Assembly (NCBI GenBank): GCA_016196755.1
Contig: JACPXC010000064.1
Coordinates: forward strand, 1 to 52,955
Direction of reading: 5' to 3'
Origin: Elusimicrobiota bacterium
Lineage (GTDB): Bacteria > Elusimicrobiota > Elusimicrobia > UBA1565
Length of the DNA: 52,955 nt
The position numbers were made by a program, and so were the translations under genes. Under the pieces are notes generated by a model that was not told the DNA's origin, did not search any database, and saw only the letters and a list, made by a program, of their open reading frames with translations. This document shows, in pieces, positions 1-52,955 of this stretch. Each line of letters starts with the position of its first letter. Within the stretch, counting starts at the first letter, position 1.

Positions 1-1
1 C

Positions 2-3000
2 CAGGTCTACACCTCGGGCGGGAAGTGGACCTATCAGCCGGTCAACAACTTCAACGGCGGCGTCTTCAAGGACGGCGCGCTCTACCGCGTCTTCGTGAAG
101 GCCCGCGACGCGGCCGGCAACTGGGTCAACAACGTCACCGCGCCGAGCGCCTCCGGCGGGGCCTACACCTATACCTTCGGCTACGACGTGTCGAGGCCCT
201 CGGCCAGCATCTCGTCGCCGTCCGACAGCGCGCCGCGCAAGGCGCTGGCGACGCTCTCCGGCCAGGCCGTCGACGCCTCGGCGCCGGGCGGCGGCGGCGT
301 GAAGTCCGTCTACGTCGCCGTCCAGAACACCGCCGACCCAGCGGGGCAGTGGTGGAACTGGGGCGCTCCGGGCAGCTTTTCGCTGGCCAACCCGCCGCCC
401 TGGCCTACCGACGGCACATCCCCGGGCAGCGCCTGGGTCCTCGTCGCCACGACCAGTGCGCGCGGCCTCTTCTCGGTGCCCTGGTCGACCCCGGTACCCT
501 CGGGGATGCTGGCCAGCTCCAACACCTACCGCGTCGTGGTCGGGGTCTGGGACTGGACCACCAACCGCTCCAACAACCCCGCGGCCGCCGGGGTCGGGAC
601 GGAGTTCCGCTTCGACGACCAGGCGCCGGTCGTGGGCTCCACCTTCCCGGTGAGCGGCGGAAAGTACAACGCGGCGGGCCTTCTCGCCCTTTCCGGCAAG
701 GCATTCGACAACGTCACCGGCAACTCGGGCGTCGCCTCCGTCGAGGTCCTGCTCAAGAATAACTTCACCGGTGCGTATTGGTCAGGCACGGCCAGCGACT
801 TCGACGCGCCCCCGCCCGGCTACGACAACTGGGTCAGCGTCCCGGTGACTCAGGTCAGCACCGGCGTGGAGTGGAGCCGTTCCTGGCCGACGCTCGACAG
901 CAACAAGACCTACGTCCTCTGGACGCGCGCCACCGACAATACGGTGAACGTCTCGACCCATCCGGGCTATCCCGCGCCGGACCACTCGGCCTCGCTCAAC
1001 GCCAACCAATATCCCAACGGCGCGGCGGCCGTGACGTTCTTCTACGACAACCTGGCGCCGGTGTCGAAGCTGACGTCTCCCGCCAACAACGCCTTCGTCA
1101 GGAACATCGGCTCATTGGGCACGCTGGCCGGCACCGCCTGGTCGGACGCGTCGAACGGGGCGGGCGCCACGGTGGACCAGGTGAAGCTCAACCTGTGGTG
1201 CTCCGGCTGCGCCGCCGGCAGCGTCCCGGGCTGGTGGAACGACCCCTGGGTCGCCGGCGCCGAGCCGCCGCTGATCTTCTCGGCCGGGGTCTCCGCGCCC
1301 AGCTGGAGCCGCTCGTTCACGAACACGTGGGAGGACGGCTACCAGTACAAGGTCTACTCCCAGGCCCGCGACGAGGCCCTCAACAGCGAGGTCGGTGAGG
1401 CGGTGGGGAGCTTCGTCGTCGACCTCACCACTCCCGCGGCCCTGGTCACCTTTCCGGTCCCCGGCGGTTCGGCGGGCTCCGGTCCTGTCACGATCCTGGG
1501 CACGGCCAACGACCGCTTCTGCGATGTAGTCGACCAGGCCGAACCGGGCGGGGGCAACCCGCTCTGCGTGGGCGGCGCCCGCGACTTCCAGTCCGGCATC
1601 AAGCCCTCGAGCGTCGTGGTCTCGGTCCAGGACATCTCGGGCGGCACCTGCAACGGCGGCGCGCTCGTCAACGCCTGTTGGTGGAACAAGACGGCGTGGG
1701 TCGACCAGGCGGCGCCGGTCTGGTCGACGGCGACGTTCGCGGGCGATTCGAGCGGCACCTGGACCTACGCCCTCATGGGCGGCGCCCTCATCGACCTGCG
1801 CCAGTACAAGGTGGCGTCTTACGCCAGGGACTTCGCGGGCAACTACCAAACCCTCATCACGAGCAACACTTTCACGGCCGACTTCTCGGCCCCGGTGTCG
1901 ACCATCACGGTTCCGCTCAACGGCAGCTTCCCCGAGGCCCTGCCCCAGGTCGCCGGCACCGCCCAAGACGTAGGCTCGGCCGGCGTGCGCCGGGTCTATC
2001 TGGCCTACTACCGCGTCTCGGGGACCCCGGCCTGGTGGAACAGCACGACCAAGCAGTTCGACCAACCCGACGCTCCCACGCCGCCCCTGCCCACGGTCGA
2101 CGCCAGCTACTGGGTCCAGGCTTCCACTAATAACGCCAGCCCCGTGGGCTGGGCCGCCACCGGCGTGTCGACCCCGGCCTTCATCTCCGGCCTCATCTAC
2201 CAGGTCCTGGCGGCGGCCGAGGACCGCGGCTTGAACTTGGAGACCCTGCCGGCAGCCGTCAACGGGCGCAACCGCGTCCAGTTCACCTTCACCGAGCCCA
2301 TCCCGCGTTCGGGCTTCCTCCAGCCGGCGGCCAACGCCCACTTCCTGCCCGCCGCGGTGACCATCACCGGCACGGCCAACGAGCCGGCGATCGGGCTCGA
2401 GCTGCGCTTGACCGACGTCACCAACGCGGGCAGCGAGCTGGTCCTGGATTTTGCCGCCAACTCCTGGAAGCCGCAGGGCACCTACAACCTCTTTGCCGCG
2501 GCGGGCAGCACCTACACCGACAACGGCGTCGGCCAGACCGACAACTGGATCTACTCGGTCGGCGCCGCGACCTGGACGGCCAACGGCCTCTTCCGGCAGT
2601 TCCAGCTCCAGGCCCGCGCTAAGACCGCCACGCTGACCGAGTCCCCGGCCCAGGGCCCGGTGCCGATCTTCGTCGACCAAGTCGTGCCGCTGTCGGGGTT
2701 CACCTTCCCGACCCTGTCCTTCACGAACTCGGTGCCCGACCTGCGCGGCACGGCCACCGACAACTCCGACGGCTCCGCCGGCGCCGCCAAGAGCGTCTAC
2801 TTCCGCTTGAAGCACCAGAACGGCAACTACTTCAACTTCGTCTCCTCGGCCTACGTCGTTTCGGCGGTCAACTGCGCCAGCGCGCCGGACGATACCTGCG
2901 CGCCGGCTTCCGGCGCCGGCGGCTCCAACTACCTGGTCCAGCATGGCAGCCTGACCAACACCGAAGCCTTCACGCCGGATATCCAGTACACGGCCGAGCT

Positions 3001-6000
3001 CATCGTCAGGGATCGCGCCGGCAACTTCCCGGCGCCGGCCAGCAAGGACTTCACCTGGGACGTCACCGCCCCCGTGTCGGGCATCACCCAGCCGGTGGTG
3101 AGCAAGCCCGTCAACGCCCTGGCCTCGGTGCTCGGCACCGCGGCCGACGGCCATGAGATCAAGGCCTCGAGCTTCTCGATCGAGTCGAAGCTGACCGGCA
3201 AGTGCTTCGAGCCGAGCAACAACTCCTTCGAGTCGGCCTGCCCGCGCTGGGTGGTCACCTCGTCGAACCCCGCGGGCACCAGCTGGAGCTTCGGCGAGGC
3301 TAGCCTCTCGGCGGCCTTGCTCGCCTATTCCAACACCTGGTACACCCTGCTGGCCCGCGGCGTCGATACGGCCGGCAACCTGCAGACCTCGTTTAGCGCC
3401 GGTCTCTCCTCGCGGAGCTTCCTCTTCGACAACGTGCCCCCGGCGGCGGGCATCACCTTCCCCGCCCACAACGGCAACTACAAGGCCGCCGCGATCGGCG
3501 GCGCCGACCCGCTCATCAAGTTCCAGGGCACGGTCTCCGATCCCGGCGCGCCGTGGAGCGCCGGGATCCGCTCGGCCGAGCTGCGCGTCTCCTATATTGA
3601 GGCGGCCGACACCTTCTATTGGCGCCCGGGCGTCGGCTGGTCCTCGGGGACGGCCGTCGTCAACAACGGCTACTTCTCGGCCACCAACGCCGACAACTCG
3701 GTCTGGGACGACATCACGGCCCCGGTCTGGGCGGCGGCCGGCGTCCAGCGCGCCTACCGCATCGAGGTGCGCGGCCAAGACGACTCTTCCCTTGCCGACG
3801 GCACCGCCACCGGCAACCGGGGTACCCCGGCCACCCTCGGCACCGACATCCGCGACTTCGTAGTCGACGACTCCATCCCGACCTTTGCCCTGCAGAGCCC
3901 CGCCGCTCCCGAGCTCAACGCCCTGGGGACGATCTCCGGCACGGCCAACGCCGACCTGGCGGGCCTGCTCGACGTGGCCGTCCGCCTGCAGCGGATCGCC
4001 GGCGGCGCCGACGAGGACTGGACCGGCTCCTCGTGGACCGCCCTCAACGACCACTATTCCACGGCAACGCTCTCGGGCGTCACCGGGAACGTCAGTTGGA
4101 CCTATTCTGACCTGACCGGCGCCTTGGCCAACAACCGGCAGTACCGCATCTTCGTCCGGCTGCGCGACCGCTCCGGCAACGAGCGCACGGCCCCCGGCGG
4201 CGGCGACTTCGACTTCAAGTACGACACGATAGCGCCGACGCTGGACGTGCGCTTCCCGTTCGGGCCGCCGGCCACGCCGGCCTACTCCAACAGCGCCGAG
4301 TCGACGCGCCTCGTCGAGCTCAGCTCGGGCGCGGTGGCCGACGGCTGGGCCGGGGTCTCCGAGGTCTGGATCGCCGTCTCCTCGGGGCTCTCCAAGGACA
4401 TCTGGTACGACCATTCCACCGGGCGCTTCGACCACGGCCCCGACGCCTCGATCTTCTGGACCACCCGGGTGTACTCGGGCGGCGCCTCGTGGCTCTACAG
4501 TCCGTCGACCTGGTCGAAGACCCTGGGCTCGCAGACGATCACCTTCAAAGACGGCGTCGCCTACAACGTCTACGTGAAGGCTCGGGACCGGGCCGGCAAC
4601 TGGATCAACGACGTGGCCCAGCCGATCGACTCGGGCCTAGGCCAGCGCCAGGAGTTCAAGTACGACCTCACCCCGCCCAACGGGACCGTGACCACACCGA
4701 CCGACGCCACGAGCACGCGCACCCTGGCCAGCCTGCAGGGCGCCTGGACCGACGGCGGCTCGGCGCCCGCTGGGCCGTCGGGCCTGGCCAAGGTCTACGT
4801 CGCCGTCGAGCATGCCGCCGGGCCGCAGGCCTCGGCCAACGTCTATTGGGACTGGGCGGGGGGCACCTTCAACCTCCCCGACCCCGGCAACGACCTCGGC
4901 AGCGCGGCCTGGACCCAGGTTTCCTCGCTGAGCGTCACCCAGATAGAGACCAGCCTGTCGTGGTCCACGCCGACGCCGGCGGCGATGCTCTCCTCGAGCA
5001 ACACCTACCGCGTGGTCACCTTGGTCGTCGACCAGGCCACCAACAAGCAGGTGAACCCCACTGGGGCGGGCAAGGGCGCGGCTTTCCGCTTCGACAACCA
5101 GGTCCCCCAGGTCTCGGTGACCTTTCCGGCAGACGGCAAATCCTACAACCAGGGGACCCTGGCCGGCATGGCCGGGATCGCCGACGACGGCAACACCGGG
5201 GCCTCGGGGCTGGTGACGGTGCAGATCCTGCTCAAGTCCAACCAGCTCGACGGCTACTGGAACGGCGGCGACTCGAACTCCACCAACGACTGGGATACGA
5301 CCCCGGTCGTAAAATACGATAACTGGCAGACCGTCACCGGCCTCAAGAACTGGAGCAAGGCCTTCCCGAACATAGACTTCCTCGACTCGACGTGCTTCAC
5401 GGTCTGGGTCCGCGCCCTCGACGCGGCCGCCAACCTGTCCGCGGTGCCCTTGCAGGGTCAGTTCGATTCCGGGCTCAACGCCGATGCCACCCCGGCCATC
5501 CAGTTCACCTACGACAACTCAAAGCCGGTCTCGCGCGTGAGCGCGCCGCCGGCCTTCGCCAACAGCCCGACCATCACGGCCATCGCCGGAACCTCGGCCG
5601 ACGTCTTCGAGGGCGTCTTCCAGCCCGCGCTGGTCACCAAGATGGAGTTCAAGCTCAGCAAGTCCAACGGCGACTGGTGGCAGCTCGCCAACTTCTTCGC
5701 CCCGGGAGAGCCCGCCTTCGCCAACGTCACCTCGGGCCTGGCGAACTGGACCAAGTCCGGCATCACCTTCCAGGACGGCTACAGCTACGACGCCGTCTCG
5801 CGCTCCTCGGACAACGCGGGCAACGTCGAAAGCGCGTTGTCGACCCGCACCTTCATCATCGACTTGACCACGCCCGTCGCGCGCATCGGCCTGCCGGCCG
5901 ATAACGGCTTCGTCGGCGCCAGCCTCACGCAGATCGTCGGCACCGCCGACGACCGCTACTGCGCCCTGCCGGCCGAGAGCGAGGCGGCCTGCCCGGGCGC

Positions 6001-9000
6001 CGGCGGCCGCGTCTATCAGTCCGGCATCTCCTCGGCGGCCGTCCTCATGGCCATGCAGGAGGTCGACGGGGCCTACTGGACAGGAGGCGCCTCCACCTTC
6101 ACCTCCATCGTCCCGGTCTGGTCGACGGCCACCTTCGTCGGCGACTCCTCGGGCGCCTGGACCTGGGCCTTCTCGGCCGCGAACCTCGTGAGCCCCCGCC
6201 AGTACCGGGTCTCGACCCGGGTCGAGCGCGACCGGGCCGGCAACTACCAGACCGTCTACGCCACCCACACCTTCACCTACGACACCACCAACCCCTTGTC
6301 GTTGGCCACCTCGCCCGTGGGCGCGCTCGGTTCCGTCAGCCTCATCGAGGGCACGGCCGTCGACCCCGCGCCGGGCGCGCTCGACAACGTCCTTATCAGC
6401 ATCAAGGAGGAGGACTGCTTCGGGAGCTGCCATACCGGCAACTACTGGAGCGGGACGGCCTGGACGGTCAACGAGGTCTGGCTGGGCACGGCGACCATCA
6501 CCGAGTTCGATCCCGGCCCCGACGGCAACAACAACGGGGTCTGCGAGGCCGGCGAGACCTGCCGTTGGGTCTACGACGCCTCGGGCGTCGCCTGGGACAA
6601 CCGCTCCACCTACACGGTGGTGGCGCGCGGCCGCGACGTGGGCGGCAACATCAAGACCGTCCCCGGCGTCCGCGAGCTGCAGTTCTACCTGGAGACCCCG
6701 GCCGCCGTCATCTCCGTGACCCAGCCCCCGCTCGTCGGCGGCCTGCCGCATTACAAGGGCGCTTCGCCGTTCATCAACTCCGTCTCCGGGACCGGCACGA
6801 ACCTGCGCGCGACGGAAGGCGCCCGCATCACCCTGCGCCGCCTGACCACGCCCACGAGCTACTGGTCGGAAGGCTCGGCCTCCTGGACCAACGACCCCTC
6901 CACCTACACCGCCGTCAACACCCCGATCGGCATCATCACCAAGAGCCTGAGCTCTCCGTACCACATGACCAACGCGTCCTACACGATGACCATCGTGGGG
7001 GTCAACAACGCCAATCAGGAGTCGACTCCGCCGACCGTGCGCGACTTCATCGTCGACGACGTCAATCCGGCCGGCCAGTACACCAGCCCCGCCCCGGCGG
7101 CCTGCCCCGGCGAGCCGGGCGTCGACGCCTGCCTCGCCGTCCTGCCGGCCATCATCGGCACCGCCGTCGACCCGGGCAACCCCGCCGGCGTCGCGGCCCC
7201 GATCGTCGACGTGCGCGTCCGCCTGCAGGACAACCAAGCCCCGGTAAACAAGTTCTGGGACGGCTCTTTCTTCGCCCCGCTCTCCTCGCTCAGCGACATC
7301 GTCGCCTCCACCAACGCCGCCGCCGTCCTCAACTGGAGCACGGGCACGCTGGCCGAGCCGGCTCTGCTCGACGGCGTCGACTACACCCTGTTCATGTTCG
7401 GCAAGGACCGGGCCGGCAACCAGGAGTCGAACCCGTCCTTTATGAGCCAGTTCACGTTCGTCTGGGACCGCACGCCGCCGACCGCCTACCTGATCCACCC
7501 GTCCTCGGGCGAGGTCTATCACAACCTGGTCACCATCACCGGCACCGCGGTCGACCCGGCCGGGGCGGACGGCCCGAAGCGCTCGGGCGTGAGCTCGGTC
7601 AAGATCCGGATCACCCGGCCTTCCAACGACACCTGCTTTGCCGGCGCGAGCTTCGGGGCCTGCTCGGGTGCTAGCGACTTGGCCGTGGCGGGCACCGACC
7701 CCTGGCAGTACGCCAACGGCGCGCTGACCGGCGCCTTGGCCAACGGCGCCACCTACGTCATCACGGTCCAGGCCGCCGACGCGGCCGGCAACAACCAGGC
7801 CGGCTTCAACGTCCCGGTCTCGAGCCGGACCATCCGCATCGACAAGAACCCGCCGCTGGCCGGCTTTGGCAGGCCGGTCCAAGGGGTCGCCTACACGCCC
7901 GACGACTTGGACGGCGGCAACGCGCTGACCGGCACGGCCAGCGATCCCGAGTCCTATCTCTATCCCCGCGCCGACGCCATCCTCGACGGCGGCGTGCAGG
8001 TCGTCATCTGGTACCTCCAGAGCGGCACCAGCTTCTACTACAACCCGACGGCCTGCGACCCGGCCAAGTTCTGCTCGACCACGGGCGAGGAGGCCAGCTA
8101 TACGGCGGCCACCGACACCTTCACGTGGAAGATGAACTTCACCTCGACGGACTGGGTCTCGGACAAGGATTACCGCTCCAAGGTCCGCGCCCGCGACCGC
8201 GCCCGCACCTCCACCGGGACGGTGGTCGGCAACCAGTCCGTGCCCGGCATCGCCGGACAGGACTTCGTGAGCTTCCTGGTCGACGGCACGGCGCCGACGG
8301 CGTTCATCGAGTCGCACCTCGACGGCGTCTTCATACAGGAGCTCAGCGAGGTCCGCGGCACGGCGAACGCGGACCTGGCCGGCGCTACCAGCTACTACCT
8401 GCGCATCTCGACGAAGGCGGGCACCGCCCCGGAGGCCTTCTGGAACGGCGATGTGTGGACCACGGACCCCGCCAACCTCCCGGTCCAGGTGACGGGCTCG
8501 ACCGGGATCGTGTCCTGGCGCTACCCGGGCGACATCATCGGGCACCGGCCCCCGGACATCTTCGAGGCCGAGGGCACCCCGTACGCGCTGTCGTTCCAGG
8601 TCAAGGACCAGGCCGGCCAGCTCTCGGCCGCCTCGACCAACACGGTGACCCTCGACCGCGTCGGCCCGTCGGTGGCCATCTCCACGCCGATGGCCGACCC
8701 GTACCAGTACTACGGTCCGTCGCGGCTGCTGAGCCAACTGCGCGGCAACTCCAGCGACTCGCCGGCCGGCGTCGCCCGCGTGGAACTCGAGCTGCGCAAC
8801 CTCGATGAGGGCAGCTTCTGGCACGTCGGCACGAGCACCTGGGTGGTCGGCGTCTCGAGCTTCGCGGTGGCCGCGGCGACCAACCCCTGGACCTTCGTCT
8901 CCCCGAACTGGATCCACGACAAGAAGTACCGGCTCGTCCTGCGCGCGGTCGACACGGCCGGCAACGTGACGGCCACGCCGCTCGAGCGTGACTTCTTCTA

Positions 9001-12000
9001 CGATGCCAACCGGCCGTCTTCGACCATACACGTCCCCAGCCAGCCGGTCTACCCGCGCAGCCAGCCGATCCTGCTCTCGGGGACGGCGGTGGACGGCGTC
9101 AACGCGGCCGGCCAATCCGCGGCCGGCATCCTGCGCATCGAGATCGCGGTCCAGGAGACGGTCTCGGGCAACTACTGGAAAGGCACCACGGGCCTGGGCG
9201 GGTTCGCGGCCGGTGAGGCCTGGAGGATCGTCGCCTCGACGCCGTCGGGCAGCCCCGTGCCGTGGAGCTACCCGGCCTTCGGCGACACGATCCCGACCTG
9301 GCAGGACGCCGTCAACTACACGGTGCGCGTGCGCGCCTTCGACCGCGCGCTGGCCCAGGAGGCTCCCGAGCAATCCTTCGCGTTCACCTACGACCAGACC
9401 GCGCCGACGACGACGGTGACCGGGCCGACCTTCGCCGACTTCGTGCCTTCGCCCTCGACCATCACGGGCGGCTTCACGGAGGCCTTCGGCTCCCCGCGGG
9501 TCCAGGTGGCCATCCGCCAGCAGAACGGCGCCTTCTGGGACGGGTCCTCGTTCAACGGGGGCATCGCCTGGTACGACGCCCAGGTCTGGCAGTCGACCTG
9601 GTCGTTCTACGACGCCGACTTCGCCGCCGCTTATGCCGCTCTGCCGAGCCCGATCCGCTACACGGTCTGGGCCGCCGGCACCGACCCGGCCGGAAACATC
9701 AACCGCTCGACGCAGGGCTTCTCGTGGGCTCCGCCCGGCGAGGACGGCGGCTATACGATCGACCATTTCGCGCCGGTTTCGCTGACGACCTATCCGGCGA
9801 CCGCTTATCTGACCGGCGCGGTGACGCCGATCGTCGGCACCGCGCGCGACGAGGTCAGCGGGGCCGGCATGCTGGGGACGTCCTCGGTCCTGCTCAAGGT
9901 GCTCCAGCTCGACGCGGCCGGCACCACCGGCTACCACAACGGCCTGGGCTCCTTCGTGGTGGGGCCGGACCCGGGCTTCAACCTGCCGGTGCAGTCCTTC
10001 GTCAACGGCTCTCCGGGCGGCACGCCGGGCCAGTGGACCAGCGACCCGAACGTCCTGCCCGAGGTCGACTTCCAGGAAGGCTACCAGTACAAGGTCGTCA
10101 CCCGCTCGCGCGACCTGGCCAACCCGCCGAACGTCGAGGTGGCGGTGACCACCTTCGCCTTCATCATCGACCGCAGCACCCCTTCGGCGGCCTTCAACGT
10201 GCCGCTCCCGGTCATATACGTGAGCACGAACTCGCTTTCCTTCGCCTCCGGCACGCACTCCGAGCCGTTCACGGGCGGCAACGTCATCTCCAGCGTCTCG
10301 AAGGTCGAGGTGCAGGTCCAGGACGTTTCGGTGGGCCCGCACTCGATCCCGGCCAACGAGAACTACTGGACCGGCCACACCTCGGCCTGGCTCAACGGCT
10401 CGACGGCCACCACGGCCGGCCTGCAGCCGAACTCCTGGTCGGTCGGCTCTCTGCCCACCGACTGGACCCACGGCCAGAACTGCGGCGGAGTCTGCGCCGA
10501 CGGGCGCCGCTACAAGGTCCGCGTCCGCGCCATCGACCGGGCCGGGAACCAGGGCCTGTTCCCGACCTCGGCCCAGAGCGCCGAGGCGCTGGTCGTCGTC
10601 GACGTGACCAACCCCAAGTCCTGGATCGCGTTCCCGTCGGTGGCTGACGACGCGATCTCGACGAGCTTCAACTCGATCACCGGGACCGCGGTTGACATCG
10701 AGGTCAACGACTCCTCGGCCGGCGTGCGCCAGGTCGAGGTCTCGATCCTGGGCGACACCGGACCCGGGGGCTGCAACACCGGCAACTACTGGGTGGAGAA
10801 TGCGGGGATCTTCGTCAATACCGGCGGCGTGCCGGTCTGGAACCCCGCCACCTTCAACCCGGGGACCGGGGTCTGGGACTTCGCGTCGGGGCAGGTGGTC
10901 CCGCTCGACTCCCGGCTGGGTCTCAACTGCTTCTACATCGTGGTCGCCCGGGCGGTGGACCAGGCGAACCTCGCCCAGAACAGCCTGCAGGGGGCGGGCG
11001 AGCCGGCGCGCCGGCGCTGGCGCTTCCAGCCTCCGCCGGCCGTGACGAGCATCACCTCTCCGTTGAGCGCGCACTTCAACGTGCTCAACCCCTTCACCGG
11101 GACCACGAACGACGATACCTATAAGGTCGACGTCCAGATCGACCGCGCTGATACGGGACAGTGCTGGGGCGGTTCCAACGCCCTGGGCTGGGTAAACTGC
11201 ACGGGCGTGACGGTCTCGACGGCCGTCCGTGTCGTCCATCCGCCCGAGGCCGGCGGCTGGGTCTATCCGCCGGCCGGCGAGACCCTGCCGCCGCTCCTCG
11301 ACAACACCACCTTCACGCTGAGCATCCGCGGGCGCAACATCGCCGACCTGCCGGAGGTCGGCTCGGGATTCGCCCACGCGGTGACCTACAAGGTCGACCG
11401 CACCTCGCCCACCGCCACGGTGAGCTTCCCGACCGGCGGCTTCGTCAACGTCTACCCGACCCTGGGAGGGGCCATCCTCGACCCGCTCAACGCCGGCGTC
11501 CAGGCCGGGATCAAGCAGCCCGACGGGGTCTCGGTGCGCATCCGGCGCTCCAACGGCGACTCCTGGGACCAGCTCCAGGGCAAGTGGGTCGGCAATCCGG
11601 CCTTCAGCACCGTGCCCTATCATGTTTCCGGCGACTCGTGGACCTTCGCGGCCGTTCCGGCCAGCGTGACGTGGACGACCAACGAGACCTACCAGATCTT
11701 CGTCTTCGGCGAGGACAACTCTCAGGGCGGCGTGAGCGGCAACACCGGCGACGGCACCTCCGTCAAGGCCACCTTCATCTTCGACACCGCGATCCCGACG
11801 GCCAGCATCACCTCGCTGGTGCGCGGCAGCACCTACTCGGCGGTCACGGTCTCGGGCACCGTCAACGAGTCGGCCCCCGGCCTGCTCGACTTCGTGGAGC
11901 TCACGATCAAGGACCACGGCACGCTCGGCAACCCCTTCATCCAGTACTGGAACGGCACGGCGTGGGTCGGCGCGGTGTCGACGCGCGCCGCGGTGACGGG

Positions 12001-15000
12001 GACGAACTGGGTCTACGGCAGCACGCCGGTCTTCCAGGACCAGCACTACTACACGATCTTCACGGCCGCCCGCGACCAGGCCGGCAACGTCCAGACCCAG
12101 GCCAACTTCGTCCAGAACGCCTCCTCGTTCACGTTCTTCGTCGACCAGTCGACGCCGGTGGCCAGCTTCACCAACCCCACGGGCAGCGACTATTTCACCA
12201 ACAACATGGGGCTGGTCACCGGCCGGGTCGTCGACCCCGCGGCCGGGGTGAACGCCGGCGTGCACGACGTCGTCAACGTCAAGGTCCAGGTCAAGTTCGT
12301 CCTGGGCGCGACGACGTTCTACTACGACAACGGCGGCAACTTCTCGGACACCTGCCCGAGCTGCAGCGAGAACGCTTCGTGGTTCAACCCGCGCGACGGG
12401 AACTTCCAGGTCGAGGGCCCGTCCTCGGGGACCTGGGTCTACGACAACGGCAACATCGCCACGCGCTGGGTGGCCGACCGGACCTACGTCATCTCGGCGC
12501 GCGGCGTCGACGACGCCCTGCCGGCCAACGAGGCTCCCAACGACCCGACGCGCCTGAGCAACGTGGTATACGACATCACGCCCCCGGGGGTCGCCGCCGC
12601 GGGCCCGGCCGACAAGACGCCCCAGAAGACGGTGACGGTGGTCTCGGGTACGGTCACCGACAACTATTCGGGGGCCCAGTCGGTTCGCTTGGTCCTGACC
12701 TACCTCGACGCCGGGGCGACCTACTATTGGAACGACGGCGTCGTGCCGTCGTCGTTCACCACCGCCTACGACGACGTGGCGGCGGTCGTGGCCGTCCCGG
12801 GGTCGCTGGCCACGACATGGAGCTACGACACCTCGGCCATCAGCCAGCTCAACGACGGCACGATCCTGGCCCGCGAGTTCCGCGTGTTCGCATACGCCGC
12901 GGACCGCTCCGGCAACGGCTTCTCCGGCGCGTCGACTAAGACGTTCGTGATCGACAACACTAAGCCCACGGGACACCCGACGCGTCCTCCGTCGGACGCC
13001 TTCGTGTTCAGCGGGAACCGCTATTACAGCCCGCTTCTGGCCGGCGCCGAGACCTGGGGCAACCCGGTCGACCCGATCTCCGGGACGGCGGCCGACGCGG
13101 CCTATCCGGCCGGCTACCCGACCGCGCGTCCCAGCCTCGTGCAGGCCCGCGTCAAGCGGAGCTTCGACGACTTCTATTGGACCGGCTCGAGCTGGACGGC
13201 CACGGTCGGCACCTGGCTGACGATGGCCGGGTCGACGACCTGGTCTTGGACCACGCCGCCGGCGGTCTCCACGCCCACGGCCTGGGACGACAACCAAAAG
13301 ATGACCGTCGACGTGAGGGTCGTCGACTTGGTCGGCAACGTCTCCACCCTCACCACCGAGGACTTCAACTGGGACTCCGCGCCCCCGACCGTGTTCGTCG
13401 CGCAGTCGACCCGGACCTTCGTGAAGACCCTGCCGCTCTTGAGCGGCTACGGCGACGATCCGCTCGACGTCTCCGAGATCGGGGTCGGCGGGCGCGACTC
13501 CTCGGTGCAGAGCGTGCAGGTCTCGGTGCGCAACAACAGCCTCATCCCCGGCAAATGGTGGGACGGCGCCAACTTCGACGTCTCCGACGTCGCCCACACC
13601 GGCGGCGGAGGCTGGTCTCCGGCCAACGTCCAAGTGGAGAACTCGACGGCGGACTGGACGGTGGCCACGACCTCCATCACCTTCGCTCACGGCGCCAGCT
13701 ACTCGATCAACACGCGCGCCATCGACCATGCCGGCAACGTCACCGTCACTCCCTCCAGCTTCACCTTCGTCTTCGACAACCGCGCCTCCACGGTATCCCT
13801 CGCCATGCCGCCGGTGCAGGCCGGGCTCGTGCTGAGCCAACTGCCGCTCATCTCCGGCACGGCCTCCGACGAGGTCAGCCTCGACCGCGTGGAGCTCCGC
13901 ATCCGCCGCAACGACGGCATCTTCCTCTATTGGGACCCGGGGAACTATGACGCCATCCACGACAACCGGTTTACCCGCCCGGAGACCGACGGCCTGGCCT
14001 GGTTCCCCGCCTCGGGTACGCTCGCTTGGTCGACCGGCACGTTCCCGACCGATTTCTTCCGCAACGGCAAGAGCTACCAGGTCCACTCGCGGGCGGTCGA
14101 CAAGGCCGGCAACGTGTCGGCGGTGGCGGTCTCGAGCTTCGCGTTCACGACCATCCTGCCGCGCACCTTCGTGGTCGACCCCAGCACCCGGGCGCTGTCG
14201 GTCTGGCCGGGGATCGCCGGGACCGCGGTCGACGACAACGCCGCGGTGAGCACGGTGAGCGTGGCCATCCAGCGCCTGTCCGACGGCTCGTGGTTCAACG
14301 ACGCAGGCTTCATCCTGCCCGGGACGACCGAGCCGATCTGGCGCCAGGTGACCGTCCCCGGCATCGACTGCAGCCCCGGGGCGGGCGTCTCCTGCGCCTG
14401 GAGCTACGGGGTCCTGGCCTCGGTCAACCTGACCCCGGGCCTGCAGTACCATGTGATCAGCATCTCGACCAACAGCGCCGCCAAGGTGGAGAGCTTCGGG
14501 CTAGGCAACGCCGGGACCGGACGCGACTTCACCTTCACGTGGGACACCCTGGAGCCCGACTCGAAGCTCACCATCCCGGCCAACGGGGCTACGATCCCGA
14601 CCCTGGCCGCGATCGCCGGCACGGCGTCGGACCAGGATCCGGGCGCGGGGATGCATGACCCGACCAGCCTCGCCACCTTCAAGTCGAGCATGACGCTGTC
14701 GATCCGCGAGCTCGGCCCGGCCCAAGGCGCGTATTGGAACGGCGCGAGCACGTTCACGCTCGCCACCGAGCAGTTCTTCGAGGTCGACACGCTGACCCAT
14801 CTCGGCGGCAACCAGTACACCTGGTCGCTCAACGCCGGCACCCGCCTGCCGACATTCGCCAGCGGGCGCAGCTACCGCATCCGCGTGCGGGCGGTCGACT
14901 CGGCGCTGCCGGTCGCCAACGCGGAGACGACGCTCGACCAGCGCGACTTCAACTTCGAGACCTCCGAGGCTACGGTGTCGATCGGCGTGCCGGTCAACCT

Positions 15001-18000
15001 CAGCGCCCACCGCGTCCTCGGCACCATCAGCGGCTCGGCCTCCGACCAGTTCGGCGTCCAGTCGGCCTCGGTGGCGATCCAGGTCAAGAACGGCAGCTTC
15101 TGGACGGGGACCGCCTTCGACTCGGTGCCGCCGGTCTGGTTCACGGCCGAGCTGACCGACACGGGCGACGGCAAGAACTACGCCTGGAGCTACTCCTCGA
15201 CGACCTTCAACTTCGCCGACGACACGGTCTACACGCTGGGCGTCCGGGCGGTGAACCGGGCCGGCGTCCAGAAGGTCGGTCAGCCCGTCGAGTTCACCTT
15301 CGACACCGCCGCACCCGAGGCCGGCGTCGGGCATCCCACGCGTCAGAGCTCGCCCGTCAACGCGAACGGGGTCGGCTTCTACCTGGGCTCTTTGACGTCG
15401 ATCACCGGCACCGCCACCGACACGGTGCTGCCGAAGGTCAATCCGTCGAACGTCAACGACGTCCAGGTGAAGATCCAGTCGCTCTCGGGCTCGGACGCGG
15501 GCAAGTTCTGGGACGGTTCGGGCTTTAACGACAATATCACGGTCTGGCTGCCGACCAACATCAGCGGCGCGCCGCCCGATCAGTTCGACAAGACGACCGG
15601 CCTGCCGCCCGGCAACAAGATGTCGACCGGCAGCGTCTACGAGATCGAGGCGCGAGCGATCGACCGCGCCACCAACGTGGAGACCATCCTGCTCAAGAGC
15701 TCGACCTTCACCTACGACCCTCAGCCGCCGCTGGTTTCCATGACCGTCCCGGTCAGCGACATCTCGGTGGCCTCGACGCCGTTCAAGTTCTGCTCGCCGA
15801 GCAACGTCTGCGCCGGGCTGACCCAGATCCTGGGCACGGCCAACGACAACTTCAACGTCCGCCAGGTCGAGTACCGCATCCGCAACCAGCCCGACCCGGC
15901 CAGCTTCTGGAACCAGGGGAACAACCAGTTCGAGCAGAACGACTCGCTCTGGATCACCGCCTCGGGCAGCGCCAGCCTCGCCGGGGCCTTCCAGTGGGTC
16001 GGCTCGACCCTGCCCAGCTTCGCGGGCCTCAGCGACCAGCGCTTCTCGATCAACGTCCGGGCCCGCGACGCGGCGGGGAACGTGCTCGCCTACTCCACTT
16101 CGACCTTCGTCTACGACAAGACGGAGCCCGTCTCGGTGGCCACCAGCGTCGTCAGCGGTTCGACGATCTCCACCCTGGGTGCCGTGTACGGGACGGCGAC
16201 CGACGGCAACTCCCCGACCCCGGACGGCATCAACGCCCCCGAGGTCGACCAGGTCCTGTTCCGCATCCGGCGCGTCTCCGACAACCTGTGCTGGGACTTC
16301 ATCGGCGCCTTCGGCGACGCCAACTGCCCCTTCTCGGTGCCCGCCACCCTCTCGGGGACGGCTCCGGCCTACGAGTGGGTGATGGGCCTCGGCAACGGCC
16401 TGCCGCCCGACAGCAAGCTGGAGACCGGCACCAGCTACTACATCAACACGCGCTCGCGCGACAAGGCGCTGAACTTCCAGACCGCGATGTCGACCCGCAT
16501 CTTCACCTTCGACGCCGCCCCGCCCAACACGACGATCTCGACGCCGCTGCCGGGCGGCTTCTACCGGCCCAGCGAGCTCGGCGCCCTCGGCGGCGACGCC
16601 TTCGACTACCCGGCGGGGGTGGCCGGGGTCAGCTACAACATGTATGACGCGACGACCGGGCGCTGGTTCGACGCGGTCGGCTCTACCTTCAGCTTGGCCG
16701 CGGAGCCCGCCCCTTGGGCGGCTTCGCTGGTGGTCAACGCCTGGCAGAAGTCCATCGGCTCGCCGGCCTCGACCTTCGCCAACGGCCACACCTATCAGCT
16801 CCGCAAGCTGGGCCGGGACCTGGTCAACAACGTCGAAGCCTCGACCACGCCGATGACGGGCTGGCTGGTCGACTCCAGCACGCCGACCACCACCATCCTG
16901 ACCAACACCGGCAAGGGCGACGGGGAGACCGAGAACGACCAGGTGCGCCTGATCGGCAAGGCCTTCGACATCACGCCGCCGGGCAACCCCGGCCAACAGC
17001 TCGGGATGTCCTCGATCACCCTGGCCACCGACATCATCTTCACCATACGCCAGACCGACTCCTTCCTCAACACGACCGAGATCCCCGGGGACACCTACTG
17101 GAACGGCTCGGCCTTCGTCGACGGCACCCTGACGTCGGACGTGACCTGCACGGCGCCGGGGGTGCCGGCCAACTGCCGCTGGGTCCAGTCCTCCTTTTAC
17201 GATCCGACCACCTACGACTGGGACTACCGCGGGCTCGGCGTCGGCGGAGTCCCGTGGCCGCGCGGCAAGGTCTACTTCGTGCGCTCGCGCGCGCGCGACG
17301 CGGCCGGCAACCTGACCTCGCCCACCGACGTGGGCATCCCTTCCTACAAGTTCAAGGTCGCCGCGCCCGCCCAGGGCTTCCGGGTCGAGCTGATCGGGGC
17401 CCAGCCGCCGTACGTGGCCGGCGACCCGTTCCAGGTCCGCGTGACCGCGCTCGACGACCTGAGCAACGTGGCCGCCGACTACGCCGACTGGATCCAGTTC
17501 CAGTCGCTCGACGCCGGCGCGCCCGAGGGCAACGACGGGGTCACGTTCCCGACCGACTACAAGTTCACGGCGGCCGACAACGGCGTCCACGACTTCACGG
17601 CGCGCCTGCGCATGACCGGGACGCGCTCGATCAGGGTACAGCAGAGCGTGCCGTTTAACCCCGCGATCGCCGGCTCGACCGGAAGCATCTCGGTGGTTCC
17701 CGGGCCGGCGGACCGCATCCTCCTGACCCTCCCCAACCAGCTCCCGGCGCCCGGCACGACGGCGGGGCGCAGCGGGGTCGTGGCGATCAGCACCGCCGGC
17801 CAGACCTTCGTGGCCACGCTGCGCGTGACCGACCAGTTCTTCAACACCGTGCCCTCGAGCTCCCCGGTGGGGGTGACGGTCGGCCATGACGACGCCAACT
17901 CCGACCCGGTGGTCCTCGGCGCCTGGTCGGGCGGCGTCGTGACGGCGCCGGTGGCTCTCAAGTCCAAGCGCGGCGCCTGGAGCGTGCCGGGTGCCAGCGC

Positions 18001-21000
18001 GGAGACGACGGTCACCGCCTCCGGCGCCGGTACCCCCGGCGTCTTTAACGGCCAGGGCGTGCGCGTGCAGGCCAACGGCGCCTCCACGACCAAGAACATC
18101 CTCCTGCGCCTGCCCGGCGAGTCCTTGGACCCCGGCTCGCCCACCGGCAAGACGGCCGTCCTTCCCAGCGAGCAGGAGGCCGGCTCCACGTTTACCGCCA
18201 CGGCCTACGCCACCGACCAGTTCTTCAACCCCTACGAGCCGCTCCAGCTCCAGACGCCCGCGGTGTGGGTGGAGGCCGGCACGCCCTACGCCCAGACCGG
18301 GACGACCGTGACCCTGGCCCAAGGGTCGACGACCTTCGGGCTCTACCTGCCGGTGGCCTCGACGACGACGCTCATCTCCGCGAAGACCCAGACCGCCACC
18401 TTCGTCGGCAACTCGACGCGCGTGGCGCTCAGCCCGGCGCGCCAGCTCTCCGGGGCCTGGCGCCTGCAGCTGCTTTTGCCCAACATGGTCCAGGACCCCG
18501 GCTCCGGCGCGGGCTTTAAGAACGCGCTCCAGGCGCTGACCGTCGGCTCGACCTCGACGGCGCGCGTCAACCTCATCGACGCGTTCTACAACACGGTCTT
18601 CGGCACGACCACTTTCATCGGCGCGGTGGCTTTCCCGACCGTGCGCCTGGACTTCACCGACGGCAACGTCGCGGCGCGCGGCCTGGTCCCCGCCAGCCAG
18701 TCGTTGATCAACGGCACCCGCCAGTTCTCCTTCCTCCCCGTGACGCGCACCGGCGGGATCCTGCCGCTCCAGCAGATGAGCGCGGTCGACAACGCGGCGT
18801 TCTACAGCTCCGACACGGTCCGCGACATCCCGGTCAACCCCGGCCCGGCCACGAAGCTGCAGTTGATCCTCCCCATAGAGACCGCCGCCGAAGGGTCGCC
18901 CACCGGCAAGACCGGCTCGGCCCGGCTGTTTAGGGCGGGCGACGGCTACCTGGCGACGATCCGCGCCACCGACGACTATTGGAACCTGACCTCGGACGGC
19001 CGCAACGTCGCGCTGTCGGTCTCCGACGTCTATGCCTCGACCCAGCCCGCCATCCCGTTGTTGGCCGGCGAGGTGGCGCTGTCCTTCTCGCCCCGCACGT
19101 CCACGGCGGCGGCGCTCATGACCATCTCGGCCGTGGACGTCGACTCGGTCATCCCCAAGCTGACCACCCACTCCATGACCGGGCTGGGCGTGGATCCGTC
19201 CGGCCTGGCCAAGCTCATCGCCATCATCCCGGGCGAGACCTACGCGCCCGGCAAGCCTCCCTACGACACCGGCACGACGGGTGGGCGTACGATAGACCAG
19301 TCGACCACGGTGCCCGCGGGCACGCCGTTGACCTTCACGGTCCGGGCGGTGGACAGCCAGTGGAATACGGTGGCGGCGAACTTCTCCGTGTCGATGTTCA
19401 ACGACGACCCGGCGGCCGTCGTGCCTACGCCGACCCTGACCCTCGTCGGCGGCGTGACGACCTTCACCTATACGCCGGTGACGGTCGGCGCGCGCACCGC
19501 CGGAGCCGCGGCCGCGGGAGTAGCCTCGAGCACGACCAGCGTCTTCACGGTGGCGGGCTCGCGTCTGTCGCTGCTGGTCCCCGGCGAGACGCCCGACCCC
19601 GGCAACGTGGGGGCCTTGGGCCGCGCGGGGGTCCCGGACGCCAGCGGGGCGCCGGGAGTCCAGCGCTTCACGGCGGGCACGCCCTTCACCGTCACGGTGC
19701 GCTTGACCGACGCCTTGTTCAACCCGATCCCGGCCGGCGTGCCGGTCACGGCGCGCTTCTACTCCAACGACCCCAACGCCGTCCTGCCCGCCGACACCGT
19801 GCTCCCGCTCTCGGGCGAGACGACGATGAGCGTGACGCTGGCCTCGGCCACCGCGCTGGGCGGCGGCAGCCTGGTCTGGGTCCAGCCGGTGGCCAACCCG
19901 AACATCGCGGTCTCCACCGCCAGCAGTCTGCTCGTCGACCCGGGTACGCCGTCGCGGCTCCTGGTCCTGGCTCCCGGCATGACGCCCGCGAAGGGAGCGC
20001 CCGCGGGCTACGCCGGGACGCCGATCGCCACCGCGGCCGGGGCTAACTACCCGATCCAGGTCTTCGTCACCGACTCGCTCTTTAACCCGGTGCTCTGCGC
20101 CGACTACCCGGCGGGTCCGCCGGGCCCGGACTGCATCGAGCCTGGGATCAAGACGACTTTGGGCGACCCGCACGCCCCGAGCGTCCCCGACTACCAGTTG
20201 ACCGGCGGCAGCCGCGCCATCAGCCTGGAGTTCTGGGCCAACACCGTCATCGACCCCGTCGGCGGGCCCTGGACGATCGCGGTCTCCACAGGCGACGGCT
20301 CCGCGCTTTCCTCGATGACCGTGGGCGGCGTGGTGGTCAACCCCGCCGCGCCCTACCAGTTCCAGGTCCTGGTGCCGACCGAGACCGCCGTGGGCGGCTC
20401 CCAGCCCCTGCTCGGCCGCTCGACCTACTCGGCCGTCGCCGAGCTGGCCGGAGCGACGTTCACGATCACCGTGAACCTGGTCGACCGTTTCTACAACCGG
20501 ATGCCGCCGGGCTTCAACTCGACCTTCCGGCTTTCCTCGGACGACCCGAACAACCGGCTGGGCAACTTCGGGAGCTTCACGACCTTCAACGGCCAGAGGG
20601 TGTCGACCGGGGTCTACCTGGTCACCCAGAGCACGGCTGTGGGCTGGGTCATCCGGGCCTCGACGACCACCGGCGACAACATCCTGACCGGGGTGTCGAC
20701 CCGGTTCCGCATCAATCCGTCCACTCCGAGCCACATGCTCGCCATGCTGGGCCCTCAGCAGCAGGCCGACGGGATCGGGGTCACCGGCAACCCGGGGGTG
20801 GAGATCGCCGGCGAGTTCATCACCGTCCGCGTGCTCGCCACCGACCCGGGCTACAACTTCACGCCTACCGTCAACAAGACCGGCATCCGCCTGGTCTCCG
20901 ACGACGGCTTCGCCCAGAGCTCGTGGACCCTGACCATGACCGACGGCGTGGCGGTGGCCTCCATCAGCCTGCGCACCGCGGGCGTGCGCAGCTTCACGCT

Positions 21001-24000
21001 CTCGGACCAGAGCGGCACGCCGCCGCTCTTGGCGGGCGTGGTAACGAGCACCTTCACGATGACGGCGTCCAACCCGACCCGCCTGCGCGTGCTGCTGCCC
21101 ACCCAGTTCGGCGTGGCGGGTTCGACCGGCTCGGGCCGCGAGGGCTCGGTCACGGTCCAGCCGGCCGGCTCCACCGTGACCGTCACCGTGCAGATCACCG
21201 ACGCGTTCTGGAACCTCACGCCCGGCGCCAGCCAGCAGATCCGCCTCACCTCGAGCGACCTGTTCGGCACGCTCACGCCGGCGACCATGACCATCGTCGG
21301 GTCGGGCCTCAGCGACGTGGTCTTCCGGCGCGCCGCCTTCAACACCATCCGCGCCGAGATGCTCTCCGAGCCCCCGGCCTGGGGGCCGACCGTGGCGGCC
21401 GACACCAGCCCGGTGGTCCAGGTGACGGCGGGCCTGGCCAAGAACCTGCTCCTGCTCCTGCCCGGCGAGAGCTTCCAGCCCGGCTCGCCCACCGGCAAGT
21501 CCGGCGTGCCGTCGGCGAATCTGCGCGCGGGCAACTCGTTCCAGGTCACGGTCGGCATCATGGACCAGTTCCTCAACCTGGTGCCGAGCCGCCCTGCCGA
21601 CGTGCGGCTGAAGACGCCTAGCGGGTTCCCGTTCGCTCTCGCCACGACCACCGGCGCCATCGACACGACCGTCGGCTACACGAACCCGCCGCTCCAGGCC
21701 ACCCTGGTGGCGCGCGCCACCTGGCACCAGCTCATCGCGGAGGATTTCCTCTCCTCCGGCCTGCAGGACTCGCCGTTCAGCTCGACCTTCACCGTCCGCC
21801 CGAACTACGCCTACGGTCTCCAGCTCTTGATGCCGGGCGAGAGCAACTCGGCCGGCAACGGGATCTACCCGGCGGGCGGCAGGCAGGGAGTCATCAGCAC
21901 GCAGACCGCGGGGACCCCGTTCTTTGCCACGGTGAACCTCGTCGACCAGTACAACAACATCCAAGACGAGCAGTCCGTGGGGCCCGACGTCTTCGTCGTC
22001 ACCTCGGATCTTTACGACATCAACCCGGCCATCGCCCAGCTCCAGCAGGGCGCGGTGGCCGTCCAGACGTCGCTGATCAGCAAGTCTTCCGTGGCGGTCT
22101 TGTCGGTGACGCCGGATAGCCAGGTCTTAAGCGACGTCTGCGGCGTCTCCGGCAACGTCCCCTGCCTGGCGCAGGCCCCGGCGGCTATCACCCGGCCGTT
22201 CAAGGTGTATGCCTCGACGGCCACCAAACTGCTCATCACCCTGCCGGGCGAACAGCTCACGCCGGGCCTGGGCAAGACCGGCAACCCGGGGCCTTTCACG
22301 ATGACGATGCCGCAGACCGCCTTCCAGGCCACGGTGAACCTGCTCGACGCGTTCAACAACCTCGCCACCGAGCGGACGGGGGGGAACCAGGACTCCAACC
22401 CGGTGGCCGTCATGCCCGAGGTGGCGGTCGCGCTCCCGGCCGACCCCATCGCCACGCCGCCGCCGGCCCAGACCCTGGGCCTCGGCCAGCGCAGCTTCTC
22501 GGTCGTCCCGCTGACCGCCCTGTCGACCTACACGGTGACGGCGGCCACGACGGCCCTCTCGGCGGTCTACTATTCCTCGGCGAGCTCGAGCGCGCTCGAG
22601 GTCCTGCCGGGCCCGGCGCACCACCTGCACTTCACGAACGTCCCGTCGACGGCCGCGGCCGGCGCCAGCATCGGCGTGAGCTTGCTCGCCCACGACGAGT
22701 TCCACAACCTGCTCTCGACGGGACCCAACGTCTACACGAAGTCCGTCCAGCTCTCGGCCGAGGTGCTGGCTCCGCCGCAGAACGCGGAGTTCAACCCGTC
22801 GGTGGCGGTGTTCTTGGCGTCGGACGGCGGGCTCAAGAACATCCCCGGGGCCTTCAAGCTCAAGAAGTCCGGCGCGCGCTGGATCAAGGGCGCCCAGACC
22901 GACGCCGCGCTGGTGATCACCACCGAGCGCTCGCCGTTCTCGACCCAGCCGCTGGTCACGATCCTGCCCGGCTCGCCGGGGGCCGTCACCGTGGAGCCCG
23001 GCCCGACCTCCCAGGTCATCCCGGTGCGCGCCGGCTCGATCCTCAACCCGGGCGTGCAGGCCATCACCGGCCAGTTGGCCGACGCGTTCAACAACCCGGT
23101 GGTGTCTAGCTCGCCGGTCAACATCGAGATCGTCGACGTGGCCGGCGTCCCCGGCAGCCTGGTCTACGATCCCGGCGGCGGGTGGGTCGACATCGGGGCG
23201 TCGACGGTGGTCCTCACCGACGCGAAGGGACGCATCGGCAAGAACGCCGATGTCGACAACCTGAACCTCCCGCTCGGGTACCGGGTGTCGAACATCGCCG
23301 GCCAGTCGGCCAGGATCTGGATCGGGACGAGCGCGGCGCCGGGGAACTTGACGCCCTACGTCCTCAACCAGCGCAACCTCTCCGGGAGCCTTCTGACCAT
23401 CGGCGGCAAGGCCTCCCAGCTGGTCTTCGTGTCGACCACGGCGGCCGCGCCGGTAAGCGACGTGCCCGCGGGCGGCGGCTCCTTCGTCATCCGGCGCCTC
23501 GACGACTTCGGCAATCCCACCGACCAGGACCAGACCGACATCAACCTCTCGCTGGCATCCGGCGAGATCCAGCCCCACACCCAGGCCGGCGTCTCGCAGG
23601 GGACCCCGAACACGATCCTCGGCGACTACGGCTTCATGGAGCCCAACTCGCCGTTCAACTTCATCACCGGCCTGTCGATCCCCGACGGCTTGACCGACGG
23701 GGCCTTCCGTTACCGCGACCGCATGTCGTCCTACGCGGGGGTCTCGCCCGCCGCCAACGAGTCCGTCGGCGGCCGGCCGGGCTACTGGACGCTCAGGATC
23801 GTCCCCACGGCAGTCGACATCAGCTCGCTGAGCTTCGCGATGCGGCTCGACCCCGGGGACCCGGTCAAGCTGGGCTTCGGCAACGTCCCCAACAAGATCG
23901 TGGCCGGCAAGGTCTACGACGTGGGCGGCGTGACCCTGCGCGGCTTCCAGGCCCAGGTCCAGGACAGCTTCTCGAACCCGAGGGCGTCGACCTACCCGAT

Positions 24001-27000
24001 CACGGTGGCCTTGACCGTTCCGTCCCGTCTGGCCTCGCCGCAATTCGACTCCTTCTCGTTCTCGTCCTCCAGCGATATCGCCGGCGGGCTCCCGCCGCTC
24101 TTCCTCAACCCGGTGACGACGGTGACCGTGCCGACCCTGAGCTTCCAGGCCACGTTCTTTTACCTCGATACCCGCGCCTCGGCGAACTACCCGCCCGGCT
24201 GGGCCTACCCGGCGCCCTTCTCGACGGCCCCGGTCATCCAGACCTCCGACGCCGACGGGGTCCTGCAGTCCACGCGCCAATACGTCAACATCATCTCGGA
24301 CACGATCAACCGAGTGGCGGTCATGAGCCTGAGCAGCCCGGGGCTCCTGGCCGGCGCGACCAGCGAGACGCTGATCATGCAGACGCAGGACCGCTTCGGC
24401 AACGCCTCCGCCGTCCAGAGCGGCCAGGAGGACGCCGGCAAGCCCTACGTGACGTTCGTGACCACCTCGAACTCCAAGGGCAACCGGCAGTTCTCGAGCC
24501 CGGACGTCTTCAACTTCACGATCACGACCGGCCTCGCGCGGCTCTATCCGGGCCAGCACACCACGAGCTTCTACCTCATAGACACCCTGGTGGGGCCGAC
24601 CACCTGGGAGATCACCGCGCTGGAGCTCGAGAGCCGCTCCTGGGCGCACACCGTGGCCACCTACACGGTACAGCCCGGGCCGCCGGTGCAGGCGGCGTTC
24701 ACGAGCGTCATGAGGCGCCTCGTCGCCGGCACGACGGTCCAGACCGGGCTCGAGACACAGCTCTCCACCGGCACGGCTATAGAGGTCGCGCTATTCGACC
24801 AGTTCGGCAACCTGACCTCGTCGTCCTGGGCCTTCCACACCATCCTCTTCAACTCCCAGGACTCGCCGACCATGCGCGGCGGCACGGACCCGACGCGCGC
24901 CACAGTCGACGGCAACGACTGGGCCCTCATGGGTCCTTCCGATGCTCCGCTGCCGGTGACGGTCAACCTCAACTCGACCGGCGGACGCTTCTTCGCCTGG
25001 GACACCAAGGTGGGGACCAAGACCCTGCAGGCCGTCGTGGTGCGCCAGGACGGCTTCACGATGCCGACCGTGACGCATCAGATCGAGATCACCCCCAACA
25101 GCGCCGATTACATCACGATCCACCATCCGTTCACGGCCGTCAACCCGCTCAAGGTCAACACCCCGGGCGTGATCGCGCGCCTCCAGGGCCTGCAGACCCT
25201 AGGGGTGGTCCTGCGCGACAAGTTCGGCAACATCGCCTCCGGCCATCCGATCAACGGGCGCTATTTCACGGGTCTGGTGGTGTTCACGACCAACGGCTCG
25301 AGCACCACGGTCAACATCGACGACCTGGAAGACTCCACGACGACCCCGAACTCCCACTTCTTCGACGGCCAGAACGACGCCACCCCCGGCGTGTTCACCG
25401 GCCTCCAGATCCAGGACGCGATCGTGGAGGAACTGCAGATCCGGGCCACCGCGCAGAGCCAGCCGACACTCTACGGCTACACCAAGGACGCCGGCCGGGC
25501 GTTCAACGACCCGCAGTTCACGCCGACCAGCCTGTCGGACGGCAACGTCTTCGTCGCCGGCGTGGTCATCACCCCGACCGACTTAGCACCCGAGAAGGAC
25601 CCCGCCACCGGCTTGGTCAAGCCCTCCAAGGGCGCGGTCGGCCAGGTCCGGCCGGTCATCCGTCAGGGCGACGGCACACCGGCGGCCTCAACACCCGACG
25701 CCCAGAAGCCGGTGGAGATGATCCGCCTGACCGCGCGCGTCCTTCCTTCGAGCGCGACTTTCCTCTATGGCGAGCTGTCCGGCCTCCAGATCCAGAAGAC
25801 CGGCCTGCTCGACCCCGCCCACGTGCAGGAGCTCGGGCTCTGGCTCGATGAGGACAGCGACGGCGCCTTCAACTCGGCGGCCGACGTCTTCATCGCCAGC
25901 GCGACGCTCGACGGCCTGATCTGGTATTTCGGCGATCCGCTGCACGGACAGACGCCGCTCAACGTCAAAGACGCCACGCGCACCTTCATCACCACGCTCT
26001 CCAAGAGCTACTTCCTAGCGCTCCGCATGCACGCTACCGGCTACGCCGACGGCGAGCTGCCCTCGAGCCTGGGCCTGCTCATGCCCAGCCCGTCGTACGT
26101 CCGCCTGTCGACGAACAGCCCGCTGGGCATCGCGTCGAACTCTTTTGCCATCAAGACGGCCACCTCGCCTGTCGAGCGCGAGGCGGCGCGCATCAACGTG
26201 GTCGGCGAGTCGATCGGCGCTTGGTGGAACGCGAAAGACGAGCTCGGGAACCTCCTCGGCCTCTCGAGCTACTCTTACGTCGACCAGGGCACCGACGGCG
26301 TCGGCATGCTCAAGGTCAAGATGTGGACCAGCAACTTCGTCGGCACGCTCGGCAAGATCCGCGTGACCCACAACGGCGACGGCGCGTTCGGCGACGTCCG
26401 GAGCGTGCGCCTCTTCGCGGACACCGGCGACGACGGCGACCCGACGGTCGGCGACGGGGCCTTCCAGCGCACGCGCGACACGGAGCTGACCGACTGCGCG
26501 AGTCCGCCCAAGTTCACCAACCTGACCTCGGAGCTGAGCCTGGCCATCCGGCCGGCCTCGTCCTTGGACTGCAAGGGCCAACTCGCCACCTTCAACGAGG
26601 CCCAGCGCACGATCAGCAACTCGACGATCACCTATTTCGTGGTCTACGACATCGAGGCCGGGGCGACCCCGCTCAAGTTCCACGGGGTGCAGATCTCGGG
26701 TCCCTCGGACGTCGTGCCGCTGGCCGGCAACGGCCTGACCCAGTCCTTCGCCCCGGTGGTGTCGACCAACGTCATCGTGCGTCCGACGGCGGACTTCGCG
26801 GTGGTGGACACGGTCAACAGCGAAGGCTGCCCGCTGCCCGGCGGCGCCTGCGGGCCCTCGGACTTCGTTACCTCGGTCCCCGGCAGCATCGTGCAGGCGG
26901 CCAAGAACGCCCCGGTCATGAAGATGACGATGAAGACCTTCAGCGGCGCGGCCCTGTGGTCGGGGGTCAAGCTCGACCGCTGGATCCACTCGAGCCAGCA

Positions 27001-30000
27001 GGGCGGGGCCATCCGCCTCAACAACGCGGCGACCGACGTCGACGACATCAAGATCTGGTACGACGCCAACGACAACGGCCTGCTCGATACGACGACCGAC
27101 CAGGTGGTGTCGCCGCTCTCCGGCGTCATCCATAAGTTCCAGCACGGCAGGCTGGCGGTGGCGATCAGCTCGAGCGCCCCGTCCCCGGTCGATGTCGTCG
27201 TGGAGAACATGTCCGCCTTCTTCCCCGACGACGATCCGTTCCCGGCCGTCCCCGAGCGCCTGGTCTTCAACGACGGCCAGACCGACGAGGCCCAAAAGGA
27301 GGTCATGCTCTGCACGGCCGTCGACATCGCCTCGAACACCTGGCGCAACTGCCTGCGCGCCCAGGACGGGACGTCGCAGATGAGCTTCTCCTCCAACACC
27401 GTCATCTCGGGCCCCGCGCGCATCCCGCTGCTCGGCTTCGGCGGCGGCCAGACCCTGACCGCGGCCAAGAAGAACTACTTCGTGACCTATGACGTCAATC
27501 CTTTGGCGACCGTGAACTCGGAGTCGAACCTCGGGGTGGCGATCCCGAACACCTTCTACTTCATGATCCAGGCGCCCAAGAACATGGCGAGCACCAACGT
27601 CGGCCTGCCGCCGCTCGGGAACACCCTGTCGCTGGTGACCAACGTCTCGCCGTTTGCCGACGGCGTGGTCGTCCGGGCGTCCAACACGGTCGACCCGTCC
27701 TTCGGGCCCTTCCTCCAGCAGCGCTCCACCGGGTCGGTTTTGACCTTCACGATGGAGACCGGCGTGGCGGACGCGCTCTGGCGCTTCGTGATCGTCCAGG
27801 CCACGGGCACCTCGTCGGCCGTGGGCGCGCACGTCAACGACGTCGAGTTGGTCAGCCTCTGGCGCGACCGGAACAACGACGGCCGCCTCGACCCGGGCCT
27901 AGACGAGCTCATGGGCACCGGCAAGTTCGGCAACGCGGGCAACCCCCAGCTGGCCCGCGTCAACATCTCGACGCCGACCAAGATCTTCACCCCCGCGGCG
28001 GCGCCGATCCCGCAGCGCTTCTTCATAGGCTACCTCATCGGCCGCAACGCCGTCACCAACGACCCCGTCACCCAGGTGGCGCGCACGCTGGGCGCCACTC
28101 TGGTCGACACCGCCTTCCCCCAGAACAACCCGACCGTAGACGAGGCCGGCGCCAACGCGCTCTCGCTGCCCGACGCCTACCTGCCCGCGGGTTCGAACCT
28201 GCCGTTCCCGGGCAAGCTGCGCGCTTTGATCCCGTCCGAGCAGACCATGTTCGTCAACGCCACGCCGCTATTTAGCTCGAGCTCGGGAACCTTCGCCTCC
28301 CCGACCCTCTTGGAGGACCGGATCATCGGGGTGGCGGGCTCCACCGAGGCTTACTGGCTCGTCAGCTCCACGGCCGGCCTTCCGACCGGAGGGGCCACGA
28401 CCTACATCTCGGTGGGCGGGACGGTCACGGCCTCCGGGGACGTGGTCGGCTTCGAGCTGGTCAGCTACGAGGACGTCGGGCAGGTGCTGGTCGGCCCCAA
28501 CTGGTACGACGCCCTGCTCAACGTCAAGCGCGGCACCCTGGGCACCGCCCCGCGGGCGCACTCCTCCGGCGAGATCATCGGACCGATGCGCCTGCAGGGC
28601 GCGCTGGACTCGGCGCTCATGCGCTTCGAGGCCTGGTCGAGCGAGTTCCAGGTCCAGTGGCGCCGCCTCGAGATGCCGTTTAAGACCCCCTCGCCGCTGG
28701 GCGTTCGGGACGCGGACGTCAGGTCCGTCAAGCTCTACAAGCTCGTCGACGGAACGGTCAACGACCGCAGCCGCTTCGAGCCGCTGGCCCCGGCCCAGAA
28801 GCGCGACGTCCTGCTCGGGCAGGGGACGATGGCGGGCGGGCGCGTCGAGCTCGATTTCATCGACGAGACCCTGCTCGGCCAGCCGTTCACCCTGGTCTCG
28901 CCGACCACCGCCCTCTTCATCCTGTCCGTCGACATCGACCAGGCCGCGCGGTTCTCCAACGAGCAGCTGCTGCAGAAGAACGAGGTCCTGCGCCTCTATA
29001 AACCCAAGGACGGCCTCGACAACCTGGGCGACTTCAAGCTCGGTCCCGAGGGCGCCGGCCACGACGTCGTCGTGGTCAACAAGGAGGCGCACACCCCGCC
29101 CTCGCCGATCGTCCCGACGGTCAACACCCTGCACCTGTCGATGCTCTCGATCGCCCCCGACGCGGCCCAGCAGAACCAGCTCTTCGTCCCGGTGGCCAAG
29201 ATCCGCGCGCGCTCCAGCGAGAACACCGTTCGCTGGGAGCGCCTGCGTCTCGACCGCCTCGGCGCGGGCGGCGCCATCGACACCGACATCACCCTGCTGC
29301 GGGTCTGGAAGAACGGCGACGGCGACGACTCGTTCTCCGCCGGCGACCGCGCGACCGACACGGCCGGGAACTTCATCAACCAGATCTCGTTCGGCAACGA
29401 GAACTACGAGACCGGCACCAAGGAGATCGTCTTCAAGACCCCGATCGTCGTCAGCACGACGCCGGCGGACTTCTACGTCACCTACGACTTCTCGCAGTTC
29501 GCCGGCGTGGGGACCCAGCACGCGGTGACGATCGCCAACTCGACCTACGTGATCGTCGAGGTCCCGCACGCCGTCGAGCTGACCACCGAGACCCTGGCGA
29601 CGGTGCGCGTCGACGAGGTGGCGTCGGCGATCACCCTCGGGGTCAACGACGTCATCTTCACGAACTCGGTCGACCAGGTGGGACAGGCCCAATCCAAGGT
29701 GCCTTTCCTGCGGTTGAACCTGAAGGCCGACGTCGGCACCGCGCGCTGGCAGAAGGTCCGCCTCGAGCGCGGCGGCGGCAGCCAGGACCCCGACAAGCTC
29801 TTCGGCCGGAACACGAACGTCAGCTTCGTGCGGATCTGGAAGGACATCAACCAAAACGACAAGCTCGACGCCCCGGACATCAACCTCAACGAGGCCGTGA
29901 CGATGACCCAGGCCCAGGTCCTGGCCTCGGCGGCGACGCCGTTCTCGATGGTGGTCCTCTCCACCGAGGGCTTCCCGGAGAACGGCATCGGCCGGGTCTA

Positions 30001-32662
30001 CGTCAACGAGGCCGAGCTCATGAGCTTCAGCGGCCTCGGGACGACGCTGATCGGGAACACGACCTACCCGACCTTGACTATCGTCTCGCGCGGGGACAAG
30101 CTCGGCGACGGCCCGACGCCGCTCGTCTCGCACTCCGCGGGCGCCTCGGTCCGCAAGGTCGACCTCTTCAACCAGCTCGACGACCAGGACCTCCAGATCG
30201 TGGTGGACCTGGCCCAGGACCAGAACATCTCGCCGACCGCGTCGGTGTTCTTCGTGAGCTATGACATCGGCGCCACGGCCCAGAAGAACGACGAGGTGGG
30301 CGTCAGCATCCTCGACAAATCCTGGATCACGGTCAGCGCGCCTAACGACACGACCGGCAACGTCCAGACCGGGATCACCAAGGAGCTGCCGCTGGGCACC
30401 GTGCTCAAGGCCTACCCGTTCAAGGGCACGCGGGTGTTCATCTCGCCTTTGACGATGAAGGTCGGGGCCCGGAACATCGCGCCGGGCGCGGCGACCGGCG
30501 GCCAGAAGGGGGTCGCGCTCGAGCAGTTCAGCTTCTCGGTCAACTCGGACTTCGTCCGCGTGGCGCAGATGCGGTTGCGCCAGCTCGGCACCGGCGTGAC
30601 CGGCAGCCTGGTCGGCCAAGGCGACGCCGAAGGCCTCAGCCTCTGGCTCGACGACGGCAACGGCGCCTTCACGCCGAGCGACGTCAAGATCGCCGATATC
30701 CGGCACAGCACCTTCGGCGGGAGCCCGCAGTTCGCCAACGGCACCGCCCTGCTCGACCTGTCGGTCTCCTCGATCCCCTACCTGACGGTGACGACGAAGA
30801 CCGTCTCGGTATTCCTCGTCATCGACGTCTCGACCCGCGACGGCCGCCGCATCACGAGCATCGGACATCGGGTCGGTTTCAGTCTGGAAAGCTTCGAGGA
30901 CCTCATCGGGCCCAACGGCGCCGAGCTGACCGCGATCTCCGACCCCTTCAACGACACCCAGCTGCCGGCCCTCTCCGGCCTCGTCTCGATCTCGACGGCG
31001 ATCATCCCGCTCTCGAACGCCATCCCGAAGATCGTCATCGCCCCCAACGGCTACCCGGCCTTCGCGAAGCTCGACGCCAACGGCAACGTCATCTTTTCGA
31101 CCGCCACCGGCAAGCCGGAGATCGATGAGTCCCGGTGGATCCTCGTGGCCAAGACGCAGGACGTCGACCTCACGAAGTTCGAGCCGCTCATCGACATCAA
31201 CGGGGACGGCGTGCCCGACAACTTCGACTTCATGGGCATGGGTAGCAAGAACCAGGTCAGCCTGGGCGGCACCGGCCTGCCTTCGATGGACATGGACGGC
31301 GACGGCCTGCTCGACATGGACATCAACACCGACGGCATCCCTGACATCGTCACCAGCGACGCCAACGGCAACCAGGTCTACTTCGTGGTCGACGCCGACG
31401 GCCGCGCCGAGCCGATCTCGGACCAGGGCCTGGCGCTCTCGGCCTGGAACCCGGACAGCACCAACATCAGGGTCTCCTGGCAGGTGCCGTCGTCGACCGG
31501 GAGCATCACCGGCTACCAGTTGGCGGTCGGCAAGAGCTTCGCCGAGAACCGCAACTTCCGCGACTGGACCACCTTCACCGGTCAGACCACCTCGGGCACC
31601 CTCAGCGGCTTGGCTCTGCCGGTGCCGAAGGTGTCCCACCTGGTGGGCACCTTCGGGGTCAACGACGCCACGCTCACCGTCGAGGACGCTTCCAGCCTGC
31701 TGACGCAGGGCAAGATCGTCGTGGGCGTGGAGGTCGTCGGGGTTCGTAAGCTCACCGGCAACGTCTACCAGGTGATCACCGGCCAGCCCGGCTGCCCGGC
31801 CGGCTCGGGCCGCGGCTGCGAGGGCTCGCTGCCGCAGAACCACTTGGACGGCGAGCTGGTCTCCGACGGCGTGGCGCTGGTCTCGGTGCGCGGCTACACC
31901 ACCCCGCTCGGCCAGACGCCGGGAGGCTTCGTCCCGTCGGACGCCGGCCGCCCGCTGGTCATGTACCGCGTCGACACCACCGGCCCCTCGGCGCCCGGTG
32001 TGGCCGTCGCCCAGGTGCCGGTCGGGCAGCCTTCCGGCCCGACCTTCGTCGTCACCTGGGTCGCGGCCAACGACAGCGAGTCGGGCGTGATGGCCTATGA
32101 GATCCAGGAGCGCGCCGGCACCGACCCGGTCTGGACGACGCTGGGCATGATCCCGGCCGTGAGGGTCGGCGGGGTGGTCAACAACTCCTATCAGGTCGGC
32201 AACTCGGCGGTCAATCCATGGGAGACGCCGCGCAAGGACAGCCAGTTCCTGACCTATCGCCTGCGCGCCTACAACAACGCCGGCGTGGCCTCGGCGTGGA
32301 CGCCCGAGTCGTCCGCGGTGGCCACGACCCTCTCCAACAGCGTCATCAGCAACGTGACCAACTACCCGAACCCCTTCGACAGCCGCAAGGGCGGCCCGGA
32401 GGGCAAGACGGTCATCGCCTACGAGTTGGGCGCGGCCGCCGACGTAGAGATCGTCATCTACGACCTGCTCGGCTACGTGGTCAAGACGATGAAGCTCTCC
32501 CCCGGCTCCCAGGGCGCCCAGTTCGGCAAGAACTTCGTCGAATGGGACGGCAAGAACGGCATGGGCCGCTACGTCTCGAAGGGCGGCTATATCGCCCGCA
32601 TCAAGGTCGGCTCCTCGCTGGGCACCGCCACCGTCATCCGCAAGATCGGCGTCATCCACTAA
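2..32662 (+). CDS. Giant secreted multi-domain repeat protein, 5' end outside the window
   Basis: The frame is open at the left edge and runs to a TAA at 32660-32662, giving 10,886 visible residues (over 1 MDa); the start, and any signal peptide, lie upstream. The bases before the first in-frame start already encode the same module type, so this is a true partial gene. Zone A (to about 17365) repeats a module built around 'ARDxAGN', then 'FxxDxxxP', then 'GTAxD' and 'YWxGxxW'. Zone B (about 17366-25530) repeats 'LLPGExxxPGSPTGK' and 'TDxFxNxxP'. Zone C (about 25530-31000) carries Asp/Asn/Gly loops. The end holds fibronectin-III-like domains and a FlgD-like C-terminal domain. Composition is rich in Gly, Ala, Thr, Ser, Asn and Asp with few Cys, as in extracellular adhesins. 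Ig-like architecture suggests a surface or secreted adhesin or rod; no enzymatic domain was recognised. The function is inferred, but the reading frame is certain. Confidence -1.
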   Translation, partial: QVYTSGGKWTYQPVNNFNGGVFKDGALYRVFVKARDAAGNWVNNVTAPSASGGAYTYTFGYDVSRPSASISSPSDSAPRKALATLSGQAVDASAPGGGGVKSVYVAVQNTADPAGQWWNWGAPGSFSLANPPPWPTDGTSPGSAWVLVATTSARGLFSVPWSTPVPSGMLASSNTYRVVVGVWDWTTNRSNNPAAAGVGTEFRFDDQAPVVGSTFPVSGGKYNAAGLLALSGKAFDNVTGNSGVASVEVLLKNNFTGAYWSGTASDFDAPPPGYDNWVSVPVTQVSTGVEWSRSWPTLDSNKTYVLWTRATDNTVNVSTHPGYPAPDHSASLNANQYPNGAAAVTFFYDNLAPVSKLTSPANNAFVRNIGSLGTLAGTAWSDASNGAGATVDQVKLNLWCSGCAAGSVPGWWNDPWVAGAEPPLIFSAGVSAPSWSRSFTNTWEDGYQYKVYSQARDEALNSEVGEAVGSFVVDLTTPAALVTFPVPGGSAGSGPVTILGTANDRFCDVVDQAEPGGGNPLCVGGARDFQSGIKPSSVVVSVQDISGGTCNGGALVNACWWNKTAWVDQAAPVWSTATFAGDSSGTWTYALMGGALIDLRQYKVASYARDFAGNYQTLITSNTFTADFSAPVSTITVPLNGSFPEALPQVAGTAQDVGSAGVRRVYLAYYRVSGTPAWWNSTTKQFDQPDAPTPPLPTVDASYWVQASTNNASPVGWAATGVSTPAFISGLIYQVLAAAEDRGLNLETLPAAVNGRNRVQFTFTEPIPRSGFLQPAANAHFLPAAVTITGTANEPAIGLELRLTDVTNAGSELVLDFAANSWKPQGTYNLFAAAGSTYTDNGVGQTDNWIYSVGAATWTANGLFRQFQLQARAKTATLTESPAQGPVPIFVDQVVPLSGFTFPTLSFTNSVPDLRGTATDNSDGSAGAAKSVYFRLKHQNGNYFNFVSSAYVVSAVNCASAPDDTCAPASGAGGSNYLVQHGSLTNTEAFTPDIQYTAELIVRDRAGNFPAPASKDFTWDVTAPVSGITQPVVSKPVNALASVLGTAADGHEIKASSFSIESKLTGKCFEPSNNSFESACPRWVVTSSNPAGTSWSFGEASLSAALLAYSNTWYTLLARGVDTAGNLQTSFSAGLSSRSFLFDNVPPAAGITFPAHNGNYKAAAIGGADPLIKFQGTVSDPGAPWSAGIRSAELRVSYIEAADTFYWRPGVGWSSGTAVVNNGYFSATNADNSVWDDITAPVWAAAGVQRAYRIEVRGQDDSSLADGTATGNRGTPATLGTDIRDFVVDDSIPTFALQSPAAPELNALGTISGTANADLAGLLDVAVRLQRIAGGADEDWTGSSWTALNDHYSTATLSGVTGNVSWTYSDLTGALANNRQYRIFVRLRDRSGNERTAPGGGDFDFKYDTIAPTLDVRFPFGPPATPAYSNSAESTRLVELSSGAVADGWAGVSEVWIAVSSGLSKDIWYDHSTGRFDHGPDASIFWTTRVYSGGASWLYSPSTWSKTLGSQTITFKDGVAYNVYVKARDRAGNWINDVAQPIDSGLGQRQEFKYDLTPPNGTVTTPTDATSTRTLASLQGAWTDGGSAPAGPSGLAKVYVAVEHAAGPQASANVYWDWAGGTFNLPDPGNDLGSAAWTQVSSLSVTQIETSLSWSTPTPAAMLSSSNTYRVVTLVVDQATNKQVNPTGAGKGAAFRFDNQVPQVSVTFPADGKSYNQGTLAGMAGIADDGNTGASGLVTVQILLKSNQLDGYWNGGDSNSTNDWDTTPVVKYDNWQTVTGLKNWSKAFPNIDFLDSTCFTVWVRALDAAANLSAVPLQGQFDSGLNADATPAIQFTYDNSKPVSRVSAPPAFANSPTITAIAGTSADVFEGVFQPALVTKMEFKLSKSNGDWWQLANFFAPGEPAFANVTSGLANWTKSGITFQDGYSYDAVSRSSDNAGNVESALSTRTFIIDLTTPVARIGLPADNGFVGASLTQIVGTADDRYCALPAESEAACPGAGGRVYQSGISSAAVLMAMQEVDGAYWTGGASTFTSIVPVWSTATFVGDSSGAWTWAFSAANLVSPRQYRVSTRVERDRAGNYQTVYATHTFTYDTTNPLSLATSPVGALGSVSLIEGTAVDPAPGALDNVLISIKEEDCFGSCHTGNYWSGTAWTVNEVWLGTATITEFDPGPDGNNNGVCEAGETCRWVYDASGVAWDNRSTYTVVARGRDVGGNIKTVPGVRELQFYLETPAAVISVTQPPLVGGLPHYKGASPFINSVSGTGTNLRATEGARITLRRLTTPTSYWSEGSASWTNDPSTYTAVNTPIGIITKSLSSPYHMTNASYTMTIVGVNNANQESTPPTVRDFIVDDVNPAGQYTSPAPAACPGEPGVDACLAVLPAIIGTAVDPGNPAGVAAPIVDVRVRLQDNQAPVNKFWDGSFFAPLSSLSDIVASTNAAAVLNWSTGTLAEPALLDGVDYTLFMFGKDRAGNQESNPSFMSQFTFVWDRTPPTAYLIHPSSGEVYHNLVTITGTAVDPAGADGPKRSGVSSVKIRITRPSNDTCFAGASFGACSGASDLAVAGTDPWQYANGALTGALANGATYVITVQAADAAGNNQAGFNVPVSSRTIRIDKNPPLAGFGRPVQGVAYTPDDLDGGNALTGTASDPESYLYPRADAILDGGVQVVIWYLQSGTSFYYNPTACDPAKFCSTTGEEASYTAATDTFTWKMNFTSTDWVSDKDYRSKVRARDRARTSTGTVVGNQSVPGIAGQDFVSFLVDGTAPTAFIESHLDGVFIQELSEVRGTANADLAGATSYYLRISTKAGTAPEAFWNGDVWTTDPANLPVQVTGSTGIVSWRYPGDIIGHRPPDIFEAEGTPYALSFQVKDQAGQLSAASTNTVTLDRVGPSVAISTPMADPYQYYGPSRLLSQLRGNSSDSPAGVARVELELRNLDEGSFWHVGTSTWVVGVSSFAVAAATNPWTFVSPNWIHDKKYRLVLRAVDTAGNVTATPLERDFFYDANRPSSTIHVPSQPVYPRSQPILLSGTAVDGVNAAGQSAAGILRIEIAVQETVSGNYWKGTTGLGGFAAGEAWRIVASTPSGSPVPWSYPAFGDTIPTWQDAVNYTVRVRAFDRALAQEAPEQSFAFTYDQTAPTTTVTGPTFADFVPSPSTITGGFTEAFGSPRVQVAIRQQNGAFWDGSSFNGGIAWYDAQVWQSTWSFYDADFAAAYAALPSPIRYTVWAAGTDPAGNINRSTQGFSWAPPGEDGGYTIDHFAPVSLTTYPATAYLTGAVTPIVGTARDEVSGAGMLGTSSVLLKVLQLDAAGTTGYHNGLGSFVVGPDPGFNLPVQSFVNGSPGGTPGQWTSDPNVLPEVDFQEGYQYKVVTRSRDLANPPNVEVAVTTFAFIIDRSTPSAAFNVPLPVIYVSTNSLSFASGTHSEPFTGGNVISSVSKVEVQVQDVSVGPHSIPANENYWTGHTSAWLNGSTATTAGLQPNSWSVGSLPTDWTHGQNCGGVCADGRRYKVRVRAIDRAGNQGLFPTSAQSAEALVVVDVTNPKSWIAFPSVADDAISTSFNSITGTAVDIEVNDSSAGVRQVEVSILGDTGPGGCNTGNYWVENAGIFVNTGGVPVWNPATFNPGTGVWDFASGQVVPLDSRLGLNCFYIVVARAVDQANLAQNSLQGAGEPARRRWRFQPPPAVTSITSPLSAHFNVLNPFTGTTNDDTYKVDVQIDRADTGQCWGGSNALGWVNCTGVTVSTAVRVVHPPEAGGWVYPPAGETLPPLLDNTTFTLSIRGRNIADLPEVGSGFAHAVTYKVDRTSPTATVSFPTGGFVNVYPTLGGAILDPLNAGVQAGIKQPDGVSVRIRRSNGDSWDQLQGKWVGNPAFSTVPYHVSGDSWTFAAVPASVTWTTNETYQIFVFGEDNSQGGVSGNTGDGTSVKATFIFDTAIPTASITSLVRGSTYSAVTVSGTVNESAPGLLDFVELTIKDHGTLGNPFIQYWNGTAWVGAVSTRAAVTGTNWVYGSTPVFQDQHYYTIFTAARDQAGNVQTQANFVQNASSFTFFVDQSTPVASFTNPTGSDYFTNNMGLVTGRVVDPAAGVNAGVHDVVNVKVQVKFVLGATTFYYDNGGNFSDTCPSCSENASWFNPRDGNFQVEGPSSGTWVYDNGNIATRWVADRTYVISARGVDDALPANEAPNDPTRLSNVVYDITPPGVAAAGPADKTPQKTVTVVSGTVTDNYSGAQSVRLVLTYLDAGATYYWNDGVVPSSFTTAYDDVAAVVAVPGSLATTWSYDTSAISQLNDGTILAREFRVFAYAADRSGNGFSGASTKTFVIDNTKPTGHPTRPPSDAFVFSGNRYYSPLLAGAETWGNPVDPISGTAADAAYPAGYPTARPSLVQARVKRSFDDFYWTGSSWTATVGTWLTMAGSTTWSWTTPPAVSTPTAWDDNQKMTVDVRVVDLVGNVSTLTTEDFNWDSAPPTVFVAQSTRTFVKTLPLLSGYGDDPLDVSEIGVGGRDSSVQSVQVSVRNNSLIPGKWWDGANFDVSDVAHTGGGGWSPANVQVENSTADWTVATTSITFAHGASYSINTRAIDHAGNVTVTPSSFTFVFDNRASTVSLAMPPVQAGLVLSQLPLISGTASDEVSLDRVELRIRRNDGIFLYWDPGNYDAIHDNRFTRPETDGLAWFPASGTLAWSTGTFPTDFFRNGKSYQVHSRAVDKAGNVSAVAVSSFAFTTILPRTFVVDPSTRALSVWPGIAGTAVDDNAAVSTVSVAIQRLSDGSWFNDAGFILPGTTEPIWRQVTVPGIDCSPGAGVSCAWSYGVLASVNLTPGLQYHVISISTNSAAKVESFGLGNAGTGRDFTFTWDTLEPDSKLTIPANGATIPTLAAIAGTASDQDPGAGMHDPTSLATFKSSMTLSIRELGPAQGAYWNGASTFTLATEQFFEVDTLTHLGGNQYTWSLNAGTRLPTFASGRSYRIRVRAVDSALPVANAETTLDQRDFNFETSEATVSIGVPVNLSAHRVLGTISGSASDQFGVQSASVAIQVKNGSFWTGTAFDSVPPVWFTAELTDTGDGKNYAWSYSSTTFNFADDTVYTLGVRAVNRAGVQKVGQPVEFTFDTAAPEAGVGHPTRQSSPVNANGVGFYLGSLTSITGTATDTVLPKVNPSNVNDVQVKIQSLSGSDAGKFWDGSGFNDNITVWLPTNISGAPPDQFDKTTGLPPGNKMSTGSVYEIEARAIDRATNVETILLKSSTFTYDPQPPLVSMTVPVSDISVASTPFKFCSPSNVCAGLTQILGTANDNFNVRQVEYRIRNQPDPASFWNQGNNQFEQNDSLWITASGSASLAGAFQWVGSTLPSFAGLSDQRFSINVRARDAAGNVLAYSTSTFVYDKTEPVSVATSVVSGSTISTLGAVYGTATDGNSPTPDGINAPEVDQVLFRIRRVSDNLCWDFIGAFGDANCPFSVPATLSGTAPAYEWVMGLGNGLPPDSKLETGTSYYINTRSRDKALNFQTAMSTRIFTFDAAPPNTTISTPLPGGFYRPSELGALGGDAFDYPAGVAGVSYNMYDATTGRWFDAVGSTFSLAAEPAPWAASLVVNAWQKSIGSPASTFANGHTYQLRKLGRDLVNNVEASTTPMTGWLVDSSTPTTTILTNTGKGDGETENDQVRLIGKAFDITPPGNPGQQLGMSSITLATDIIFTIRQTDSFLNTTEIPGDTYWNGSAFVDGTLTSDVTCTAPGVPANCRWVQSSFYDPTTYDWDYRGLGVGGVPWPRGKVYFVRSRARDAAGNLTSPTDVGIPSYKFKVAAPAQGFRVELIGAQPPYVAGDPFQVRVTALDDLSNVAADYADWIQFQSLDAGAPEGNDGVTFPTDYKFTAADNGVHDFTARLRMTGTRSIRVQQSVPFNPAIAGSTGSISVVPGPADRILLTLPNQLPAPGTTAGRSGVVAISTAGQTFVATLRVTDQFFNTVPSSSPVGVTVGHDDANSDPVVLGAWSGGVVTAPVALKSKRGAWSVPGASAETTVTASGAGTPGVFNGQGVRVQANGASTTKNILLRLPGESLDPGSPTGKTAVLPSEQEAGSTFTATAYATDQFFNPYEPLQLQTPAVWVEAGTPYAQTGTTVTLAQGSTTFGLYLPVASTTTLISAKTQTATFVGNSTRVALSPARQLSGAWRLQLLLPNMVQDPGSGAGFKNALQALTVGSTSTARVNLIDAFYNTVFGTTTFIGAVAFPTVRLDFTDGNVAARGLVPASQSLINGTRQFSFLPVTRTGGILPLQQMSAVDNAAFYSSDTVRDIPVNPGPATKLQLILPIETAAEGSPTGKTGSARLFRAGDGYLATIRATDDYWNLTSDGRNVALSVSDVYASTQPAIPLLAGEVALSFSPRTSTAAALMTISAVDVDSVIPKLTTHSMTGLGVDPSGLAKLIAIIPGETYAPGKPPYDTGTTGGRTIDQSTTVPAGTPLTFTVRAVDSQWNTVAANFSVSMFNDDPAAVVPTPTLTLVGGVTTFTYTPVTVGARTAGAAAAGVASSTTSVFTVAGSRLSLLVPGETPDPGNVGALGRAGVPDASGAPGVQRFTAGTPFTVTVRLTDALFNPIPAGVPVTARFYSNDPNAVLPADTVLPLSGETTMSVTLASATALGGGSLVWVQPVANPNIAVSTASSLLVDPGTPSRLLVLAPGMTPAKGAPAGYAGTPIATAAGANYPIQVFVTDSLFNPVLCADYPAGPPGPDCIEPGIKTTLGDPHAPSVPDYQLTGGSRAISLEFWANTVIDPVGGPWTIAVSTGDGSALSSMTVGGVVVNPAAPYQFQVLVPTETAVGGSQPLLGRSTYSAVAELAGATFTITVNLVDRFYNRMPPGFNSTFRLSSDDPNNRLGNFGSFTTFNGQRVSTGVYLVTQSTAVGWVIRASTTTGDNILTGVSTRFRINPSTPSHMLAMLGPQQQADGIGVTGNPGVEIAGEFITVRVLATDPGYNFTPTVNKTGIRLVSDDGFAQSSWTLTMTDGVAVASISLRTAGVRSFTLSDQSGTPPLLAGVVTSTFTMTASNPTRLRVLLPTQFGVAGSTGSGREGSVTVQPAGSTVTVTVQITDAFWNLTPGASQQIRLTSSDLFGTLTPATMTIVGSGLSDVVFRRAAFNTIRAEMLSEPPAWGPTVAADTSPVVQVTAGLAKNLLLLLPGESFQPGSPTGKSGVPSANLRAGNSFQVTVGIMDQFLNLVPSRPADVRLKTPSGFPFALATTTGAIDTTVGYTNPPLQATLVARATWHQLIAEDFLSSGLQDSPFSSTFTVRPNYAYGLQLLMPGESNSAGNGIYPAGGRQGVISTQTAGTPFFATVNLVDQYNNIQDEQSVGPDVFVVTSDLYDINPAIAQLQQGAVAVQTSLISKSSVAVLSVTPDSQVLSDVCGVSGNVPCLAQAPAAITRPFKVYASTATKLLITLPGEQLTPGLGKTGNPGPFTMTMPQTAFQATVNLLDAFNNLATERTGGNQDSNPVAVMPEVAVALPADPIATPPPAQTLGLGQRSFSVVPLTALSTYTVTAATTALSAVYYSSASSSALEVLPGPAHHLHFTNVPSTAAAGASIGVSLLAHDEFHNLLSTGPNVYTKSVQLSAEVLAPPQNAEFNPSVAVFLASDGGLKNIPGAFKLKKSGARWIKGAQTDAALVITTERSPFSTQPLVTILPGSPGAVTVEPGPTSQVIPVRAGSILNPGVQAITGQLADAFNNPVVSSSPVNIEIVDVAGVPGSLVYDPGGGWVDIGASTVVLTDAKGRIGKNADVDNLNLPLGYRVSNIAGQSARIWIGTSAAPGNLTPYVLNQRNLSGSLLTIGGKASQLVFVSTTAAAPVSDVPAGGGSFVIRRLDDFGNPTDQDQTDINLSLASGEIQPHTQAGVSQGTPNTILGDYGFMEPNSPFNFITGLSIPDGLTDGAFRYRDRMSSYAGVSPAANESVGGRPGYWTLRIVPTAVDISSLSFAMRLDPGDPVKLGFGNVPNKIVAGKVYDVGGVTLRGFQAQVQDSFSNPRASTYPITVALTVPSRLASPQFDSFSFSSSSDIAGGLPPLFLNPVTTVTVPTLSFQATFFYLDTRASANYPPGWAYPAPFSTAPVIQTSDADGVLQSTRQYVNIISDTINRVAVMSLSSPGLLAGATSETLIMQTQDRFGNASAVQSGQEDAGKPYVTFVTTSNSKGNRQFSSPDVFNFTITTGLARLYPGQHTTSFYLIDTLVGPTTWEITALELESRSWAHTVATYTVQPGPPVQAAFTSVMRRLVAGTTVQTGLETQLSTGTAIEVALFDQFGNLTSSSWAFHTILFNSQDSPTMRGGTDPTRATVDGNDWALMGPSDAPLPVTVNLNSTGGRFFAWDTKVGTKTLQAVVVRQDGFTMPTVTHQIEITPNSADYITIHHPFTAVNPLKVNTPGVIARLQGLQTLGVVLRDKFGNIASGHPINGRYFTGLVVFTTNGSSTTVNIDDLEDSTTTPNSHFFDGQNDATPGVFTGLQIQDAIVEELQIRATAQSQPTLYGYTKDAGRAFNDPQFTPTSLSDGNVFVAGVVITPTDLAPEKDPATGLVKPSKGAVGQVRPVIRQGDGTPAASTPDAQKPVEMIRLTARVLPSSATFLYGELSGLQIQKTGLLDPAHVQELGLWLDEDSDGAFNSAADVFIASATLDGLIWYFGDPLHGQTPLNVKDATRTFITTLSKSYFLALRMHATGYADGELPSSLGLLMPSPSYVRLSTNSPLGIASNSFAIKTATSPVEREAARINVVGESIGAWWNAKDELGNLLGLSSYSYVDQGTDGVGMLKVKMWTSNFVGTLGKIRVTHNGDGAFGDVRSVRLFADTGDDGDPTVGDGAFQRTRDTELTDCASPPKFTNLTSELSLAIRPASSLDCKGQLATFNEAQRTISNSTITYFVVYDIEAGATPLKFHGVQISGPSDVVPLAGNGLTQSFAPVVSTNVIVRPTADFAVVDTVNSEGCPLPGGACGPSDFVTSVPGSIVQAAKNAPVMKMTMKTFSGAALWSGVKLDRWIHSSQQGGAIRLNNAATDVDDIKIWYDANDNGLLDTTTDQVVSPLSGVIHKFQHGRLAVAISSSAPSPVDVVVENMSAFFPDDDPFPAVPERLVFNDGQTDEAQKEVMLCTAVDIASNTWRNCLRAQDGTSQMSFSSNTVISGPARIPLLGFGGGQTLTAAKKNYFVTYDVNPLATVNSESNLGVAIPNTFYFMIQAPKNMASTNVGLPPLGNTLSLVTNVSPFADGVVVRASNTVDPSFGPFLQQRSTGSVLTFTMETGVADALWRFVIVQATGTSSAVGAHVNDVELVSLWRDRNNDGRLDPGLDELMGTGKFGNAGNPQLARVNISTPTKIFTPAAAPIPQRFFIGYLIGRNAVTNDPVTQVARTLGATLVDTAFPQNNPTVDEAGANALSLPDAYLPAGSNLPFPGKLRALIPSEQTMFVNATPLFSSSSGTFASPTLLEDRIIGVAGSTEAYWLVSSTAGLPTGGATTYISVGGTVTASGDVVGFELVSYEDVGQVLVGPNWYDALLNVKRGTLGTAPRAHSSGEIIGPMRLQGALDSALMRFEAWSSEFQVQWRRLEMPFKTPSPLGVRDADVRSVKLYKLVDGTVNDRSRFEPLAPAQKRDVLLGQGTMAGGRVELDFIDETLLGQPFTLVSPTTALFILSVDIDQAARFSNEQLLQKNEVLRLYKPKDGLDNLGDFKLGPEGAGHDVVVVNKEAHTPPSPIVPTVNTLHLSMLSIAPDAAQQNQLFVPVAKIRARSSENTVRWERLRLDRLGAGGAIDTDITLLRVWKNGDGDDSFSAGDRATDTAGNFINQISFGNENYETGTKEIVFKTPIVVSTTPADFYVTYDFSQFAGVGTQHAVTIANSTYVIVEVPHAVELTTETLATVRVDEVASAITLGVNDVIFTNSVDQVGQAQSKVPFLRLNLKADVGTARWQKVRLERGGGSQDPDKLFGRNTNVSFVRIWKDINQNDKLDAPDINLNEAVTMTQAQVLASAATPFSMVVLSTEGFPENGIGRVYVNEAELMSFSGLGTTLIGNTTYPTLTIVSRGDKLGDGPTPLVSHSAGASVRKVDLFNQLDDQDLQIVVDLAQDQNISPTASVFFVSYDIGATAQKNDEVGVSILDKSWITVSAPNDTTGNVQTGITKELPLGTVLKAYPFKGTRVFISPLTMKVGARNIAPGAATGGQKGVALEQFSFSVNSDFVRVAQMRLRQLGTGVTGSLVGQGDAEGLSLWLDDGNGAFTPSDVKIADIRHSTFGGSPQFANGTALLDLSVSSIPYLTVTTKTVSVFLVIDVSTRDGRRITSIGHRVGFSLESFEDLIGPNGAELTAISDPFNDTQLPALSGLVSISTAIIPLSNAIPKIVIAPNGYPAFAKLDANGNVIFSTATGKPEIDESRWILVAKTQDVDLTKFEPLIDINGDGVPDNFDFMGMGSKNQVSLGGTGLPSMDMDGDGLLDMDINTDGIPDIVTSDANGNQVYFVVDADGRAEPISDQGLALSAWNPDSTNIRVSWQVPSSTGSITGYQLAVGKSFAENRNFRDWTTFTGQTTSGTLSGLALPVPKVSHLVGTFGVNDATLTVEDASSLLTQGKIVVGVEVVGVRKLTGNVYQVITGQPGCPAGSGRGCEGSLPQNHLDGELVSDGVALVSVRGYTTPLGQTPGGFVPSDAGRPLVMYRVDTTGPSAPGVAVAQVPVGQPSGPTFVVTWVAANDSESGVMAYEIQERAGTDPVWTTLGMIPAVRVGGVVNNSYQVGNSAVNPWETPRKDSQFLTYRLRAYNNAGVASAWTPESSAVATTLSNSVISNVTNYPNPFDSRKGGPEGKTVIAYELGAAADVEIVIYDLLGYVVKTMKLSPGSQGAQFGKNFVEWDGKNGMGRYVSKGGYIARIKVGSSLGTATVIRKIGVIH
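83..13300 (+). repeat. Higher-order repeat: three diverged copies of a ~4.4 kb block inside the giant gene
   Basis: Matching landmarks recur in the same order at a spacing of 4.3-4.5 kb. The 'ARD.AGN' module with its flanks is at about 83, 4561 and 8926. 'F(V/I)(V/I)D..TP' is at 1412, 5852 and 10160. The Phe-rich 'QF..E.P' type boundary is at about 2277, 6679 and 11016. The 'T/SFYW/Y' module is at about 3610, 8032 and 12312. 'GTANADLAG' is at about 3940 and 8357 in copies 1 and 2 only. Each block holds about a dozen Ig-like modules. The copies are diverged at the protein level, so this looks like ancient segmental duplication of a multi-module block, not recent slippage. A shorter fourth block (about 13300-17270) may exist, but I could not align it securely by eye. 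Confidence -1.
17366..25530 (+). repeat. Second module array (~360-400 nt period) in the giant gene
   Basis: From about 17366 the protein changes character. The recurrent start 'L(L/V)PGE', followed by a 'PGSPTGK(T/S)G'-like stretch, occurs near 17720, 18112, 18475, 18868, 19224, 19576, 19972, 20368, 20740, 21091, 21457, 21829 and 22240. That is a period of about 350-410 nt (about 120-130 residues). Each unit also has 'AG..F.(A/V)TV..TD.(F/L).N' and ends in a Thr/Ser-rich strand. The pattern resembles invasin/filamin-type bacterial Ig-like modules and differs clearly from zone A. Units from about 22600 to 25530 are more diverged but keep the 'D.FGN' signature. Confidence -1.
25530..31000 (+). 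repeat. Third module array with calcium-type Asp/Asn/Gly loops
   Basis: Modules here carry an acidic loop typical of calcium-binding repeats, for example 'DEDSDGAFNSAAD' (about 25850), 'DANDNGLLDTTTD' (about 27062), 'DRNNDGRLDPGLDE' (about 27870), 'DINQNDKLDAPD' (about 29842) and 'DDGNGAFTPSD' (about 30652). Each is preceded by a 'VxxVxLWxD' strand and followed by a 'YFVxYDI' strand. Spacing is about 530-810 nt, and the longer units contain inserted domains. Calcium binding is inferred from the loop pattern; calcium would be expected to stiffen such an extracellular rod. Confidence -1.
31190..31420 (+). other. Thrombospondin-3/dockerin-like calcium-loop stretch
   Basis: This segment of the giant protein contains tightly packed loops: 'DINGDGVPDNFD', 'DMDGDGLLDMDINTDGIPD' and 'DANGN'. 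They follow the DxDxDGxxD spacing of thrombospondin type 3 or dockerin-type calcium loops. It joins the module array to the C-terminal fibronectin-III-like part and may act as a calcium-dependent hinge or linker. The motif is seen directly; its role is inferred. Confidence -1.
31430..32335 (+). other. Fibronectin-III-like domains interrupted by a small beta-rich insert
   Basis: The segment opens with 'IRVSWQVPSSTGSITGYQLA', a typical FN3 start with an early Trp and Tyr. It closes with a second FN3-like stretch, 'FVVTWVAANDSESGVMAYEI' to 'YRLRAYNNAGVASAW'. Between them (about 31630-31960) sits one of the three phage-like beta inserts described in the findings. FN3-like pairs next to a sorting-type C-terminus are common in large secreted proteins. 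Confidence -1.
32350..32659 (+). other. FlgD-Ig / type IX sorting-like C-terminal domain of the giant protein
   Basis: The last ~100 residues start with 'NYPNPFDS', then 'TVIAYELGAAADVEIVIYDL' and 'GYVVKTM', and end 'GGYIARIKVG...VIRKIGVIH'. This is the FlgD-Ig-like / type IX secretion (por) C-terminal-domain pattern: a 'YPNPF' entry, a 'V.I.IYDLxG' strand and a final 'GxYxxxI' strand. In Bacteroidota such domains direct export and surface attachment. In other phyla the same fold is common on large secreted proteins, but its use as a sorting signal is less certain. A PorV-like gene lies 1.1 kb downstream. Confidence -1.
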
Positions 32663-32687
32663 CCGCCGGTGCCGCCCTATTAACCGG

Positions 32688-32710
32688 GGTGCCTGCTATT
32701 TAACACCCCC
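32688..32710 (+). repeat. Left copy of a 23-bp inverted repeat flanking the HNH gene
   Basis: Its reverse complement matches 33481-33503 at 22 of 23 positions; the core GCTATTTAACACCCCC (32695-32710) is exact. It lies between the stop of the giant gene and the end of the convergent HNH gene. It also overlaps a hairpin (32684-32691 pairing with 32704-32712, one bulged C) that could stop transcription, although no T-tract follows. Confidence -1.
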
Positions 32711-32717
32711 GGCAGGG

Positions 32718-33308
32718 CTAGCGGCTGGATGAGGCGGCTGCTCGGATGCGGATGCTCTCCGCGACCCAAGAAAGCTCCTCACGGACGGCCTGCTCCTGGG
32801 TCACCTCGGCGCGCTTGAGGCGCTCGCAGAGCTGGAACTCGAGCTTGGCCTTGGCGCGCGCGTCGGCGTAGGGCATCGGCCAGATGTTTCGAAGGTCGTT
32901 GGAGCCCCCGAGGCATAACGAGAGTAGGTGGTCGAACTGGTACAGGTGGTGCTGGTCCCACGGCACGCCGTAGCGGCGCGAGACCACCTTCTTCTCGTCG
33001 GTCGAGAGGTTCCGGCGACAGTAGGCGATCTGTTCGGGATATCGCCGCTCGGTGTAATCCTTGTCGGAGGCGGTGCAGAGGATGCCGGGCGTCAGGGTCG
33101 GGTTGGGGGCCGACTCCCAGCGGCCTTTCGCGTGGATGGGCTCGATGGCCGCGGCTGCCGGAAGGGTGGGTAGCTGGCCCGCGGGAGGCAGGGCTCGGGC
33201 CGCGGAAAGTATCGCCGTAGGCGATTGCGGGGGCCAAGTCCCCGGTTCCTGCGCCAAGACCGTTAAGCCAGACACCAAGGAAACGACAACAGCCAATAGC
33301 CGCGCCAT
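32718..33308 (-). CDS. Exported HNH-type protein (putative nuclease), 196 aa
   Basis: I start the gene at ATG 33306-33308 because a near-perfect ribosome site (GGAGGTGGG) lies just upstream. The longer frame adds 30 residues with no signal. Residues 1-20 are a signal peptide (Arg-3, hydrophobic core, 'VLA/Q'). The conserved part is residues 72-145: 'TPGILCTASDKDY', 'RYPEQIAYCRRN', then 'FDHLLSLCLGGSNDLRNIWP' (125-144). The last has the DH...GG.ND..N.WP signature of HNH/beta-beta-alpha-metal nucleases. Cys-78, 97, 132 and 161 could form disulfides in the periplasm. Similar small exported proteins are widespread and generally uncharacterised. A DNA-cleaving role is an inference from the motif; an immunity partner is not visible. 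The gene is convergent to the giant gene and divergent from the motor operon. Confidence -1.
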   Translation of the reverse strand: MARLLAVVVSLVSGLTVLAQEPGTWPPQSPTAILSAARALPPAGQLPTLPAAAAIEPIHAKGRWESAPNPTLTPGILCTASDKDYTERRYPEQIAYCRRNLSTDEKKVVSRRYGVPWDQHHLYQFDHLLSLCLGGSNDLRNIWPMPYADARAKAKLEFQLCERLKRAEVTQEQAVREELSWVAESIRIRAAASSSR

Positions 33309-33406
33309 TAACCCACCTCCGGGCCTCCGGAATCGTGCGGCTGGAAGCCCCCGTGCCAGACTTACGGAGTTTAGCACGAAGGGCCAGACTTTAGGCAAGG
33401 GGGCTT

Positions 33407-33480
33407 TGTTGCGTTCGGGGTCAGACCTTCTTGTTGCGCTTCCGGAAGCGCAACAAGAAGGTCTGACCCCGAACGCAACA
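33407..33480. repeat. Perfect 74-bp palindrome (two 37-bp arms, no spacer)
   Basis: The left arm, 33407-33443 (TGTTGCGTTCGGGGTCAGAC...), is the exact reverse complement of the right arm, 33444-33480. The centre is CTTCC|GGAAG. It lies in the divergent intergenic region, directly next to the right 23-bp repeat copy. The 'GGGGTCAGACC' core resembles the palindromic repeats seen near REP-associated (Y1-type) transposases; that likeness is from memory. No T-tract follows either arm, so it is not a classical terminator. Confidence -1.
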
Positions 33481-33503
33481 GGGGGTGTTAAATAGCTGGC
33501 ACC
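33481..33503 (-). repeat. Right copy of the 23-bp inverted repeat flanking the HNH gene
   Basis: GGGGGTGTTAAATAGC plus TGGCACC is the inverted partner of 32688-32710, with one mismatch. Together the two copies bracket 816 bp that hold the HNH gene and the 74-bp palindrome, giving the outline of a mobile or once-mobile cassette. No transposase lies between them and no clear target-site duplication is visible. Confidence -1.
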
Positions 33504-33545
33504 TAGGGCGGTTCCCGTCTACACTCGGGCGGGGGACTGGTGATT

Positions 33546-33569
33546 AAAATCACGGCCGAGCGTGATTTT
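33546..33569. promoter_or_regulatory. Inverted repeat upstream of the motor promoter (operator or bidirectional terminator)
   Basis: AAAATCACG (33546-33554) and CGTGATTTT (33561-33569) form a perfect 9-bp inverted repeat with a 6-nt centre. It sits 30 bp upstream of the -35 box of the riboswitch promoter. Two readings fit: a binding site for a dimeric regulator, or a symmetric hairpin with T-rich tails on both strands that insulates the HNH side from the operon. The repeat itself is certain; its role is not. Confidence -1.
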
Positions 33570-33599
33570 TGGGGCGAGGAAATAATTCCTTCGTACCCC

Positions 33600-33627
33600 T
33601 TGACAGCGCAAGGTTTCGGCTTATACT
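33600..33627 (+). promoter_or_regulatory. Sigma70-type promoter of the riboswitch/motor operon
   Basis: TTGACA (33600-33605), a 16-bp spacer and TATACT (33622-33627) match the housekeeping sigma factor consensus well in a GC-rich genome. The expected start near 33634 would give a leader of about 70 nt before the c-di-GMP aptamer. Confidence -1.
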
Positions 33628-33703
33628 CAGAGGGTAGCAACCCGGCCAGCCCGGGGGCGCGCTCGACGTACGGGGACATAAAGGGGCGCGTTCGGCGGGA
33701 GAC

Positions 33704-33790
33704 GGGCGATAACGGCAAACTCGGCGTAAGCCGGGGGCGCAAAGCCATGACCCCTGCGTGAGCGGGGGCGTCAGGCTACCGAACTCGATG
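33704..33790 (+). promoter_or_regulatory. Cyclic-di-GMP-I (GEMM-I) riboswitch aptamer
   Basis: The sequence follows the GEMM-I layout. GGCAAAC (33714-33720) is followed by a hairpin capped by a GTAA tetraloop (loop 33726-33729). GGCGCAAAGCC follows, ending at 33746. A second hairpin, CCCCTGC/GCGGGGG, has a GTGA loop (33758-33761), and the 3' element is CAGGCTACCGA (33772-33782). Closing helix P1 is short by eye: CGA 33707-33709 with TCG 33785-33787, so that part is uncertain. The first plausible ATG of the next gene (33788) starts directly after it. In known members this RNA binds c-di-GMP and often controls motility and surface genes. Confidence -1.
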
Positions 33791-35398
33791 GCCAACGGAG
33801 CCTGGGGGGCATCCCCCGAGACACGGCCCGCGGGAGCGCTGAAAAGCGCTCCGGCGGCCGCTTTTTTGCTCGCGGCGCTTCTTTCGCTTCCCGCCATGGG
33901 CGGCGAGAGCGGCGGCCAGCCGGGCGCCTTCCTGCAGTTCGGCGTCGGCGCCCGCGCCCTGGGCATGGGCGGAGCCTTCTTCGCGGTGGCCGACGACGCC
34001 ACGGCCGCCTACTGGAACCCCGCCGGCCTGGCCTACCTGCAGCGCAAGGAGTTGACCACGATGCAGGCCGCGCTCTACGAGCAGACGAACTTCACGTACC
34101 TGGGCTACGCCCACCCCACGACCACCCGGGGCACCTTCGCGCTGGGGATCACCCAGCTGGTCTCGACCGGCTTCGAGAAGGTCAACGCCGTCTTCGACCC
34201 CGGTACCGGCCAAGCCACCAGCATCACCAAGGCCGGCACCTTCTCCGACTCCCAGCGCGCGATCGCCCTCTCTTGGGGCCGCGAGGCCACCGAGAGCACC
34301 TCCTTCGGCCTCTCGATGAAGCAGGTCGCCCGCCAGCTCGACTCATCCTCGGACTCCCACCTTGCCCTTGATATCGCCGCGATGCGCGTCATGGGGCCGA
34401 GCTACCGTCTCGCCATCGGCGTCCAGAACGTCTTCGCCAAGAGCGGCGGCGACACCTCCGACAAGCTGCCCGTCATCCTCAAGCTCGGCAACAGCGTGCG
34501 CGCCTTCAAGGAGCGCCTGATCCTCGGCTTTGACCTGCAGAAGTCGCAGACCGCCGACGTCAACTGGCGCTTCGGCGGAGAGTACTGGGCGGCGCGCTGG
34601 TTCGCCTTCCGCTTCGGCCTCCTGGCCGCCCCGACCATCCAGGAGACCGACTTCGGCTTCGGCCTGCGCTTCCGCCGGGTCCAGCTCGACCTCGCCCAGG
34701 GCATCCACGACCTCGGCGCCTCGACCCGCATGTCGGTGACCTTCCGCTTCGGCCGCTCGCGCGAGGACCGCTCCGAGGACCAGATCAAGGCCCTCATCCA
34801 GCAGGGCTTCGAGGCCTTCCGCGAGGGCGACTTCCAGCTGGCCACCCTGCGCCTCAACCAGGCCCTGGACGCCGCGCCCAACAACAAGCAGGTCAAGGCG
34901 ATGCTGAGCCGCCTGCAGACCGTGGTCGGCTTCGTGCCCCAGGCCCTGGGAGGCGAGGAGTTCCAGACCTACGTACGCAAGGGCGTGATCACCTACGTCG
35001 ACGGCCGCGACATGAAGGGCTCGGTCAACGCCCTCCGCTACGCCTACAACAAGAACCCCAAGGACGAGAAGCTCCTGACCCTCCTCAATCTGGTCGAGCG
35101 CGAGGCCGGCGTCAGCGAGCTGACCCGCCGCATCGACGGTCCGGACACCTTCACCTTCGTCGACCAGAAGCTCTACGACGCCCGCCAGGCCATCTACGAC
35201 GGCAAGTACGATCTGGCCATCCGCCGCTCCCAGGACATCCTCGACCTCGAGCCCGCCAACGTCACCGCCCTCGAGATCATGGGCTCCGCCTTCTTCCTGA
35301 TGGACGAGAAGAGCAAGGCCAAGGCGGTCTGGAAGCGCGTGCTCGAGATCGACCCCAAGAACAAGGTGGTCGCCGAGTTCATCAAGCAGATCCAGTAA
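33788..35398 (+). CDS. PorV/PorQ-family outer-membrane barrel protein with C-terminal TPRs, 536 aa
   Basis: I prefer ATG 33788; the longer frame would begin at a GTG inside the riboswitch's second tetraloop. Residues 20-38 supply a signal-peptide core ('AAAFLLAALLSLP') after a long, Arg/Lys-containing start. Residues 48-80 carry the family signature: 'FLQFGVGARALGMGGAFFAV', then 'ADDATAAYWNPAGLA'. Alternating beta strands continue to about residue 310, then TPR-like helices ('AFREGDFQLATLRLNQALD', 'AKAVWKRVLEIDPKN') run to the end. PorV proteins of type IX secretion sit in the outer membrane and receive cargo with a C-terminal sorting domain; here TPRs, presumably periplasmic, are added. It is the first gene of the riboswitch-controlled run, with a terminator hairpin inside its signal-peptide codons. 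Family assignment is good; the partner is unknown. Confidence -1.
   Translation: MANGAWGASPETRPAGALKSAPAAAFLLAALLSLPAMGGESGGQPGAFLQFGVGARALGMGGAFFAVADDATAAYWNPAGLAYLQRKELTTMQAALYEQTNFTYLGYAHPTTTRGTFALGITQLVSTGFEKVNAVFDPGTGQATSITKAGTFSDSQRAIALSWGREATESTSFGLSMKQVARQLDSSSDSHLALDIAAMRVMGPSYRLAIGVQNVFAKSGGDTSDKLPVILKLGNSVRAFKERLILGFDLQKSQTADVNWRFGGEYWAARWFAFRFGLLAAPTIQETDFGFGLRFRRVQLDLAQGIHDLGASTRMSVTFRFGRSREDRSEDQIKALIQQGFEAFREGDFQLATLRLNQALDAAPNNKQVKAMLSRLQTVVGFVPQALGGEEFQTYVRKGVITYVDGRDMKGSVNALRYAYNKNPKDEKLLTLLNLVEREAGVSELTRRIDGPDTFTFVDQKLYDARQAIYDGKYDLAIRRSQDILDLEPANVTALEIMGSAFFLMDEKSKAKAVWKRVLEIDPKNKVVAEFIKQIQ
33824..33867 (+). terminator. Intrinsic terminator of the c-di-GMP riboswitch, inside the signal-peptide codons
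   Basis: A perfect inner stem GGAGCGCT (33833-33840) / AGCGCTCC (33845-33852) with a GAAA loop is extended by a second stem (33824-33831 with 33854-33860, one mismatch and one bulge). After one C it is followed by six Ts (33862-33867). This is a textbook Rho-independent terminator 34 nt after the aptamer, so it is the likely expression platform. It lies within codons 13-27 of the PorV-like gene if translation starts at 33788. A shorter GGGGG/CCCCC hairpin (33804-33817) lies between the two elements. Confidence -1.
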
Positions 35399-35451
35399 TC
35401 TTCGTATTGAAAATTTAACAGCTTCCCCCTAAGCTAATTAGGGAAGGAAAG

Positions 35452-37437
35452 ATGACCCGTCACCTGCGACGCTCCTGGCCAGCCCTGGCGCTGGCGGCCG
35501 CCCTGTCGGGCGCCGCCATGGCGCAGATCGACGCCCCGCAGATGACGCTTATCGCCCAGCGCGACGCCATCGCGCAGGCGGCGCGCGGACGGGTCCAGAC
35601 CGAGATCCTCGACCGCCTGCTCGGGGCCGGCAAGGCCTCGGCCTTCGTCGACGTGGAGGTCGAGCTCAAGGCCAGCCGCCGCGAGAACCTGCGCTTCGGC
35701 GCCGGCCAGGCCGAGAAGAACAAGATCAAGGAAGGGGCGGGCTCCAACGCCCTCAAGACCAAGTTCATCCTCCCCGGCGTCCCCCAGCCCAAGAACATCA
35801 TGGACAAGGAGGAGCCGCGCCCCGCCGAGGCGGCGCAGAGTCAGACCGCCCAGCAGACCAAGACCGACCAGGAGCTGATCTTCACTCAGGACCTCGTGGT
35901 CAAGAAGTTCCTGGTCACCATCCTCCACGACGCCGACGTCCTGGCCCAGGGCGACCAGATGAAGGTCCGTGAGCTCGTCCTCGAGGCCCTCAAGGGCTAC
36001 GAGGTGAAGGCCGACGACGTGGTGTTCCGGGCTTTCAAGCACCACAAGGCCGAGAAGGACTGGCTGGGCGACCTGATGGACCCCAAGGTCTACCTGCCGC
36101 TGCTCTACGCCCTGCTCTCGCTCTTGCTCCTGGCTTTTCTTTTCGGGCCGTTCGCGCGCTTTCTCAGGCGTTACGTCGAGGCCCTGGTCCAGAAGCCGGC
36201 CGCCGAGATCAACGTGGAGTCGAACATCACCCCGCCCGAGGACGACGGCAAGGGCGGCAGCGACCTCGAAGAGACGCTCAGGAGCCAGGTGGAGATGCTG
36301 GTGGGGCGCAAGCCGGCCGAGCCGTCGCCGCCGCCCCCGCCGCCCCCGCCCGACGACGACGAAGATGACGAGGAGAGTGCCATGGCGAAGAAGGAGCCGT
36401 TCTCCTACATCAGCGATACCAACCTCAAGAACCTCGCCAACCTCTTCCTCCTGAGGGCCGAGGAGCCTTGGCTCGTGGCGGTGGTGCTGAGCTATCTGCG
36501 CCCCGAGTACGCCCGCCAGGTCCTGACCTCCCTGCCGGTCGAGCTCCAGGCCAAGGTGGCGATGGAGGCCCTCAAGGTCCGCCAGGTCACCCGCGAGCAG
36601 ATAGCCGCCATCGACGCCGACATCAAGGAGAACATCGATTACGTCGTGGGCGGCATCGAGCGGCTCATCCAGATGCTCGAGGAGGCCGACCCGCGCTCGC
36701 GCTCCAACATCCTCGACTACCTCCAGAACGACAAGCCCACCGTCTTCGAGTACGTGCGCAAGAAGATCCTGCTCTTCGAGGACGTGGCGCGCTTCGCGGA
36801 CCGCGAGATGCAGGCCATCGTGCGCGAGCTCAAGACCGACCAGATGGCCCGCGCCCTGCATGGCGCGCCGCCGGAGGTCGCCAACAAGTTCTTCGCCAAC
36901 ATGTCGACCGGCGCGGCCTCGCTCGTCAAGGAGGCGATGGAGTTCCAGAAGGACCTCACGGCCGCTCAGGTCGAGGAGGAGCGCGCCAAGGTCATGGAGC
37001 ACGTGAAGCTCCTCGAGAAGCAGGGGCGCGTCAACATCCGCGGCGCGGAGGCGGGGGGAGGCTTCCACCAGGTCATCGCCACCGAGTCGGTGCGCGGCTC
37101 GCGGCTCAGCCAGCTCACGGGCCCCGCCGCCGCCAAGCCCGCCGAGCCGCCGCCGACGGCGGAGGACCCGGCGCTCGCCCGGCGCTGGTACGAGGCGGGC
37201 GCCCGTTCGCTCGAGGAGGGCGACCTCGACGCCGCGGTCAAGAGCCTGCGCCAGGCCGTCGAGCTCGACTCCCAGCTGGCCGACGCTTATAATTCCCTCG
37301 GACAGGCGCTCTATCAGATGGGGCGCTATTCCGAGGCCATCGTCTTCTACGAGAACTACCTCCGTCTGAGGCCGGACCCCGAGCTCCGCGCCTGGGTGGA
37401 CGGCGTCAAAGCCTCCCAGGCCGGCACAGGAGCATAA
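35452..37437 (+). CDS. FliF-FliG fusion with C-terminal TPR (membrane rotor protein), 661 aa
   Basis: ATG 35452 follows a GGAAGGAAA ribosome site. A signal peptide or N-terminal anchor (residues 1-24) is followed by a FliF-like periplasmic part. Its landmarks are 'RVQTEILDRLLGAGKASAFV' (47-66) and the ring-building beta-alpha unit near 147-196 ('KKFLVTILHD...VRELVLEALKGYEV'). A transmembrane helix spans about 213-240. A Pro/Asp/Glu-rich linker (288-310) leads to FliG middle (about 325-400) and C-terminal domains: 'KKILLFEDVARFADREMQAI' (438-457), 'ALHGAPPEVANKFFANMS' (468-485), ending near 530. A TPR unit fills 573-645. FliF rings 1 and 2 and the FliG N-domain, which normally joins the two proteins, appear to be missing; fusion replaces that contact. 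The FliG C-domain is what MotA pushes on, and MotA/MotB lie three genes downstream. Domain calls are by eye. A weak second promoter (TTGAAA 35407, TAAGCT 35430) may precede it. Confidence -1.
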   Translation: MTRHLRRSWPALALAAALSGAAMAQIDAPQMTLIAQRDAIAQAARGRVQTEILDRLLGAGKASAFVDVEVELKASRRENLRFGAGQAEKNKIKEGAGSNALKTKFILPGVPQPKNIMDKEEPRPAEAAQSQTAQQTKTDQELIFTQDLVVKKFLVTILHDADVLAQGDQMKVRELVLEALKGYEVKADDVVFRAFKHHKAEKDWLGDLMDPKVYLPLLYALLSLLLLAFLFGPFARFLRRYVEALVQKPAAEINVESNITPPEDDGKGGSDLEETLRSQVEMLVGRKPAEPSPPPPPPPPDDDEDDEESAMAKKEPFSYISDTNLKNLANLFLLRAEEPWLVAVVLSYLRPEYARQVLTSLPVELQAKVAMEALKVRQVTREQIAAIDADIKENIDYVVGGIERLIQMLEEADPRSRSNILDYLQNDKPTVFEYVRKKILLFEDVARFADREMQAIVRELKTDQMARALHGAPPEVANKFFANMSTGAASLVKEAMEFQKDLTAAQVEEERAKVMEHVKLLEKQGRVNIRGAEAGGGFHQVIATESVRGSRLSQLTGPAAAKPAEPPPTAEDPALARRWYEAGARSLEEGDLDAAVKSLRQAVELDSQLADAYNSLGQALYQMGRYSEAIVFYENYLRLRPDPELRAWVDGVKASQAGTGA

Positions 37438-37449
37438 CGAGGACCCCCC

Positions 37450-39843
37450 ATGGCCGAACTGCCCCCCGACAGGCCCATCCCGCCGCCGCCGCCCCCCGGG
37501 AAGCGCGCCGTCCCGCCGCCGCCCGGCATGTCGTCGCGTCCCGCGCCCCAGGAGCCGCCGGCCGCCAAGGAGCCTCCTCAGTCCGCGCCTGCCCCCCAGG
37601 CCGGCTATCCCGCGGGCTGGCCGCCCGGCATGCCGATGCCGTGGATGCAGGCGCCTTGGCAGGGGATGCCCCCCGGGATGCCCGCTTATCCGCCCGCCCA
37701 GCCGTCCTGGGCGCCGCCGCCGGCCCCGCCGGTCCAGGCCGGCATGCCCCAGCCTCCGGCGCCGCCGTCCGGGGCCAGCGACGCCGACCGGCGCGTCGCC
37801 GAGCTCGAGCGCCGTCTCCAAGCCGAGCGCGAGAAGGTCCTCCTCGCCAACCTCAAGAGCCAGGAGGAGAAGGTCGTAGCGGCCCGCGTCGAGACCTCTA
37901 TAAAGGAAGTCCAGGAGAAGCTGCGCACCCAGCGCCGGGAGTCCGAGCACGAGGAGTCCCGGCTCAAGCTCGAGGGGCGGGTCCAGGAGCTCGAGAACCG
38001 CCTGGTCCAGGAACGCGAGACCTGGGTCTCGACCCTGCGCACCCAGGTCGGCCAGCGCGAGGCCCAAGACAAGGAGATCGAGAGCCACCTCACCTCGCGC
38101 CTTCAGGAGATGGAGCGCCGCTGGCTCGAGGAGAAGGCGCATTGGCAGCGCGTCATCACCGCCAAAGAGGACGAACTCCGCAAGGCCAAGGAGGCCGCCG
38201 CCGAGCGCGACGAGGCCCGCCATGCCGTCAAGTCCATGGACCAGGAGCTCAAGGCCTCCGAATCGAAGGCGGCCGAGCTCCTGCGCGTTAAAAACGAGCT
38301 CGAGGCGCGCATCGGCTCGGTTCACGAGAAGGAGCGCGAGTATTTCGCGGTCAAAGCTGAGTTCGAGAAGGCCCGGGACCAGGCCCGCCACCTCCAGGAG
38401 CGCTACGACCGCGACATCCAGTCGGCCCGCCTGTCCTCCAAGGAGCGCGAGGACCGCCTGCAGGCCGACTGCGAGCGCCTGCAGAACGACCTTCTGACCG
38501 TCACCCAGCGTCTGCGCCTCCAGCACGACGCCGAGATCCAGCAGGTGAAGACCCACGCCGAGGGCAAGGTGAACGCGGCGCAGGAGGAGGCCGCGCTCGA
38601 GGTCCGGGCCATCGCCGCCCGGCACGAGGCGGCGTCCCGCAAGCTCAAGGACGAGCAGACCGTCGAGCTCGAGCGCAGCCGCGCCCAGGCCGACCAGGCC
38701 CAGGGGGCCTTGGCCCGCATGCGCGCGGTCTGCGCCGCGCTCGAGCGCCAGGCCGGGGCGATGCGCACCGGCGCGCTCGAGGGCCGCAAAGCCAAGGAAG
38801 AGGCCACGCGCCAGCTCGAGCGCTACAAGGGCGAGTTCCTCGTCCTGCAGCGCAAGTGGCAGGACCGCGAGGCCGAGCTCCGCGCCCAGTTGGGCGCCGA
38901 GGCCGGAAAACAGATGGACGCGGAGCGGAGCAAGCTCAAGCTGCGCGCCCAGGAGGAGGTGCAGGCCCGCGTCCTGCGCGTCCAGCAGCAGCTGCGCGCC
39001 GAGCTCGAGGTCGAGTACGCCGAAAAGGAGCGCCTGCTGCGGGCCACGGCCGAGAAGGCCTTGGCCGAGAAGGCGCGCGAGGTGGAGGCCGAAGCCGCCC
39101 AGGCCCGGCGCCTGCTGGAGGCCGAGCTGGACCGGCGCACCGAGGAAGGCCGGGGAAAGGAGGCCCGCATCCACGAGCTCCTCGCCCAGCGCGACGCCGA
39201 GTTGGCCGCGCTGCGCTCCCAGAGCGACGAGTCGCGCGGACGGCTCACGCGCGAGGAGAAGGCGCGCGAAGAGGACCGCGCGGCTCGGCTGGCCTTCGAG
39301 AAGGAGCTCATCTCCGAGAAGGCCCGGCTCACGGTGCTCCAGGGCTCCCTGGAGGAGGCGCGCCAGCGAGCGCTGCGCGACGAGGAGCGCCAGAGGGCCG
39401 TCACCGCCGAGCGCGACACCATCATGCGCGAGCGCGCCGCGGCCGAGGGCAAGGGCGCCTCGCTCTCGCGCGAGCTCGAGGCCGCGCGGACCATACTCGC
39501 CGAGGCGGCCGACGTCAAGGCCAGGCTCGAGGCGGCGCTCGATGAATCCCGCGCCGAGGCCAAAAAGCTCGAGGAGAAGCGCAGGTCCGACGAGGAGGTC
39601 GCCAAGCGCAAGCTCGAGATCCTGCGCCGCGAGGCCGAGGCCCGGGCCAGCGCCCTGGAGGCCGAGCGCGACGCCGCGTTGGCCGCCGCGGCGGCCGGCC
39701 GGCGCGAGGCCGACGAGCGGGTTCGCGAGCTCGAGGTCCAGCTCAGCCCGCCGGAGGGCGCCGGGGGCATGAAGGGGGCCATCTCCAAGCTCTTCGGGAA
39801 GAAAGACCCGGGCGACCTGCCGCCGCCTCCAGGGACCCTGTGA
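37450..39843 (+). CDS. Long cytoplasmic coiled-coil protein with proline-rich N-terminus, 797 aa
   Basis: ATG 37450 lies 12 nt after the FliF-FliG stop. Residues 1-110 are rich in Pro, Met, Trp and Gly ('PPPPPPGKRAVPPPPGM', 'PPGMPMPWMQAPWQGMPP') and are probably disordered. From about 113 to 770 the sequence is almost pure Glu/Arg/Lys/Ala/Leu heptads with no signal peptide or membrane helix, so it should form a very long coiled-coil rod. The end is short and basic, with Pro ('AISKLFGKKDPGDLPPPPG'). I recognise no named family. Its place between a rotor protein and FlbD/MotAB suggests a scaffold or polarity/force-transmission element of the motor. Composition alone makes database hits to unrelated coiled coils likely. 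Confidence -1.
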   Translation: MAELPPDRPIPPPPPPGKRAVPPPPGMSSRPAPQEPPAAKEPPQSAPAPQAGYPAGWPPGMPMPWMQAPWQGMPPGMPAYPPAQPSWAPPPAPPVQAGMPQPPAPPSGASDADRRVAELERRLQAEREKVLLANLKSQEEKVVAARVETSIKEVQEKLRTQRRESEHEESRLKLEGRVQELENRLVQERETWVSTLRTQVGQREAQDKEIESHLTSRLQEMERRWLEEKAHWQRVITAKEDELRKAKEAAAERDEARHAVKSMDQELKASESKAAELLRVKNELEARIGSVHEKEREYFAVKAEFEKARDQARHLQERYDRDIQSARLSSKEREDRLQADCERLQNDLLTVTQRLRLQHDAEIQQVKTHAEGKVNAAQEEAALEVRAIAARHEAASRKLKDEQTVELERSRAQADQAQGALARMRAVCAALERQAGAMRTGALEGRKAKEEATRQLERYKGEFLVLQRKWQDREAELRAQLGAEAGKQMDAERSKLKLRAQEEVQARVLRVQQQLRAELEVEYAEKERLLRATAEKALAEKAREVEAEAAQARRLLEAELDRRTEEGRGKEARIHELLAQRDAELAALRSQSDESRGRLTREEKAREEDRAARLAFEKELISEKARLTVLQGSLEEARQRALRDEERQRAVTAERDTIMRERAAAEGKGASLSRELEAARTILAEAADVKARLEAALDESRAEAKKLEEKRRSDEEVAKRKLEILRREAEARASALEAERDAALAAAAAGRREADERVRELEVQLSPPEGAGGMKGAISKLFGKKDPGDLPPPPGTL

Positions 39844-40067
39844 TCGCGCTGACGCGCCTCAACGGCCAGTCGGTCACGCTCAACGCGGAACTCATCGAGG
39901 CCCTCGAATCCTCGCCGAACCAGACGGTCGTCCAGCTGGCCACCAACAACCGCTACGTCGTCCGGGAGCCCGTGGACGAAATCGTCGAAAAGGTGATACA
40001 GTACCGACGGAAGGTCAATTCGGAGAAGTCCCCCGTCAATCCCATTAAGGGATTCGAACGGGAGTAG
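39840..40067 (+). CDS. flbD: FlbD-family flagellar protein, 75 aa
   Basis: It starts at GTG 39840, overlapping the TGA of the coiled-coil gene (GTGA). The sequence 'MIALTRLNGQSVTLNAELIE' followed by 'ES.P' and 'YVVREPVDEIVEKVIQY' matches the small FlbD protein found next to motA/motB in many Gram-positive and spirochaete flagellar operons (not the Caulobacter regulator of the same name). Its molecular role is poorly known. Its presence here strengthens the flagellar origin of the cluster. Confidence -1.
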   Translation: MIALTRLNGQSVTLNAELIEALESSPNQTVVQLATNNRYVVREPVDEIVEKVIQYRRKVNSEKSPVNPIKGFERE

Positions 40068-40083
40068 CGAGAGGCCCCCTCAA

Positions 40084-40932
40084 ATGGACATCGGGACAGT
40101 GATGGGCATCCTCGTGTTCATCGGCCTGATGATCGGTTCCATCTGGCATGCCGAGGGCGTGGCGGGCTTTAAACCCTTCATCAACATGGAGGCGCTGCTC
40201 ATGGTCATGGGCGGCACCTTCTGCGCGACGCTCGTCAACTATCCTCTAAAGCAGGTCATCGGCGTCGGACGCATCACCCGCAAGGTCCTGTTCCAGGCCG
40301 AGGAGAACACCGCGGGCATCGTCGTCACCTTCGTGGCGCTCGCCAAGAAGGCCAAGCAGGAAGGCTTCCTGGCCCTCGACCAGGACGTCAACCGTCTGAG
40401 CGACGACTTCATGAAGCGCGGCCTCCAGATGGTCATCGACGGCCAGGACCAGGAGTTCATCCGCAACATGCTGGAGACCGAACTCGGGTTCGTGCGCGAG
40501 CGCCATAAGGTCGGCCAGGAGATCTTCAACGCCCTGGGCACCTACTCGCCCGCCTTCGGCATCATCGGCACCGTCCTCGGCATGGTCATGATGCTCAACT
40601 CGATCGACGACGTCGCCGCCGTGCCGCGCCGGATGGCCCTGGCCCTGGCCGCGGCGTTCTACGGCCTGGGCAGCGGCTACCTCATCTTCCTGCCGATGGG
40701 CGGCAAGCTGCGCCGGCGCTCCGAGGACGAGCTCCTGGTCAAGGAGATCGTCATCCGCGGCGTCCTGCTTTTGCAGAGCGGCGCGGCGCCCAGCGTGGTC
40801 GAAGCCAACCTCAAGGCCTATCTGGAGCCGGCCGAGCGGCTCCTGGTCAAGGGGCCCGAGGAGCCGGGTCCCGAGACCCCGGCGGGTCCCGCGCCGACCC
40901 CCGGGCCTTCCGGCCCCGCGCCGAGGAAGTAG
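40084..40932 (+). CDS. motA: MotA-type stator subunit, 282 aa
   Basis: ATG 40084 lies 16 nt after flbD. The protein has the MotA layout: two N-terminal membrane helices ('MDIGTVMGILVFIGLMIGSI' and 'INMEALLMVMGGTFCATLV'), a large cytoplasmic loop and two C-terminal helices. The first of these contains 'TYSPAFGIIGTVLGMVMML', with the conserved Pro near the ion channel. 'FVRERHKVGQEIFNALG' supplies the charged loop that meets FliG. It forms a ring with a dimer of MotB and converts ion flow into torque. About 30 residues of Pro/Gly-rich tail are unusual. Spacing with motB (6 nt) indicates co-translation. Confidence -1.
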   Translation: MDIGTVMGILVFIGLMIGSIWHAEGVAGFKPFINMEALLMVMGGTFCATLVNYPLKQVIGVGRITRKVLFQAEENTAGIVVTFVALAKKAKQEGFLALDQDVNRLSDDFMKRGLQMVIDGQDQEFIRNMLETELGFVRERHKVGQEIFNALGTYSPAFGIIGTVLGMVMMLNSIDDVAAVPRRMALALAAAFYGLGSGYLIFLPMGGKLRRRSEDELLVKEIVIRGVLLLQSGAAPSVVEANLKAYLEPAERLLVKGPEEPGPETPAGPAPTPGPSGPAPRK

Positions 40933-40938
40933 GCCCCG

Positions 40939-41664
40939 ATGCCCATCCGCCCGCCCCGGGGGTTCATCTCCGAGAGCGACCCCCACGTCTGCATGATCGG
41001 GCATCCGGCTCCCGCCTGGCTGGTCAACTACGCCGACCTCATGACCGAGCTGGTCTGCTTCTTCGTCATCCTCTACGCCCTCTCCGCGGCGCTCAACAAG
41101 GACGTCCAGAACGCCCAACAGGAGATCAAAGAGATGATGGACAAGGGAAAGATGGCCGGCTCCGTCACCGTAGACAAGGAAGGCCTAAAGGTCTCTTTCG
41201 AGGAGCAGGGGAAGATGTCCCAGTTCGAGAGCGGATTTGCCGAGCTGACCCCGGGCATGAAGGAGATCATCGACAAGGTGGCGCCCCAGCTCAAGGTCCT
41301 GGCCGACAAGGGCAACGAGGTCATCGTCGAGGGACACACCGACGGCGTGCCGATCCACAACGACTACTTCTGGTCCAACTGGGAGCTCTCCAGCGCCCGG
41401 GCCACCACCGTCGTCGAGTACCTGATCCGCGAGAAGGGCTTCCCGCCGGGCTGTGTCGCCGCCATGGGCTACGGCGACGCGCGCCCCCTGGCCGCCAACG
41501 ACACGCCGGAGAACAAGGCCCGCAACCGCCGGGTGGTCTTCTTCGTGAAGAACCCGCCGATGAAGAAGAACCGCTGCGACGCCTCGCCGCCGGGCGCGCT
41601 CCCCGCGCCCCGCCCGCCCGCCCCGGGTGCCAAGCCCGGCACGGGGCAGGAGGCCTCGGGATGA
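40939..41664 (+). CDS. motB: MotB-type stator subunit with OmpA-like peptidoglycan-binding domain, 241 aa
   Basis: ATG 40939 is 6 nt after motA. One membrane helix ('WLVNYADLMTELVCFFVILY', residues 27-46) holds the ion-binding Asp-33 of the 'YAD(L/M)MT' motif. A plug-like helix follows. The OmpA/MotB domain has 'VIVEGHTDGVPI', 'NWELSSARATTV' and 'NRRVVFFV', which anchor it to peptidoglycan. A Pro-rich tail ends the protein. The Cys-Phe-Phe after the Asp recalls sodium-type PomB/MotS more than the classical proton type, a weak hint only. The stop overlaps the next start (ATGA). Confidence -1.
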   Translation: MPIRPPRGFISESDPHVCMIGHPAPAWLVNYADLMTELVCFFVILYALSAALNKDVQNAQQEIKEMMDKGKMAGSVTVDKEGLKVSFEEQGKMSQFESGFAELTPGMKEIIDKVAPQLKVLADKGNEVIVEGHTDGVPIHNDYFWSNWELSSARATTVVEYLIREKGFPPGCVAAMGYGDARPLAANDTPENKARNRRVVFFVKNPPMKKNRCDASPPGALPAPRPPAPGAKPGTGQEASG

Positions 41665-42362
41665 GGCTGCCCGTCCGTGCCGCCGCCGCCGCCTTGCTCG
41701 CGACCATCGGCTGTTCGAGCCTGCAGGTCGGCGGGCAGAAGAAGAAGGTGGTCCTCAAGGATTTCGCCGAAGGGCGCGTCGTCCAGGTGGCCATCACCGA
41801 CCGCCTGACCGGGGCCAAGGAGATGCTCTTCGTCTCTATGCCCAAGAAGTCGCTGTTCCTCGAGGGCTACGTCCAGGGCCTCGTGGTCGACTACGATGAC
41901 AACCCCATCCAGGGCGTGGTCGTGCGCGCCGTGGCCAAGGGCGAGCAGCAGTTCGTCGACAAGGGCGAGGCGGCCTTCCAGACCTCGTCGTTTGACGCCG
42001 GCGTCAGCGACTCCAACGGCATCTACCGCATCCGCTTCAGCCTCCCCATCCTCAAGAACCTCGTCGACATCCGCGGCGAGCTGCTCTACAACCCGGGCTG
42101 GGAGCAGGAGCGCGACAACCTCGGGAAGGCCTACCGCCCGCAGGCCGAGCGCTCCCCGTTCCGCCTGCACTTCGACATGAAAGAGGGCATGCTGGTCTTC
42201 TCGGAGGGCGTGCAGAAGATCATCGTGGCCGGGGTCGAGGGCGCCAAAGGCTCGAAGGCCAAGGGCCGCGCGCTGCCGGGCGCCCAGCCCGCCGGCGACG
42301 AGAAGCAGCCCGAGAAGCCGCAGGCCGAAGAGGACCTGTTCAAGGGGTTCGGTTTCCAGTGA
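41661..42362 (+). CDS. Lipoprotein with carboxypeptidase-regulatory-like domain, 233 aa
   Basis: It starts at ATG 41661, overlapping the motB stop by 4 bp. Residues 1-18 form a lipoprotein signal with lipobox 'ATIGC' (Cys-18). The part from about 70 to 130, 'GYVQGLVVDYDDNPIQGVVV' then 'AGVSDSNGIYRIRF', matches the CarboxypepD_reg (transthyretin-like) beta-sandwich often fused to outer-membrane proteins. The tail is Lys/Pro/Glu-rich and ends 'LFKGFGFQ'. It is probably attached to a membrane on the periplasmic side and is the last gene that clearly belongs to the motor group. Its exact role is not recognised. Confidence -1.
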   Translation: MRLPVRAAAAALLATIGCSSLQVGGQKKKVVLKDFAEGRVVQVAITDRLTGAKEMLFVSMPKKSLFLEGYVQGLVVDYDDNPIQGVVVRAVAKGEQQFVDKGEAAFQTSSFDAGVSDSNGIYRIRFSLPILKNLVDIRGELLYNPGWEQERDNLGKAYRPQAERSPFRLHFDMKEGMLVFSEGVQKIIVAGVEGAKGSKAKGRALPGAQPAGDEKQPEKPQAEEDLFKGFGFQ

Positions 42363-43537
42363 CGGCTTCCACCCCCTACGTCTATCTGGACCACAACGCC
42401 ACGACCCCGGTGCGCCCCGAGGTGCTCGAGGCGATGCTGCCGTTCCTCAAGGGAGAGTTCGGCAACCCCAACTCGGTGCACGCGGCCGGCCAGCGCGCGC
42501 GCCGCGCGGTGGAGCGCGCCCGCGAGCAGGCCGCGGCCCTCATCGGCTGCGCGCCGGCCGAGGTGGTCTTCACCGGCGGCGGCTCGGAGGCCGACAGCGC
42601 GGCGCTCTGCGGCGCGGCCCAGGCCGCCTGGAACGCCTCGGCTGGCCGGCGCCGGCATCTCGTCGTCTCGACGGTCGAGCACGAGGCCGTGCTCGGGGCC
42701 GCCCGCCAGTTGGCCGCCCGCGGCTTCGAGCTCTCCTGGGTCGGCGTCGACGCGGCCTGCCGCGTGGATCCCGCCGCCGTGGCGGCCGCCCTGCGCCCCG
42801 AGACCTGCCTGGTCTCGGTCATGGCGGCCAACAACGAGGTCGGCACCCTTCAGCCGGTACGCGAGTTGGCGGCGCTCTGCCGCTCGCGAGGGGTCCTGTT
42901 CCACTGCGACGCCGTCCAGGCGGCCGGCAAGGTCCCCCTGGAGTTCTCGGCCGCCGGGGTCGACCTCATGGCGCTCTCCGGCCACAAGCTCAACGCCCCA
43001 AAGGGCGTCGGGGCTCTGGCGGTCCGGCGCGGCACGCCGCTGGTGGCCCTGGTCTCCGGACACCAGGAGAAGAACCGGCGCGGCGGCACCGAGAACGTCG
43101 CCGGCATCGTCGCCTTCGGGGCCGCCTGCGAGCTGGCCCAGCGCGAGCAGGCCGCCCACAACAAGGAGCTGATCGCCTTGCGCGACCGCCTCGAGGCCGG
43201 GGTCCTGCGCAACCCCGGCACGCGCCGTACCGTGGAGGCGGCCGACCGCCTGCCCGGGACCTCGCATTTCTGCGTGTCGGCCGTCGACGGCCACAGCCTG
43301 GTCGTCGCCCTCGACTTGGAGGGCGTCTGCGTGTCGAGCGGCCCGGCCTGCTCGGCCGGCGCCACCGAGCTCTCCCACGTCCTCAAGGCGGTGGGCGTGG
43401 CGGAGGAGTGGGGGAAGGGCGCCCTGCGCGTCTCGCTGGGTTGGGGCTCGACCGGCGCCGACGTCGACCGTTTGCTCTCCGTCCTGCCCGGCTGCCTCGA
43501 GCGCCTCCGTCTGGCGAGCAAGGCGGGCGTCTCGTGA
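42359..43537 (+). CDS. Cysteine desulfurase (IscS/NifS family), 392 aa
   Basis: GTG 42359 overlaps the preceding TGA. It is a PLP enzyme that takes sulfur from cysteine and passes it on as a persulfide. Visible features are 'YLDHNATTPV' at the N-terminus, His-107 ('VEHEA'), 'ANNEVGT' (157-163), Asp-184 and Gln-187, the PLP lysine in 'SGHKLNAPKG' (Lys-210), 'RGGTEN' (241-246) and the catalytic Cys-331 in 'SSGPACSAG'. The length fits the family. It overlaps mnmA by 4 bp, so its most likely job here is sulfur supply for tRNA thiolation, as in other nifS-like/mnmA pairs. No iscU lies nearby. Confidence -1.
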   Translation: MTASTPYVYLDHNATTPVRPEVLEAMLPFLKGEFGNPNSVHAAGQRARRAVERAREQAAALIGCAPAEVVFTGGGSEADSAALCGAAQAAWNASAGRRRHLVVSTVEHEAVLGAARQLAARGFELSWVGVDAACRVDPAAVAAALRPETCLVSVMAANNEVGTLQPVRELAALCRSRGVLFHCDAVQAAGKVPLEFSAAGVDLMALSGHKLNAPKGVGALAVRRGTPLVALVSGHQEKNRRGGTENVAGIVAFGAACELAQREQAAHNKELIALRDRLEAGVLRNPGTRRTVEAADRLPGTSHFCVSAVDGHSLVVALDLEGVCVSSGPACSAGATELSHVLKAVGVAEEWGKGALRVSLGWGSTGADVDRLLSVLPGCLERLRLASKAGVS

Positions 43538-44610
43538 CCGCTCGCGTCGTCGTGGCGATGAGCGGGGGGGTGGACTCCTCGGTGGCCGCGGCGCTGGTGG
43601 CCGAGTCCGGCGTGGAGGCCGTGGGCGTCACGCTCAAGCTCCTGCCCGGCAGCCCCACCGGCTACGGCTGCTGCGGCTCGCCCGAGGACATGGCCGACGC
43701 CAAGCGCGTCTGCGAGAAGCTCGGGATCTCCCACTACGTCGTCGACCTGGCCGACGTCTTCGAGCGCACGGTCATCGAGCCTTTCGTCAGCGACTACGCC
43801 GCCCTGCGCACGCCCAACCCCTGCGTCGAGTGCAACCGCTCGGTCAAGTTCGGGGCCTTCCTGCGCTTGGCCGAAGCGTGGAAGGCCGGGGCGGTGGCGA
43901 CCGGCCATTACGCGCGGGTGGAGGGCCGGCCGGGCGAGCGCCGGCTCCTGCGCGCGGCCGACGAGGCGAAGGATCAGACCTACTTTCTGCACAGCCTGGG
44001 ACAGGCCGAGCTCGAGAGATCGCTCTTCCCGCTGGGGGCGCTGACCAAGCCCGAGGTCCGCGAGCGCGCCCGCGCCTTGGGCCTGCACACGGCCGATAAG
44101 CCGGAGAGCATGGAGGTCTGCTTCGTGCCCGGGGGCGACTACCGCGCCTTGGTGCGCGAACGGGCGCCGGCGGCCTTCGCGCCAGGGGCGGTCCGCTCCG
44201 CCGACGGCAAGGATCTCGGGCGCCACGAGGGCCTGCCGGGCTTCACCCTGGGACAGCGCCGCGGCCTGCGGCTCTCGAGTCCGGACCCGCTCTACGTGAC
44301 CGGCATGGACGCCGAGACCAATACCTTGGTCGTCGGCGGCGCCGACGAGACGCTCCGCAGCCGCTTGCTGGTGGAGCGCGTGAGCTGGACGAGCCGCGCG
44401 CCCGAGCCGGACTCCGAGGTCCTGGTCCGCGCGCGTCACCGCGGACGCCTGACTCCCGCCCGGGTCGCTGCCGAGGCCGGCGGACGCTGGCGGGTCGAAC
44501 TGCTCGAGCCTCTTCACGCGCCCGCGCCCGGCCAGGCCGCCGTCTTCTACGCCGCCGACGAGGTGCTCGGCGGTGGGACCATCTGCACCATCTTGCCGGA
44601 GGTTCGATGA
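43534..44610 (+). CDS. mnmA: tRNA-specific 2-thiouridylase MnmA, 358 aa
   Basis: GTG 43534 is chosen: it overlaps the desulfurase stop and places the ATP-pyrophosphatase loop 'SGGVDSS' at residues 10-16. The longer frame only adds antisense-like Arg/Pro residues. The enzyme adenylates U34 of Lys, Glu and Gln tRNAs and inserts sulfur to give 2-thiouridine. The two catalytic cysteines are visible as Cys-100 in 'NPCVECN' and Cys-196 in 'MEVCFVPGG'. Other hallmarks are 'ATGHYAR', 'KDQTYFL' and the C-terminal beta-barrel ending 'GQAAVFYAADEVLGGGTI'. It sits between the sulfur donor gene and a lipoprotein gene. Confidence -1.
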   Translation: MTARVVVAMSGGVDSSVAAALVAESGVEAVGVTLKLLPGSPTGYGCCGSPEDMADAKRVCEKLGISHYVVDLADVFERTVIEPFVSDYAALRTPNPCVECNRSVKFGAFLRLAEAWKAGAVATGHYARVEGRPGERRLLRAADEAKDQTYFLHSLGQAELERSLFPLGALTKPEVRERARALGLHTADKPESMEVCFVPGGDYRALVRERAPAAFAPGAVRSADGKDLGRHEGLPGFTLGQRRGLRLSSPDPLYVTGMDAETNTLVVGGADETLRSRLLVERVSWTSRAPEPDSEVLVRARHRGRLTPARVAAEAGGRWRVELLEPLHAPAPGQAAVFYAADEVLGGGTICTILPEVR

Positions 44611-45068
44611 GACCGACCCTGATCTTGGTGACCGCCGCCCTACTCTCTTCCTGCGCCTTCATGGCGAGCGAGGAGCGCTTCCCGAAGGGGATGTCCGACG
44701 AGGTGGTGCGCTCGACGCGGCGCACCGCGGAGAGCCACACGCTCTCGCGCATGGCGGCGCTCGAGCGCAGCCTCAACGACTACATCCAAGCCAAGGGCAA
44801 GATCCCCGACAAGCTCACCGAGCTCGTCCCCGAGTACATCGGCGAGATCCCCGAGGCCGAGCTCGGCATCAAGGAGCACAAGGACACCGAGGAGACCCGC
44901 TACTACCCGCCGAGCGTCATCGTCGGCGGCGGCATCAACGGCTCGGCGCTGGGCGACTCCGGCGGGTGGGGCTACGCCTTCAACGAGCGCCAGGTCATCG
45001 TGTTCGTGGACTGCACCCACCAGCGCATGGACGGCTCGCTCTGGTACAAGACGCGCGGGGTGTACTGA
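44607..45068 (+). CDS. Pseudopilin-like lipoprotein, 153 aa
   Basis: ATG 44607 overlaps the mnmA stop (ATGA). Residues 1-16 form a lipoprotein signal with lipobox 'LLSSC' (Cys-16). A helix follows ('AALERSLNDYIQAKGKIPDK'), then 'LTELVPEYIGEIPEAELG' and a beta-rich end with 'GWGYAFNERQVIVFVDC'. This is the globular layout of type II secretion pseudopilins (GspG-like), but with a lipid anchor instead of a prepilin helix. It is probably a periplasm-facing lipoprotein of unknown role. Family assignment is tentative. Confidence -1.
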   Translation: MRPTLILVTAALLSSCAFMASEERFPKGMSDEVVRSTRRTAESHTLSRMAALERSLNDYIQAKGKIPDKLTELVPEYIGEIPEAELGIKEHKDTEETRYYPPSVIVGGGINGSALGDSGGWGYAFNERQVIVFVDCTHQRMDGSLWYKTRGVY

Positions 45069-45070
45069 GC

Positions 45071-46132
45071 TTGAAGACCGTCCTGGTCCTCTGCGGCGGA
45101 CGTTCCGCGGAGCGCGAAGTCTCCTGCGTGTCGGCCTCGGCCGTGCTGCGGCACCTGCCGGCGCCGTGGAAGGCGGAGTTGGTCTGGATCGCGCCCGACG
45201 GCGCCTGGCACCTCCAGCGTTCGGCGCGGGCTCTCGCGCGCAGCCCCAGGCCGGCCGCCCACCGCTTCGACCGCGCCGCGCTCAGCCTGGAACCCGGCTC
45301 TCCGTCGCGCCTGCGCGCCGCGGGCCGCTCCGTGGTCCCCGACGCCGTGTTCCCCGTCCTGCACGGCCCGATGGGAGAGGACGGCACGATGCAGGGCCTC
45401 CTCGAGATCCTCGGCTGGCCCTACGTCGGGGCGGGCGTCCTGGGCTCGTCGATGGGGATGGACAAAGAGGCCTCCAAGCGCCTCTCGGTCCACGCCGGCC
45501 TGCCGATCCTGCCCTACGCCGTCCTGCGCCCGGGCGAGGGGCTTGCCGCGGCGCGCAAGCTCCGTCTGCCGGTCTTCGTGAAGCCCTCGCGCCTGGGCTC
45601 CTCGGTGGGGGTCTACAAGGTCAAGAAGGCCGCGGACCTGGCCGCCGCGGTGCGCAAGGCCTTCCGTTTCGACGACACGGTGCTCGTCGAACAGGGCATC
45701 GCCGCGCGCGAGATCGAGGTCGCCGTCCTGGGCGCGCCGGCGGCGCTTGCGGCCTCCGTTCCCGGGGAGATCCGCCCCAACGCCGAGTTCTATTCTTATG
45801 AGGCCAAGTACGAGGACCCGGATGGGGCCGAACTCCTGGTCCCCGCCGAGTTGACCCGCGCGCAGGCCGAGCGCGTGCGCGCGCTGGCGCTCCAGGCCTT
45901 CACGGTGCTCGGCGGCTACGGCTTGGCGCGTGTCGACTTCCTCATGGACAAGGCCACCGGCAGGCTCTGGTTCAACGAGGTCAACACCCTGCCGGGGTTC
46001 ACCGCCATCAGTATGTACCCGAAGCTTTGGCAGGCGACCGGGCTGTCCTTCAAGTCCCTGGTCGGGAAGCTCCTCGCCCTGGCCGAGGCCCGCGGCCGCG
46101 CGGCGCGGCGACTGAGGATCACCCGTGACTGA
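45071..46132 (+). CDS. ddl: D-alanine-D-alanine ligase, 353 aa
   Basis: The likely start is TTG 45071, 2 nt after the preceding stop, because 'LKTVLVLCGGRSAEREVS' is the expected N-terminus; the much longer frame reads across the neighbouring lipoprotein gene. Ddl joins two D-Ala with ATP in the cytoplasm to make the dipeptide that ends the peptidoglycan stem. Visible are 'MGEDGTMQGLLEILGWPYVG', 'MGMDKEASK', the ATP-grasp loop 'FVKPSRLGSSVGVYKV', 'EIEVAVLG' and the metal site 'RVDFLMD...WFNEVNTLPGFT'. The length is normal. It overlaps the next gene by 8 bp. Confidence -1.
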   Translation: MKTVLVLCGGRSAEREVSCVSASAVLRHLPAPWKAELVWIAPDGAWHLQRSARALARSPRPAAHRFDRAALSLEPGSPSRLRAAGRSVVPDAVFPVLHGPMGEDGTMQGLLEILGWPYVGAGVLGSSMGMDKEASKRLSVHAGLPILPYAVLRPGEGLAAARKLRLPVFVKPSRLGSSVGVYKVKKAADLAAAVRKAFRFDDTVLVEQGIAAREIEVAVLGAPAALAASVPGEIRPNAEFYSYEAKYEDPDGAELLVPAELTRAQAERVRALALQAFTVLGGYGLARVDFLMDKATGRLWFNEVNTLPGFTAISMYPKLWQATGLSFKSLVGKLLALAEARGRAARRLRITRD

Positions 46133-46991
46133 GCGGCGGGCGCTCGGACGCAGCGGGTTGACGGTCCAAGCCGTCGGCCTCGGCGGGATGCCCATGTCGA
46201 TTGGCCGCGACGGCCCCAGCGAGGCGGACGCGCTCTCCGCGCTCCACGCGGCGTTCGACGCCGGCACCGACCTCGTCGACACGGCCGACGTCTACTGCCA
46301 CGACGATTCCGACATCGGCCACAACGAGCGTCTCATCGCGAAGGCGGTCAAGTCCTGGCCCGGCGGGGGGAAGGTCGTCGTCGCCACCAAGGGCGGCCTG
46401 ACCCGGCCCGAAGGGCGCTGGGAGCGCGACGCCCGCCCCGAGGTTTTGCGCGCGGCCTGCGAGCGCAGCCTCAAGGCCCTCGGCGTCTCGGCCATCGCCC
46501 TCTACCAGCTCCATGCCCCCGACGAGAAAGTCCGCTTCGCCGACAGCGTCGGCGAGCTCAAGCGCCTCAAGGACGAGGGGAAGATCAGGCACGTCGGCCT
46601 CTCGAACGTGGGCCTCGAACAGCTCGACGAGGCGCTGGCCATCGTGCGGATCGAGAGCGTCCAGAACCAGCTCCATCCCAAGGACCGCGGCGACTTGGAC
46701 GACGGACTGGTGAAGGCCTGCGCCGCGCGCGGCGTGGCCTACCTGCCTTATTGCCCGGTGGGCGGCGGCTACGGCCACATCTCCCTCTCCAAGCACCCGA
46801 CGCTCATGGCGCTGGCGGTCAAGCACGGCATCAGCCCTTACTGCGTGGTCCTGGCCTGGCACCTGGCGCAAGGCGAGAACGTCATCCCGATCCCCGGCGC
46901 CAGCCGGGTCGAGAGCGCCGTCGACAGCCCGAAGGCCCTGTCGGTCCGCCTCGAGCCCTCGGACCTGGCCGTCATCGACGCGCTTGCCTAG
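46125..46991 (+). CDS. Aldo/keto reductase, 288 aa
   Basis: GTG 46125 overlaps the end of ddl. This is a TIM-barrel NAD(P)H-dependent oxidoreductase. The family tetrad is visible as Asp-52 and Tyr-57 ('VDTADVY'), Lys-89 ('VVATKGG') and His-130 ('YQLHAPD'). 'IRHVGLSN' and 'IPIPGASRVESAVDSP' give the cofactor-phosphate region. The sequence looks like the general 'pyridoxal reductase-like' bacterial group; the substrate cannot be told from sequence. It overlaps the following gene by 8 bp, so it is probably co-transcribed. Confidence -1.
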   Translation: MTERRALGRSGLTVQAVGLGGMPMSIGRDGPSEADALSALHAAFDAGTDLVDTADVYCHDDSDIGHNERLIAKAVKSWPGGGKVVVATKGGLTRPEGRWERDARPEVLRAACERSLKALGVSAIALYQLHAPDEKVRFADSVGELKRLKDEGKIRHVGLSNVGLEQLDEALAIVRIESVQNQLHPKDRGDLDDGLVKACAARGVAYLPYCPVGGGYGHISLSKHPTLMALAVKHGISPYCVVLAWHLAQGENVIPIPGASRVESAVDSPKALSVRLEPSDLAVIDALA

Positions 46992-49140
46992 CAGTCCCGC
47001 CGTCCTCTTCTTCCTCTCCGGGTTCTGCTGCCTGCTCTATCAGGTCGTCTGGCTGCGGCTGGCGTTGGCCGCCTTCGGCGTCATCACCCCGGTCATCTCG
47101 ATCCTGCTCTCGACCTTCATGGCCGGGCTGGCGCTGGGCTCGTGGGCGGGCGGCCGCTACGCGGCGCCGCTGGCGCGCCGCGGCCTGGCGCCGGCCAAGC
47201 TCTACGCCGCGGCCGAAGCCGTCATGGCGCTGGGGGCGTTCCTCGTCCCGGCACTCTTCGCGGCGTCCCGCTCCGCCCTGCTCGGGCTCGGCGAGGCCGG
47301 TTCCTTCGCCTACCTGGCCCTCTCTGGCGTGATGATGGGGGCCGCCATCCTCCCCTGGTGCGTCTGCATGGGCGCCACGTTCCCGCTCATGCTGGCCCAT
47401 CTCGAGGGGACCGGGAGAGACGGCTTCGGGCGGCTCTACCGCGCCAACGTCCTCGGCGCCATGGCCGGGACGCTGGCCGCCGGATTCCTGCTGCTCGAGG
47501 TGCTCGGCTTCACGCGGACCCTCTGGGTGGCGGCGCTCCTCAATGCCGCCGCGGCGGTCATCGCTTTCTCGCTGCCGGCGCGTCCCGGGGACGCGCCGAA
47601 AGCAGAGGCCGCCCCGTCGACGGGCGGTAGACCTCATTCCGCGGACGCGCTGCTGTTCATCACTGGATTCACCTCGCTGGCCATGGAGGTGGTCTGGACC
47701 CGTCAGTTCACGGTCGTCCTCGGCGCGCACGTCTACGCCTTCTCCCTGCTCCTGTGCGTCTACCTGGCGGCGACCTGGGCCGGGGCCTCGTGCTACAGGC
47801 GGCACCTGGCGTCGGGCCGTCCGCTCGAGCGCGGCGCCCTGGCGGCGGTCCTGGGAACCGCGGCGCTCCTGCCGGTCCTCCTCAACGACCCGCGCCTGCC
47901 CGCTCTCTTGGGGGGCGGCACGCTCCATGCCGCGCTGGCCCTGCTCAGCATCGTCCCGTTCTGCGCCGTCCTGGGCTACCTGACGCCGTCGGTTATAGAC
48001 GCGGCGTCCGCCGGCGAGCCGGGGCGCGCCGGCCGGGCTTACGCCGTCAACGTCGTGGGCTGCATCCTCGGCCCGCTGGCGGCCTCATATCTCCTGCTGC
48101 CGTTCTTGGGGGTGCGCCTTTCGCTGATCCTGTTGGCGCTGCCCTACGCCGTCTGGCCGCTCTTCTCGCCCGGGGGGCTGTCGCCCCGGGCCGGGTCGCT
48201 GGCCGCGCGCGTCTCGGCGGGGCTGGCGCTGGCCGCCGTCCTCTTCTGCACGAGCTACGAGGAGCCGCGGGTCAGCGCCGTCGTGCGCCGGGACCACACC
48301 GCCACGGTCGTCGCCGCCGGGGCGGGCATGAGCAAGGAGCTCTACGTCAACGGCGTCTCGATCACGCGGTTTACGCCGCTGACCAAGTTCATGGCCCACC
48401 TGCCCTTCGCCTTCCATCCCGGTGCGCCCAAGGATTCCCTGGCCATCTGCTTCGGGATGGGGACGACCTTCCGCTCGCTCTTGAGCTGGGGCGGGCAGGT
48501 CACCGCCGTGGAGCTCGTGCCCAGCGTGCGCGACCTGTTCGGCTACTTCTTCTCCGACGCCGCGCAGGCGCACGACGGCGTCCGGGGCCGGATCGTCGTC
48601 GACGACGGCCGGCGCTTCCTCATGCGCGCGGCGGACTCCTACGACGTCATCACCATCGACCCGCCCCCGCCGATCGAGGCCGCGGGGTCGAGTCTGCTCT
48701 ACTCGGACGAGTTCTACGAGGTGCTCAAGCTCCGTCTGCGCCCCGACGGCGTGCTCCAGCAGTGGCTGCCCTACCGCCCGAGCGAGCCGGGGGCGGAGGC
48801 CTTCCTCGTCGCGGCGACGGCGCGGTCGCTGGCGGAGGCGTTCCCGCACGTGAGGGTGTTCCGCTCGATCGAGGGGTGGGGCCTGCACTTCATCGCGTCG
48901 CGGGCGCCCCTTGAGAGCCTGACGGCGGCGAGAGCGGCTCGGCAGATGCCTGAGGCGGCGCGGCGGGACCTCATGGAGTGGGCCGGCGACGAGACGGTGC
49001 CGGAGTATATCGAGGCGGTGCTGTCGAAGGAGATCCCGCTCGGCGCCCTGCTGGCGGAGGATCCCGAGATACGGATCACCGACGACCGGCCGCTCAATGA
49101 GTATTACCTGCTGCGGCGGGCGCTGCGGTCTAAGACGTAA
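46984..49140 (+). CDS. Membrane protein with spermidine-synthase-like domain, 718 aa
   Basis: TTG 46984 overlaps the upstream stop. The first ~430 residues hold many hydrophobic helices ('LLYQVVWLRLALAAFGVI', 'ISILLSTFMAGLALGSW' and others) in the layout of bacterial proteins that fuse a transporter-like membrane part to a spermidine-synthase-like domain. From about 480 on, a Rossmann methyltransferase-like fold appears: 'AICFGMGTTFRSLL', 'VTAVELVPSV', 'IVVDDGRRFLM', 'DVITIDPPPPIEAAGSSLLY', 'DEFYEVL'. The Asp of the 'IDPPPP' loop sits where polyamine synthases have their active site. True aminopropyl transfer is unproven for these fused proteins. It is the last gene of the same-strand run. 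Confidence -1.
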   Translation: MPSSPAVLFFLSGFCCLLYQVVWLRLALAAFGVITPVISILLSTFMAGLALGSWAGGRYAAPLARRGLAPAKLYAAAEAVMALGAFLVPALFAASRSALLGLGEAGSFAYLALSGVMMGAAILPWCVCMGATFPLMLAHLEGTGRDGFGRLYRANVLGAMAGTLAAGFLLLEVLGFTRTLWVAALLNAAAAVIAFSLPARPGDAPKAEAAPSTGGRPHSADALLFITGFTSLAMEVVWTRQFTVVLGAHVYAFSLLLCVYLAATWAGASCYRRHLASGRPLERGALAAVLGTAALLPVLLNDPRLPALLGGGTLHAALALLSIVPFCAVLGYLTPSVIDAASAGEPGRAGRAYAVNVVGCILGPLAASYLLLPFLGVRLSLILLALPYAVWPLFSPGGLSPRAGSLAARVSAGLALAAVLFCTSYEEPRVSAVVRRDHTATVVAAGAGMSKELYVNGVSITRFTPLTKFMAHLPFAFHPGAPKDSLAICFGMGTTFRSLLSWGGQVTAVELVPSVRDLFGYFFSDAAQAHDGVRGRIVVDDGRRFLMRAADSYDVITIDPPPPIEAAGSSLLYSDEFYEVLKLRLRPDGVLQQWLPYRPSEPGAEAFLVAATARSLAEAFPHVRVFRSIEGWGLHFIASRAPLESLTAARAARQMPEAARRDLMEWAGDETVPEYIEAVLSKEIPLGALLAEDPEIRITDDRPLNEYYLLRRALRSKT

Positions 49141-49143
49141 GGG

Positions 49144-50493
49144 CTAAAGGCCGTAATGCCGGCGGAACTCCGCGGCATCCGCCACCTTCAACCCGCCGCT
49201 GAGCGCCCGCAGGGTATGGCAGGCCAACCCCGCCCCGAGATGCGCGAGCGCATGCAGCTCGCGCACCCGCGGGTGGCGCCGCAGGAAATTCTTGAGCATC
49301 GGCGACGGCCGTGGGAACACCGGCCGAGGCGCGGCCTGCTCTCCGTCGAGCGTCAGGGCCTCGGTGATGCACGGCATATCGACTCCGAGTTTCGCGCAGG
49401 CCAGGTCCACGGCGTCCTTGGCCATGAGCCGGAAGTCCGACATCTTCCCGCCGCCCAGCGTGATGAGGCCTTCCGCGCCCTCCGTGCCGTGGTCGAAGAC
49501 CTGGTACTCGCGCGACAACAGCTTCTCCGACCCGCCCTGCCCGAGGATCGGCCGCGCGCCGGCGGTGGTGCGCGTCCAGGTCCGTGGGAAGTCCTTGAAA
49601 TAGCGCTTGACCGAGCCGTGCAGGTACTCGAGCTCCTCGGGGTCGGCCCGCACCTCGTCGGGACTGCCGTTGTGGGGGAGGTCCGTCGGGCCGACCAGGG
49701 TGCCGCCGTCGAAGGGGATGACGAAGACGAAGCGGCCCGCGTCGAGCGCGGCCAAGAGCAGGCCGACGGGGACCAGCGGCTTGTCGTAGACGAGGTGGGC
49801 GCCCTTGCGCAGGCGCAGGGGGATGGTCAGCCCGGCCATGCGGGCCACGGGGTCGATCCAGGGGCCCGCCGCGTTGACGACGAGCTTCGCGCGGAGCTCC
49901 TCGCGCCGGCCGTCGGGGCCCTCGGCCACGGCGCCGACCACCTTGCCGTCCTCGCGCAGCAGCCCGACGGCCCGCCAACCGACTCGCTTGGCGGCGCCAA
50001 GCTTCTCGGCGGCGGCGAGGTTGGCCGCTACCAGGCCCTCGGCGTCGACCCACCATTCGTCGAAGCTGACGCCGCCCTGCAAGCCGTCGGGGTCTATGCC
50101 TGGGACGAGCTCCCTGACGGCCTGGGCGCTCAGGCGCAGATGGCGCAGACCCTCCTTCATGCGCTGGAAGGGCTCGTAGGCGGCCACCAAGGTCTCCACG
50201 GTGGCCAGGCCGTGGGTGTGGCCTTTATAGACCGGCCAGACGATGGGGAGGCGTTTTAGGAGGTTTCCGGCCGTCTTGACGATGTTTCCGGCGTCCCAGG
50301 CTGTAGCATGCGTGGTCAGCCGGTCGTATAGAAGGTAGCGGATCCCCCCGTGGATGAGGTGGGTCGAGGCGGCCGTCGTGGCGGCGCCCGGCACGCCCTT
50401 CTCGAGGAGCTCAGCGGACAGGCCGCGGAGGGCGGCGTCGCGCAGGACACCGGCCCCGGTTATCCCTCCGCCTATGACGAGGAGGTCGCGCAT
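49144..50493 (-). CDS. glpD: FAD-dependent glycerol-3-phosphate dehydrogenase, 449 aa
   Basis: The start is ATG 50491-50493, where 'MRDLLVIGGGITGAGVLRDA' gives the FAD dinucleotide-binding N-terminus; the frame upstream is noise overlapping the divergent gene. The enzyme oxidises sn-glycerol 3-phosphate to dihydroxyacetone phosphate at the membrane and feeds electrons to quinone. Supporting motifs are 'STHLIHGGIRYL', 'NAAGPWIDPVARMAG', 'KGAHLVYDKPLVPVG', 'FVIPFDGGTLVGPTD' and 'LITLGGGKMSDFRLMAKDAVD'. At 449 residues it is shorter than E. coli GlpD, closer to the catalytic part of GlpA-type enzymes. It converges on the spermidine-synthase-like gene with a 3-bp gap and diverges from the PBP gene. 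Confidence -1.
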   Translation of the reverse strand: MRDLLVIGGGITGAGVLRDAALRGLSAELLEKGVPGAATTAASTHLIHGGIRYLLYDRLTTHATAWDAGNIVKTAGNLLKRLPIVWPVYKGHTHGLATVETLVAAYEPFQRMKEGLRHLRLSAQAVRELVPGIDPDGLQGGVSFDEWWVDAEGLVAANLAAAEKLGAAKRVGWRAVGLLREDGKVVGAVAEGPDGRREELRAKLVVNAAGPWIDPVARMAGLTIPLRLRKGAHLVYDKPLVPVGLLLAALDAGRFVFVIPFDGGTLVGPTDLPHNGSPDEVRADPEELEYLHGSVKRYFKDFPRTWTRTTAGARPILGQGGSEKLLSREYQVFDHGTEGAEGLITLGGGKMSDFRLMAKDAVDLACAKLGVDMPCITEALTLDGEQAAPRPVFPRPSPMLKNFLRRHPRVRELHALAHLGAGLACHTLRALSGGLKVADAAEFRRHYGL

Positions 50494-50529
50494 CGTGCCA
50501 TCGTACAAAATCGCTACAATGGACCCTGC
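50494..50529. promoter_or_regulatory. 36-bp divergent start region between glpD and the PBP1A gene
   Basis: Only 36 bp separate the two start codons, so both promoters must overlap each other or the coding ends. TACAAT (50515-50520) could be a -10 box for the plus-strand gene, which would leave a nearly leaderless message beginning at GTG 50530. No good -35 is visible and there is no clear ribosome site for either gene. Confidence -1.
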
Positions 50530-52764
50530 GTGAGCCGCCTCAAGTTCTACATCGCCGCCTCCGTCGTGGCGGGCGTCATAGCCGGGCTGGCCATGGTCGG
50601 CCGGCGCGTCACCGCGGACATCCCTTCCTTCGAGGCCTTGGAGCGCTACCAGCCTCCGCTGACCACGCGCGTCTACGACGCCAACGAGGCCCTGATCGCC
50701 GAGCTCTCGATCGAGAAGCGCGCGCTCCTGAGCCTGTCTGAGATCCCGGTCGACCTGCAGAACGCGGTGCTGGCTATCGAGGACTCGCGCTTCTTCTCTC
50801 ACTGGGGCATCTCGCCGCGCGGCATCGCGCGCGCGGCGCTGGCCAACCTCATGGCAGGCCGCAAGGTGCAGGGCGGTTCGACCCTGACCCAGCAGCTGGC
50901 CAAGATCATCTTCCTGTCCCCCGAGCGCAGCTACCTCCGCAAGCTGCGCGAGCTCGTCCTGGCCATCCAGATCGAGCGCAACCTCTCGAAGGAGGAGATC
51001 CTCCAGCTCTACCTCAACCAGATCTATTTCGGCGAGGGCGCCTACGGCGCTCAGGCCGCGGCGGCGATCTTCTTCGGCAAGGACATCAAGGACCTCAAGA
51101 TCGAGGAGTCCGCCCTCCTGGCCGGCCTGCCCAAGTCGCCGACCAACTACTCTCCGTTCCGCAATCCCAAGCTCGCCGAGAAGCGCCGTTCCCTGGTCCT
51201 CGAGCGCATGCGCGAGGAGGGCTTCATCTCGGAGGCCGACGAGAAGAAGGCCTTGGCCATCCCCGTCCCCGCCACTCGCCCGCTGCTGGCCGGCATCCAG
51301 GCCCCGTACTTCGTCGAGTACGTGCGCCGCCAGCTCGAGCCCCGCTACGGCTACAACACCCTATGGCGCGGGGGACTCACCATCCACACCACCCTGGACC
51401 TCAAGATGCAGAAGATCGCCGAGGAGGAGATGGAGAAGGCGCTGGCGGCCTTCGACGTCACCGCCCTCAAGGAGTGGGAGCGGCAGCTCAAGGAGGACCA
51501 GGACGCCGGGATCGACCCGCCCTCGGTCTCGACCAACCCGCCCGCGAACATCCAGGGCGTCTTCGTGGCGATGGACGTGAAGTCCGGGGCGGTCAAGGCC
51601 ATGATCGGGGGCCGCGGCGACCAGTTCAACCGGGCGGTCCAGGCCCAGCGTCAGCCCGGCTCGACCTTCAAGCCCTTCGTATGGGCCGCGGCGCTCAACT
51701 CCGGGATGACGGCCGGGACGCTCGTCGAGGACATGCCGCTGGCCTATTACTACGACGGGCGCGACTGGCGCCTGCTCGATGGGACCACCGACCAGTACGC
51801 CATCAACCTCGCCACCTCGGTGTTCGCCAACTCGTCGGACTTCAAGGTCTGGGTGCCCAACAACTTCGACAACAGCTTCAAGGGCGTCATCACCCTGCGC
51901 ACCGCTCTGGCGCTCTCGCGCAACGTGGCCTCGGTGCGCTTGATCGAGCACGTGGGGCCGCCCAAGGTCGTCGAGCTGGCGCACCGGGCCGGCATCAGCT
52001 CGCGGCTCGCGCCGGTGCTGTCTTTGGGCCTGGGCTCCTCGGTAGTCAGCCCGCTCGAGATGGCCAATGCCTTCATGACCTTCGCCAACGGCGGCATCCA
52101 CGTGAAGAGCCACGCCGTCACGCGGGTCGAGGACTCTCATGGCAAGCTCCTCGACCGCCACATCCCTAAGGAGGAGGAGGCGCTGTCGCCGCAGATCGCC
52201 TACATCGTCACCCACCTCCTCAAGGCCGTCGTCGACGTGGGCACGGGCGTGCGCGCCAAGCAGATCCGGCGCCCGCTGGCCGGCAAGACCGGCACGACCA
52301 ACGAGAACAAGGACCTCTGGTTCGTCGGCTATACGCCGGACATGGTGGCCGTGGCCTGGATGGGCTATGACGACGCCACCTCGCTGGGCCGAAGGCTCTC
52401 CAGCGGCTCGACCCTGGTGCCGTGGTGGGCCGAGATCATGAAGCGTCTGCTTGCCGACGTGCCCTCGCGCGACTTCCCGGTGCCCGACGACATCGTCTTC
52501 CCCAAGATCGACGCCGACACCGGCTTCCTGGCCCTTCCCACCTGCGCCAGGAAGGCGGTCGTGGCCTACAAGAAGGGCACCGAGCCCGTAGCTTTTTGCC
52601 CCTTCGACCACACCAAGCCCCTGGTCCTGCGCGCCGACTTCGCGGTCTCCGGCCAGGTCCCCGGCCAGAGCGTCGAGGCAAGCACCGACCCGGTCCTCAA
52701 CCCGACCGACGGCACCAGCCTCCCCACCGACGCCGAACTCGAAGACCTCGAGCCGGACCCGTAA
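50530..52764 (+). CDS. Class A penicillin-binding protein (PBP1A type), 744 aa
   Basis: GTG 50530 is chosen because 'VSRLKFYIAASVVAGVIAGL' gives the short cytoplasmic start and membrane anchor; the upstream extension overlaps glpD. It polymerises lipid II and cross-links peptidoglycan in the periplasm. The glycosyltransferase-51 domain (about 45-220) has catalytic Glu-84 in 'AIEDSRFFSHWG' and 'GGSTLTQQLAK' (115-125). The transpeptidase domain (about 345-640) has Ser-378 in 'STFK', 'SRN' (463-465) and 'KTGTT' (586-590). The tail is Pro/Asp-rich and weakly conserved. All catalytic motifs are intact and length is normal. Other class A PBPs cannot be excluded, so no symbol is given. Confidence -1.
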   Translation: MSRLKFYIAASVVAGVIAGLAMVGRRVTADIPSFEALERYQPPLTTRVYDANEALIAELSIEKRALLSLSEIPVDLQNAVLAIEDSRFFSHWGISPRGIARAALANLMAGRKVQGGSTLTQQLAKIIFLSPERSYLRKLRELVLAIQIERNLSKEEILQLYLNQIYFGEGAYGAQAAAAIFFGKDIKDLKIEESALLAGLPKSPTNYSPFRNPKLAEKRRSLVLERMREEGFISEADEKKALAIPVPATRPLLAGIQAPYFVEYVRRQLEPRYGYNTLWRGGLTIHTTLDLKMQKIAEEEMEKALAAFDVTALKEWERQLKEDQDAGIDPPSVSTNPPANIQGVFVAMDVKSGAVKAMIGGRGDQFNRAVQAQRQPGSTFKPFVWAAALNSGMTAGTLVEDMPLAYYYDGRDWRLLDGTTDQYAINLATSVFANSSDFKVWVPNNFDNSFKGVITLRTALALSRNVASVRLIEHVGPPKVVELAHRAGISSRLAPVLSLGLGSSVVSPLEMANAFMTFANGGIHVKSHAVTRVEDSHGKLLDRHIPKEEEALSPQIAYIVTHLLKAVVDVGTGVRAKQIRRPLAGKTGTTNENKDLWFVGYTPDMVAVAWMGYDDATSLGRRLSSGSTLVPWWAEIMKRLLADVPSRDFPVPDDIVFPKIDADTGFLALPTCARKAVVAYKKGTEPVAFCPFDHTKPLVLRADFAVSGQVPGQSVEASTDPVLNPTDGTSLPTDAELEDLEPDP

Positions 52765-52780
52765 GACTTCTGATTGGGGA

Positions 52781-52826
52781 CAGTCCCTGAACTTCTGATT
52801 CGTACGAATCAGAAGTTCAGGGACTG
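52781..52826. repeat. Perfect 46-bp palindrome downstream of the PBP gene
   Basis: CAGTCCCTGAACTTCTGATT plus CGT (52781-52803) is the exact reverse complement of 52804-52826. A 10-bp part of the arm (ACTTCTGATT) is also present at 52766-52775, just after the PBP stop. The 'GGGGACAGTCCCTG' edge resembles REP-type palindromes associated with Y1 transposases; this likeness is from memory. It could also act as a 3' hairpin for the PBP message, though no T-run follows. Confidence -1.
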
Positions 52827-52846
52827 ATAATCATCTAGAAGTTAGA

Positions 52847-52911
52847 GGTCCCCTCCCGGGGTTGGTAGTGTTTGTTTGCCGACACACACAGACCAAACAA
52901 AGGAGAGGACC
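52847..52911 (+). promoter_or_regulatory. Hairpin that can bury the transposase ribosome site
   Basis: GGTCCCCTCC (52847-52856) pairs at nine of ten positions with GGAGAGGACC (52902-52911), and TTTGTTTG (52871-52878) pairs perfectly with CAAACAAA (52894-52901). The two stems stack on the 3' side. The ribosome site AGGAGAGG (52901-52908) lies within the paired 3' strand, so folding would limit transposase translation. It may equally be part of a structured guide RNA region; both are inferences. Confidence -1.
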
Positions 52912-52912
52912 C

Positions 52913-52955
52913 ATGAAATTATACGCGGCCATCGACCTGCATTCCAACAACAACG
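52913..52955 (+). CDS. IS110-family transposase, first 14 codons only
   Basis: ATG 52913 follows the strong ribosome site AGGAGAGG. The visible residues 'MKLYAAIDLHSNNN' match the N-terminus of IS110-type (DEDD) transposases, where the Asp of 'IDLH' is the first catalytic acid of the RuvC-like fold. The remainder lies beyond the window, so completeness is unknown. IS110 enzymes work with a structured non-coding RNA encoded at one end of the element. Confidence -1.
   Translation, partial: MKLYAAIDLHSNNN

What the first reader, a model, noticed from the sequence alone, without database searches (positions are those of the whole stretch)
33407..33480. Perfect 74-bp palindrome with no spacer
37-bp arms match with no mismatch. 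Such long perfect palindromes are unstable during replication, so this one is either recent or kept by selection. Its abrupt link to the 23-bp repeat copy and the 'GGGGTCAGACC' core suggest a REP-like element or a transposon end joined head to head.
Basis: partly seen in the sequence, partly recalled or inferred. Interest (0 to 1): 0.5.

Follow-up and report, generated by a model that had tools for sequence, protein, structure and literature searches.

The report
Two transposon ends fused into palindrome
The 74-base perfect palindrome is real and is most likely a tiny mobile DNA element made of the two ends of a bacterial transposon joined with nothing between them; several copies sit in this genome, and similar ones occur with matching transposases in related species.

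Summary
Confirmed: 33407-33480 is a perfect, spacer-free palindrome (2 x 37 bp; chance expectation about 3.5e-16). It is repeated: the genome holds four full palindromes plus truncated and single-arm copies, ten places in all. Among full copies five arm positions vary, four of them identically on both arms, which argues against a fold-back assembly error. A single arm lies immediately upstream of a Y1 (HUH) transposase gene on contig C33. In 4 of 5 species checked, such palindromes consist of two terminal inverted repeats (TIRs) of a tyrosine transposase of the same genome, fused at their inner ends. A second palindrome in this window (52781-52826) matches the TIRs of two other transposases of the genome. 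Best reading: a minimal non-autonomous TIRYT element (TIR dimer), the TIRYT counterpart of REPINs, moved in trans. It is not a classical REP: no GTAG, and single TIRs mostly lack a hairpin. It abuts a second TIR family that bounds an inserted element carrying an HNH-like gene; the four relatives with a readable site lack the whole insert.

The parts
33407..33480 (.). Perfect 74-bp palindrome: two TIR arms fused at their inner ends (family 1)
33407..33443 (+). Left TIR arm: repeat TGTTGCG (33407-33413), core GGGGTCAGACC (33417-33427), repeat TGTTGCG (33432-33438), centre CTTCC
   Evidence: same layout next to the C33 transposase gene
33444..33480 (-). Right TIR arm, exact inverse of the left
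32667..32710 (+). Family-2 terminal repeat, left (two units starting GGTGCC)
33481..33503 (-). Family-2 terminal repeat, right; directly abuts the palindrome
32718..33308 (-). Passenger gene between the family-2 ends: 196 codons from ATG at 33308, signal-peptide-like start and HNH-like motif (motif recalled, no family hit)
   Evidence: homologues elsewhere in relatives
52766..52826 (.). Second TIR-dimer palindrome (perfect part 52781-52826, 23-bp arms); left arm continues outward as repeat ACTTCTGATT and core GGGGACAG

Best explanation
[quoted passage not shown] A Y1/HUH transposase elsewhere in the genome (C33:51402-52196, minus strand) has the same arm immediately upstream and is the likely enzyme, acting in trans. 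Shown: the multi-copy family, the arm beside the transposase gene, cognate TIRs in other species, absence of the whole local insert in relatives. Inferred: on single-stranded DNA the two arms fold back on each other, the transposase recognises the paired TIR stem, cuts at the outer ends and rejoins the element elsewhere, often just behind stop codons. Arms stay identical because only well-paired copies move, and/or because template switching copies one arm onto the other; the data do not separate these two.
For: Four full palindromes and ten places in the own genome. Four of five variable arm positions changed on both arms. Same arm directly upstream of the C33 Y1 transposase, which has HUH and Y---NP residues. 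In G052, G044 and G003 one transposase is bracketed by TIRs with the inner sequence of that species' palindromes. Core doublet in 8 of 340 genomes, 32 forward matches, none in the reversed control. Five other transposases of the genome have clear flanking TIRs. The second palindrome of the window matches the TIRs of the C31 and C34 transposases. The core fits the published TIRYT motif GGGGWSAS, and TIR dimers are reported (PMC3733652 section 16). Single TIRs mostly do not fold, TIR pairs do.
Against: The C33 transposase has the arm only on its 5' side; the inverted copies at its other side lie about 1.1 kb beyond its stop, past two response-regulator-like genes, so C33 is not a clean TIR-gene-TIR unit. 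Pfam finds no HTH in the C33 protein, although its C-terminus aligns with those of HTH-bearing relatives. In G024, which has such palindromes, none of its 7 transposases carries the matching TIR. The C33 arm itself has some single-strand fold (z -2.74 on one strand). No movement has been observed; exact ends and target duplications are not established.
Confidence: 0.82

Rival explanations
1. A classical REPIN: two GTAG-type REPs in inverted orientation, each a small hairpin recognised on its own by a TnpA-REP.
For: Multi-copy, inverted doublet, gene-end positions, Y1 transposase partner; the C33 transposase scores 75 bits against NCBIfam's REP-associated tyrosine transposase, just under the cut-off of 80.
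Against: No GTAG (or CTAC) in the arm. Single TIRs: median of the better z -0.16, only 2 of 16 below -2. Other transposases of the genome carry long TIRs instead of REPs.
Confidence: 0.1
2. An assembly fold-back artefact.
For: Draft assembly with 67 contigs; no reads available.
Against: Three further full palindromes on other contigs with different arm letters, each with unrelated flanks and the same boundary; similar palindromes in other genomes, one of them held as a single contig (G044).
Confidence: 0.02
3. A host hairpin with a function of its own (terminator or mRNA 3'-end protector) rather than a mobile element.
For: Copies at C57, C37:151887, C52 and C48 lie 0-2 bp from the stop codon of an open frame and C33:50237 overlaps one; the RNA hairpin is very stable (-70 kcal/mol).
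Against: No run of T after the stem; absent from relatives at the sites that could be compared; the window copy lies about 100 bp upstream of the passenger gene's start, not at a gene end.
Confidence: 0.04
4. Each palindrome arose locally by fold-back copying of a single TIR during replication, with no transposition of the dimer.
For: Single arms and truncated palindromes exist; arms agree within copies and differ between copies.
Against: It needs independent events at four loci with nearly the same centre; dimers recur in G052 (six copies with almost the same arms).
Confidence: 0.12

Closest known systems
TIRYT / TIRtron and dispersed TIR repeats (Di Nocera et al. 2013, PMC3733652; section 16 read)
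   Same: Y1 transposase genes with terminal inverted repeats carrying GGGGWSAS; TIRs also dispersed as dimers and clusters.
   Different: Here the dimers are spacer-free or nearly so and perfectly symmetric; the arm is repeat-core-repeat; the organism's phylum was not identified, so overlap with their species is unknown.
TnpA-REP subclass 2.1 (Quentin et al. 2018, PMC6006769; passages)
   Same: HUH and Y---NP motifs; C-terminal HTH in C26 and C28; long proteins.
   Different: That survey found no REP-like repeats near subclass 2.1 genes; here TIR dimers are found. Subclass placement by a tree was not done.
REPIN (Bertels and Rainey 2011, PMC3116915; passages)
   Same: Inverted doublet that folds into one long hairpin, multi-copy, cognate Y1 transposase, compensatory changes.
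   Different: REPINs there are built of REPs with a conserved 16-mer and a spacer (71 bp between 16-mer starts); here no GTAG and no spacer.
IS200/IS605 single-strand transposons (passages)
   Same: Same Y1_Tnp superfamily.
   Different: Those ends are read through a subterminal hairpin at each end with guide tetranucleotides; the TIRs here mostly lack such hairpins.

Membership tests
TIRYT-associated TIR element | Arm sequence lies at the end of a Y1 transposase gene in the same genome | tested here: met
   C33, directly upstream; in G052, G044 and G003 on both sides
TIRYT-associated TIR element | Inverted TIRs on both sides of the partner gene | tested here: inconclusive
   Own genome: C33 has only the 5' arm nearby, the inverted copies lie about 1.1 kb past the other end. 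Five other own transposases have clear pairs
TIRYT-associated TIR element | Core motif GGGGWSAS | tested here: met
   GGGGTCAG in family 1, GGGGACAG at 52776-52783; motif
TIRYT-associated TIR element | HUH and Y---NP catalytic motifs in the partner | tested here: met
   H60, H62, Y119, N123, P124 invariant in 8 aligned transposases
TIRYT-associated TIR element | C-terminal HTH in the partner | tested here: inconclusive
   HTH_23 in C26 and C28 but no Pfam HTH in C33; C-termini align
TIRYT-associated TIR element | Mobility by the partner transposase | not testable with these tools
   Only indirect: absence in relatives
REP / REPIN (GTAG type) | GTAG tetranucleotide at the foot of each REP | tested here: not met
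   No GTAG or CTAC in 33407-33480
REP / REPIN (GTAG type) | Each unit is a small hairpin by itself | tested here: not met
   14 of 16 single TIRs not beyond z -2; the C33 arm is one of the 2 exceptions, on one strand
REP / REPIN (GTAG type) | Multi-copy inverted doublet, outside genes | tested here: met
   Four full palindromes, ten places; copy number is low compared with usual REPs
REP / REPIN (GTAG type) | Y1 transposase partner | tested here: met
   (75 bits, cut-off 80)

The most novel reading that the evidence does not exclude
TIRYTs work by TIR pairing: unlike IS200 and REP enzymes, which read a small hairpin at each end, the enzyme reads the duplex made when the two TIRs of one DNA strand anneal. 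The spacer-free palindrome is then the smallest possible transposon and matched arms are a condition for movement. The family-2 element that houses it would be a TIR pair of the same broad type carrying a passenger gene instead of a transposase.
Probability: 0.3. Interest if true: 0.65.

Novelty: new member of a known kind. Interest (0 to 1): 0.42.

Why it matters
It gives TIRYT transposases (in the 2018 survey, genes of the likely corresponding subclass had no REP-like repeats nearby) a REPIN-like counterpart, with cognate pairs in four species. It offers a testable idea of how a single-strand transposase can act on ends that have no hairpin of their own. The same window suggests that TIR pairs of this general type can carry host-like genes into the spaces behind stop codons.

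Tried and rejected
The passenger protein matched no Pfam or NCBIfam family above cut-off and no solved structure convincingly (best E 0.48). Three of the 15 places matching the 14-base core pattern (C18, C51, C37:121817) share only the core and were dropped. The C37:151887 site could be compared on its right side only, because the left neighbour differs in both congeners. The C49 family-2 element could not be tested for an empty site, because only its right flank matched. No native locus of the passenger gene was found: among the relatives' loci only the gene itself is shared. The copy number of the second palindrome could not be searched genome-wide, because one search was the last allowed genome search. 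The terminator idea was rejected for lack of a T-run. Text search for the core sequence gave 3 papers, unrelated by title. A search for cargo or passenger genes together with RAYT terms held 102 papers, 20 listed; by title none of the listed ones is about cargo of RAYT or TIRYT elements (listing only). Papers on palindrome instability were seen as a listing only.

Full report
Observation. The palindrome at 33407-33480 is exact: two 37-bp arms, no mismatch, no spacer. In this window (69% G+C) the chance expectation is about 3.5e-16, and in 20 shuffles the longest perfect arm was 8-11 bp.

It is a repeat family. A search of the own genome (4.59 Mb, 67 contigs; the window is the whole of contig C25) gave 21 two-strand matches at ten places. 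Four are full palindromes: the window, C37:151887-151962, C57:10107-10183 and C48:20124-20197. Two are truncated palindromes (C37:365917, C10:24663). C13:39211, C52:60537 and C33:52239-52275 are single arms, and C33:50237-50304 is two arms in tandem. The 14-base core pattern gave 15 matches and none when read backwards; three of these share only the core and were dropped.

Arms change together. Among the four full copies five arm positions vary; at four of them both arms carry the same change, and at one (C48) only one arm has changed. Flanks are unrelated from copy to copy and the arms stop at nearly the same boundary. This is not what a fold-back assembly error produces. A genome held as one contig (G044) has its own 58-bp perfect palindrome with the same core. 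Reads were not available.

Anatomy. The arm is a short repeat TGTTGCG, a core GGGGTCAGACC, the repeat TGTTGCG again, then the centre. On contig C33 the same arm lies directly upstream of a transposase gene, with its centre side toward the gene. The palindrome is therefore two transposon-end-like arms in transposon orientation with everything between them missing. The gene belongs to Y1_Tnp (E 2.5e-9) and scores just under the cut-off of NCBIfam's REP-associated tyrosine transposase (75 against 80 bits). It has the HUH residues and the Y---NP motif. The genome has 12 Y1_Tnp hits. Five of the 12 have a clear flanking inverted repeat (C45, C27, C26, C28, C12; scores 25-31.5 against a shuffle maximum of 16.5), each with GGTGYCAG and its own sequence beyond it; the other seven, C33 among them, stayed below the shuffle maximum in that test. 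The inverted copies on the far side of C33 lie about 1.1 kb away beyond two response-regulator-like genes.

What kind. The paper that named TIRYTs reports tyrosine transposase genes flanked by terminal inverted repeats, many with the motif GGGGWSAS, and says that many TIR elements are organised in dimers or clusters (PMC3733652, section 16 read). GGGGTCAG fits that motif. A 2018 survey reports C-terminal helix-turn-helix domains and no REP-like repeats for the subclass that probably corresponds to TIRYTs (PMC6006769, passages). Two transposases here, C26 and C28, hit HTH_23; C33 does not, but its C-terminus aligns with theirs.

Independent cases. A search of 340 genomes of the phylum for the core in inverted doublet found it in 8 genomes, 32 forward matches, none in the reversed control. 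I then read the flanks of Y1 transposases found: all 6 in G052, all 7 in G024, 7 of 10 in G044, all 7 in G003, 3 of 5 in G001 and 1 of 4 in G002. In G052, G044 and G003 one transposase is bracketed by TIRs whose inner sequence is that of the species' own palindromes. In G024 none was found. G188, G232 and G325 were not examined for this. G001 and G002 have no such palindromes. With the own genome that is 4 of 5 species checked.

Second palindrome in the window. 52781-52826 is a perfect palindrome with 23-bp arms. To its left the arm continues as core GGGGACAG and repeat ACTTCTGATT, which also occurs inside the arm: the same design. The arm matches the repeats next to the transposase genes on C31 and C34 with 1-2 mismatches in 20. 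Its right arm is cut at 52827 by another repeated element that sits against the same repeat on C31 and C34, near the ends of those contigs.

Where the first palindrome lies. It directly abuts 33481-33503, the right end of a second repeat family whose only other copies in the genome are 32688-32710 and the two ends of an element on C49 (matches of 43 and 42 nt at 98 and 95%). Between the ends in the window is a gene of 196 codons from an ATG at 33308 with an HNH-like motif (recalled); in C49 there is a different gene of 240 codons. Neither matches a transposase family in Pfam or NCBIfam. In the relatives whose orthologous site can be read (G001, G004, G005, G007) the upstream stop codon is followed closely by the downstream promoter region, with no gene, no family-2 ends and no palindrome. 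G002 (contig end), G003 (two contigs) and G006 (no clear orthologue) are not informative. The passenger gene has homologues at other loci in G002, G003 and G001 without such ends. So the whole element, with the palindrome inside it, is most simply an insertion in this lineage.

Recency and distribution. The 74-mer has no match in the 2 same-genus and 5 other same-family genomes; of 57 genomes searched only the own one and, weakly, G052 match. The C33 transposase has relatives in 46 of the 57 genomes, own included, but outside the own genome none of the listed matches is more than 47% identical (not all rows were shown). At the C57 site G001 has no palindrome, and G002 has a transposase gene close behind the same gene's end. 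Copies at C57, C37:151887, C52 and C48 lie 0-2 bp from the stop codon of an open frame and C33:50237 overlaps one; C10, C13 and C37:365917 show no such tight placement (open frames, not curated genes).

How it probably works. Y1 enzymes of this superfamily act on single-stranded DNA (passages of PMC8266576, and PMC6006769). Single TIRs here mostly do not fold: the better z per TIR has a median of -0.16 and 2 of 16 are below -2, one of them the C33 arm itself. Each TIR with its complement folds at -31 to -55 kcal/mol. The simplest scheme is that the two TIRs of one strand anneal, and the transposase reads that stem, cuts the outer ends and reinserts the element. This is inference. Selection for paired arms, or copying of one arm onto the other during replication, would keep the palindrome perfect; the data do not tell these apart.

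Verdict. It is a new member of a described kind (TIR dimers of TIRYTs), not a GTAG-type REP, in a spacer-free form that makes the recognition mechanism testable.

Noticed in passing
window 52827-52955; also L010 and L055 (C31, C34 contig ends): A repeated element begins at the broken right arm of the second palindrome; its ORF starts MKLYAAIDLHSNNN at 52913 (looks like an IS110-family transposase, recalled). The same element start sits against the matching repeat on C31 and C34, so it may target TIRYT ends.
   Followed up: partly
window 32667-33503 and L033 (C49:15613-16883): Two elements with nearly identical terminal repeats carry different passenger genes, both with signal-peptide-like starts, and no transposase.
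   Followed up: partly
window 33705-33784 (+): c-di-GMP-I-GGC riboswitch (64 bits, gathering 59) upstream of a PorV-family/TPR protein gene; the insertion lies just upstream of its promoter region.
   Followed up: no
window 2-32662 (+): An open frame of more than 10,800 codons running off the left end of the contig, ending just before the family-2 repeat.
   Followed up: no
window 35452-37437 (+): FliG middle and C-terminal domains fused to TPR repeats in one protein.
   Followed up: no
L011, L014, L016, L032, L055, L056, L057 (transposase leaders): Divergent transposase genes share a leader resembling GGGAAC...GG...GCGTAYTA shortly before the ATG, between TIR and gene; perhaps a promoter or recognition site.
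   Followed up: no
G188 loci L123, L131, L137: Clusters of the bare core in alternating orientation (14 doublet matches), a tandem form of the repeat.
   Followed up: no

Follow-up and report, generated by a model that had tools for sequence, protein, structure and literature searches.

To our knowledge, FliG-type rotors are known only from flagella; we know of no such rotor in GldLM or type IX systems, and of no FliF/FliG rotor in the AglRQS system of Myxococcus. The latter is a gliding motor in which a MotAB-related stator (AglRS) is used outside flagella (PMC12505986). A natural fusion of FliF and FliG has been described in the Chlamydiaceae, bacteria that lack flagella (Bergeron 2016, PMC4768692). 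In the Chlamydiaceae fusion, the SpoIIIAG-like domain (RBM3) is absent, the SctJ domain is incomplete, and FliG is represented by its middle domain only; a relation to the injectisome has been suggested (PMC4768692). Among engineered fusions, a single FliF-FliG chain in Salmonella forms an MS-ring and a working rotor (cited in PMC4768692), and an engineered Vibrio FliFG forms an MS-ring (PMC11481574). According to a 2025 survey, 11% of non-motile species have rotor proteins but no filament; whether these rotor parts serve another purpose was not resolved there (PMC12199754).

Here, we describe a locus of an Elusimicrobiota bacterium that encodes a FliF-FliG-TPR fusion protein of 661 residues (35452..37437, + strand) within the stretch of 52,955 nucleotides that was analyzed (hereafter, the window).

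Anatomy of the fusion protein

The open reading frame has no internal stops, and its product comprises, from the N- to the C-terminus, a signal peptide, a FliF RBM3/collar-type domain, one membrane helix, an acidic/proline linker, the middle and C-terminal domains of FliG, and a TPR domain. A first-pass annotation had proposed that a shortened FliF is joined to FliG in one chain, that FliF rings 1 and 2 and the FliG N-domain are absent, and that a TPR domain is added at the C-terminus. Profile searches, PDB searches, and AlphaFold models compared by Foldseek bear this out and, as far as sequence and structure prediction can establish it, the protein is a natural fusion with this anatomy.

The FliG middle and C-terminal torque domains occupy residues 315-530 (36394..37041, +). 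Pfam matches to FliG_M at residues 333-396 (1e-11) and to FliG_C at residues 424-529 (1.9e-23) were obtained, the latter falling within the region to which FliG_C had been assigned (residues 400-530), and a PDB sequence search matched the fusion to Thermotoga maritima FliG (1lkv; E 9.4e-34 to 4.6e-33). The predicted structure of this part matched 1qc7 and 8ucs_H (FliG bound to MotAB), with an rmsd of 1.1-1.2 Å over 88-89 columns. FliG_C and FliG_M were both matched by all 27 full-length homologs, which argues that the fusion is not due to chance. Fusion residues 310-530 align to positions 105-329 of the TIGR00207 FliG model, and because the alignment starts at model position 105, FliG_N is inferred to be missing; the only FliG_N match in the fusion was below threshold and overlapped FliG_M/C. 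In place of FliG_N and the FliF C-terminus is a disordered linker of Pro, Asp, and Glu (residues 250-312; 36199..36387, +), identified by low pLDDT and by the position at which the FliG model match begins.

The N-terminus of the fusion is signal-peptide-like and is followed by a domain of about 165 residues (residues 30-194; 35539..36033, +), predicted to be periplasmic, and then by one membrane helix that runs on into the cytoplasm (residues 211-247; 36082..36192, +), assigned from AlphaFold secondary structure and a hydrophobic stretch of sequence. The Pfam scan yielded no FliF match in the single window protein, but YscJ_FliF_C was matched by 12 of 27 homologs (best 7.2e-6). Residues 25-250 were modelled with AlphaFold on the basis of 39 sequences; the predicted elements follow the ring-building arrangement alpha-beta-(disordered insert)-beta-alpha-beta, and a long TM helix comes after them. 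The best 18 Foldseek matches of the N-terminal half in the PDB were all FliF MS-rings (E 3.6e-8 to 1e-4, probability 1.00) and were mostly RBM3/collar structures. A profile of the fusion family also matches, at E 8e-4, the RBM3 domain in the true flagellar FliF that a flagellated member of the Elusimicrobiota encodes. RBM1, RBM2, and the N-terminal TM helix of FliF were not found; this is judged by length (approximately 190 residues precede the TM helix) and by the model, which contains a single RBM.

The fusion ends in a TPR domain at residues 573-658 (37168..37425, +), which is supported by Pfam (profile match at residues 587-646), AlphaFold, and Foldseek. In contrast to the Chlamydiaceae fusion, the Elusimicrobiota fusion keeps RBM3 and FliG_C and is accompanied by a MotAB stator. 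It also differs from laboratory FliF-FliG fusions, which are engineered, full-length, and placed inside a normal flagellum.

Several residues that bear on switching or torque have changed. In E. coli numbering (numbering and contact pairs partly after PMC12505986), the position of FliG R281 is G or N in the fusion and R297 is lost, whereas the acidic position 288 is kept (E494 in the fusion) and is invariant in type A fusions (defined below). In the cassette MotA, E98 is often or partly Q and the basic residue at position 90 is kept. That R281 is lost while its partner, MotA E98, is relaxed looks like a joint change, although this is an inference from aligned residues. The FliM-binding EHPQ motif is changed to E-x-P-x, a decay that fits the lack of FliM described below.

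Rotor and stator genes across the Elusimicrobiota

The cassette in the window has the gene order giant protein, PorV-TPR, FliF-FliG-TPR, coiled coil, MotA, MotB, and small exported protein, and is followed by ordinary genes (cysteine desulfurase, MnmA, and D-Ala-D-Ala ligase). The MotA stator subunit (40084..40932, +) was identified by PF01618 (2.8e-27) and by PDB matches to MotA (6ysf/8ucs, E 1.3e-49). MotB (40939..41664, +), identified by profiles and sequence, has the ion-binding Asp (WLVNYADLMT) and an OmpA peptidoglycan-binding domain; this Asp is kept in the window and in nearly all type A cassettes. Next is a small predicted exported protein, possibly a lipoprotein (41661..42362, +), that has a weak CarboxypepD_reg match and is a conserved neighbor of MotB in relatives.

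To place this cassette in its phylum, we sampled 150 Elusimicrobiota genomes, leaving out TPR-only matches by hand and scoring no more than eight candidates in each genome; fusion counts may consequently be low. The fusion was detected in 47 of the 150 genomes, with at least about 120 copies among the matches listed. With the window MotA as query, MotA was present in all 47 fusion genomes and absent from 99 of the 103 others (Fisher 1e-34), and one of the four fusion-less genomes with MotA is a flagellate. Because the sampled genomes share ancestry, they are less independent than this p-value implies. Among the matches listed, copy numbers of fusion and MotA were equal in 37 of 51 genomes (Spearman 0.90) and MotA was located within 10 kb of 88 of 120 fusion copies. 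The genome from which the window derives encodes five fusions that pair one to one with five MotA, with three other MotA_ExbB members elsewhere, and CP096137.1, the only closed Elusimicrobiota genome, encodes a single fusion that lies about 3 kb from MotA. The type A MotA is on a different contig from the fusion in Endomicrobia-type lineages and in one further family. The possibility that MotA presence is an ExbB/TolQ artefact was rejected on the basis of the window MotA as query and of gene position.

A pattern-based scan of 84,980 species with a 12-row alignment as query, which is not very sensitive, recovered 75 loci, and every record that named a lineage was from the Elusimicrobiota or its sub-groups.

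Genes for the flagellar export gate and switch were largely missing. FlhA was not detected in the window's own genome and was detected in one of the 150 phylum genomes (controls positive); FliM/FliN was likewise not detected in its own genome, and FliMN_C was detected in one of 150. The lone flagellate in the sample (G032:C2:104000-143800; L188, L189) encodes FlhA, FliM/FliN, separate fliF and fliG, and MotA/MotB, and no fusion. As judged from gene content, many non-flagellated Elusimicrobiota carry one to five sets of rotor and MotA/MotB genes, usually beside genes for outer membrane and giant proteins; at this same level of evidence the stator is present, the genes are linked, and FlhA and FliM/FliN are absent.

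Trees of FliG and MotA (quick search, SH-aLRT only) give the same cassette types A, B, C, and D. Type A is that of the window and bears the TPR, whereas type B is without a TPR and often has two MotB genes. A PorV-TPR gene (full-length PorV) lies beside the fusion in 27/27 type A, 5/5 type C, 3/3 type D, and 7/17 type B cassettes. The two MotB genes of type B are adjacent (e.g., L146:10692-12084 and L152:6730-8107, within the range L146-L161), and in some cassettes the second MotB is without the ion-binding Asp (YGNLMT or YSSMMT). These paired genes suggest a putative heterodimeric MotB with one ion site.

Directly 3' of the fusion in the window is a gene for a cytoplasmic coiled-coil protein of 797 residues with a Pro-rich N-terminus and no TM helix (37450..39843, +), recognized by its sequence and by its conserved position 3' of type A fusions; profile scans returned no family match. 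A large coiled-coil gene directly follows all 27 TPR-bearing (type A) fusions, as compared to 2 of 25 TPR-less fusions of other types. However, the 27 TPR-bearing fusions form one clade and the linkage may thus reflect a single event. The first-pass suggestion that the TPR is a docking site for the coiled-coil protein is therefore supported, but not proven, by gene linkage and has no interaction data behind it; in type A, we infer that the coiled-coil protein encoded downstream is probably bound by this TPR on the cytoplasmic side. The alternative raised there, docking of a replacement for the FliM/FliN switch, is hypothetical. Endomicrobia-type cassettes encode an extra coiled-coil protein of 1,500-2,100 residues, placed after the fusion and before the usual coiled-coil gene (L048:2565-8876, L058:10664-16228, L049:10804-15612). 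In CP096137.1 (L081, about 2737980-2740005), the TPR part is in a different frame from the FliG part, possibly due to a frameshift or sequencing error.

The giant surface protein and the possible load of the proposed motor

Upstream of the fusion is a gene for a giant surface protein of at least 10,886 codons (2..32662, +), the 5' end of which is cut by the contig end; in relatives, homologous giant genes are likewise located 5' of PorV/FliF-FliG. The protein has bacterial Ig-like and fn3-type domains, with Big_13, Big_3_2, and fn3 just under cut-off. Its C-terminal sorting tail (32408..32602, +) is FlgD_ig / T9SS type A-like (FlgD_ig 1.1e-5; YPNPF ... WDG motifs), scoring 21.1 bits against TIGR04183 (just under the cut-off of 23) and matching the C-terminus of PorU (1.5e-8). 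Between the giant gene and the fusion lies a gene for a PorV/PorQ-family outer membrane barrel with a C-terminal TPR domain (TPR_19) predicted to be periplasmic (33758..35398, +), with 102.5 bits against a cut-off of 90 for NF033709 PorV_fam. The window's own genome encodes 12 sorting-tail proteins over cut-off, and its giants that adjoin cassettes bear T9SS-like tails. That genome also holds five or more additional giant ORFs, 5,700-9,000 codons long and equipped with sorting tails (contigs C44, C38, C33, C37, and C14), three of which share a contig with a motor cassette.

A distant SprA/Sov homolog of 1850 residues is also encoded in this genome (L178:6483-12035, G000:C22; NCBIfam, 144 bits, E 3.3e-42, below the curated cut-off of 200), and a PDB sequence search with it returned no match. 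Across the phylum sample, the only genomes without SprA/Sov-like matches belong to a single family, in which genomes are mostly small; this is indicative of a putative type IX-like translocon in Elusimicrobiota. A search for GldM yielded no match in the 150 genomes, and the positive controls were likewise without a match.

We propose that many copies of the fusion would assemble into an inner-membrane ring via the FliF RBM3/collar domain, with the FliG torque domain of each copy extending into the cytoplasm. Since FliF and FliG are one chain, FliG_N would not be needed to hold FliG on FliF. The cassette MotA/MotB would act as the stator, clamped to peptidoglycan by the OmpA domain of MotB, and would turn the ring as in the flagellar motor. 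With no export gate and no FliM/FliN switch, no filament is expected. The most likely output would be the PorV-TPR encoded upstream. This protein, its TPR on the periplasmic side, would hold a giant adhesin that had been exported by a type IX-like route, and the giant would be moved or rotated in the manner of adhesin-based gliding. We hold the pairing of rotor and stator in a non-flagellar, ion-driven rotary motor with high confidence, and it is as firm as genomics alone allows, although its function is inferred and no experiment has been conducted. That the giant and PorV are the load of this motor is an inference that could go either way. The connection from rotor to PorV and giant consists of gene adjacency only, with no predicted physical link, and our literature search found no report of gliding in Elusimicrobiota. 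Taken as a whole, the reading of the fusion as the rotor of an ion-driven rotary machine that works without a flagellum and moves an outer membrane-anchored giant adhesin is one toward which we lean slightly. Counting against it are the change to part of the flagellar torque contact (R281, R297, and MotA E98), the location of the type A MotA on another contig in some lineages, and the frequent lack of a nearby full-length PorV in type B cassettes.

The rotor and stator might instead power the passage of the giant protein across the outer membrane, the role that GldLM/PorLM have in type IX secretion, rather than move it afterwards. The cassettes do hold PorV and type IX-like sorting tails, the genome has the SprA/Sov homolog, and in Flavobacterium GldLM drives both secretion and SprB motion (PMC8986121). 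However, SprA homologs were identified in 129 of 150 genomes, most of them without fusion or MotA, suggesting that secretion there proceeds without this motor, which is then no general secretion component. One motor per giant, as in the window's own genome, would also be redundant for a shared translocon, and many loci in that genome encode T9SS-tail proteins without a cassette. Secretion thus remains a possible but unlikely primary role. The device could alternatively rotate across the envelope against some other load, such as outer membrane/peptidoglycan force, a TPR-driven coiled-coil cytoskeleton, or an attack/attachment device, with the giant and PorV being mere neighbors. Type B cassettes, which are often without a nearby giant or full PorV, fit this idea, as does the strict linkage of TPR and coiled-coil genes in type A, which points to an elaborated cytoplasmic side. 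We nevertheless regard it as improbable, given that PorV-TPR lies beside all 27 type A and all 8 type C/D fusions in distant families, which is hard to explain as mere neighborhood.

It is also conceivable that the cassettes are remnants of a lost flagellum that are non-functional or have a static structural role, a notion compatible with the single flagellate among 150 sampled genomes and with changes to the EHPQ motif and some torque residues. Yet the fusion is intact, conserved, and present in up to five copies with a stator always in the genome, copy numbers and trees of rotor and stator match, and the MotB Asp is conserved. We rejected this explanation on copy number and conservation and grant it next to no credence.

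Relation to known machines and significance

The Elusimicrobiota system, with its putative rotor and adhesin load, shares with the flagellar motor the RBM3/collar ring builder, the FliG middle and C-terminal domains, and MotA/MotB with the ion-binding Asp and OmpA anchor, and the MotAB-FliG complex 8ucs is among the closest matches of both stator and FliG. It differs in that it is without FliF RBM1-2 and the first TM helix, FliG_N, FliM/FliN, and FlhA, and hence without an export gate and filament; it also joins FliF and FliG in a single chain, has an added TPR, and is linked in its genes to PorV and a giant protein. With Bacteroidota GldLM/SprB gliding-type IX (PMC8986121) it shares an ion-driven motor, a PorV-family protein, and a surface adhesin with a sorting tail, a likeness that we regard as functional analogy. 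By analogy, it would work like the core of the flagellar motor, and its output would perhaps resemble the gliding in which GldLM drives SprB. Because FlhA, FliM/FliN, and FliG_N were not found, and because no FliG-type rotor is known to us from type IX, it is a member of neither the flagellum nor the type IX system. The component parts are known, whereas the assembled system matches no known kind. No earlier description of it was found in the literature searched, which did not cover preprints or the main Elusimicrobia genome paper, and a prior description is thus not excluded.

Whether these cassettes represent a new class of trans-envelope rotary machine, in which a flagellar-type rotor and stator without switch, export gate, or filament would drive a PorV complex with a giant adhesin that arrives by a type IX-like route (one motor per giant, up to five per genome), is in our estimation evenly balanced. 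The cassettes provide a candidate answer to the question left by the survey of filament-less rotor proteins, in that stator and rotor have been kept together, multiplied, and diversified over long evolutionary time without a flagellum. They also offer a natural minimal rotor (RBM3-TM-FliG_MC) with which to probe the requirements for generating torque, and a role that can be put to the test for part of the giant genes in Elusimicrobiota. If the proposed machine is real, it would add a third way in which bacteria put ion-driven rotation to use at their surface, next to flagella and gliding of the GldLM type.
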